From Halanaerobium salsuginis (GTDB taxonomy: Bacteria > Bacillota > Halanaerobiia > Halanaerobiales > Halanaerobiaceae): a stretch of 38,012 bases of DNA. Shown piece after piece: positions 1-38,012 of the stretch. Each line of letters opens with the position of its first letter. The stretch's first letter is position 1. Made by a program: the position numbers and the translations under genes. Below the pieces are notes generated by a model that worked only from the letters and a program-made list of their open reading frames with translations, made no database searches and was not told the DNA's origin. The stretch is taken from positions 1 to 38,012 of the forward strand of contig NZ_FOTI01000028.1 in assembly GCF_900114545.1 (NCBI RefSeq), written 5' to 3'.

Positions 1-215
1 AGTCTAATAACTGTTTTTTTATCTCGAAGAGAAGTATCCTGAATCATTTGAGTTTTTCTATCATGAATCTTTTCTGCTTTTTTGCCGCAGACAGGACATT
101 TAACATGATCTATTTTATAGTCAGCTACAAAAACTAAATATTCCTCCGTTTTAATTAAATCTGTTGCAACTAGGTCTGGTAAATCCATTAAATCTGTGAT
201 AAGATTATTATGCAT
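1..215 (-). CDS. ISL3-family transposase, N-terminal fragment
   Basis: The first 71 codons of a transposase run off the left edge of the window. The ATG at 215 follows an AAAGGAG ribosome binding site at 224-230. The translation contains a CPVCG pair of cysteines at about residues 40-44 followed by a basic segment. That is the start of the zinc-finger found at the N-terminus of ISL3 (IS204/IS1001/IS1096/IS1165) transposases, which bind the element ends; the catalytic DDE domain lies further on, outside the window. Whether the gene is intact cannot be judged. It is read in the same direction as the cobalamin operon and starts 217 bp past the end of cblS. Confidence 0.75.
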   Translation of the reverse strand, partial: MHNNLITDLMDLPDLVATDLIKTEEYLVFVADYKIDHVKCPVCGKKAEKIHDRKTQMIQDTSLRDKKTVIR

Positions 216-285
216 TTGCTTGACTCCTTTATTGAATTTTTGGTGTTGTAACTATTTAATTCAACGGAGCCAGGCAAATGCCTTT
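1..285 (-). mobile_element. ISL3-family insertion sequence, 5' part (cut by window edge)
   Basis: The transposase start, its ribosome binding site and about 55 bp of leader are present; the rest of the element lies left of position 1. A GC-richer patch at about 268-285, reading GGCATTTGCCTGGCTCCG on the minus strand, is a plausible terminal inverted repeat because ISL3 ends usually begin with GG and lie 50-80 bp before the transposase. The other terminus and any target duplication are not visible, so the outer boundary is approximate. Confidence 0.5.
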
Positions 286-432
286 TTTATTTAGATATTT
301 TTAGATTTACAGTTTTTTCTTCACAACATTAATTATACAACCATTATTTTCTTTTTTTCTCTTGACATCTTACCGTATTACTTAACTAACTACTATTAAC
401 AATTATATTACAAAGCCGAAAAGTCTGCAAAA

Positions 433-1182
433 CTAATCAGCCAACTTATCCAGATAAGCAATTTTTGTAATCGGTAAATTAACTTTGCTAAGTAGCTGCT
501 CAAAATAATCAGCTGGTAAGGTCAGCAGAACCGTTGTTACAGGCCCAGCTGATTTTTCTAAATCAATTTTTTTACTTACTTCTGGCAGCAGTTTTAATTC
601 TAGTTCATTACCCCGGGCCAGCTTTTTTGCTTCTGCCAAAATACCAGCTGAACCAACCGGCAAAATTTCTTTAACATAAACTAATTTTTTTAGTTCAAGC
701 AGCTGTTTAAGCTGAATAACTTGATCAGCAGACTGTAAAACTTCTTTTCCTACTTTAGGTAATCCTACTGCTACTACTAATAGCCCTGCAGTTGATTTAA
801 TTTCTGCCAATTTAACATTTTTAATTTGACCAATTACGGTTATTCCAATCCCAGTCTGGATAGTTTCCATATTCTCTTCTGTACTACCGTTAATTAATTT
901 TGATAGTCCAAGTTCTGCTAAAACAGCTTTAATTCCAGCAATAATTTTGCGACCAGCAGGATTTAACTCTACATTTAAAGTATCAATTACAGCGATCGGT
1001 TCCGCTCCAACTGCTAGTACTTCCATTAAAGCAACTTTTACTGTCTGCTGTCCCAAAACATAGTTTGATATTTTAAGTTTATCAGCTGGTTTTTCTCCAA
1101 TTGCTGCAGCTGAATCACAGGCAATTACCAGACTATTAACTGAATCAATTTTAATTAAAGAAATATCTCGCTGTTCAAGCAT
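433..1182 (-). CDS. cblS: Alpha-ribazole kinase CblS (PurM/AIR-synthase-like fold)
   Basis: Predicted to phosphorylate alpha-ribazole to alpha-ribazole-5'-phosphate, the lower-ligand donor for CobS. The 249-residue protein resembles the AIR synthase/thiamine-phosphate kinase superfamily: an N-terminal segment with an acidic ACDS motif at 21-24 (Asp23), a long Ala/Gly-rich helix with VGAEP at 58-62, and a GSTEENM loop at 99-105. CblS of Listeria and Geobacillus belongs to this fold and is encoded beside the transporter CblT. Here the gene overlaps cblT by 8 bp and follows cobU and cobS, which strongly supports this role over a purine or thiamine one. No CobT is present in the window. It is the last gene of the operon, and I see no clear terminator after it. 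Confidence 0.75.
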   Translation of the reverse strand: MLEQRDISLIKIDSVNSLVIACDSAAAIGEKPADKLKISNYVLGQQTVKVALMEVLAVGAEPIAVIDTLNVELNPAGRKIIAGIKAVLAELGLSKLINGSTEENMETIQTGIGITVIGQIKNVKLAEIKSTAGLLVVAVGLPKVGKEVLQSADQVIQLKQLLELKKLVYVKEILPVGSAGILAEAKKLARGNELELKLLPEVSKKIDLEKSAGPVTTVLLTLPADYFEQLLSKVNLPITKIAYLDKLAD

Positions 1183-1693
1183 TATTAATCTTCTCTCTTA
1201 AAAAATTGCTAATTACAACTGCCAGCAATAAATTAACTATCGCTGCTGCAGTCAGGCTTAAAGTTAAAGCAGTAAAAAATCCTAAACCAAAAAAAGGAAT
1301 CAGGATAGCTATAGCAAGTACTCCATTGCAAAAAGCTGTTACTACTACAGCTAAAAAAACATTATATTTTAAAAGTAAGCTGAAAATAAAGCCACAAAAA
1401 GCCATCAATAGAGCAATTAAAAAATGAAATGGTCCCAGAACAAAGCCCCCTCCTAGAGCTGAAAACAGATGGCCTAATGCCAAAATTAAAGCACCTACTC
1501 CCGGTCCTATAATAATAACTCCTAAATAGCCTGCTAGAGAGTCAAGTGCTATACTGCCTATCGGGCTGGGAAGCTTTAGATAAGATCCCACCAGAGAAAG
1601 GGCAAGCAAAACTGCAACCCTGCTCAAAAAAGCTGTTTTTGTTAGATTATTTCTAACAGGTTTTATTTGCTGATTAAAATTTAATTCAGGCAT
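1175..1693 (-). CDS. cblT: Alpha-ribazole transporter CblT (ECF S-component-like)
   Basis: A 172-residue integral membrane protein with a short hydrophilic N-terminus (about 20 residues) and five or six hydrophobic helices from residue 22 onward, the size and shape of an ECF-type substrate-binding S-component. In Listeria, CblT imports alpha-ribazole, which CblS then phosphorylates. The 8-bp overlap with cblS and the position right behind cobS make that substrate much more likely than another vitamin. The energizing EcfAAT module is not encoded here and would have to be shared from elsewhere. The ATG follows an AAGGAG site. Assignment rests on topology and neighbours more than on a diagnostic motif. 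Confidence 0.7.
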   Translation of the reverse strand: MPELNFNQQIKPVRNNLTKTAFLSRVAVLLALSLVGSYLKLPSPIGSIALDSLAGYLGVIIIGPGVGALILALGHLFSALGGGFVLGPFHFLIALLMAFCGFIFSLLLKYNVFLAVVVTAFCNGVLAIAILIPFFGLGFFTALTLSLTAAAIVNLLLAVVISNFLREKINNA

Positions 1694-1719
1694 TTTAAAA
1701 TTCTCCTTTTTAAATATAT

Positions 1720-2475
1720 TTAAGTCATTAAAGCTGTAAATAAAATCAGCAGTTCACTTAATTCAACTAAAGTACCATAAATATCTCCTGTAATTCCTCC
1801 TGCTTTTTTAACAGCCCATTTTTCCAGCAGATAAACTAGCAGTAGAGATAAACTAAGGGCTACTGCCAAAAAAAATAATTCAATTAAAAAATAGCTAAAA
1901 GTTAATACAAAAATAACTAAAAAAATGATAGTAATTATAAGTGAAAGTCGCAATTCTTTAGCTGTGAAATTTTTATGAAGAGCTGCTGCCATTATACTTT
2001 CTGCAGCAACTTTGGCTCTAGCTACCATTAAGGTTAAAACAAAACGAGCTAGTACTGGCATAATTAGCAAAATTTCTAACTTTCCCTGTAAAATAAGTTG
2101 CTCAAAAAGTAAGAACTTTAATAACAATAATAAAATTAAACCGACTACAGCAAAAATACCCGTATTAGAATCGTGCATAATTGCTATTGTTTCTTTTTGG
2201 GCACGATTAGCAAAAAATCCATCTAAAAAATCTCCAAATCCATCTAAATGAAGTCCACCAGTAAGAAATATATATATAATTAAAATTAAAACTGCTGCTA
2301 TCTTAATTGGGAAAAAGAATTGTAAGGTAAGTGCTAAAAGATAAGTAATCAATCCCAATAGAATACCCACTAGTGGGAAAAAACTTACTCTTAAACGAGC
2401 TGGATAAATAACAGGCAGTGGTAACCTCGTTAAAAAAGTAGCTGTATTAAAAAAATCATTGATAAATTTTATCAC
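1720..2475 (-). CDS. cobS: Adenosylcobinamide-GDP ribazoletransferase (cobalamin synthase) CobS
   Basis: A membrane enzyme that joins adenosylcobinamide-GDP to alpha-ribazole(-phosphate) in the last assembly step of the nucleotide loop. The 251-residue sequence has the family's Asp-rich signature GGLHLDGFGDFLDGF at 73-87, which binds the metal and nucleotide, and MHDSNTG at 100-106, plus several hydrophobic helices. Length is normal for CobS. The start is GTG at 2475 and overlaps the TGA of cobU by 4 bp, so the two genes are probably translationally coupled. CobU supplies its GDP-activated substrate, and cblT/cblS downstream supply the other. Confidence 0.93.
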   Translation of the reverse strand: MIKFINDFFNTATFLTRLPLPVIYPARLRVSFFPLVGILLGLITYLLALTLQFFFPIKIAAVLILIIYIFLTGGLHLDGFGDFLDGFFANRAQKETIAIMHDSNTGIFAVVGLILLLLLKFLLFEQLILQGKLEILLIMPVLARFVLTLMVARAKVAAESIMAAALHKNFTAKELRLSLIITIIFLVIFVLTFSYFLIELFFLAVALSLSLLLVYLLEKWAVKKAGGITGDIYGTLVELSELLILFTALMT

Positions 2476-3068
2476 AAAACCTCAACCTCTGCCTGGGTAG
2501 AGTCATTGCTATACTGGCTGATAATCTCCAGACCTCTAGCCTTAATTTCCATGGGCAAACCAGCTTGAACCAAAAATACTTCAGCCGCTGCCTTAGCACA
2601 TAATCGTGCTGCTCTGCCAGAAATATCCCTAAAATCTCGTCCCATTTTGCTGGCAGGGACTATTCCATTTCCAACCTGATTTTGAACAATTATTAAGTTA
2701 AGGCGGTCAGCTGCTGTATTGAGCAGTGCTTTGACTTCATTTAGTAATTTATTTTCTAAATCATAGTAAGAAAGCTGTTCATTAGCCAGCATTAAGTTAC
2801 TTAAATATGTTGTTAAACAATCAAGTAAAACTGTGCTTCCTGAACTAAGTTCAGCTAATTTATTACTAACTGCATAAGCTTCTTCAATAGTTTGCCAATT
2901 TTCAGGACGTCGCTGTTGATGCAATTTTATCCGATTAACCATAGCAGAATCTACTGCCACTCCTGTTGCCAGATAGATAACTTTTTCAGCTGCTAACTGA
3001 TTAGCAATTAATTCTGCAAAACTGCTTTTACCACTTCTGGCTCCTCCTAAAATCAAAATTGTCTTCAT
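2472..3068 (-). CDS. cobU: Adenosylcobinamide kinase / adenosylcobinamide-phosphate guanylyltransferase CobU
   Basis: A bifunctional cytoplasmic enzyme that phosphorylates adenosylcobinamide and transfers GMP to it. The P-loop GGARSGKS is at residues 8-15. The segment around His50 (KLHQQRRPENW) matches the region holding the guanylylated histidine, and LLDCLTTYLSN gives the Walker-B-like strand. At 198 residues it is of ordinary length. The ATG follows TTAGGAGGTC, a strong ribosome binding site, 49 bp after cobD. The 3' end overlaps cobS. Confidence 0.95.
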   Translation of the reverse strand: MKTILILGGARSGKSSFAELIANQLAAEKVIYLATGVAVDSAMVNRIKLHQQRRPENWQTIEEAYAVSNKLAELSSGSTVLLDCLTTYLSNLMLANEQLSYYDLENKLLNEVKALLNTAADRLNLIIVQNQVGNGIVPASKMGRDFRDISGRAARLCAKAAAEVFLVQAGLPMEIKARGLEIISQYSNDSTQAEVEVL

Positions 3069-3117
3069 TATTTGACCTCCTAACTGCTACTTTAAAATTA
3101 AACAAAACAAATAAAAA

Positions 3118-4209
3118 TCAACTCAATAATTTATTTAATTTTGCTATTAATATTTCATTTTCTGATTTCGATCTAACTGCTAACCTGAAATAATTCTTAT
3201 TAAGCCCTGGAAAATTACTACAATTTCTGATTAAAATACCATTTGCCGCTAATTTTTGCTGTAATTCAATTACAGAGTGATCTGTAGATTCAAGTTTAAG
3301 GAAAATAAAGTTGGCTGCAGGTTGATAAACTTTAAGCTGTTTAAATTTTTTTAAAGCTTGATAAAACTGCTGCCGGTAATCAGCTAACTTTTTCCTGCTT
3401 TCTGCCAGATAATTTTTAATTTCAGTTGGGCGTTTAAAAATAATTTCTCCTGCCAGTTGAGCAAAATAATTAACTGTCCAGAGGTCACGTGCTGCTGATA
3501 TTTTTGTTAATAATTCTGCTGTTCCCAGTAAATAGCCCAATCTCAAACCAGGAATTGCATATAATTTAGTTAGTGATTTTAAAATAAATAAATTTTTATA
3601 TTCAGCCAAATATCTAAGCAGAGAATTTTCTTCTGGTTCAGCTAGAAAATCATTAAAAGCTTCATCAATTACTAAATAAATATCTTCAGCTGCTGCAGCA
3701 GCTAAAACTGTCTGCAAATTTTCACTCTGCCAGAGCTGACTAGTTGGATTATTTGGATTACAGATAAAGAGTAAATCAATCTCTTTAAAATAACTAATTA
3801 GTTGTTCTAAATCAAGTTCAAAATTAGCAGCTGGATTTAAATAAAAATGTTTAATATCTGCTCCACAACTATTAGCTGCAGCTTCATATTCAGAAAATGT
3901 CGGTTCTACAATTAAAACTTTTCTGGGTGACAAAACTGTTAAGAGCTGATAAATCAAATCTGCTGCCCCATTGCCAACTAAAACTTGAGCTGCTTGCAGC
4001 TGATGATCTTCTGCAATTAAAGATTTAAGATATGTCGAGTTTGCTTCTGGATAATACTGAATCATAGCTGTTTTTTCTCTAATTTTTTCACAAATCAAAG
4101 GAGGAGGACCTAAAAAATTTAAATTAGCACTAAAATCAATTATTTCTTCTGGCTTAAGTCCATCTTGTTTAGCTATCTGATGTATATTGCCACCATGTTG
4201 AATCTGCAT
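3118..4209 (-). CDS. cobD: L-threonine-O-3-phosphate decarboxylase CobD (PLP)
   Basis: Makes (R)-1-amino-2-propanol phosphate from threonine phosphate; the product is attached to adenosylcobyric acid by CbiB. It is a 363-residue fold-type-I PLP enzyme: HGGNIH near the N-terminus (5-10), typical of CobD, CNPNNPTS at 150-157, IDEAF at 181-185, the Schiff-base lysine in SLTK (Lys215) and the Arg of GLRLGY (Arg223). Histidinol-phosphate aminotransferase is the related alternative, but the HGG N-terminus and the PduX neighbour favour CobD. Its ATG and AAAGGAAG ribosome binding site lie inside the 3' end of the kinase gene, with a 41-bp overlap, so the two steps are probably coupled. Confidence 0.92.
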   Translation of the reverse strand: MQIQHGGNIHQIAKQDGLKPEEIIDFSANLNFLGPPPLICEKIREKTAMIQYYPEANSTYLKSLIAEDHQLQAAQVLVGNGAADLIYQLLTVLSPRKVLIVEPTFSEYEAAANSCGADIKHFYLNPAANFELDLEQLISYFKEIDLLFICNPNNPTSQLWQSENLQTVLAAAAAEDIYLVIDEAFNDFLAEPEENSLLRYLAEYKNLFILKSLTKLYAIPGLRLGYLLGTAELLTKISAARDLWTVNYFAQLAGEIIFKRPTEIKNYLAESRKKLADYRQQFYQALKKFKQLKVYQPAANFIFLKLESTDHSVIELQQKLAANGILIRNCSNFPGLNKNYFRLAVRSKSENEILIAKLNKLLS

Positions 4210-5167
4210 TATATCGCTTCCTTTCTATACCACCTGAGATAAATTTAGTTCTGCGCCAAAATTGAACTCCCAGCTGCTGCTGCTTTAAATCTTTTATTAG
4301 CTTAGCCAATTTAGTCTCTGGATAATCTTCTCTGACCAGCAAAGCGATTAAAGTTCCACTGTGAGCGGTGACAACTCCATAAATTTCAGTTTCAGCAGCT
4401 GCTCGTCGCTGGAAGAATTGAAATGATCTTTTAGGTAGAATCATTTGATGTGCCTGACTACTTAAAGTACTTCCCTGACCGATTAGATTGAGATTTTGCT
4501 GCTCTATTCCCTGTTTAATTAAAGTAAGAGCTCTCTTTACCTGTTTTTTTTTGGCAGCCCTGAGCTGAACGAGATTTTTGGCCTGATTAAAAGTGCGAGA
4601 GTTAATCTGACCGAGTTCTCGAAAGATTAACAAATCAGCTGAAGGAGCTGTTCCCAATTTCAATCTGCGCTGACCTGTTAAATGATTAAATAAAGTTAAC
4701 TTAGATAAAAAAACACTATCGGTTGGCTCAAGTTTAACTGCAATTTTAGCTAACAGATCAAATGAAATTTCTCCTGTTAAAAAAATGGATAAAGCAGCTA
4801 GCACAGCAGTAATATCAGCAGTTGAACTAGCCATACCTTCCCCAACTAGTAATTCTGAATTAATTGTTATTTGATATCCTTGCTCAGATAATCCAAATTC
4901 AGCCAATAAAAGCTGAGCTGCTTGTTTGCTTAATTCCAGTGCTGAAGCCTTATTTCCCTCTGCTAAACTTTTTTTACTTAAACTAAGCTCTGCTGAATCA
5001 AAAGTTTTATTTACTTTAACTTTACTATAAAGATTAATCGGGCAGGAAAGCAAAAAATTTTGACCTGCTAGTTCGCCCTGAATTAACTCACCACAGCTGC
5101 CTGGCACTCTAACTGTAACCTGATCCAAATCTTTGATTTGTTCCTGCGATAATAATTGTACCTGCAT
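4169..5167 (-). CDS. pduX: L-threonine kinase PduX-like (GHMP kinase)
   Basis: ATP-dependent conversion of L-threonine to O-phospho-L-threonine, the substrate of CobD. The 332-residue protein carries the N-terminal PGSCGELIQG motif (22-31), characteristic of PduX, and the GHMP phosphate-binding loop GEGMASSTAD (109-118). It is slightly longer than Salmonella PduX (about 300 residues). The extra C-terminal tail, rich in Arg, Lys and Trp, lies over the start of cobD and may partly be a by-product of that overlap. ATG at 5167 follows AAAGGAAG. The immediate CobD neighbour makes the substrate assignment firm. Confidence 0.88.
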   Translation of the reverse strand: MQVQLLSQEQIKDLDQVTVRVPGSCGELIQGELAGQNFLLSCPINLYSKVKVNKTFDSAELSLSKKSLAEGNKASALELSKQAAQLLLAEFGLSEQGYQITINSELLVGEGMASSTADITAVLAALSIFLTGEISFDLLAKIAVKLEPTDSVFLSKLTLFNHLTGQRRLKLGTAPSADLLIFRELGQINSRTFNQAKNLVQLRAAKKKQVKRALTLIKQGIEQQNLNLIGQGSTLSSQAHQMILPKRSFQFFQRRAAAETEIYGVVTAHSGTLIALLVREDYPETKLAKLIKDLKQQQLGVQFWRRTKFISGGIERKRYNADSTWWQYTSDS

Positions 5168-5250
5168 CTGCTTCTTCCTTTCTTTTGCTCATTAACTAAG
5201 TTAGTTGAAATAGCTTATAAATCAAAAAATTTAAAGCTATTAATTATAAG

Positions 5251-6216
5251 TTAATTTAATAATAAGCTGACTAAATAAAAATAGGCAAAACTGAAGGTAA
5301 TAAAAATTAAGGTAGTCATATAGATTAATTTAATCATTTTATTTAAATCAGTACAAGTAAATTCTTTTGTTTTATCACCAAGATAACTACGAAAGTTAGC
5401 CTGACCTCCATAGTAGTTTAAACCACCAAATTGAAGCCCAAGAGCTCCAGCTGCTGCTGCTTCTGGATAACCTGCATTAGGGCTAGGATGTTTAGCTGCA
5501 TCCCGGCCAATAATTTTTAGAGCAGCTTGATAATTATAGTTTAATAGAAAAGCTGCTATGATAAATAGACCTCCTGTTAATCGAGCTGGCAGATAATTAG
5601 CTAAATCATCAAGATAGGCTGCTAGGCGGCCAAAATTTAGATAACGCTTACTTTTATAAGCAATCATAGAATCAAGAGTATTAATTGCTTTATAGGCTAA
5701 AGCTAATGGTATTCCACCAATTATATAAAAAAAGAGAGGTGCTATTATTCCATCAGACGTATTTTCAGCCAGACTCTCGACTGCTGCCCGTAAAATATCT
5801 GCCTGATCAGACTGACTACAGTCACGTCCCACAATTTTATTCACTTCATGTCTAGCCAGATTTAAATTATCTTTTTTTAAAGCCTGTCCCACTCGCTGAC
5901 CTGCTTTAATCAGCCCTCTAACAGCAATTACTGATTGGAGGAAATAAATTCTTATAATTACAAATAAGATAAAATTAAAGGTTGCACTAAATTTAAGTAA
6001 AAAACTAACAGCGCAATAACTGCTACTAACAACAATCAGAGTAAGTAATCCACCAGCAATTTTTTCAGAAAAAGCAGTTTTGGTAAATTTACGCAGCAGT
6101 TTTTCTAAATTAGTAATTAAATAACCCATTCCTACTACAGGATGAGGTAACCAGACTGGATCAGCGATTAAAAAGTCAATTAAAATAGCAACTATTAACA
6201 AATAAAATTTCATCAT
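5251..6216 (-). CDS. cbiB: Adenosylcobinamide-phosphate synthase CbiB
   Basis: An integral membrane enzyme that condenses adenosylcobyric acid with aminopropanol phosphate. Family signatures are the DPVWLPHPVVGMG segment near residue 19 and ESLAENTSDGIIAPLFF in the middle, with several transmembrane helices and a hydrophobic C-terminus. I place the start at the ATG at 6216 (321 residues) rather than the TTG one codon upstream. It forms a TGATG junction with the cbiA stop and lies after a CAGGAG site; the next ATG at 6213 is equally possible. An 83-bp gap follows before pduX, with a weak hairpin near 5209-5240. Confidence 0.93.
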   Translation of the reverse strand: MMKFYLLIVAILIDFLIADPVWLPHPVVGMGYLITNLEKLLRKFTKTAFSEKIAGGLLTLIVVSSSYCAVSFLLKFSATFNFILFVIIRIYFLQSVIAVRGLIKAGQRVGQALKKDNLNLARHEVNKIVGRDCSQSDQADILRAAVESLAENTSDGIIAPLFFYIIGGIPLALAYKAINTLDSMIAYKSKRYLNFGRLAAYLDDLANYLPARLTGGLFIIAAFLLNYNYQAALKIIGRDAAKHPSPNAGYPEAAAAGALGLQFGGLNYYGGQANFRSYLGDKTKEFTCTDLNKMIKLIYMTTLIFITFSFAYFYLVSLLLN

Positions 6217-7637
6217 CAATTATTCCGCTCCTGATAAATTTGATATTTGCTGGCCTGTTCCAGTAAATTTTTGATCAGTTCTGGATTACTGGCAAAATGA
6301 AGGTGAAGATAACTGCAAAGAACATTTGGCTGCGGTTGATAACCCAGATTACCTTTTTTAGTTAAATAGCTAGCTGTGAGATTAGAAGCGACTCTTTTTA
6401 ATTTAGAGTAATGAAAGAGGTGTCCCCTGGCCTGCTGACCAGTTTTAAATAATAAACTATCCTGTTGAGCAGTAACTTCTCGATAGCCCATTGCCTGCAG
6501 ACGATCAGTCATTACTACCTCAGCATCCAAAATTGCTGTCATTGGATAACTTTCACCTTTTAAATTAATAACTGAATTAGCCAGATACATTAACCCACCA
6601 CATTCTGCATAAAGAGGTAAACCAGCCTTAACTTGGCGAATAAAATCTACTTTGAATTCTTGATTAGCAGCTAGATCTGGGAGAAAACTTTCTGGAAAAC
6701 CGCCTCCTAAATAAACTGCTGCTACTTCTGGCAATTTTTTATCATGCAGAGGGCTAAAAAAAACTAACTCTGCACCTGCTTTTCTGAGCAAATCAAAATT
6801 AAATTGATAATAAAAATTAAATGCTTGATCATAGGCAATTCCTATTCTAAGAGCAAGTTGTTGTTTAGCACGATTAGGAAAAGCAGCTAAATTAACAGGT
6901 TTCTCGATTGTTTTAGTATTGGCTGAGCAGTTAATAACTAATTCTTCAACAGATTCAGCTAGTTCTAAAATAGCAGCTAAATCAAGATAATTATTTAAAT
7001 ATTTTTTTAACTGCTGACTAAATTCTTTAAGCTGAATGCTTTCCTGAACTGGTACTAAACCAAGATGACGTTCGGCCAATTTAAGTTCTAAATTTTTAGG
7101 AAGATATCCCAGTACTTTAACTCCTGCTAACCTATTTAGTAAAGCTGTTTTTAATAATTGATAATGATGTTTACTGCTTACATTATTAATGATAACTCCC
7201 TGCAGATCAACTTCCGGATCATAATGCTGATAACCATAAACAACTGCTGCAGCACTCTGAGCGATTTTAGCAGCATCGATTACCAAAATTACCGGAGCAG
7301 CTAACAATTTAGCTATTTCTGCTGTACTACTGGCTGCGGCTGAGCCTTTCCCATCATAAAGCCCCATTACTCCTTCAATTATTGCCAGATCAGCCTGTTT
7401 GCTACTCTGCATAAAAAGCTGCTGGACCCCGGTTCCACCTAAGAAATAACTATCTAGATTATATGATTTATTACCAGTGATAAGGGTATGAAAACCAGGA
7501 TCAATATAATCTGGTCCTACTTTATAAGGCTGAACCTGAAGTCCCTGCTGGCTAAACACAGCCATTAACCCCAAACTAATAGTTGTTTTGCCAACCCCAC
7601 TTCTACTACCAGCGATTACAAGACGGTTCTGCTTCAT
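6216..7637 (-). CDS. cbiA: Cobyrinate a,c-diamide synthase CbiA
   Basis: Glutamine- and ATP-dependent amidation of the a and c side chains of cobyrinate. The N-terminal dethiobiotin-synthetase-like ATPase domain has GSRSGVGKTT at 10-19 and YKVGPDYIDPGFH at 38-50. The C-terminal class-I-like glutaminase has its nucleophile Cys346 in YAECGGLMYL. I chose ATG at 7637 (473 residues) because AGGAGG at 7647-7652 lies nine bases upstream; a TTG six codons earlier would place that site inside the gene. The start overlaps the end of cbiG by 32 bp, and the stop overlaps cbiB. Confidence 0.94.
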   Translation of the reverse strand: MKQNRLVIAGSRSGVGKTTISLGLMAVFSQQGLQVQPYKVGPDYIDPGFHTLITGNKSYNLDSYFLGGTGVQQLFMQSSKQADLAIIEGVMGLYDGKGSAAASSTAEIAKLLAAPVILVIDAAKIAQSAAAVVYGYQHYDPEVDLQGVIINNVSSKHHYQLLKTALLNRLAGVKVLGYLPKNLELKLAERHLGLVPVQESIQLKEFSQQLKKYLNNYLDLAAILELAESVEELVINCSANTKTIEKPVNLAAFPNRAKQQLALRIGIAYDQAFNFYYQFNFDLLRKAGAELVFFSPLHDKKLPEVAAVYLGGGFPESFLPDLAANQEFKVDFIRQVKAGLPLYAECGGLMYLANSVINLKGESYPMTAILDAEVVMTDRLQAMGYREVTAQQDSLLFKTGQQARGHLFHYSKLKRVASNLTASYLTKKGNLGYQPQPNVLCSYLHLHFASNPELIKNLLEQASKYQIYQERNN

Positions 7638-8787
7638 AATTAATTTCCTCCTCAACTACTGAAATCGTAATTTTGCCAATAACCGCTTTATCAAGCAGCA
7701 GTTTTCCGGTAGAATTAGCTGTTAAAATTGCAGCTGGACTAGCTGCCGCTCCAACTCCAATTATTTTTTCTACAAAAGCTGATTTTTTTATTTGTAGCTC
7801 AGATATTTTTTCTTTAATCTTACTCAAAGCGATAAAATCCAGACTAAAATCATGCTTAACTGCATAATTTAACAAGCCAGTTTCTGTTTTTTTAATTTCA
7901 ATGCTGGCCAACTTTTTTATGCTTAAAATTGATAAATTTAATTCAGCAAATACGGTTTTTACTGCAGCATCAATTTCAGCTGATTTTATGCCCTGCCGAC
8001 AGCCAATACCAACTATAATATTATGCGGAATTAATTGAAGCTGACAAGCATTAAGTTTTAAAATCTGATTAGAAATTATTACTGCAAAATAAGCTGACTG
8101 ATCTGCTAGCTCTAACTTCTGTTTAATAGCAACTTTGTTTTGCACTTCAACAGGAGGCAAATTTTGTGCTAACAAATAGTCAGCCAATCTTGTGCTTAAA
8201 CGCTGATCGCTAAATAATTTTAATGGTTTTTTATTAACTAAGGCTGCATTAGCTGCAGTTAAATTTGCTGCTGGTTTAATTGTCAAGTTTAAATCACGAG
8301 CCAATATTTCAAAAGCTTTTCGTCCCTGACAATCAGTAGCAGTTGTGATAACTGGGTTAGCATTCAGCAAGTTTGCTAACTTAAGAGTTAGCTGATTAGC
8401 TCCTCCTAAATGACCAGAAAGAGTGCTAATCACATTACAGGCACTTTCATCAATAGTCACTACCGCCGGATCAGTTCTTTTATCAGCTAGCTGGCTAGCA
8501 ATGATCCGGACTACTATTCCAAGCGCCATTATAAAAACTAAACCCTGATAAGACTTGAAAATTTTACCAATCAATTTTCTTAGAGATTTAAAGTAAATTA
8601 CTTTTATTTTCTCGTCCCCTAATTGTAATTCTGACTTCAACTTAGCCGGCAGATAGAGATCTATGCCGGCTAAGTCAGTCTGCAGTCTCTGACTTAGCTT
8701 AATTCCATTACTGGTTAAAGCAATTACAGCTAGCTTATTTTTTGAACAAACTGATTGATTAGACTTTATCTGCTGATTTTCTGTCAT
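7606..8787 (-). CDS. cbiG: Cobalt-precorrin-5A hydrolase CbiG
   Basis: Opens the delta-lactone of cobalt-precorrin-5A and releases acetaldehyde, a step specific to the anaerobic route. The 393-residue protein has the expected layout: a divergent N-terminal domain, the conserved central signature with KRTDPAVVTIDE (103-114) and SGHLGGAN (124-131), and a C-terminal domain starting with GIGCRQG at about residue 260. The ATG at 8787 is preceded by GGAAGGAG. Its last codons contain the ribosome binding site of cbiA. It lies between cbiJ and cbiA, so consecutive pathway steps are clustered. Confidence 0.93.
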   Translation of the reverse strand: MTENQQIKSNQSVCSKNKLAVIALTSNGIKLSQRLQTDLAGIDLYLPAKLKSELQLGDEKIKVIYFKSLRKLIGKIFKSYQGLVFIMALGIVVRIIASQLADKRTDPAVVTIDESACNVISTLSGHLGGANQLTLKLANLLNANPVITTATDCQGRKAFEILARDLNLTIKPAANLTAANAALVNKKPLKLFSDQRLSTRLADYLLAQNLPPVEVQNKVAIKQKLELADQSAYFAVIISNQILKLNACQLQLIPHNIIVGIGCRQGIKSAEIDAAVKTVFAELNLSILSIKKLASIEIKKTETGLLNYAVKHDFSLDFIALSKIKEKISELQIKKSAFVEKIIGVGAAASPAAILTANSTGKLLLDKAVIGKITISVVEEEINYEAEPSCNRW

Positions 8788-8818
8788 CTTAAACTCCTTC
8801 CTGGTTAAGTCAGCCCAG

Positions 8819-9604
8819 CTAAAAATAATTTCTGGAAATTTTAAGCTGTTTGTGATAAGCCAATAATTCAGTTAATTTGTTAAATAACTTTGGATAAGGT
8901 AGTTCCGGTCTTTGAATAACTATTACTGGCAGTTTTAAATCAGCTGCTGCTTCTAATTTACTCTGTAGTCCTCCTATTTTACCACTGGCCTTACTAATAA
9001 CAACATCAGCCTCATATTCTTGAAACATAACCCGATTAAATTCTCTACTAAATGGTCCTTGAACAGCAATTATATTTTTACGACTAATTCCAAGTCCAAT
9101 TATTTCTGCTAAATAAACTGGATCAGGTAAAACTCGAGCAATTAAACGCTGTTCTTGCTCCTTTAACTGCTCGGCAAATAAGGGTAGATAGTGTGAACCT
9201 ATAGTCAAAAAAATCTTTTTAAATTGTCGGGCCTTTTCTGCTGCCTTCTGATAAGAATTAACCTGTATAATATTTTCACCAGCAAAATTAGCTAAATCTA
9301 ATTTTGGTCTTTGATAACGCAAATAAATAATCCCTGCTTTTTTAGCAGCAGCAATTGCATTTTGTGAAACTTGTGCTGCAAAGGGATGACTTAAATCAAT
9401 AATTTCTCGAATCTTATATTTATTAATTAAAGTCAGCATTGCTGCTTTATTCAGCTTTTTTTGTAAAACAGGTACTTCGAATTTAGCTTTGATTAATTTT
9501 TTCCCATAATTAGTTGTTACAGTAACGATTAGCTGCTCTTGTTCCTTAACTAACACTTCCAAAAGCTGATAACTATCTCTGGTCCCACCGATAATCCAGA
9601 TCAT
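8819..9604 (-). CDS. cbiJ: Cobalt-precorrin-6A reductase CbiJ
   Basis: NAD(P)H-dependent reduction of the macrocycle of cobalt-precorrin-6A. The 261-residue sequence shows the family marks: WIIGGTRDS at 3-11, DLSHPFAAQVS at 70-80, and a C-terminal SKASGKIGG motif, where most homologues have a SKxSGG variant, so this one is slightly divergent. ATG at 9604 overlaps the stop of cbiH by 4 bp. Equivalent to CobK of the aerobic route; the surrounding cbi genes place it in the anaerobic one. Confidence 0.9.
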   Translation of the reverse strand: MIWIIGGTRDSYQLLEVLVKEQEQLIVTVTTNYGKKLIKAKFEVPVLQKKLNKAAMLTLINKYKIREIIDLSHPFAAQVSQNAIAAAKKAGIIYLRYQRPKLDLANFAGENIIQVNSYQKAAEKARQFKKIFLTIGSHYLPLFAEQLKEQEQRLIARVLPDPVYLAEIIGLGISRKNIIAVQGPFSREFNRVMFQEYEADVVISKASGKIGGLQSKLEAAADLKLPVIVIQRPELPYPKLFNKLTELLAYHKQLKISRNYF

Positions 9605-10341
9605 AACTGATAACCCCGGGGCGTAACTAGCTGATCATTTTGACAGTAAGTCTGCGAATTGCCAATTATTACAGTTGTCAGCATATCAACTTTTTGTACT
9701 GGTATTTCCTGCAGATTAGTAATAATTATTTCTTGCTGCTGCCGCCCTGCATTACGAACAATTCCAACCGGTGTTTTTTCTGATCTAACCTTTAAAAAAA
9801 TTTTTTGAGCTGTAACTAACTGACTCTGACGTCTACTGCTGCGAGGATTATATAAGACTGTAATTAAATCTGCTCCAGCTGCAGCCTGCAGCCTCTTTTT
9901 TATTAGCGTCCAGGAAGTTAAAATATCACTTAAACTAATCACTGCATAATCATGCATTAATGGTGCTCCCAACAGAGCTGCTGCTGCATTAGCTGCTGTT
10001 ATTCCTGGAATTACTTCTACTTTAAGTTCTAACTTTTGCTGGTTTATATATTCTAAAACTGGACCAGCCATTCCATAAACACCAGCATCACCACTGCTAA
10101 TAATGGCTGTCTTTTTCCCAGATCTGGCAAAAGATATTGCCTTTTGTAAACGATCTTTTTCTGCTCTCATGCCACTGCTGTAAAGCTGTTGATTTGAAAT
10201 CAATTCAGTAATTAAATCCAGATATCTTTGATAACCAACAATTACCTCAACTTCTTGTAGAATTGCATAAGCTTCTCTACTAAGCTGTTTTAAATTTCCC
10301 GGACCAATTCCAACAATATATAAATCACTTGTTAAATTCAT
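9601..10341 (-). CDS. cbiH: Cobalt-precorrin-3B C17-methyltransferase CbiH
   Basis: Methylates C17 and drives ring contraction, using S-adenosylmethionine. It is a tetrapyrrole methylase with GIGPGN (11-16), the SSGDAGVYGMAG loop (82-93) and the signature LMHDYAVISLSDILTSW, which distinguishes CbiH/CobJ from the other methylases. The 246-residue length is normal. ATG at 10341 follows AAGGTGAT. No extra ferredoxin-like or CbiG domain is fused, unlike some homologues. Confidence 0.93.
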   Translation of the reverse strand: MNLTSDLYIVGIGPGNLKQLSREAYAILQEVEVIVGYQRYLDLITELISNQQLYSSGMRAEKDRLQKAISFARSGKKTAIISSGDAGVYGMAGPVLEYINQQKLELKVEVIPGITAANAAAALLGAPLMHDYAVISLSDILTSWTLIKKRLQAAAGADLITVLYNPRSSRRQSQLVTAQKIFLKVRSEKTPVGIVRNAGRQQQEIIITNLQEIPVQKVDMLTTVIIGNSQTYCQNDQLVTPRGYQL

Positions 10342-10376
10342 TTTATCACCTTAATTAAAACTTAGTTTAGCTTTTA

Positions 10377-10985
10377 TTATGATTCTGATCTTTTTCGGCT
10401 TATAAAATAAAGTGCCACTCCCATCAAACCAATTATATATCCGATTCCTCCCAATATTTCACTTATTCCTGGTTTTTCTTGCTCAGTAATTAATTTAGCG
10501 ATTTGCTTGCGCAAAGGCTTTACTTCCCGGGAAACTTCTTCAGCAACAATCTCTCTTAATTCTGCTTTACTCAATTCATTGCTGGAGCCTATAACTGCTG
10601 AGTTTTGATTATCTAAAGTCTGATCAGCAGGCTGTTTAAAATCTTTTGCTATTTCTGATTCATTAATTTGATATTCTGCCTGATGACCCATTCCTGCTTT
10701 TAAAATGATTTTTAAGTCTGTACGAGCAGGAATAGCAACTTCAGCTAGTCCTGCTTCATTTGTTTCACCTGTAGCCAGTAAATTATCCTGCTTATCATAA
10801 ATTTCTAATTTTGCTAAACGAGCCGGTGAACCATCACTAAAACCTGCTTCAATTTCTAAATTTGAGCCTTCTACATAAGCATACAAAATAACTCGATGTG
10901 CTAAAACAGCTGTAGAAAAACAAAAACTTAAAACTACTATTAATAATAAAATAGTAAAGAAACTATAGAATTTATTTTTATTCAT
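10377..10985 (-). CDS. NikL-like extracytoplasmic component of a Co/Ni ECF transporter
   Basis: A 202-residue protein with a signal peptide (about 1-29, ending VLA), a beta-rich domain resembling carboxypeptidase-regulatory or DUF4198-like folds (30-105), a charged possible coiled coil (about 135-170) and a C-terminal transmembrane helix (about 176-196) with a short basic tail. This is the architecture of NikL/CbiL-type accessory subunits (not the CbiL methyltransferase), which replace CbiN in some cobalt/nickel importers. Predicted cleavage leaves a mature N-terminal His (HRVILYAY), a possible metal ligand. It overlaps cbiM by 8 bp. Cobalt is the likely metal, given the riboswitch-led cobalamin operon. 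Confidence 0.75.
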   Translation of the reverse strand: MNKNKFYSFFTILLLIVVLSFCFSTAVLAHRVILYAYVEGSNLEIEAGFSDGSPARLAKLEIYDKQDNLLATGETNEAGLAEVAIPARTDLKIILKAGMGHQAEYQINESEIAKDFKQPADQTLDNQNSAVIGSSNELSKAELREIVAEEVSREVKPLRKQIAKLITEQEKPGISEILGGIGYIIGLMGVALYFISRKRSES

Positions 10986-11592
10986 TATTTTCTCCTCCTG
11001 CTAGTACTTCAGGTTTAACTTTTTTAATAAAAGAAATAATTACAGCGGTAATAACTGCTTCAATTATAATCACAGGTAAATGGGCTAATATTGTTATTTT
11101 CGCTATTTCCTGAAATGACTGATCGGTAAACATTAAAGAGGCAGCTACCATTAATGCTGTTAAAAAAACAGCCAGTCCTCCACTAGCAAAGGCTAGAACA
11201 GTTTCTAAAAAACTATTTTTTCTCAGCTGTAAAAAATTAAAAAGATAATAAACTAAAACTGCTGGTAACCCTACATTAAGTGTATTAACTCCCAATGTTG
11301 TTAGACCTCCAAATTGAAATAAAATACTCTGCAAAAAAAGAGCTACTAAAAAAGCCGGGAATACTTCCCATCCCAATAAAATACCAGCCAGACCATTTAA
11401 AATAAGATGAACACTAGTTGGACCAAGCGGAACATGAATTAAAGAAGCTACAAATAAAACAGCAGCTACCAAAGCAGTTTTAGGAATATCTGCTTCGTCC
11501 ATTTTCTTTAAACCAATTGCAACTCCAGCTGCTGTCACAGCTGCTCCTGTTATAAGTACTGGAGCTGCAAGAACTCCCTCTGAAATATGCAT
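10978..11592 (-). CDS. cbiM: Cobalt ECF transporter substrate-binding membrane subunit CbiM
   Basis: Membrane S-component that captures Co2+ (or Ni2+). The protein begins MHISEGVL; the N-terminal Met-His of CbiM/NikM coordinates metal. Further ligands are in HVPLGPTSVH (53-62). There are six to seven hydrophobic helices in 204 residues. It lacks the fused CbiN-like C-terminus seen in some long forms. The flanking genes are a NikL-like and a NikK-like protein, so the set is K-M-L. CbiQ and CbiO (transmembrane T-component and ATPase) are not found anywhere in this window. ATG follows AAAGGAGAG. Confidence 0.9.
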   Translation of the reverse strand: MHISEGVLAAPVLITGAAVTAAGVAIGLKKMDEADIPKTALVAAVLFVASLIHVPLGPTSVHLILNGLAGILLGWEVFPAFLVALFLQSILFQFGGLTTLGVNTLNVGLPAVLVYYLFNFLQLRKNSFLETVLAFASGGLAVFLTALMVAASLMFTDQSFQEIAKITILAHLPVIIIEAVITAVIISFIKKVKPEVLAGGENNE

Positions 11593-11659
11593 CTAAATTC
11601 TCTCCTTTTGCTAAAAATAAGTGTTCTCCATAAGTAAATTTGCATAATTAAATTATAAA

Positions 11660-12445
11660 TTAGTCAAAATTATAAGCTTTAACCCAGATAATTGCTCCTA
11701 CTTCATGATCTTTATTCTTAACTTTATCTCCAGTTAACAAAGCTGAAAAGCCCCACCAACCAGCCCTGGGAATAGTATAAACAAAGACACCATTTTGATC
11801 AGTTTTAACTACTTGATTTTCAAATACTGGGGCTGGCAAATTAAGTGAATTATCATTTAGGTCACTAAAAGAAGCTGTATTTAGATATTCAATTTCTATT
11901 TCTGCATCAGGAACTACTTTACCATTTCGTTTAACTATCCCCCGAAAACTATTTCCGGTCCAGAGTCCATATGGACGGGTAAGAGGTATAATTTCGGCTG
12001 GCAGACCAAGTTCGCTATCCCAATCAGTAGGCATTCCCATTTTATTGACTACTATTTTAGTGAATTGGGTTATATATTTATCTTCAGAACTTTCGAAATA
12101 AGGAGCTGGTTCCAGATAAAAAACATAATCACCAGGAGCTTTAGTCTGATAACTAGCCTGCCAAATCTGTTTGCCCTTAAATTTAGCTGCTTTAAGTGTT
12201 GACAAGAGATCAGTAGTTTTTCCTCGATTTACAACTCCAAATCTAACTGGTTTTTTCATTTCCATAGTTGGCCCTGCTGCCATAGGATGAGTAAAAATAA
12301 GCTGTAAGCTAAGCTCAGCTGACTCAGTCCTATCAATTGTGTCATCACTTGGTAAAATCAGCTGAAAATGTGCTGCTGCTGGATAAGTAAGCATTAAGCT
12401 CACAGTAAAAATCAGAAATAAAACAAGTAATTTTTTATTAATCAT
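11660..12445 (-). CDS. NikK-like periplasmic DUF4198 protein, Co/Ni uptake
   Basis: A 261-residue secreted protein. The signal peptide spans residues 1-25 (basic start, hydrophobic core, AAA cleavage site) and has no lipobox cysteine, so it should be released rather than lipid-anchored. The mature form begins HFQLILPS, again with an N-terminal His. The remainder resembles DUF4198 proteins: an Ig-like half and a C-terminal domain with GNSFRGIVKRNGKVVPDAEIEIEY-type spacing, typical of carboxypeptidase-regulatory-like folds. DUF4198 proteins named NikK occur next to NikM/NikL. It precedes cbiM by 67 bp. The specific role, metal capture or delivery, is inferred from context. Confidence 0.72.
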   Translation of the reverse strand: MINKKLLVLFLIFTVSLMLTYPAAAHFQLILPSDDTIDRTESAELSLQLIFTHPMAAGPTMEMKKPVRFGVVNRGKTTDLLSTLKAAKFKGKQIWQASYQTKAPGDYVFYLEPAPYFESSEDKYITQFTKIVVNKMGMPTDWDSELGLPAEIIPLTRPYGLWTGNSFRGIVKRNGKVVPDAEIEIEYLNTASFSDLNDNSLNLPAPVFENQVVKTDQNGVFVYTIPRAGWWGFSALLTGDKVKNKDHEVGAIIWVKAYNFD

Positions 12446-12533
12446 TTTAACACTTCCTAAATTAAATTTTATAAAATATTAAGTATCTAAAATTAATTAA
12501 AACAACTTAAAGCAAAATATTTTAAAATTATAA

Positions 12534-14078
12534 TCACTCTACTGTTTCAGTAATTAAAGCAGCAACTTTAGCTAAATATTTTTTTTGAACTGCTTCGTAT
12601 TCTCCCAGACCAGTTAAATAACATTCAACCTCAAAACCATTCTGCTGAACAATATTTATCCAACTATCAGGACCTTCTCCAGCCATATCATTTTGAACAT
12701 GATCACCAGCTACTAGCATTAATGGAATTAATTTCACTTTAGATATTTTTTGTTTAGCAGAAAATTTTAATTTAGGCAGAACATCTGTCAGTGCAGGATA
12801 AGCTTCAACAGTTGCCACATGATAATTAGCTGCTATTTTATCTTTTAAAACATAATCAAAAGCACTATAAACTGAATTAGCTGGATGTTCACTACCATGC
12901 CCCATTAAAATCGCTGCTTCTCCTGGGGCTAAATTAATTTTATTTTTTATAATTTCAGCTAGTTCAAAATAATCATTAGTTGTGGTTAAAAGGGCCTGAC
13001 CTAATTTTATTTTTCTAAATTTATGCTGATAGTTATTAACTGCTCTAGCTAGATCATGAAATTCACTACCATTAATAATATGCAGCGGCTGCACAATTAT
13101 TTCCTGATAACCAGCTCTATAAAGTTTATTTAAAGCTTGTTCAGGATTATCAATTTCTATTTTATCTCTAGCTTTAAGCTTATTAATAATCATCTCAGAA
13201 GTAAAAGCTCGCTTAACCTGATAGTCTGGATAAGCTGCCGCAATTCTTTTTTCACAGGCTGCTATCGTTTTAGTTCTTGTCTGTGCATAACTTGTTCCAA
13301 AACTAACAACTAAAATCGCCTTTTTTTCTGCAGTTGGCTGGCGATATTCATGGCTAAAATTAGCGGCATATAATTTAGAGTTAGGGGAATTATTGGCTAA
13401 AAATTCTCCAACTAAAATTAAAGCTGTTTTCTTTATGCCAGCAGCAGTGACTTTTTCTACTATATTAGCTAGTGTGCCGCGAATTATTTCCTGATCAGGC
13501 CAGCTGGCCCGGGATACAACTGCAGTTGGAGTTGTGAGAGGATAATGATTATGTAAATTTTTTACTACTTGATCGATTAGCTGAACACTTAAAAAGATCG
13601 CCATAGATGCCCGATGAGCAGCTAAATCTGCTAACTTTTCCCGTTCAGGAACTGCAGTTCTTCCTGCCTGGCGGGTCAAAATTACAGTCTGGCTTAGTTC
13701 TGGCAAAGTATATTCTCTTGCCAGCACAGCAGCTGCAGCTAAAAATGAGCTAACTCCCGGGATTATTTCAAAAGGGATTTCATTTTTAATTAGAAGATCA
13801 AGCTGTTCTTTTAAAGCACCATAAAGAGACGGATCACCTGTCTGCAGACGTACAACATCAATTCCCTGCTGAACTGCCTGTTTAATTATTTTAAATATCT
13901 CATTCAAAGTTAACTCAGCACTATTATAAACTTCTGCTGCTGGATTATAATCTAATAAAGCAGGATTAACCAATGAACCAGCATAAATAATTATCCCTGC
14001 TTTTTCTAGCCTTTTTTTCCCTTTAACAGTAATTAATTCAGGATCACCAGGACCAGCTCCAATAAAATATACCTTCAT
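12534..14078 (-). CDS. cbiF-cbiK: Fusion: cobalt-precorrin-4 C11-methyltransferase (CbiF) + sirohydrochlorin cobaltochelatase (CbiK)
   Basis: One 514-residue reading frame carrying two enzymes. Residues 1-235 are a CbiF methylase: GAGPGDPELITVKG (7-20), the CbiF signature around YAGSLVNP (32-39), LQTGDPSLYGA (78-88). After a short linker (about 235-252) comes a complete CbiK chelatase: VVSFGTSYAQTR (257-268), VQPLHIINGSEFHDL (329-343) with His333, GHGSEHP (393-399), EAYPAL (425-430), and AGDHVQNDMAGE (457-468) with His460, matching the two active-site histidines of CbiK. There is no stop or frameshift between the halves. CbiK acts at the entry of the pathway and CbiF later, so the fusion does not join consecutive steps. 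ATG follows AAAGGAGTT. An 88-bp gap precedes the transporter genes. Confidence 0.93.
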   Translation of the reverse strand: MKVYFIGAGPGDPELITVKGKKRLEKAGIIIYAGSLVNPALLDYNPAAEVYNSAELTLNEIFKIIKQAVQQGIDVVRLQTGDPSLYGALKEQLDLLIKNEIPFEIIPGVSSFLAAAAVLAREYTLPELSQTVILTRQAGRTAVPEREKLADLAAHRASMAIFLSVQLIDQVVKNLHNHYPLTTPTAVVSRASWPDQEIIRGTLANIVEKVTAAGIKKTALILVGEFLANNSPNSKLYAANFSHEYRQPTAEKKAILVVSFGTSYAQTRTKTIAACEKRIAAAYPDYQVKRAFTSEMIINKLKARDKIEIDNPEQALNKLYRAGYQEIIVQPLHIINGSEFHDLARAVNNYQHKFRKIKLGQALLTTTNDYFELAEIIKNKINLAPGEAAILMGHGSEHPANSVYSAFDYVLKDKIAANYHVATVEAYPALTDVLPKLKFSAKQKISKVKLIPLMLVAGDHVQNDMAGEGPDSWINIVQQNGFEVECYLTGLGEYEAVQKKYLAKVAALITETVE

Positions 14079-14090
14079 ATCTAACTCCTT

Positions 14091-14798
14091 TTAACTTATT
14101 TTTTTAATAATTAATAATGATAAATATTGAATTTCTCCAGCTGCTATTTCTGACAGATTCTGACTAAAAAATTCTTCAGCTAATCCAACTCTACTGCCTA
14201 ATAAAAGCTGATAATTAAATTCTGCCTGACTTAAAAATTGATAGGTTTGTTTAAAATTCTGTGATAATTTTAAAATAACTACTGTTTCAAATAGTTTAAA
14301 TACAGCTGAAAGTTGTTTTTTATTTTTAACCTTAGACAAAATTGCTGTGTTTTCTTTTCCTGCTGCCAGAGGTAAATTATTAGCAGCTGTACAGGCAGAA
14401 ATTGCTGTAATACCTGGTATTGTTTCAACAAGAAGTTCTGGATCTCTACTTTTAATTAGTTCAACTAAATAATTAAAAGTACTATAAAACAAGGGATCAC
14501 CTATTGTAATAAAAGCACAGCTTTTTCCCTGACTAAGTAAATGATAAATTTCTGCTGCTGCTTTTTTTCTAACCTGCTGCTGAATATGGACTGATTTTGA
14601 CATTTTAAAATTTAGAAGTTTAATCTGCTGCTGCTCTGTAATAATTTCTTTAACAACCAGAAGAGCAGTGCTATTTTTATTTTCACCAGCAGTTGGGGTT
14701 AAAATATAATCTACCTGCTGGAGTGTTTTTACTGCTTTTAAAGTTAAAAATTCTGTTTTACCGGGACCAACTCCAACTCCATATAATTTTGCCAGCAC
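14091..14798 (-). CDS. cbiL: Cobalt-precorrin-2 C20-methyltransferase CbiL
   Basis: First ring methylation after cobalt insertion. It is a 235-residue tetrapyrrole methylase with GVGPGKTEFLTLKA at 8-21 and a conserved ITIGDPLFYSTF loop near residue 127. The early KAVKTLQQVDYI stretch and the QVRKKAA segment are typical of CbiL/CobI. The start codon is GTG at 14798 behind a G-rich GAGGGGGGAT site. Only 2 bp separate it from cbiT. This is the methyltransferase, not the like-named transport protein. Confidence 0.92.
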   Translation of the reverse strand: MLAKLYGVGVGPGKTEFLTLKAVKTLQQVDYILTPTAGENKNSTALLVVKEIITEQQQIKLLNFKMSKSVHIQQQVRKKAAAEIYHLLSQGKSCAFITIGDPLFYSTFNYLVELIKSRDPELLVETIPGITAISACTAANNLPLAAGKENTAILSKVKNKKQLSAVFKLFETVVILKLSQNFKQTYQFLSQAEFNYQLLLGSRVGLAEEFFSQNLSEIAAGEIQYLSLLIIKKIS

Positions 14799-14800
14799 AG

Positions 14801-15391
14801 TTATCCCCCCTCTGTAATTCTAATCAAAAATATTTGATTTAAAGCTTTAAATAATTTATAGTCTTTAATTTTTTGAGTATAATTTATATTAATACTCCAG
14901 ACCTCAACTTCTTCTGAGCCATTATTAAAATAACTAGCCACCTCAGTTAAAGTATTTAAAGTAATTGCTGATAGTAAAATAATTCCACCTGCTTTAAGTT
15001 TTTTTAAAGAAAGAGTTAAAATTTCTGCCAGTTTTCCACTACTTCCACCAATAAAAATTCTATCTGCTGCTTCTAGAGTATTTAAAGCTTCCGGAGCAGT
15101 TCCCTGGATTAATTTAATATTATTAACCTTAAAACGTTCGATATTTTTTTCAATTACCTGACAGGCTTGTTTCTCTTTTTCAACTGCATAAACTAGGCCA
15201 TCTTTTACCTGTAAAGCAGTTTCTATACTAACACTTCCTGAGCCTGCTCCAATATCATAAATAATTTGACCAGACTTTAGTTTTAATTTTGATATTATTA
15301 ATGCTCTTATTTCTGATTTAGTCATCGGTACTTGATCTCGATAAAAAAATTGATCTTCAATTCCAGGAGTGTTGTAATTCCAACTAGTCAT
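14801..15391 (-). CDS. cbiT: Cobalt-precorrin-6B C15-methyltransferase (decarboxylating) CbiT
   Basis: Methylates C15 and decarboxylates the C12 acetate. It has a class-I methyltransferase fold with the SAM motif DIGAGSGSVSIE at 46-57 and the preceding YRDQVPMTKSEIRAL stretch typical of CbiT. I use the ATG at 15391 (196 residues). An upstream in-frame TTG would add 12 residues of low similarity encoded entirely within cbiE. The ATG overlaps the end of cbiE by 8 bp (ATGACTAG). CbiE and CbiT are one polypeptide (CobL) in many bacteria, and here they are separate but adjacent. Confidence 0.9.
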   Translation of the reverse strand: MTSWNYNTPGIEDQFFYRDQVPMTKSEIRALIISKLKLKSGQIIYDIGAGSGSVSIETALQVKDGLVYAVEKEKQACQVIEKNIERFKVNNIKLIQGTAPEALNTLEAADRIFIGGSSGKLAEILTLSLKKLKAGGIILLSAITLNTLTEVASYFNNGSEEVEVWSININYTQKIKDYKLFKALNQIFLIRITEGG

Positions 15392-16037
15392 TTTCAAACA
15401 CCAACTTTGTTTTAGCAAGCACAACAATTGTCAAATCAGCAAAACTTTGGCTTGCTATTCTATTTAAACTACCAGAAATAATTCTTTCATCTGGATAAGA
15501 AAGATTTTCTAAAACATAACAGTAAAGATCTGGATAACCAGACTCTAATAGAAACTTTGCCAGCTGATCAGCTGAATTTTTTTGGTCTGTTAACAAAGCA
15601 ATCGGTAGCTGTTCAGGTAAAGCATTCAACAACCTGCTGCGATTATCTTTGCCATGTAAACTAATTATTTTTAGTCCTGCCCAATCTATTTTTAATCGAG
15701 CTGCTGCCAGTTGAAAAGAACTAATTCCTGGAATAATGGTAAATAAATCTGAACCCAACTCACGTTTGAGATAGTTGGCAATACTGTAAAACCCAGGATC
15801 ACCTGAAACAAGTACTGCTATTTTTTTCTGCTGATAATTAGCCATAATATATTTCTTTACTTTTAGTAAGTCAGCTTTAATTGTTATTTTCGTTTGTCCT
15901 AAATCAGCAAAAAGCTGTAGTGCCCGCTGACCACCAATTAAGACATCAGCCTGTCTAATTAAAGAATCAGCTTTTAAAGTCAAGTATTCTGTCTTGCCAG
16001 GACCAATTCCGATAATAAATACTTTGTTTTCTGCCAA
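15384..16037 (-). CDS. cbiE: Cobalt-precorrin-7 C5-methyltransferase CbiE
   Basis: SAM-dependent methylation at C5. It is a 217-residue tetrapyrrole methylase with GIGPGKTEYLT at 10-20, VLIGGQRAL near 35-43 and the LVSGDPGFYSIA loop; these fit CbiE/CobL-N. The start is TTG at 16037, the only suitably placed codon, with GGGTGAG upstream. It overlaps cbiT. Confidence 0.9.
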   Translation of the reverse strand: MAENKVFIIGIGPGKTEYLTLKADSLIRQADVLIGGQRALQLFADLGQTKITIKADLLKVKKYIMANYQQKKIAVLVSGDPGFYSIANYLKRELGSDLFTIIPGISSFQLAAARLKIDWAGLKIISLHGKDNRSRLLNALPEQLPIALLTDQKNSADQLAKFLLESGYPDLYCYVLENLSYPDERIISGSLNRIASQSFADLTIVVLAKTKLVFEND

Positions 16038-16063
16038 ACTAACTCACCCTTTTCTTATCTTAA

Positions 16064-17332
16064 TTAACAGCAGTTAAAATTATCAAACGGTTCAGAAACT
16101 GCAACTATGCCATCTGCAAAAGTAAAGATAGCTGCCTTAACATCTGCATCTACTTCTACTGCTGCCAACCTAGCCTGAACTCGCTTAGCAATTTCTACTG
16201 CTGCTGGTTGTAAAACTTTAGAGATCAGCCCCTGCTCTTTTAAATAAAGAGCTGCTAATTCAGCAGTATCTTTATTAAAAAGTTCAATAATTAACTCCTG
16301 GTCTGCTCCTGCTAAAGCTGCATAAGCAGCAATTATTTCTCGTCTGGCATCAGCCACTTTACTGTGAGTATTAAAAATACCTGCCGCAACTTTAATTATT
16401 TTCCCAACATGTCCAATCATTAATATTTCACTAATTGCAAGTCCTTGACAGTGATCAAGTAAATAGCCAACAAAATTGCTCATCCTGATAATCTGGTCTT
16501 CAACATAACCCATTTTTAAAGCTAATTCTTTACCATGATTACCAAAAACTAACACAAATTTATGTATTCCTTCTGCAGCTGCTTGTCTCAATTCTAGACT
16601 TAATGATTCCCGGTAAGCTGATTCAGACATTGGTTCAACAATTCCAGTAGTCCCCAATAAAGAAATTCCTGCCAGGATTCCTAATTTTGAATTAAATGTT
16701 TTTTGAGCAACTTTTTTCCCAGCTGGTACTGAAATAGTAACTTTAATTGTTTTTGCAGGAGGAAGTACAGACTGAACTGCTTTTTTGATCATTAATCTAG
16801 GAATAGGATTAATAGCTACCTGACCTGGTTTGAGTTTTAACCCGGGCCGACTAACTCTGCCTATTCCTCTTCCAGCCGTCAGAAAAGCATTATTCTTCTT
16901 GTCAGGCTCTCCAACTTCAGCAAAACAAATTGTTGCTTTTAAAAGATCAGCCAGCCAGGCTGACTTATTCTTATTAGTAAAATTTCGAGAAGCAGAATCA
17001 AGAAAATATTTTTCGAAAATAATTTCATCTGTTAATTCTTTTTGGCTAAGAAGTTCTGCTGTTGCTATAATTGCAATTTTATCGGTTACATCAGGATCAT
17101 CACCAGCATCTTTTGTGATTGTAACACTGGCTGAATTTTTATTAAAATTAATATTAGCTGGCTCAAGCTTAAGTTTAATTCCAGCTGGAGTCAATAATTC
17201 TACTTCTTTTATTTCTTGCTGTTTAAATAAAATTTGAACAGCAGCCTTAGCAGCTGCAGCTGCTGCACTTCCAGTTGTAAAACCAAGTCGATATTCTTTA
17301 CCGTTTTTTTTAATATATTTATTTAATTTCAC
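16064..17332 (-). CDS. cbiD: Cobalt-precorrin-5B C1-methyltransferase CbiD
   Basis: Methylates C1 in the anaerobic pathway. The hallmark RLGFTTGSAAAAAAKAA begins at about residue 15, followed by DAGDDPDVTD, GRGIGRVSRPGL and NPIPRLMI, all CbiD signatures. The first in-frame candidate is a TTG at 17368 inside cbiC. I prefer GTG at 17332, one base after the cbiC stop, giving 422 residues; neither has a strong ribosome binding site. It is somewhat longer than typical CbiD (about 360-380), the excess being mainly at the C-terminus. Confidence 0.92.
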   Translation of the reverse strand: MKLNKYIKKNGKEYRLGFTTGSAAAAAAKAAVQILFKQQEIKEVELLTPAGIKLKLEPANINFNKNSASVTITKDAGDDPDVTDKIAIIATAELLSQKELTDEIIFEKYFLDSASRNFTNKNKSAWLADLLKATICFAEVGEPDKKNNAFLTAGRGIGRVSRPGLKLKPGQVAINPIPRLMIKKAVQSVLPPAKTIKVTISVPAGKKVAQKTFNSKLGILAGISLLGTTGIVEPMSESAYRESLSLELRQAAAEGIHKFVLVFGNHGKELALKMGYVEDQIIRMSNFVGYLLDHCQGLAISEILMIGHVGKIIKVAAGIFNTHSKVADARREIIAAYAALAGADQELIIELFNKDTAELAALYLKEQGLISKVLQPAAVEIAKRVQARLAAVEVDADVKAAIFTFADGIVAVSEPFDNFNCC

Positions 17333-17333
17333 T

Positions 17334-17960
17334 TTAATCAGCCAGCTGATAAAGCAGCGAATTAACAATTGCAGCTGCTACTGCACTACCACCACGTCTG
17401 CCCAGCAAAGTAATAAATGGAAAATCCTGTTTGTTAAGTTCAGCTTTCGATTCAGCTGCTCCAACAAATCCAACAGGAGTTCCAATTAGAAAATCAATTG
17501 CTTGATTTTCTAATTGATAAAGTCTAATTAATTCAAATAGAGCGGTTGGCGCATTACCAATAGCAAAGATTTTAGGTTGCTTAAGCTTTATTGCTTTTCT
17601 CATTGCCATAATTGAACGAGTTAAACCTGTTTTTTCTGCCTGACTGCGAACTTCAGAATCAGCAATAAAACATTTGACCTGACCTCCATATTCAGCTAAT
17701 TTAACTTTGTTAATTCCAGCCTGTAGCATTGAAACATCAGTAATTATATCTGCACCTTGCCGGAGTAGATTCTTTGCCCTGTTTACTGCATCAGGTGAAA
17801 ATCGTACTTGCCGGGCAAGCTCTGGTTCTGCAGTTGCATGTACAACTCTTTTTATTGTAATTAATTCTTCAGCAGTACAGTCAAGCTTATCCAGAGCACC
17901 AGCTATAATCTGCATACTTTTTTCTTCGATTGCAGTTGGATTATTTACTTCTATTTCCAT
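17334..17960 (-). CDS. cbiC: Cobalt-precorrin-8 methylmutase CbiC
   Basis: Moves the C11 methyl group to C12, yielding cobyrinic acid. The 208-residue protein has the catalytic histidine (His41) in KRVVHATAEPELA, followed by VRFSPDAV and later GNAPTALFEL, TPVGFVGAAESK and GRRGGSAVAAAIVN, all conserved in CbiC/CobH. ATG at 17960. It sits 23 bp after cobO and runs directly into cbiD. Confidence 0.94.
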   Translation of the reverse strand: MEIEVNNPTAIEEKSMQIIAGALDKLDCTAEELITIKRVVHATAEPELARQVRFSPDAVNRAKNLLRQGADIITDVSMLQAGINKVKLAEYGGQVKCFIADSEVRSQAEKTGLTRSIMAMRKAIKLKQPKIFAIGNAPTALFELIRLYQLENQAIDFLIGTPVGFVGAAESKAELNKQDFPFITLLGRRGGSAVAAAIVNSLLYQLAD

Positions 17961-17983
17961 AATTATTCAGTCCTTTTTGAAAA

Positions 17984-18496
17984 TTATTTTTCTATTCCCA
18001 GCCGGGCAGTTATTCCCTGCTGATAATAATGTTTAACCGCCTGCATTTCAGTAACTAAGTCAGCATATTCGATTAACTTAACTTCTGCTCCTCGCCCAGT
18101 AATTATAACCTCTACCTTAGTTTGACGTAGTTCCAGGATAGAAATTAAATCTTCTACTGTAAAAAAATTATAGTTAATTGCTATATTAGCTTCATCAAGA
18201 ATAACCAGATCATACTCCCCAGCAGTTAAAACTTTTTTTACAGTTTCTAAGCCTGCTCTTACAGCTAATCGATCAGCTTCTGTAGCTGATCTTTTAATAA
18301 AGTCTGGCTGGCCAAATTGACTGATTTTTATTGATGATAATTTTGCTAGAGCTTTTACTTCGCTGTAATCACCTTGCTTTAAAAATTGAGCAATAAATAT
18401 CTGCTTACCAGCTCCGGCAGCCCGCAGAGCAAGACCTAGAGCAGCAGTAGTTTTCCCTTTGCCATTTCCTGTATATACTTGAATCATTCCCCGCAT
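17984..18496 (-). CDS. cobO: Cob(I)yrinic acid a,c-diamide adenosyltransferase CobO/BtuR
   Basis: Transfers the 5'-deoxyadenosyl group of ATP to Co(I) corrinoid. It is a CobA/CobO/BtuR-type enzyme with the unusual P-loop GNGKGKTTAALG at about 10-21, QFLKQGDYSE near 56-65 and a Walker-B-like LVILDEANIA. At 170 residues it is of standard length. ATG at 18496 lies six bases after a perfect AGGAGG. It stands between cbiP and cbiC, and adenosylation precedes amidation by CbiP. Confidence 0.94.
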   Translation of the reverse strand: MRGMIQVYTGNGKGKTTAALGLALRAAGAGKQIFIAQFLKQGDYSEVKALAKLSSIKISQFGQPDFIKRSATEADRLAVRAGLETVKKVLTAGEYDLVILDEANIAINYNFFTVEDLISILELRQTKVEVIITGRGAEVKLIEYADLVTEMQAVKHYYQQGITARLGIEK

Positions 18497-18506
18497 TAAA
18501 ATCCTC

Positions 18507-20045
18507 CTATACTTCTTTATTAATAATTTTATTTAACAAATCTAAATCAAGATACTGGCTAAATTTATCAGCCAGATAATTATAGTTTTTTTCTCTTAAA
18601 AAATCAGCCGACTCTATATTTGGCAGTGGTTTTAAACCTTTTTTTAAACGCAAATAATTAATCAAAGCACTGCGGAATTCATCATTCCTAAAAATATCAT
18701 GTAAATAAGTTCCCCAGACATTGCCTGCTTTATTTATGGCGCCAGAAAGATAGGCTTTTTTATTGTCAGCTAAAGATTTAGCAGTAGATTTAAATCTTTT
18801 AATTTTAAATAATTGTTTACTCTCTTTGCTTAAAGTACTGCGCCCCTGATGAATTTCATAAGCAGTTAATTTTGTAAATTGATCAGCTTTACTAAATGGT
18901 AAATTCCCCAGATCAAAAGCCTGCACCTGACTTGTTATTTTTTCTGAACTTAATTCTGTCCTTAAAGGTAGTAAGTTTAAACCAGTCTGCTGCTTGATCA
19001 CTGATTCTTGCTGATCTGGATCGCTAATTTCTTTACCCAGCATTTGATAACCAGCACAAATACCAATTATCATTTTACCTGCTTTAGCCGCCTGACAAAT
19101 CAAATCGGCCAACCCAGTTTGATAAAGAAAGTTAAGTGATTTAATTGTAGTTTTGCTGCCCGGCAGAATAATTAAATCAGGCTGACCAAATTCTGCAGCT
19201 GAACTAATGAATCTTAAGCTTATTCCTGGCATAAACTTAAAGTAATCAAAATCAGTAAAATTAGCCAGCTGAGGATAGGCAATAACTACTAGATCAAGCT
19301 GATGTTCAGATTGCTTAAATACTCTGGTAGTTAGACTATTTTCAGCTGGTAGAGAAAGTTCTTTTAAGTAGGGCATTACACCCAAAACTTTTTTTCCTGT
19401 TCTAGCTTCAATTATTTTAACTCCATCGGCAAAATCCGCTGGATCACCGCGAAATTTATTAATAATAATTCCTTTAATTCGTTTACGTTCTTTTTCTGTT
19501 AACAATTCAAAGGTACCAATAACAGCTGCAAAAATACCGCCTTTATCAATATCTGCTATCAGAATAACTGGTGCATTTGCTAATTCTGCTGACTTCATAT
19601 TAACTAAATCTTTGTTTTTTAAATTAATTTCAGCTGGACTGCCTCCGCCTTCGAGTACTATTAAATCAAAGTTTTCACTTAATTCAATCAGAGCCTGCTT
19701 CACTACTTTTAGAAAAAAATTATGTTCAGAAAAATATTGATCTGCCTGCATATTTTTATAAATTTTTCCTAGCAAAATCACTTGAGAATCATCATCAGCA
19801 TTTGGCTTTAATAAAATAGGACTCATTTGAACAGTTGGTTTTACCTGAGCTGCTGCTGCCTGAACTGCCTGAGCCATAGCTACCTCACTACCATCTGCAC
19901 AAATATAAGAATTGAGTGACATGTTCTGAGCTTTAAAAGGTGTTACTTTATAACCCTGCCTGGCAAAAAAACGACAACATGCAGCAGCTAAAATGCTTTT
20001 ACCAACTTCAGAAGCTGTGCCCTGAAACATAATTGTTTTTGTCAT
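18507..20045 (-). CDS. cbiP: Cobyric acid synthase CbiP (canonical copy)
   Basis: Glutamine-dependent amidation of the b, d, e and g side chains of adenosylcobyrinate diamide. It is a 512-residue, two-domain protein: ATPase with GTASEVGKS (9-17), PFKAQNMSLNS (36-46), SPILLKP (75-81) and LIADIDKGG (162-170); glutaminase with Cys330 in GICAGYQMLG and His449 in GTYLHD. All conserved positions of the family are present, so I regard this as the working copy. It lies 23 bp behind a divergent paralog and 10 bp before cobO. Confidence 0.94.
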   Translation of the reverse strand: MTKTIMFQGTASEVGKSILAAACCRFFARQGYKVTPFKAQNMSLNSYICADGSEVAMAQAVQAAAAQVKPTVQMSPILLKPNADDDSQVILLGKIYKNMQADQYFSEHNFFLKVVKQALIELSENFDLIVLEGGGSPAEINLKNKDLVNMKSAELANAPVILIADIDKGGIFAAVIGTFELLTEKERKRIKGIIINKFRGDPADFADGVKIIEARTGKKVLGVMPYLKELSLPAENSLTTRVFKQSEHQLDLVVIAYPQLANFTDFDYFKFMPGISLRFISSAAEFGQPDLIILPGSKTTIKSLNFLYQTGLADLICQAAKAGKMIIGICAGYQMLGKEISDPDQQESVIKQQTGLNLLPLRTELSSEKITSQVQAFDLGNLPFSKADQFTKLTAYEIHQGRSTLSKESKQLFKIKRFKSTAKSLADNKKAYLSGAINKAGNVWGTYLHDIFRNDEFRSALINYLRLKKGLKPLPNIESADFLREKNYNYLADKFSQYLDLDLLNKIINKEV

Positions 20046-20068
20046 AATAAATTTCTGCCCTTTCTAAA

Positions 20069-21676
20069 TCAATTTAATTTTAAGCCAATAATTTCAAAGT
20101 TTAATTTTTCTGCCAGACCAGCTGCCAACAAATCAAAATTTCTTTCTAGCTCTTGCTGATAAGATAAGCTAAATCTGGCAGCTTTAAAATCAGCCTGATA
20201 AGAATTGTTCGAAGAAATTTTAAGCTTAGTTTTTTTCTGCCAGAGAAAAGTTAATAATTTACTCCGAAAACTGTCATTACTAAATAAATCATGCAGATAA
20301 GTGCCTAGACAGTTTCCTGCTGTATTAACTGCACCATCCTTAATGATTTTATTACAAGATTTACTGCTTTCTATTGGCTGAAGTTCAAATAGATGAGCTG
20401 TTCTTTTAGTTAGATAAGTAGTCTGCCCCTGATGAATTTCATAACCGGATAATTCTGCTGTGGATAATTCTTTTAAAAAAGATGATTGGGATTCTGCTAA
20501 AACTGGATTAAGTACTGCTTTTACCTGCTGTGTAGTTTTATTAGTATAAAATTCTGTTTTAATAGGCAGCAGTCCCAACCCTGCAATTTCGCTGAGCTCA
20601 CTCTCTGTTCCAGCTTGGTCAATTATTTTTTGACCAAGCATCTGATAGCCACCACAAATACCAATTACCATCTTCCCCTGGGCAACTGCTAATTTAATTT
20701 GCTCAGCTAAACCACTGCTTTTTAAATAATTTAAGTCAGCCATGGTTGTTTTACTCCCCGGAATTATAATTAAATCATAGCCAGCCAAATCAGCCTGAGC
20801 AGTCAAATAGCTTAGTTCAACATGATTTTCTAATTCTAGTGCTTTAAAATCAGTAAAATTAGCTAGCTGAGGTAATTTTAAGACAGCAATCTTAATTAAA
20901 TTATTTTTATTAGTTTTATTTAAACTAGTTTTGGATCGAAATTTGAGCGAAGCCGAATCTTCTTCTGGTAAATTAATTTTTTTAAAATAAGGCAAAACTC
21001 CTAGCATTGGTTTTTTAGTATAGTTACTCAGAAAATCTAGAGCTGGCTCCAGGATATTATAATCTCCTCTAAATTTATTGATCAATAATCCTTTAACCAA
21101 TTCTCTTTCTGCTGGCCTGAAAAGTTTTATAGTTCCAACCAAAGCTGCCAGGCTACCGCCCTGCTCAATACTAGATGCTAAAACAACCGGAGTTTGATTA
21201 AGCAGAGCTGTATACATATTGGCCAGATCTGGTCCCTGCCGATTTAATTCAACCGGACTACCTGCACCTTCCAGAATTACAAATTGATGTTGAGAAATCA
21301 AGTTACTCAAAGACTGCTGAATTACTCTTTGCATCTGGCTTTGATAATCTTTTTTGATTACCTGATAAGGACCTGTAAAAACTACTTCTCCCTGTAAAAT
21401 AAGCTGACATTTACCAATTCCAAGTGGTTTCAATAAAACTGGCTGCATATCTGCTGTAGCGGTTTTATAAGCAGCCTGTGCCTGTAAAAATTGGGCAAAT
21501 CCAATTTCAGCACCAGTAGTTGTTATAGCAGAATTTAACGACATATTCCAGGCTTTAAAAGGAACTACATCAATACCTTGATTAGCTAAAAGGCGGCAGA
21601 GACCTGTTACAATAAAACTTTTACCTGTATCAGATGCTGTTCCCTGAATCATTAATGTTTTTGCCTGTCTGTACAT
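20069..21676 (-). CDS. Second cobyric acid synthase-like protein (divergent CbiP paralog)
   Basis: A 535-residue paralog of the next gene with the same two domains: GTASDTGKS at 12-20, a glutaminase nucleophile Cys341 in GICGGYQMLG and His462 in GTYLHD. The ATPase domain differs at positions conserved in CbiP: PFKAWNM (Trp43 for Gln), LKPLGIGKCQL in place of a DxGSQV-type loop, and ASSIEQGG (167-174) in place of ADIDxGG. It is first in the operon, with ATG at 21676 behind AAGGAG. It could share the four amidations, act on another corrinoid, or have lost ATPase activity. The family is clear; the function is not. Confidence 0.8.
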   Translation of the reverse strand: MYRQAKTLMIQGTASDTGKSFIVTGLCRLLANQGIDVVPFKAWNMSLNSAITTTGAEIGFAQFLQAQAAYKTATADMQPVLLKPLGIGKCQLILQGEVVFTGPYQVIKKDYQSQMQRVIQQSLSNLISQHQFVILEGAGSPVELNRQGPDLANMYTALLNQTPVVLASSIEQGGSLAALVGTIKLFRPAERELVKGLLINKFRGDYNILEPALDFLSNYTKKPMLGVLPYFKKINLPEEDSASLKFRSKTSLNKTNKNNLIKIAVLKLPQLANFTDFKALELENHVELSYLTAQADLAGYDLIIIPGSKTTMADLNYLKSSGLAEQIKLAVAQGKMVIGICGGYQMLGQKIIDQAGTESELSEIAGLGLLPIKTEFYTNKTTQQVKAVLNPVLAESQSSFLKELSTAELSGYEIHQGQTTYLTKRTAHLFELQPIESSKSCNKIIKDGAVNTAGNCLGTYLHDLFSNDSFRSKLLTFLWQKKTKLKISSNNSYQADFKAARFSLSYQQELERNFDLLAAGLAEKLNFEIIGLKLN

Positions 21677-21727
21677 TATCCTACTCCTTAATTATCATAA
21701 TAATTTTAAACTCTTTTAAAAACTAAA

Positions 21728-21750
21728 ATCCCAACCAATTCGGTTGGGAT
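21728..21750 (-). terminator. Intrinsic terminator between riboswitch and first operon gene
   Basis: A perfect 9-bp stem (ATCCCAACC / GGTTGGGAT) with a 5-nt loop, followed on the minus strand by TTTTAGTTTTT. It lies about 100 nt past the riboswitch aptamer and 52 bp before the first start codon, so it is the likely off-switch used when cobalamin is bound. The matching antiterminator pairing was not resolved. Confidence 0.75.
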
Positions 21751-21849
21751 AGGAAATTCAATTAAATTGTATTTTAAATTTAGTTAATAAATAAAAAAAT
21801 AACTATTTAAAATCAATAACTACCTACCTATTCCTGCTGCCGAAGATCC

Positions 21850-21985
21850 TGTAGGAAACATAAATAGGCAGGTCTCCTGACTCCTGGTTAAGCAAAGTTA
21901 AACAGTTACAGTGGCGGGCCCGTTCAGGCTTTTAACCTGATTCCCTATTCTCCTAAAGCCATAGCTAAAGGCACCTATTCATATC
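21850..21985 (-). promoter_or_regulatory. Cobalamin (AdoCbl) riboswitch
   Basis: On the minus strand the conserved blocks appear in order: AATAGGTGCC near 21980-21970, GAATAGGGAATC, a hairpin with loop AAAA (CAGGTTAAAAGCCTG), ACGGGCCCGCCACTGT (around 21922-21908), and AGTCAGGAGACCTGCCTATTT (around 21885-21864, the B12-box region). This is the standard cobalamin riboswitch core. It precedes the entire biosynthesis and cobalt uptake operon, so the pathway should be turned off by its product. The stretch 21760-21850 between aptamer and terminator is AT-rich leader. Confidence 0.95.
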
Positions 21986-22012
21986 ACTATATTATTTTTT
22001 TAATATCGAAAA

Positions 22013-22042
22013 ATCATAATTGCTTTATTATATATTATTCAA
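22013..22042 (-). promoter_or_regulatory. Putative promoter of the cobalamin operon
   Basis: TTGAAT at 22037-22042 and TATGAT at 22013-22018 (minus strand), spaced 18 bp, would start RNA about 20 nt ahead of the riboswitch. It lies in the gap after the phosphatase gene. It is a moderate sigma-A match in an AT-rich region; read-through from the upstream gene is an alternative. Confidence 0.45.
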
Positions 22043-22066
22043 GCTGCTAATTTAATATCCTGCTTT

Positions 22067-22693
22067 TTAATTTAAATTTTGAGCTGGTCTGGCTAAAATC
22101 AAATTTAATTTACTTAAAATAGGAGTTTTTTCATAAAATTTAATTATTGTTACTGAAGTATTATCGACTTCAAATTGCCAGAAACGCTTAAGATCAACTT
22201 TAAGGAAAATACTTAAGGCAATCTTTACCACACCACCATGAGTAACAACAATTAACTTTTGCTCCTGATTTTTTTCAATAATTTCAGTTAAATAATCGCC
22301 AACTCGCTGACTAAATTGAGTTAAGTTCTCTCCTCCAGGAGGATTGTAAATTGCTGGGTTTTTTTGCCAATTTAAATATAGATCTGGATATTTACTTTCT
22401 ATTTCATTAAAATTGTCGCCTTCCCAATTACCAAAATCAATTTCTCTGAGAGCAGAACTTTCGATTACATCAGTTTTATTACCAAAAGTAGTGCTAGCAG
22501 TTGCACGAGCTCGACTAAGATCACTACTATAAATCAAGTCATAATTAAAATCTATTTTTTTAAGACAAGCACCTAATAACTCTGCCTGATGATATCCTGT
22601 CTGATTAAGTTCTATATCTGTTTGTCCCTGAATAAGAGATTTTTTATTCCAGTCAGTTTCACCATGTCTAATCAAAATTAATTCTGTTGTCAT
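22067..22693 (-). CDS. cobC: Histidine phosphatase family protein, probable alpha-ribazole phosphatase CobC
   Basis: A 208-residue phosphoglycerate-mutase-like phosphatase. The phosphohistidine motif LIRHGETDWN (7-16, His10) and the second catalytic His152 in VVTHGG are present, with Arg61/Arg63 and Glu84 in the expected region. Such proteins include CobC, which removes the 5'-phosphate from alpha-ribazole phosphate or adenosylcobalamin phosphate, and many general sugar-phosphate phosphatases. The position directly before the riboswitch-controlled cobalamin operon, in the same direction, favours CobC, but sequence alone does not fix the substrate. ATG at 22693 follows AAAGGAG. It has its own promoter and lies outside riboswitch control. 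Confidence 0.7.
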   Translation of the reverse strand: MTTELILIRHGETDWNKKSLIQGQTDIELNQTGYHQAELLGACLKKIDFNYDLIYSSDLSRARATASTTFGNKTDVIESSALREIDFGNWEGDNFNEIESKYPDLYLNWQKNPAIYNPPGGENLTQFSQRVGDYLTEIIEKNQEQKLIVVTHGGVVKIALSIFLKVDLKRFWQFEVDNTSVTIIKFYEKTPILSKLNLILARPAQNLN

Positions 22694-22751
22694 CTAAAAA
22701 ACTCCTTTTTAAACTCACTTATAAGATTAAGACTTATAAATAACTAAACTA

Positions 22752-22780
22752 ATTATAACTGTTTTAATTATATGAAGCAA
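22752..22780 (-). promoter_or_regulatory. Promoter of the CobC-like gene
   Basis: TTGCTT at 22775-22780 and TATAAT at 22752-22757 on the minus strand, spaced 17 bp, about 60 bp ahead of the start codon. A close sigma-A match, arranged back-to-back with the fchA promoter. Confidence 0.6.
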
Positions 22781-22812
22781 GAAATAAACTTTTGCTGACT
22801 ACCAGAAGGAGC

Positions 22813-22841
22813 TTGTTATCACTCTTTACATCTTATATAAT
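22813..22841 (+). promoter_or_regulatory. Promoter of fchA-folD
   Basis: TTGTTA at 22813-22818 and TATAAT at 22836-22841 with 17-bp spacing on the plus strand, about 80 bp before the fchA start. The -10 is a perfect consensus. The leader is short and I see no riboswitch in it. Confidence 0.65.
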
Positions 22842-22923
22842 TTAAATATGAATCTTCAACATAATTTTTCAATTTAGGAGTAGATTTAAATTATATTTAG
22901 TTTAGAAGGGAGCTTGATTATCT

Positions 22924-23523
22924 ATGTACGATAAAAGTACTATTGCTGAGTTTTTAAGTGATTTAAGTTCTAAAAATTCTATTCCAGGGGGAGGAAGTGC
23001 TGCTGCTTTAACTGGAGCAATTAATGCCGCTTTAATTAGTTTTATTGCTAATTTAACTATTGGTAAAGAAAAATATGCTGCTGTAGAAATTGAAGCTCAA
23101 GAAATTCTGGCAGAAAGCGAAGAACTAAAACTAGAAATGTTAAAAATGATGGATCAAGATGCCCAAATTTTACAGGATATCTTAGCAAAATATAAAAGTT
23201 CAAATCAGGCTGAATTGGAAAAAGTCTGCCAGAGTGCAGTTGAGTTTTCTCTTACTATGAGTAAGAAAGCAGTTAGATTAATGAGATTAACTCTAGAAAT
23301 TAGTGAAATCGGCAATCAGCTCTTAGCAAGTGATTTTGAAGTAGCTGCCTATTTGGGAGATGCAGCTGTTAATAGTGCAATTGCTAATGTTAAAATTAAT
23401 CTTAAAAATGTCAAAAAAATAGATTATATTAATAATGTTAAACAGGAATGTAGTAAATTGAAAACAAAAAGTTCTAATTTAAAGACTGAAATAATTGAAT
23501 TAGCCGAACAAAAAATATACTGA
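22924..23523 (+). CDS. fchA: Methenyltetrahydrofolate cyclohydrolase / formiminotetrahydrofolate cyclodeaminase FchA
   Basis: A 199-residue, mostly helical protein of the cyclodeaminase/cyclohydrolase family, with the N-terminal IPGGGSAAA motif (20-28) that shapes the folate site. FchA converts 5,10-methenyl-THF to 10-formyl-THF; relatives release ammonia from formimino-THF in histidine and purine degradation. The adjacent folD, 39 bp downstream, and the missing cyclohydrolase lysine in that FolD favour the cyclohydrolase role. ATG at 22924 follows GAAGGGAG. The two-gene unit is transcribed away from the cobalamin operon. Confidence 0.85.
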   Translation: MYDKSTIAEFLSDLSSKNSIPGGGSAAALTGAINAALISFIANLTIGKEKYAAVEIEAQEILAESEELKLEMLKMMDQDAQILQDILAKYKSSNQAELEKVCQSAVEFSLTMSKKAVRLMRLTLEISEIGNQLLASDFEVAAYLGDAAVNSAIANVKINLKNVKKIDYINNVKQECSKLKTKSSNLKTEIIELAEQKIY

Positions 23524-23562
23524 TGACTAGCCAGATAAATATTTTATAAAGGAGAAAAGATA

Positions 23563-24405
23563 ATGCAAGAACTAAATGGAAAACCTGTCGCTGCTAAAAT
23601 TAAAGCGGCAGTTCAGGCTGAATTACAGCAAATAAAAAAAACATTATCTAAACAACCCAATTTATTGGTTTTACAATATGGTAATGATCAGGCAAGTAAA
23701 ACTTACGCCAATAGAATTGAAAAGAATTGTCAAGAGGTTGGAATTAATTTCAGTTATGAACAATTCAATAAAAATCCTGATGGTTTTAAACAAAGAATTC
23801 GAACTGCTAATCTAGACCCTGAGATATCAGCAATTATGATTCAACAACCTTTAACAGATAATTTAAAAAATAGTTTAGAATTAATTAGCCCCAGTAAAGA
23901 TGTAGAAGGAATTACCTCAGCATCTCTAGGTAAACTTTTCACAGGTCTTTCTGGTTTAAAACCATGTACTGCAGAAGCTTGTCTGGAAATAATTAATTAT
24001 TATGGAATTAAAGTCACCGGTAAAAAAGCAGCAGTAATTGGGCGCAGCAATATTGTTGGAAAACCAATAGCTATGTTATTACAGCAAGCAGATGCAACTG
24101 TTACAATTTGTCATTCTAAAACCAAGAATTTAGCTGCTGAAATTAAAGCTGCTGAAATTATAATAGCTGCCGCCGGGAAAGCTGCTTTAATTACAGCAGA
24201 AATGCTGTCTTCTAACTCAATTGTAATAGATGTTGGTACTAATTTTGTCCAGGGTAAACTGGTTGGAGATGTTGATTATCTAAATGCAAGTAGAAAAGTC
24301 AGCAAGATTACTCCTGTACCAGGTGGAGTTGGCACAGTTACTAATCAAGTTTTAATGAGAAATATTGTTAAAGCATTTAAAAATATTAATTTAAATAATA
24401 AGTAG
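23563..24405 (+). CDS. folD: Methylenetetrahydrofolate dehydrogenase FolD (cyclohydrolase lysine missing)
   Basis: A 280-residue FolD: a catalytic N-domain, then a Rossmann domain with GRSNIVGKPIAMLL at about 159-172 and TPVPGGVGTVT near the C-terminus. In bifunctional FolD the substrate Tyr is followed four residues later by a Lys needed for cyclohydrolase activity (human Tyr52/Lys56). Here Tyr48 is followed by Ile52 in SKTYANRIEK. Gln94 of the IQQPL motif is kept; the usual DVDG is DVEG (Glu115). It is therefore probably only a 5,10-methylene-THF dehydrogenase, with FchA supplying the hydrolase step. The start follows AAAGGAGAA. Confidence 0.9.
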   Translation: MQELNGKPVAAKIKAAVQAELQQIKKTLSKQPNLLVLQYGNDQASKTYANRIEKNCQEVGINFSYEQFNKNPDGFKQRIRTANLDPEISAIMIQQPLTDNLKNSLELISPSKDVEGITSASLGKLFTGLSGLKPCTAEACLEIINYYGIKVTGKKAAVIGRSNIVGKPIAMLLQQADATVTICHSKTKNLAAEIKAAEIIIAAAGKAALITAEMLSSNSIVIDVGTNFVQGKLVGDVDYLNASRKVSKITPVPGGVGTVTNQVLMRNIVKAFKNINLNNK

Positions 24406-24438
24406 TTCTACAATTGTCTTTTATTTAACTAAAAAAGT

Positions 24439-24480
24439 TAAGAGCAGCTTGTCTAATTTTTTATAACCAAGCTGCTCTTA
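24439..24480. terminator. Convergent terminator between folD and the dehydratase gene
   Basis: A 13-bp perfect stem (24439-24451 with 24468-24480; TAAGAGCAGCTTG / CAAGCTGCTCTTA) with a 16-nt loop. On the minus strand it is followed by CTTTTTTAG-like Ts, so it is strongest for the minus-strand operon ending at 24487. On the plus strand the following Ts are broken (TAATATTTATT), but it may also serve folD. Confidence 0.8.
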
Positions 24481-24486
24481 TAATAT

Positions 24487-25668
24487 TTATTCATATTCTG
24501 TTAACACTATCTCATCTCGATTAAGCTCAACTCCAAAGCCAGGCAAATCTGGGACAACAAGTTTTCCGTTAACTGGAATAGGTTCATTTTTAAGCAAGGG
24601 ATAATATTGTGGTATTACTTGATCAGCCTGAGGTGCCATCATAATATATTCAGTAAAAGGAGAATTGGTTTTTGTAGTTACATAATGATGACTATAAGGA
24701 CCACTACCATGAGGAATAATCATTTTAGAATTAGCATCTGCTAAATTTCCAATTTTAATCAATTCGGTTAAACCGCCACACCAACCAATATCTGGTTGAA
24801 TAATATCAAGTTCACAATTTTCTATAAGAGCACGAAATCCATAACGAGTAGCTTCATGTTCTCCACCAGTAATCAGCATTCCCTCTGCAGCTCTTGCTTT
24901 TAATTTTTTATATGACCAATAATCATCAGGATTAAAACATTCTTCCAACCAGTAAAAATCAAATTCAGCTGCGTCTTTCATTAATTTTTCTGCGTAAGGG
25001 AGATCAAGAGACATCCAGCAATCCCACATTAACATAAATTCCTTGCCACAGCTTGCTCTCATTTTAGCAGCAATTTCTCTATTTTTATTCAGACCAGGTA
25101 AACTATCTGCTGGCCCATATGGTAGCGCCATTTTACCTCCAATAAACCCCATTTCTTTAGCCAGGTCAGGTCGGGGTCCAGTTGCGTAAAAATCAAGTTC
25201 ATTTCTAACTTTCACCCCCAGCATTGCATAAACTGGCTCCTGCCGCAGCCTACCTAATAAATCCCATAAAGCTAGATCTACAGCAGAAATAGCATTTAAG
25301 ACTATTCCTTTTCTCCCATAAAAAATAGTGCTTTTATACATCTGATCCCACATTAGTTCTATATTACTAACATCCTGGCCTATTATAAATCTTTTTAAAT
25401 GATTTTTAACAATCCAGGCAGCTGGTATTCCTCCAGTTGTAATTCCAAATCCAACCGTACCATCATCAGCTTCTATCTCAACTATAAGTGTTTTTAAAAT
25501 ATTAATCCCAAAACTTAGTCTACTTGCTTTATATTCGGGATAAATACTCATTGGTGTCGAAACTTGTCCTACAATCCAGTGGTCTTCTGATTGATCATGA
25601 TAATCTGCTCCACCTTCACCTACTACATATACCCTTAAATCTACAATTTTTTTCCCCATTAAACTCAT
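24487..25668 (-). CDS. rhmD: Enolase-superfamily sugar-acid dehydratase, L-rhamnonate dehydratase-like (RhmD)
   Basis: A mandelate-racemase-subgroup enzyme of 393 residues, closely similar over its length to E. coli RhmD (YfaW): YHDQ (23-26), KASRLSFGIN (48-56), FYATGPRPDLAKEMGFIGGKM (in two blocks at 160-180), metal ligands Asp216, Glu242 and Glu270, GEH with His271, and the Asp293/His320 pair in QPDIGWCGG and IPHGS. Such enzymes dehydrate aldonates to 2-keto-3-deoxy acids; RhmD accepts L-rhamnonate, L-lyxonate and L-mannonate. No rhamnose genes occur here, so the true substrate is open. It overlaps the aldolase stop by 1 bp (TAATG) and ends the operon. Confidence 0.83.
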   Translation of the reverse strand: MSLMGKKIVDLRVYVVGEGGADYHDQSEDHWIVGQVSTPMSIYPEYKASRLSFGINILKTLIVEIEADDGTVGFGITTGGIPAAWIVKNHLKRFIIGQDVSNIELMWDQMYKSTIFYGRKGIVLNAISAVDLALWDLLGRLRQEPVYAMLGVKVRNELDFYATGPRPDLAKEMGFIGGKMALPYGPADSLPGLNKNREIAAKMRASCGKEFMLMWDCWMSLDLPYAEKLMKDAAEFDFYWLEECFNPDDYWSYKKLKARAAEGMLITGGEHEATRYGFRALIENCELDIIQPDIGWCGGLTELIKIGNLADANSKMIIPHGSGPYSHHYVTTKTNSPFTEYIMMAPQADQVIPQYYPLLKNEPIPVNGKLVVPDLPGFGVELNRDEIVLTEYE

Positions 25669-26576
25669 TAAATTTCACCTAGATTCAATTTTTTAATCAA
25701 TTCTGTAATAGAACTTTTTTGTTTTTCAGTTAAAGCTATTGACGGAACTCTCTCTCCAAATAATTGTTCAGTAAAAATAGTTTGATAAACTACTTCTTTA
25801 CAAGCAAGAAATAAAGGTTGAGATACTTTATAAAATTCCATTAAAGAACAAGCTTTTTTATAAAGATCTTCTGCTTGATTAAAATTATTTTCTTTATTAT
25901 ATGCATTATATAACTTTACTGTTATTTCGGGAGCAAAATTAGCAGTAGCATTAATAAAACCATCAACCCCAAATGTAAGTGCAGCTAACATTTGATTTTC
26001 AAAAGCAGCAAATACATGAAAATAATCAAACTCTTTTTTTAATTCTAGTAAAGCTCTTATATGATCTAAATCAGCAATTGTATCTTTTATTCCAATTACT
26101 TGCTCAGTTGTTTTTAAAATTTCTCTAACTACATATTTAGTAAAATTGAAGCCTGTTAGTGAAGGGAAATTATAAATAATTATTGGCAATTCAGACTGCT
26201 GATCTACAGTCTGAAAATAATTAATAACTGCCTCTTTAGAGTAAACACTAAAATATGTATTTACTAATAATACTGCATCTACCGGCAAATTACTTAGATA
26301 AGAAAGCAGCTCCAACGTATTTGCCAGACATGTATCACCAATACCAACTAAAACTTTAACTCGACCTGCAATATATTCACTAATTTCCTTGATAAATAAT
26401 TTTTTCTCTTCTAAAGTTAAGCTACCAAACTCCCCAGTAGTACCGAGATAAGTTATTCCAGCAACACCTGATTCAATCAAATAATCAGCCATTTTTTTGT
26501 TAGCTGCTATATCAACCTCACCTTTTGAATTAAATAATGTAATAACTGGTGGAAAGACACCTTTGAGTGAAATCAT
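25668..26576 (-). CDS. DHDPS/NAL-family aldolase, probable 2-keto-3-deoxy-sugar-acid aldolase
   Basis: A 302-residue class-I lyase of the dihydrodipicolinate synthase/N-acetylneuraminate lyase superfamily: GTTGEFGSLT at 45-54, Tyr135 in YNFPSLTG and the Schiff-base Lys164 in GIKDT. The YNFP spacing and coupling to a sugar-acid dehydratase point to a catabolic aldolase (YagE/YjhH-like) that splits a 2-keto-3-deoxy acid to pyruvate and an aldehyde, rather than lysine biosynthesis. ATG at 26576 follows AGGAGG. No 2-keto-3-deoxygluconate kinase is present, consistent with direct cleavage of the unphosphorylated acid. Confidence 0.82.
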   Translation of the reverse strand: MISLKGVFPPVITLFNSKGEVDIAANKKMADYLIESGVAGITYLGTTGEFGSLTLEEKKLFIKEISEYIAGRVKVLVGIGDTCLANTLELLSYLSNLPVDAVLLVNTYFSVYSKEAVINYFQTVDQQSELPIIIYNFPSLTGFNFTKYVVREILKTTEQVIGIKDTIADLDHIRALLELKKEFDYFHVFAAFENQMLAALTFGVDGFINATANFAPEITVKLYNAYNKENNFNQAEDLYKKACSLMEFYKVSQPLFLACKEVVYQTIFTEQLFGERVPSIALTEKQKSSITELIKKLNLGEI

Positions 26577-26596
26577 ATTATCCTCCTGATTGTTAT

Positions 26597-27469
26597 TTAT
26601 AGATCTTCAGAATTATTTTCTTTGTTCTTTTGATTTTTTACTAATCTAACGAGATGAACTGTTAAATAAAACAGCTCATCTCTACTGATTTCAATATCCA
26701 TTGTTTTTTTGATATAGTCTTTAATTAAAAGTGCACATTTAAATTCTTTTGGAAAATCATCTACTATTTTACTTATAATATCAATATCATTTTCTAAAAC
26801 TTTCTCATTATTTAAAAGTCTCTGTACAAAAAACTGAACATGAGTAAGAAAGCGATCTATAATAAGATTTCTAGATTCAAAATCAATATTTAAACTATAT
26901 TTAATAATAGATAAAATATTACTTTGCAATTCAAAACCAGAATACATATCATTAAATTTTTTATTTTCATTTTCATTATTAATAATATATAGTGCAATAT
27001 TAGTAGCTTCTTCAATGGGAAGTTTTATCGAAAAATAATTATCAATCATTTTAATAGCCTTTTCCCCATATTTAAATTCCTCCGGATACATTCGCTGTAA
27101 AATCCAGGCCATCCTATTTTCAATTCTCATGTTATGACGACAGCGATAAACAGCAAACTGAATATGATCCATCAAGGCTGTAAAAAAGAGTTCAGGCATC
27201 ACAATATTAAATTCGCTTTGAATATCATCTACCAGTATTTGGGTTATTTCTACATACTCCTGTGATGTTTGTTCAAATTGCTGAATATAATCTTCTGATT
27301 TATCTCTATCATTTAAAACAAAAACAGATTCAATATCTTCAGCAGATATTTTTTGACCTTTTTTATATTTAAATGAAATTCCTTTTCCCATTATAATAAT
27401 TTCTTTATCTCTACTTATGTCTTTAGCAAGTAATGCACTATTGTTTAGTTTTCGAATCGCAATTCGCAA
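26597..27469 (-). CDS. licT: BglG/LicT-family transcriptional antiterminator
   Basis: An RNA-binding antiterminator controlled by PTS phosphorylation. The N-terminal CAT domain (about 1-58: RIAIRKLNNSALLAKD, GKGISFKYKKGQ) should bind the RAT site ahead of the PTS gene. PRD1 follows (about 68-170, His102 in MDHIQFA), then PRD2 (about 178-282, His210 in FLTHVQFF, His272 in LTVHLVRL). The fourth regulatory histidine, LicT His159, is Tyr161 here. I use TTG at 27469 (290 residues) because it gives the normal MRIA-type N-terminus and sits about nine bases after GAGGGAG; a GTG three codons upstream overlaps that site. It lies within the operon it controls. Confidence 0.9.
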   Translation of the reverse strand: MRIAIRKLNNSALLAKDISRDKEIIIMGKGISFKYKKGQKISAEDIESVFVLNDRDKSEDYIQQFEQTSQEYVEITQILVDDIQSEFNIVMPELFFTALMDHIQFAVYRCRHNMRIENRMAWILQRMYPEEFKYGEKAIKMIDNYFSIKLPIEEATNIALYIINNENENKKFNDMYSGFELQSNILSIIKYSLNIDFESRNLIIDRFLTHVQFFVQRLLNNEKVLENDIDIISKIVDDFPKEFKCALLIKDYIKKTMDIEISRDELFYLTVHLVRLVKNQKNKENNSEDL

Positions 27470-27493
27470 AAAAACCACTCCCTCAAGAAGCTT

Positions 27494-28906
<1,413 letters not shown>

Positions 28907-28922
28907 TTATCACCTTTCTAAA

Positions 28923-30761
28923 TTATATTATTGTAAAAGCTACAGGTTCAACTGTTTTTGTTTTTACATCTATAAAATTTCTACTATTAGTAACTGCTAC
29001 AATTACTGAAGGATCATAATTTTTATTCTTTATTAGATCAATATCAAAAGTGATAAGTTTATCACCTTTTTCTATTAACTGATCTTCTTTAACAAATGAT
29101 TCAAACCCTTCGCCATCCATTTTTACAGTGTCTATTCCAATATGAATTAATATTTCTACTCCTTCATCACTCTGTAATCCAATAGCATGTTTAGTTGGAA
29201 AAATAGAAACTACTTTACCATTAAAAGGAGCAAAGATTTCACCTTTTTCAGGATAATAAGCTTTTGTGGGTCCCAGAGTTTGAGTTGCAAACACTTCATC
29301 ATTAATTTCGGTTATCTCTATTTCCCGCCCTTGAACCGGTTTATCAATATTAATTTTGATATCTTTTAATTCTACAGTTTCTTTTTCTGAATCAACTGAG
29401 GGTTCTTCTATTAATTCTTCATCACCAACTTTAAAAATAAAAACCATAGCAAGTGAAACAACATAAGTGATAATTATGGTAATAATCGCATGAATAAAAT
29501 TCATTGGATCATCACCAATAAATACTGGTAATGTAGCTAGACCAGGTGTCCCAAAAGAAAAACGAACCAGCCCGGAAAGTCCTGCGTATAATCCACCAGC
29601 TGTACCACCAATCATAACAGCTAGCAATGCTTTTTTTACTTTCATTGTAACTCCATACATAGCAGGTTCAGTAATTCCCATTAAGGCTGTTGTACCAGTA
29701 CTAATTGCAATTTGCCGGAGCTCTTTATTTTTTGTTCTCAAAGCTACTCCATATGATACCGCAGATTGCGCCATATTAGAAGCTAAAAATCCAGGCCCCA
29801 TAACAACTTCATATCCTAGATTAGTCAGCTGAATTGTTGTTAAAGGAACTAAAGTATAATGCATACCTGTCATAACCATTAGAGGAGCAATTGCACCAGT
29901 AACAAGTGGCAGCATCCAGGGAGCAATTCCATCTAAAAAGCCCATTCCCTGAGCTAATAATCTACCAACAAATGTTCCTAATGGTCCAACTAAAGTCAAT
30001 CCAACAATACCTGAAATAATAATAATAAGCAGTGGTTTAAAAACAGCTTTAATTGCACTTGGAGTAACTTTCTCAGCAATGTTTTCTATATAAGACATAA
30101 CCCAGACACTCAGTATAGTTGGAATAACACTATAACTATAAGTTGCCATAGTAATTGGTAAGCCAAAAACACTAAGCGATCTGCCAGCTGATCTAGCAGA
30201 ATTAAAATTAGGATGAATTAAAATCCCTGCAAGACACATAGCAAGTATTGGATTACATTTAAATCTTCTAGCAGATGTATAAGCTAATAAAAAAGGCAGG
30301 AAATAAAAAGGAGCATCTGCCATAAATCTAAGTACATAATAAGTATTACTAGCATCATTAATTAAACCAGTAGCAATAAGAATTGACAGCAAAGCACGTA
30401 TCATACCAGCACCTGCAATAGCAGGAATAACCGGAACAAATATACTGCTAATAGTCTGCATAGCACGCTGAATAATATTTAAATCATTACTTTTGACACT
30501 ACTATCTGCATTAATATCTCCTAAATTAGATTGAACTTCTTTAAATATAACCCCTACATTATTACCAATAACAAGCTGCAGCTGATTTTCTTTATTGATA
30601 ACACCTATTATATCTTGCTGTTTTTTTAATTCTGAATAATTAACCTTTTTGTCATCCTTAATTTCAAAACGCAAACGGGTAGAACAATGATCAAAGGTAT
30701 TTACATTACCTTTTCCACCAATAGATTTAACAATATCTTTAGCTAATTGTACTTTATCCAT
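28923..30761 (-). CDS. bglP: PTS beta-glucoside-type permease EIIBCA
   Basis: A membrane transporter that imports and phosphorylates a beta-glucoside using phosphate from HPr. The 612 residues are ordered EIIB (about 1-85, phosphocysteine Cys26 in DHCSTRLRF), EIIC (about 105-460, around ten hydrophobic helices, GITEPAMYGV motif) and EIIA (about 475-612, phosphohistidine His540 in LIHIGIDTVKMDGEGF). ATG follows GGAGAGG. It is the first gene after the antitermination leader and is expected to phosphorylate the antiterminator through EIIB when substrate is absent. Confidence 0.93.
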   Translation of the reverse strand: MDKVQLAKDIVKSIGGKGNVNTFDHCSTRLRFEIKDDKKVNYSELKKQQDIIGVINKENQLQLVIGNNVGVIFKEVQSNLGDINADSSVKSNDLNIIQRAMQTISSIFVPVIPAIAGAGMIRALLSILIATGLINDASNTYYVLRFMADAPFYFLPFLLAYTSARRFKCNPILAMCLAGILIHPNFNSARSAGRSLSVFGLPITMATYSYSVIPTILSVWVMSYIENIAEKVTPSAIKAVFKPLLIIIISGIVGLTLVGPLGTFVGRLLAQGMGFLDGIAPWMLPLVTGAIAPLMVMTGMHYTLVPLTTIQLTNLGYEVVMGPGFLASNMAQSAVSYGVALRTKNKELRQIAISTGTTALMGITEPAMYGVTMKVKKALLAVMIGGTAGGLYAGLSGLVRFSFGTPGLATLPVFIGDDPMNFIHAIITIIITYVVSLAMVFIFKVGDEELIEEPSVDSEKETVELKDIKINIDKPVQGREIEITEINDEVFATQTLGPTKAYYPEKGEIFAPFNGKVVSIFPTKHAIGLQSDEGVEILIHIGIDTVKMDGEGFESFVKEDQLIEKGDKLITFDIDLIKNKNYDPSVIVAVTNSRNFIDVKTKTVEPVAFTII

Positions 30762-30784
30762 ATTTCCTCTCCTTTTTTAGAAAT

Positions 30785-30849
30785 AAAAAAAAGGAGCATA
30801 CAAATTCAGAACTTCCTTTGTTAGAAGTTCTCAATAATTTGTAAGCTCC
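30785..30849 (-). terminator. RAT-controlled leader terminator of the bgl operon
   Basis: A large hairpin on the minus strand: outer stem GGAGC plus ACAAATT/AATTTGT, inner stem AGAACTTC/GAAGTTCT with an 8-nt loop (30793-30849), followed by eight Ts (30792-30785). Its 5' arm overlaps the RAT site, the arrangement needed for BglG/LicT antitermination. It would stop RNA about 24 bp before the PTS start codon. Confidence 0.9.
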
Positions 30850-30874
30850 TGCCTGAATTCTCAGTAACATGCCA
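30845..30874 (-). promoter_or_regulatory. Ribonucleic antiterminator (RAT) site
   Basis: Minus-strand sequence around TGTTACTG (30870-30863) and CAGGCAGGAGC (30855-30845) fits the BglG/LicT/SacY RAT pattern (TGTTACTG, loop, CAGGCA). It is the binding site predicted for the antiterminator encoded at 26597-27469. It shares GGAGC with the terminator, so the two folds exclude each other. Confidence 0.85.
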
Positions 30875-30909
30875 CTGTATTATTTAATTATTAATATTAA
30901 TATACAAGA

Positions 30910-30938
30910 ATTTTAGCATACTTATTTTAAATTGTCAA
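30910..30938 (-). promoter_or_regulatory. Promoter of the PTS/beta-glucosidase operon
   Basis: Perfect TTGACA at 30933-30938 and TAAAAT at 30910-30915, spaced 17 bp, on the minus strand. An 11-bp inverted repeat (CTGTATTATTT, 30875-30885 and 30949-30959) flanks it and could be an operator. No cre-like site was recognised. Confidence 0.75.
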
Positions 30939-30962
30939 TGTTAAATTAAAATAATACAGCTA

Positions 30963-31856
30963 TTATTTTGTAATTAACTCGAGAGGAACTGGAGTATATT
31001 CGGGAACTGTTTCACCATTGGCAACTTTAATAGCTGTCTCAACAGCCATCGCTCCCATTAAATCTGGTTTCTGGGCAACAGTTGCTGCCAACTTACCAGC
31101 TTTAACTGCTGCAACTGCATCAGAAATTGCATCAAAACCAACTATCATAATTTGATCTGATCTACCAGCAGCCGAAATAGCTTCCATTGCACCTAAAGCC
31201 ATATTATCATTATGAGCAAATACAGCATCAATTTCTGGGTTCCCCTGTAGAATGTTCTCCATAACTGTCATTCCTTCTGCCCTATCAAAAGCAGCAGGTT
31301 GTCTAGCAATAACTTCCATATCTGAGTATTTGTCCATACTTTGATTAAATCCTTTACCTCTATCTCTAGCAGCTGAAGTCCCTGGAATACCTTCTAATTC
31401 AACTACTTTACCGCTTTCTCCCAATTGTTTAGCAATAAAAGCTCCTGCCATTTCTCCACCAGCAACATTATCAGAAGCAATATGGCTAACAACATCTCCG
31501 CCTTCTGCTGCTCTATCAACAGTAATAACAGGAACTCCCGCAGCGTTAGCTGCTGAAACAGCAGCAACTACAGCATTACCATCAACTGGATTAACAATTA
31601 AAACATCTATTTGTTTAATTAATAAATCTTCTACACTACTTAACTGACTTGCTGCATCATCTTGAGCATCTACGGTTAAAATTTCTATTCCCAACTCAGC
31701 AGCTTTGGCTTCTGCTCCATCCTTTAAATCCACAAAAAATGGATTATTTAAAGTAGAAACTGCTAGTCCAATCTTAATATCCTGAGCCATTATTCCTGGT
31801 ACAAGGGCAAAAGTTAACACTAAAAATACAGATAAACTAACTATTAATTTTTTCAT
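30963..31856 (-). CDS. rbsB: D-ribose ABC transporter substrate-binding protein RbsB
   Basis: A type-I periplasmic binding protein of 297 residues. The signal peptide (about 1-24, cleavage after IMA) has no lipobox Cys. The mature protein starts QDIKIGLAVSTLNNPFF, typical of RbsB, and includes the hinge-region VDGNAV and IVGFDAI motifs. It binds ribose outside the membrane and docks on RbsC. It is last in the rbs operon, 96 bp behind rbsC, with its own strong GGGAGG site. No terminator follows before the next promoter. Confidence 0.92.
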   Translation of the reverse strand: MKKLIVSLSVFLVLTFALVPGIMAQDIKIGLAVSTLNNPFFVDLKDGAEAKAAELGIEILTVDAQDDAASQLSSVEDLLIKQIDVLIVNPVDGNAVVAAVSAANAAGVPVITVDRAAEGGDVVSHIASDNVAGGEMAGAFIAKQLGESGKVVELEGIPGTSAARDRGKGFNQSMDKYSDMEVIARQPAAFDRAEGMTVMENILQGNPEIDAVFAHNDNMALGAMEAISAAGRSDQIMIVGFDAISDAVAAVKAGKLAATVAQKPDLMGAMAVETAIKVANGETVPEYTPVPLELITK

Positions 31857-31952
31857 TTTTTTCCTCCCATTTGTTAAGTGCTATTTTAATTAAAATCTCA
31901 GCAAATTAAAACAGTAAAGTCATCACCTCCCTGGGCCGATATATAATTTAGT

Positions 31953-32912
31953 TTATCGCTGCTGACTTTTACGATCCAAAAAGACAGCAAGCAGAATAAC
32001 TCCTCCTTTAGCTACCAATTGATAAAAAGAGGAAACATTAAGCAAGTTTAATCCATTATTTAAAACAGCAATAATTAAAGCACCAATTATAGTTCCAATA
32101 ACTGTACCACTTCCTCCTGCCAGGCTGGTACCTCCCAGAACAACAGCTGCTATAGCATCTAGTTCATAGCCTTCACCTGCCATTGGTTGAGCAGAATTTA
32201 AGCGGGAAGTCAGGATAATACCACTAACTGCTGCCAGAAATCCATTTAAAGCATAAACAGCTATCTTTATTTTTTCAGTATTAATACCCGATAACTTAGT
32301 AGCATTCTCATTCCCACCAATCGCATAAAGATAACGACCAAAAGGAGTTTTCTTAAGTAAGATATAAATTATAAACAGCAAAATTAACATAATTACAACC
32401 GGTATTGGTATTCTACCCAAATAACCTGCTCCAAAAAAACGAAATAGCTGATTAAAACCAGAAATTGGTCTACCATCAGTATAAATTAATGTAAATCCAC
32501 GGGCTATAGTCATCATAGCTAAAGTAACTATAAAAGCAGGTAATTTAGCTTTAGCAACTGCAATCCCATTAAATAAACCGAGTAAAGTTCCTGCTGCAAG
32601 GCCAATTAAAATCGCTAGAAAAATATTTAAACCTGAATTAACTATCATACCAGCTGTTATAGCACCTGAAAATGCCAGCAATGAACCAACTGAAAGATCA
32701 ATTCCACCAGTCAAAATCACCATTGTCATTCCAAAAGAAATAATTGCAATAATTGAAACCTGTCTGACTACATTTAATAGATTAGGAATTGTCAAGAAAT
32801 ATTCACTAAGCAGTGATAATACAACGACTAAAATTATTAATCCAATTCCTGTTTTAAATTTATTAAGTATTTCTAAAAAACTTTTATTTTCAATTTTTGC
32901 TGGTTTATTCAT
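31953..32912 (-). CDS. rbsC: Ribose ABC transporter permease RbsC
   Basis: A 319-residue integral membrane permease of the ribose/xylose family, about eight to ten helices, with conserved [30 protein letters not shown] and [15 protein letters not shown] stretches. It forms the channel with the RbsA ATPase. ATG overlaps the rbsA end by 8 bp and follows GGAGGAG. Confidence 0.94.
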
Positions 32913-34413
32913 CTTTTTGACTCCTCCTTCCAGTAGCCAGTTTCATTACTGACTCCTGATCTGCAGCTGCTGCAGTAAGTTCTCCTTTTATTTTACCTTC
33001 ATGCATAACTAGAATTCTATTACTTAGATTTAAAACTTCTGGTAGCTCTGAAGAAATTAAAATTACAGCTACCCCCTCTGCAACTAACTGCTGCATTAAG
33101 TCATATATTTCTCGTTTAGCTCCCACATCAATACCTCTCGTTGGTTCATCAAAAATTACCACTTCTGGTTGAGTAGAGAGCAATTTGGAAATTACTACTT
33201 TTTGCTGATTTCCACCACTTAAATTTTCTACCCGCTGACTGGCAGAAGGAGTTTTTATTTTCAAATCAGCTATATATTCATTAGCTAGATCTTGCTCAGC
33301 TTTTTCCTTAATAAATGTACCACCATAAAGTAATTTTTTTAAAACTGAAATACTAATATTTTCTGCCACTGAAAGCCCCAGAATTAAACCTTCTCCTTTT
33401 CTGTCCTCACTTAAATAATAAATGCCATTTTTGATTGCTACTGCTGGCGAATCAATTGTTATTTTTTCACCTTTAAAAAAAATATTACCCGTTGTTTCTT
33501 TAAACACTCCAAAAAGTGCTTTAGCTAATTCTGTTCGACCTGATCCCATTAAACCAGCAATACCAAGAATTTCTCCTTTGTGTAAAGAAAAAGAAGCATC
33601 AGTTAATAAATCAGGTACATTTAAATTTTCAACCTTTAAAGTTTCTGCTCCTGGTTCAAATTTCATCGTTGGGAATCTGTCAGCAATTGTACGACCAACC
33701 ATCATCTTAATTAGCTGATCTTCATCAGTTTCTGCGGTAGCTACTTGACCAACAAAATTACCATCTCTTAACACTGTTACTTGATCACAAATTCTAAAAA
33801 CTTCTTCCATACGATGAGAAATATAGACAATGGCAATTCCCTGCTTTTTAAGGCGTTCAATTAGTTTAAATAAAATTTCAATTTCCTGATTAGTCAACGA
33901 AGAAGTTGGTTCATCCATAACCAAAATTTCTGCTGACTGAGAAACAGCTTTGGCAATTTCAACCATTTGCTGACTACCAATATTTAAATCTTTCACTTTA
34001 GCTGCTGGGTCAATCTCAACTCCCAGCAAATTTAAAATTTCAGCGGTTTGCTGATGTAAAAGTTGGTAATTAATAAAAACACCTTTTCGTGGTTCACGAC
34101 CGAGATACATATTTTCTGCTACAGTAAGATAGGGAATTAATTCTAATTCCTGATGAATAATTGCTAAACCAGCATCCTGAGCTGCAGCTGGCCCTTGAAA
34201 CTCAACTTTTTTCCCCTTAAATAAAATTTCTCCGTCATCTGGCTGATAAATTCCATTCAGTACTTTCATTAGAGTTGATTTACCAGCTCCATTTTCTCCT
34301 AAAAGAGCATGTACCTGCCCTTTTTTTAAACTAAAATTTACTTTATCTAAAGCTTTTACACCTGGAAATAATTTGCTTATTCCTTTCATTTCCAGCAATG
34401 AACTTTTTCCCAT
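32905..34413 (-). CDS. rbsA: Ribose ABC transporter ATPase RbsA (two ABC domains)
   Basis: A 502-residue tandem ATPase. The first domain has Walker [10 protein letters not shown] near residue 38 and Walker [11 protein letters not shown]. The second has the degenerate P-loop [13 protein letters not shown] signature LSGGNQQKV and Walker [12 protein letters not shown]. This asymmetric pattern is normal for sugar importers of the RbsA/MglA/XylG type. It starts directly after the rbsD stop. Confidence 0.95.
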
Positions 34414-34812
34414 TTAAAAATCAACTCCCGAAATCAGGATAATATTAGCATATGGTGTTATTTCACCTGTTCTGACTACTGCTTTAGTCTGATTAGTTTT
34501 AGTTTTAAATTCAGTATGGGAACAATATTCCAATTCAATTTCAGCCGGCAGCAAATCAAGAATTTGCTGATGCAGATTAGGACTAGCAGTTTTAATTTCG
34601 GCAGCCATAATTACTTTTTCTATAATTAAATCACCTAAAATTGCTTTAAGAACTCTATTAAATTCCGGATAACCCTTCTCTAAAGCTAAATCTATTCTTG
34701 CAGTATTGCTTGCAATTGGCAAACCAGCATCGGCTATTGTTAACCCATCTGTATGACCAAGTTCAGCAATAACACGAGACAGACTTGAGTTAATCACTCC
34801 TCCTCGTTTCAT
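34414..34812 (-). CDS. rbsD: D-ribose pyranase RbsD
   Basis: Interconverts the beta-pyranose and beta-furanose forms of ribose so the kinase can use it. The 132-residue protein has the family features MKRGGVINSSLSRVIAELGHTD at the start (His20 catalytic region), ADAGLPI near 32-38 and VRTGEITPYANIIL at the C-terminus. ATG follows AGGAGGAG. It sits between rbsK and rbsA, as in Bacillus subtilis. Confidence 0.95.
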   Translation of the reverse strand: MKRGGVINSSLSRVIAELGHTDGLTIADAGLPIASNTARIDLALEKGYPEFNRVLKAILGDLIIEKVIMAAEIKTASPNLHQQILDLLPAEIELEYCSHTEFKTKTNQTKAVVRTGEITPYANIILISGVDF

Positions 34813-34847
34813 TTTGATCTCCTCCTAAATAATAATTAAAAATTAAA

Positions 34848-35747
34848 CTAAAATTTATTTAATTCATCTAAAGTAGGAACTGAACTTTGAGCTCCAGACT
34901 TAGTAACCGAATAAGCAGCTGCTTTAATAGCAAAATTTAAAGCCTGCTCCAAATTATTAGCTGCTAATAACTGACTGGCAAAAGCCCCCGCAAAAACATC
35001 TCCAGCAGCTGTTGTATCAACCACTTGCACATTCAAAGCTGGTAGTTCAAACTGTTCTTCTGGACTGTAAAAACTTATTCCTTTTTCCCCTTCAGTTACG
35101 ATCACATTTTTTACTCCCAGGCTAAATAGTTCTGCTATTTTTTCTGCCCGTGTTTTATTTCCTGAATCTGGCAGTAATAAATTTAATTCGCCTTCATTGG
35201 GTAATAGATAATCAACTTTAGCCAGTATACTATGTGGTAATTCAACTGCTGGAGCTGGATCAAGTATAACTTTGGTTCTTTTAGCTGCTGCTATTTCTAC
35301 AATCCTGGCAATTGTTGGCACTGGTATCTCTAGCTGTAATAAAATTAAATCTGCTGCTGCTATTTGATCCTCAACCTTATTTATTAATTCCGGCGTTAGT
35401 TTATAATTTGCTCCTGGAGAAACAATTATTCGATTATCACCAGTCTGTTCAACTACAATCATTGCAACTCCAGTATTAATATCAGTGATCCGAAAAAGAT
35501 TTTCTAATTTTACTCCTCCACTGCTTAAGCTGTTCTGTAAAAGATCAGCAAAATTATCTCTACCACATGCTCCAATAAATTCTACCTTTCCTCCCAGCTT
35601 AGCAGCTGCTAGAGCTTGATTTGCTCCTTTTCCCCCTGGAATCTGTTTAAAATCTCCCCCCAAAATAGTTTCACCAGCTTCTGGATAACGATCAGTTTCA
35701 ACAACTAAATCCATATTCATGCTTCCAATGACTAGAATATTCTGCAC
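34848..35747 (-). CDS. rbsK: Ribokinase RbsK
   Basis: Phosphorylates ribose to ribose-5-phosphate. It is a PfkB-family kinase: GSMNMDLV near the N-terminus, GGKGANQA at about 38-45, and the catalytic DTTAAGDVFAGAF near residue 240 (anion hole and Asp base). I prefer GTG at 35747 (299 residues), which gives an N-terminus of MQNILVIGS with AAAGGTGA five bases upstream; a GTG three codons earlier is possible but its binding site is too close. Confidence 0.94.
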   Translation of the reverse strand: MQNILVIGSMNMDLVVETDRYPEAGETILGGDFKQIPGGKGANQALAAAKLGGKVEFIGACGRDNFADLLQNSLSSGGVKLENLFRITDINTGVAMIVVEQTGDNRIIVSPGANYKLTPELINKVEDQIAAADLILLQLEIPVPTIARIVEIAAAKRTKVILDPAPAVELPHSILAKVDYLLPNEGELNLLLPDSGNKTRAEKIAELFSLGVKNVIVTEGEKGISFYSPEEQFELPALNVQVVDTTAAGDVFAGAFASQLLAANNLEQALNFAIKAAAYSVTKSGAQSSVPTLDELNKF

Positions 35748-35764
35748 TGAGCTCACCTTTCCTT

Positions 35765-36760
35765 TTAAATTGACTGTCGAATAATTAAGTTAGTTTTAAG
35801 GATGTGATCAGATAATTTTAATTTTTGCTTGCTGTTGATCATCCTTAATAAAATAGTTACTGCTTCTTCTCCTAAATTATATTTAGGCTGCCTCATTGTT
35901 GTTAATTCAGGCTGCAGCAGAGAAGCAATTTCAATATCATCATGGCCAGCTACTGCAATATCCTGCGGAATTCTTAAGCCAGCTGCATAAATAGCTTTAT
36001 ACACACCCGCTGCACTAAGATCATTAGCTGCAAAAACAGCTGTTGGTGGATTATCAAGTTCTAATAACTGACGCATAGCTTGATAACCTGTATACTGCGA
36101 GTAATCTCCCTTAATTAATAAGTTATCATCAAGCTTAATTCCATAATCAAGTAAAGCCTGTTGATAGCCAGCCAGTCTGGCCCTGGCAGTTGTTGTATTC
36201 AAGTCTCCACTGATATGTGCAACTCGACGATGTCCTTTATTTAAAATATATTGAACTAATTGATAAGCTGAGTTTTGATTATCAATACTAACCAGAGGAT
36301 AATTATCAGTTAAAACTGCCCTATCAATTTGAACAACTGGATAATCAGCTGACTTAAGTTCTCTTAAAATAGCTTCATTTCCTAATGAAAGAGAAACTAT
36401 TAATCCATCTACCTGTTTACTTTTAAATAATTCAACTGCTTTCTTTTCTCGATCTGGATTATTGTCAGTATTAAAAAAAATAACTGAATAATCGAGTTTT
36501 TGAGCTTTATCTTCAATTGCTCTCGCAACTTGAGGGAAAAAAGGGTTACTAATATCCGGAATAATTAAGCCAATGGTATTGGTTTTCTGCATTACTAAGC
36601 CCCGGGCCACACTATTGGGATTATAATTTAAGTCTTCAATAATTCTTAATATTTTAGCTCTAGTCTTATCACCAACATCTGGTTTATTGTTAATTACCCG
36701 GGAAACAGTTGTTACAGAAACTCCTGCCTGTTTTGCAATATCTTTAATCGTAATTTTCAC
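35765..36760 (-). CDS. rbsR: Ribose operon repressor RbsR (LacI family)
   Basis: A 331-residue LacI/GalR-type regulator. The N-terminal helix-turn-helix TIKDIAKQAGVSVTTVSRV and hinge NPNSVARGL are followed by a periplasmic-binding-protein-like sensor domain (about 60-331). It is the first gene of the ribose operon and so probably autoregulated; two LacI-type palindromes lie just downstream of the promoter. The start is GTG at 36760 with AGGTGA six bases upstream. The ligand is inferred from the genes it precedes. Confidence 0.9.
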   Translation of the reverse strand: MKITIKDIAKQAGVSVTTVSRVINNKPDVGDKTRAKILRIIEDLNYNPNSVARGLVMQKTNTIGLIIPDISNPFFPQVARAIEDKAQKLDYSVIFFNTDNNPDREKKAVELFKSKQVDGLIVSLSLGNEAILRELKSADYPVVQIDRAVLTDNYPLVSIDNQNSAYQLVQYILNKGHRRVAHISGDLNTTTARARLAGYQQALLDYGIKLDDNLLIKGDYSQYTGYQAMRQLLELDNPPTAVFAANDLSAAGVYKAIYAAGLRIPQDIAVAGHDDIEIASLLQPELTTMRQPKYNLGEEAVTILLRMINSKQKLKLSDHILKTNLIIRQSI

Positions 36761-36860
36761 AATTTATCACCTGATTTATAATTACTAACTAAATATTTAT
36801 AATTATTATAAGCTAAATAAATAATATCTCTTAGCATAAATAAACTTTATATAGTAATAT

Positions 36861-36886
36861 TCGTTAACGATTACGGTAACGTTTCC
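36861..36886. promoter_or_regulatory. Tandem LacI-family operators (RbsR)
   Basis: TCGTTAACGA (36861-36870) is a perfect 10-bp palindrome, and GGTAACGTTTCC (36875-36886) is a near-perfect one centred on AACGTT. Their centres are about 15 bp apart, and both sit at or just past the expected transcription start, so binding would block initiation. RbsR is the obvious candidate; a CcpA contribution cannot be excluded because cre sites look similar. Confidence 0.7.
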
Positions 36887-36893
36887 AATTATT

Positions 36894-36922
36894 ATTGTAC
36901 AATATTCAGAATAATAATGCAA
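36894..36922 (-). promoter_or_regulatory. Promoter of rbsRKDACB
   Basis: TTGCAT at 36917-36922 and TACAAT at 36894-36899 on the minus strand with 17-bp spacing. RNA would start near 36887, leaving a leader of about 127 nt before the GTG of rbsR. The leader, 36773-36860, is plain AT-rich sequence. Confidence 0.65.
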
Positions 36923-37002
36923 GTATAAATAAAAATATTTTTTGCCTTGTAAGTAAGTATGGTTTTCGTTAAAATGAATTTATTTTTGAGAAGGATTAAT
37001 AA

Positions 37003-37030
37003 ATAAAAAAACTCCCCGGGGGAGGGGAGT
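37003..37030 (-). terminator. Strong intrinsic terminator
   Basis: A 7-bp GC-rich stem (ACTCCCC / GGGGAGT, 37011-37030) with a 6-nt loop, followed on the minus strand by TTTTTTTATTT (37010 downward). It ends the small transcript predicted from the promoter at 37081-37109 and also insulates the rbs promoter from anything upstream. Confidence 0.85.
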
Positions 37031-37074
37031 AAAGTTAGCTTATTTATAATTGACTCGCAGTCAATCTGACTCAT
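37004..37074 (-). ncRNA. Candidate small RNA, about 70 nt
   Basis: A promoter (37081-37109) and a strong terminator (37003-37030) bracket a short unit with no credible protein. An in-frame ATG near 37073 has no ribosome binding site, and its frame runs through the terminator. The RNA would contain a 6-bp hairpin TTGACT-GCG-AGTCAA (37064-37050), a single-stranded AATAAGCTAAC segment, and the terminator stem. No known RNA family was recognised. Confidence 0.5.
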
Positions 37075-37080
37075 AGTCGA

Positions 37081-37109
37081 ATTATATAACAAAAAATCAA
37101 TTTTGTCCA
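37081..37109 (-). promoter_or_regulatory. Promoter of the candidate small RNA
   Basis: TGGACA at 37104-37109 and a perfect TATAAT at 37081-37086 on the minus strand, spaced 17 bp. It is flanked by an 11-bp inverted repeat (GTTAGCTTATT at 37034-37044, complement at 37135-37145), and a further AGCTTATT copy overlaps the -35. Confidence 0.65.
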
Positions 37110-37145
37110 GCTTATTAAAAAAAATTTTTTGCTGAATAAGCTAAC

Positions 37146-37266
37146 TTAATATTAACTACTTCTCCCGCTAATAACTCTTTCTAATTATAACTCAGCTGTT
37201 TAAATCAGCTTAAAAGCTTAATTAGCAAACTCAAATTCCTAAAACTTGCTAATTATAACTATTAAA
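37146..37266. other. Gene-free AT-rich stretch with short repeats
   Basis: There is no coding potential. It holds a 12-bp direct repeat CTAATTATAACT (37181-37192 and 37249-37260) and a 9-bp inverted repeat AATTAGCAA/TTGCTAATT (37220-37228 and 37246-37254) just past the stop of the surface-protein remnant. The latter could be a weak terminator, but the following Ts are few. Confidence 0.4.
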
Positions 37267-37658
37267 CTAATTGCCATAAACTATTGCTAAATCAAGATTA
37301 TGATAGTCTAATTGAGCTTCAGTAATAAAAATTTTATATTCATAACCATTTAATGGTCTCATCCCGGCAGGTAGAGACTCGGGCAATATTTTCAAAATAT
37401 GAGTTCCTAATGGTACATTTTCAAAATAAAAATTTCCTCCTTGATTGGTATAATCTTTTTGTTTAAGATCGGCTATTTCCAAACCTACCCAGGCTAAGTA
37501 TTCTTCATTCTGATCCTTAATATTATTTGCATTCTTGTCGATGAAAACTTTACCAGCAACTGAACCATTAATAGTTAAAGCAAAGTTATAGTTTAAACTT
37601 TGATTATCTTTAATTTTTAGCATTATTTTCTTAGTGACTGGTGTATAATCAGCTATTA
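37267..37658 (-). pseudogene. C-terminal remnant of an SdrD-B-like surface or secreted protein, cut by IS256-type element
   Basis: The frame encodes a carboxypeptidase-regulatory/SdrD-B-like domain: GSVAGKVFIDKNANNIKDQ, with the Ca-binding DxNxN-type loop, then YTNQGGNFYFENVPLGTH and a closing beta-rich segment. An ATG exists at 37623 but lacks a ribosome binding site, and the frame stays open upstream (codons for LIADYTPVTKK) right up to the end of the insertion element at about 37659. The natural reading is the last 130 or so residues of a longer protein whose upstream part is beyond the element. Proteins with these domains are usually large, repetitive and extracellular. Function of the parent is unknown. 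Confidence 0.7.
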
Positions 37659-38012
37659 GGGTAACGTCAAGTATTTTGTGTAAATAAATTAATATCGTTC
37701 TTCAAATAGTTGAATTAGTTTATCTCTAGCAGCTAAAAATCCCTTTAGTCTTCGTTCTGACCACTTAGAATTATAGTCTAAGATTTTAAGATATAGTATT
37801 TTTTCTGCTGCCTTTTCATTTGGTAAACTATTCATTGTTTTAAGTCTTTTTCTGATTTCTTTATTGGCTCTTTCAATCCAGTTAGTTGTATAAATTGATT
37901 TTTGAATACTATCTGGATATTTGTAAAAAGTAAAGAGTTCATCTTTATCTTCAAACCAGCTTTGAGCTAAGCGGGGGTAGATTCTATCCCACTTTGAACT
38001 GAAATCATTTAA
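37659..38012 (-). mobile_element. IS256-family insertion sequence, 3' part (cut by window edge)
   Basis: It contains the transposase 3' end and one putative terminus starting with GGGTAACGTCAAG at about 37659, about 30 bp past the stop codon. IS256 relatives often end with a GTCAAGTATTTTGTGTAA-like sequence, seen here at 37666-37683. The other end is outside the window, so the 8-9-bp target duplication cannot be tested. Confidence 0.7.
37689..38012 (-). CDS. IS256 (mutator-type) transposase, C-terminal fragment
   Basis: The last 107 residues of a mutator-like transposase, truncated by the right edge. Reading from the edge: SSKWDRIYPRLAQSWFEDKD, then FTFYKYPDSIQKSIYTTNWI, ERANKEIRKRLKTMNSLPNE and KWSERRLKGFLAA. 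The IYTTNWIERANKEIRKR region carries the final catalytic Glu (IERxN) of the DDE triad and is diagnostic of the family. TAA stop at 37689-37691. No frameshift in the visible part. Confidence 0.88.
   Translation of the reverse strand, partial: LNDFSSKWDRIYPRLAQSWFEDKDELFTFYKYPDSIQKSIYTTNWIERANKEIRKRLKTMNSLPNEKAAEKILYLKILDYNSKWSERRLKGFLAARDKLIQLFEERY

Follow-up and report, generated by a model that had tools for sequence, protein, structure and literature searches.

One of the old puzzles of B12 biosynthesis is how a single CbiP manages to recognize four different propionate side chains, and to do so in a fixed order; a study of the Salmonella enzyme reportedly bears the words "sequential and dissociative" on its mechanism in the title. 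The last four amides are attributed to CbiP/CobQ (PMC7242693). The known enzyme is described as one protein that performs all four amidations. The best solved match to the glutaminase domain of the proteins considered here comes from MurT/GatD, the lipid II amidating complex, in which synthetase and glutaminase reside on separate chains. Dethiobiotin synthase has its substrate site in a cavity between the two subunits of a homodimer (PMC8659263). Gene content has also been used to define a salvage type, and in gut bacteria the presence of CbiP without CbiA has been read as cobyrinate diamide salvage (PMC6593275).

The locus described here resembles CbiP/CobQ in the profile scores of its two copies, in their two-domain plan and in the B12 operon setting, but two co-inherited paralogs stand in the place of one protein. 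No earlier description of a conserved CbiP pair was found in the open-access literature searched. What appears to be new is the pair with its fixed signatures, both proteins being profile members of the known CbiP family.

Two cbiP Genes at the Head of a B12 Operon

The window, i.e., the whole stretch of 38,012 nucleotides from Halanaerobium salsuginis that was analyzed, is a contig belonging to a 2.99-Mb genome, and its B12 genes all lie on the minus strand. The tandem cbiP genes are the first genes of the B12 operon, in the order riboswitch, W, Q, where W denotes the copy with FKxWNM and Q the copy with FKxQNM. A cobalamin riboswitch (21850..21993, minus strand; Rfam RF00174, 83.3 bits, gathering score 31.5) lies just upstream of CbiP-W (20069..21676, minus strand), a cobyric acid synthase paralog of 535 aa recognized from its ORF and from profile and domain matches, which is followed by CbiP-Q (18507..20045, minus strand), a cobyric acid synthase of 512 aa with canonical motifs recognized from its ORF and profile scores. 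An earlier note on this DNA had proposed two tandem CbiP paralogs with the first directly behind the riboswitch, and both points are borne out. In a search of the GTDB collection, the closest named matches of the first copy are from Halanaerobium species.

The remaining operon lies within 433..18496 (minus strand) and comprises matches to cobA, cbiC, cbiD, cbiE, cbiT, cbiL, a cbiF-cbiK fusion, DUF4198, cbiM, nikL, cbiH, cbiJ, cbiG, cbiA, cbiB, a GHMP kinase gene, cobD, cobU, cobS and cblT-like and cblS-like genes, the last two labels being names that we take to fit the Pfam matches ECF_trnsprt and AIRS. One gene (6216..7655, minus strand) matches NF002204 with 522.7 bits (cut-off 254). Behind the riboswitch, the anaerobic B12 operon is apparently complete down to base 433.

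Family Membership and Predicted Fold

The two window copies share 40% identity, and both exceed the curated cut-offs of the CbiP profiles NF001989 (527.9 bits for W and 589.4 for Q, cut-off 273) and TIGR00313 (439.6 and 508.8, cut-off 309.9). According to Pfam, each has an N-terminal CbiA-type synthetase domain and a C-terminal GATase_3 glutaminase domain (PF07685), the latter spanning residues 262-469 of W (20270..20893, minus strand) and 252-457 of Q (18675..19292, minus strand), and the Walker A Lys and Ser, the Glu of EGAG and the glutaminase Cys, Glu, His and His are present in both. W carries FKAWNM (21542..21559, minus strand; alignment and pattern match), with Trp43 replacing Gln, and SSIEQGGSL (21149..21175, minus strand; alignment), for which the canonical form is ADIDxGGVF. 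The aligned motifs of Q are FKAQNM (19920..19937, minus strand) and ADIDKGGIF (residues 164-172; 19530..19556, minus strand), and Leu176 of W aligns with position 172 of Q. The motif readings of the earlier note are correct, and the loop of the first copy that it called changed reads LLKPLGIG. Q, which had been called fully canonical, is so in the named motifs but not overall: of the 81 columns with a conservation of 97.5% or more across 47 single CbiPs, it deviates at 8 and the window W at 4, whereas 35 of the 47 deviate at none.

FKxQNM together with ADIDxGG, a criterion derived from the present alignment of single CbiPs rather than a curated rule, is found in the window Q and not in the window W, which is why we call W a divergent sub-type of the CbiP family and not a canonical CbiP. 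Other identities of the first copy were rejected, namely CbiA (55.8 bits against a CobB/CbiA cut-off of 254; Q likewise stays below it with 50.1 bits), CfbB (on profile score) and GatD (29.8 bits against a cut-off of 400, which also marks the difference from MurT/GatD), as was a frame error or pseudogene.

The AlphaFold2 models of both copies are confident (pLDDT 92.1 for Q, 88.8 for W), the nearest solved folds being GatD, CTP synthase and dethiobiotin synthetase. By sequence, no solved CbiP structure was found in the copy of the PDB that was searched: one search gave no match at an E-value of 0.001, and another gave only GatD, other glutaminases and dethiobiotin synthetases. Profile alignment places the signature motifs of W and Q on loops of dethiobiotin synthetase that we take to be substrate-side.

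Signatures, Distribution and Age of the Pair

Residues are numbered here as in the Q copy. Position 40 is Trp in all 39 W rows of the alignment and Gln in all 76 others, which makes FKxWNM a trait of the whole W family rather than a chance change or damage. W also has Gly after LLKPx in 35 of 39 rows, Gln in place of Asn75 and a substituted Leu142 in most members, and mostly lacks the Ala and Tyr of the A..Y motif; Trp for Gln, the altered loop after LLKP and the missing A..Y motif distinguish W from the known CbiP/CobQ. At position 172, in the ADIDxGG-VF motif, Phe is found in 29/29 paired Q and Leu in 30/30 paired W. In full-length W rows, the Walker Lys and Ser, the EGAG Glu and the four glutaminase residues are all intact. 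The two motif changes of the first copy differ in kind. FKxWNM marks the W family as a whole, whereas the replacement of ADID by SSIE or SNID is seen only in the Halanaerobium family (7/7 W), with the first Asp of ADID kept by all 32 W outside it; SSIE is a later change within Halanaerobium.

The single CbiPs of Selenomonadaceae also have GGALA, given which Leu172 alone is compatible with a full CbiP and does not by itself rule one out.

The pair was found in 32 genomes, 12 of them among the 38 of the order, 12 more in the class and 8 in three other Bacillota families (f9, f74 and f129), where it may have arrived by descent or by transfer. All 32 pairs have W followed by Q on one strand. A CbiP match is present in 25 of the 38 genomes of the order (12 with tandem W and Q, 7 with W only, 6 with only a CbiP of another clade) and in 39 of the 59 genomes of the class, where, beyond the order, the 12 tandem pairs fall into two further families and 2 further genomes have another CbiP type. 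A DNA pattern for PFKxWNM was first checked on known loci. Applied to a sample of 398 genomes of the phylum, it matched in 21: 11 in the class of the window, 8 outside it with a real pair, and 2 false (G113 and G427, where the stretches fetched contain neither a CbiP nor any other B12 gene). In a scan of named genomes, the stretches fetched around 57 CbiP loci held a single CbiP in 53 cases and two in 4, all four from Halanaerobium.

A tree of 75 CbiPs (12 of 87 rows omitted) places 19 W and 11 paired Q on opposite sides of one branch with support of 100/99. W and Q were typed by the FKxW/QNM residue; a second tree leaves out the signature columns, this residue included, and its 96 rows remain after omission of 20 of 116 as near-duplicates and fragments (the W rows of G025 and G034, one of the two of G037 and the two rows each of G170 and G173, among others). 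Here, 34 W and 27 paired Q separate in 200/200 bootstrap trees, although the support of the W/Q branch is only 76/94, and one Symbiobacterium CbiP with FKxQNM sits on the W side. The split thus predates the families of the class, and the duplication is old. Over nine genome pairs, in some of which dS is saturated, dN/dS is about 0.07-0.27 for W (0.069-0.273) and about 0.08-0.20 for Q (0.083-0.196), which indicates similar purifying selection on both copies. A recent duplication under relaxed selection, named by the earlier note as the finding that would speak against functional divergence, was looked for by tree and by dN/dS, was not found, and is dismissed. The proposed functional divergence of the first copy is supported by its age, its own conserved signatures, the purifying selection and a partner that is adjacent in 32/32 cases, and W is to be seen as an ancient conserved partner, not as a decaying copy.

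Genomes That Retained Only W

The 7 W-only genomes of the order, three of which are less than 90% complete, have no CbiD and neither CbiA nor CbiF over the cut-off. CbiA is found in 29/30 intact pairs (the exception being G038) vs 0/7 W-only genomes, so that the salvager genomes without CbiA kept W and lost Q in 7/7 cases. In the W-only loci that were fetched, cobU, cbiB or other late genes lie beside W, and a BtuF-like binding protein is encoded near W in the three W-only genomes checked for it. DUF71/PF01902, a family with a predicted role in B12 salvage (PMC3541065), occurs in 7/7 W-only genomes, in 2/2 with a decayed Q partner, in 1/30 with an intact pair and in 1 genome without CbiP, and is absent from 12/12 paired genomes of the order. 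CbiZ was looked for as a salvage partner and found in 0/38 genomes of the order. From their genes, the W-only genomes look like corrinoid salvagers, and they resemble the Acbr type in combining CbiP and late B12 genes with a lack of CbiA and CbiD, but that type is defined by gene content alone (PMC6593275), whereas the CbiP kept in these genomes is the W paralog. Across these genomes, then, Q tracks CbiA and ring synthesis, while W does not.

Lone W differ from paired W at position 172, where Phe is found in 7/7 lone rows and has arisen in three independent losses of Q (the seven rows represent six of the seven W-only genomes, as G035 shares its core with the row of G036). The separation of lone from paired W is perfect at two columns, 172 and 448, the latter beside a glutaminase His; of 3342 other comparable ways to group the W rows, 13 give at least two separating columns and 119 at least one. 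With three contrasts, the smallest value that a sign test on the change at position 172 can reach is 0.25. That Q is always the copy lost (three losses, or four with the decayed partner in f74) could be chance.

A Proposed Division of Labor Between W and Q

Judged from sequence, W and Q are ancient, tandem, co-inherited cobyric acid synthase paralogs, each with ATP-synthetase and glutaminase machinery. The explanation that we prefer, with a probability of slightly less than one half (about 0.47), is that W and Q are specialized cobyric acid synthases between which the amidations at b, d, e and g, or their intermediates, are shared, Q being tied to the CbiA product. Where a genome makes the corrin ring itself, the two would divide the work that follows cobyrinic acid a,c-diamide: each would prefer a subset of these four side chains, or of partly amidated intermediates, and would amidate it at the expense of ATP and glutamine. 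Q would probably carry out early amidations on the CbiA product, and W later or finishing ones; if intermediates leave the enzyme between steps, as the title of the Salmonella study reportedly says, the hand-over is chemically easy. In salvagers without CbiA, Q would be lost and W alone would serve as CbiP after gaining the Q-type residue at position 172, which implies that W may revert to a generalist when alone. Specialization is supported because Q is tied to de novo synthesis, W is kept everywhere and lone W are Q-type at 172. However, W stands alone in 7 genomes, hence a W-type enzyme presumably does enough by itself, and this counts against specialization. The sequence features of the pair assign no particular side chains to either copy. 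If the shared-amidation explanation holds, the W of the window would be a working specialized amidating enzyme and not a relic.

A different relation between the two proteins would be a W/Q heterodimer whose active sites lie between the subunits and borrow residues from both chains, in which case one partner could lose catalytic residues harmlessly, as may have happened with SSIE and the P-loop Ala in Halanaerobium W and with the Walker Lys in the Q partner of f74. The intersubunit substrate site of dethiobiotin synthase, a fold match, lends this some plausibility (PMC8659263), as do two lineages (G024/G025 and G132/G332) in which both members are without a glutaminase domain yet still adjacent. 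Asp165 is present in 47/47 single CbiPs, is lost in 7/29 paired W and 4/29 paired Q, and is never lost from both members of one of the 29 pairs (29 and not 30, as the Q of G025 is near-identical to that of G024 and was dropped); as a sign of interdependence, this pattern is suggestive only, because few events underlie the losses. Seven genomes have W without Q, which means that W does not depend on a heterodimer, and the covariation of W and Q rates does not stand out (rank 22 of the 78 gene pairs compared). We regard this arrangement as rather unlikely. The two copies might instead each be a complete CbiP, distinguished by where its substrate comes from, with Q acting on the CbiA product and W on imported or partly de-amidated corrinoids in salvage and repair. 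W is indeed the sole CbiP in all 7 genomes of the order that have W but neither CbiA nor CbiD, and its neighbors there, the contrast in DUF71 between W-only (7/7) and paired genomes of the order (0/12; PMC3541065) and the precedent of the gut salvagers (PMC6593275) fit such a role. However, all de novo genomes in the lineages with the pair also keep W, beside Q and usually in a ring-synthesis operon, which W heads in the window, and the shift of lone W toward Q at position 172 would be needless if paired W were already complete; we consider a difference in substrate source unlikely.

That Halanaerobium W is turning non-catalytic or regulatory, leaving Q alone to make cobyric acid, seems very improbable to us. 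In this family, W has lost Asp165 in 7/7 cases, Pro81 in 6/7 and the first Gly of the P-loop in two species, and the highest dN/dS values come from the lineage of the window itself, where W exceeds Q (0.27 vs 0.20). Against decay, 7/7 retain the Walker Lys and Ser, the EGAG Glu and the complete set of four glutaminase residues, dN/dS of W in the other within-genus pairs is 0.13-0.16, similar to Q, and the fold predicted for W is a confident one.

If shared amidation is correct, a natural pair that splits the work would turn the puzzle of side-chain recognition into a comparison of two enzymes, for which Gln/Trp40, Asn/Gln75, the loop after LLKP and Phe/Leu172 are candidate residues to swap. 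Profile annotation, meanwhile, gives one name to two probably different proteins. In wider terms, we tentatively entertain, with somewhat less than even confidence, the view that these Bacillota use a two-enzyme system to make cobyric acid, in which the four amidations would be split between paralogs that evolved together and perhaps form a heterodimer with two different composite active sites; some lineages would have stripped both partners of the glutaminase domain and would run the pair on ammonia or a borrowed glutaminase.

Pairs Without a Glutaminase Domain

Some of the proteins are short, and a Pfam scan of six of the nine detected the glutaminase domain in none of the six. Such pairs need a source of ammonia. 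G132 and G332 have a short W and a partner without the Walker Lys, and G001 has one short W. In G024 and G025, which are de novo makers by gene content, both W and Q are of about 290 residues and without the glutaminase domain, and Q retains the C-terminal tail.

Loss of the second CbiP and of the glutaminase domain

Across the genomes of the order, loss of the second of the two tandem CbiP paralogs (W, with FKxWNM, followed by Q, with FKxQNM) goes together with the presence of DUF71/PF01902, a family predicted to act in B12 salvage. A search of the order identified DUF71/PF01902 in 7/7 genomes that keep W without Q (G001, G008 and G033-G037), whereas it was found in 0/12 genomes in which W is followed by Q.

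The glutaminase domain has been lost from CbiP in five of the genomes compared, namely G024 (L091:8639-10391), G025 (locus L092), G132 and G332 (loci L125 and L170, respectively) and G001 (L093:7748-8614). Most of these glutaminase-less CbiPs are arranged as tandem pairs, and in G132 and G332 the Walker Lys is also gone from the partner.

Individual copies carry further changes. The first Gly of the P-loop is replaced by Ala in the W copy of L109 and L110 (G013 and G011, respectively), and Glu397 of the glutaminase GYEIH motif, which is otherwise fixed, is replaced by Lys in the Q copy at L168:6287-7786 (G262). An additional CbiP-like fragment adjoins CbiA-like pieces at a contig end in G025 (contig C28, 1-1581).

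Other genes in and beside the B12 operon

On the minus strand of the window, a gene for a DUF4198 protein (11660-12445) is flanked by cbiM on one side and a cbiF-cbiK fusion (12534-14078) on the other. The fusion is a single 514-aa ORF joining CbiF to the cobalt chelatase CbiK; among the loci compared, Halanaerobium relatives have a CbiF-CbiK ORF of equal fused length, while in families f8 and f81 the CbiF ORF is short, unlike that of the window. The DUF4198 protein is probably a component of cobalt uptake, and its gene is absent from the corresponding place in some of the relatives whose loci were compared. At 22924-24405 (plus strand), an FTCD_C-domain gene, followed by an ORF that reads as FolD-like from its sequence, is transcribed in the opposite direction, divergently from the B12 operon.
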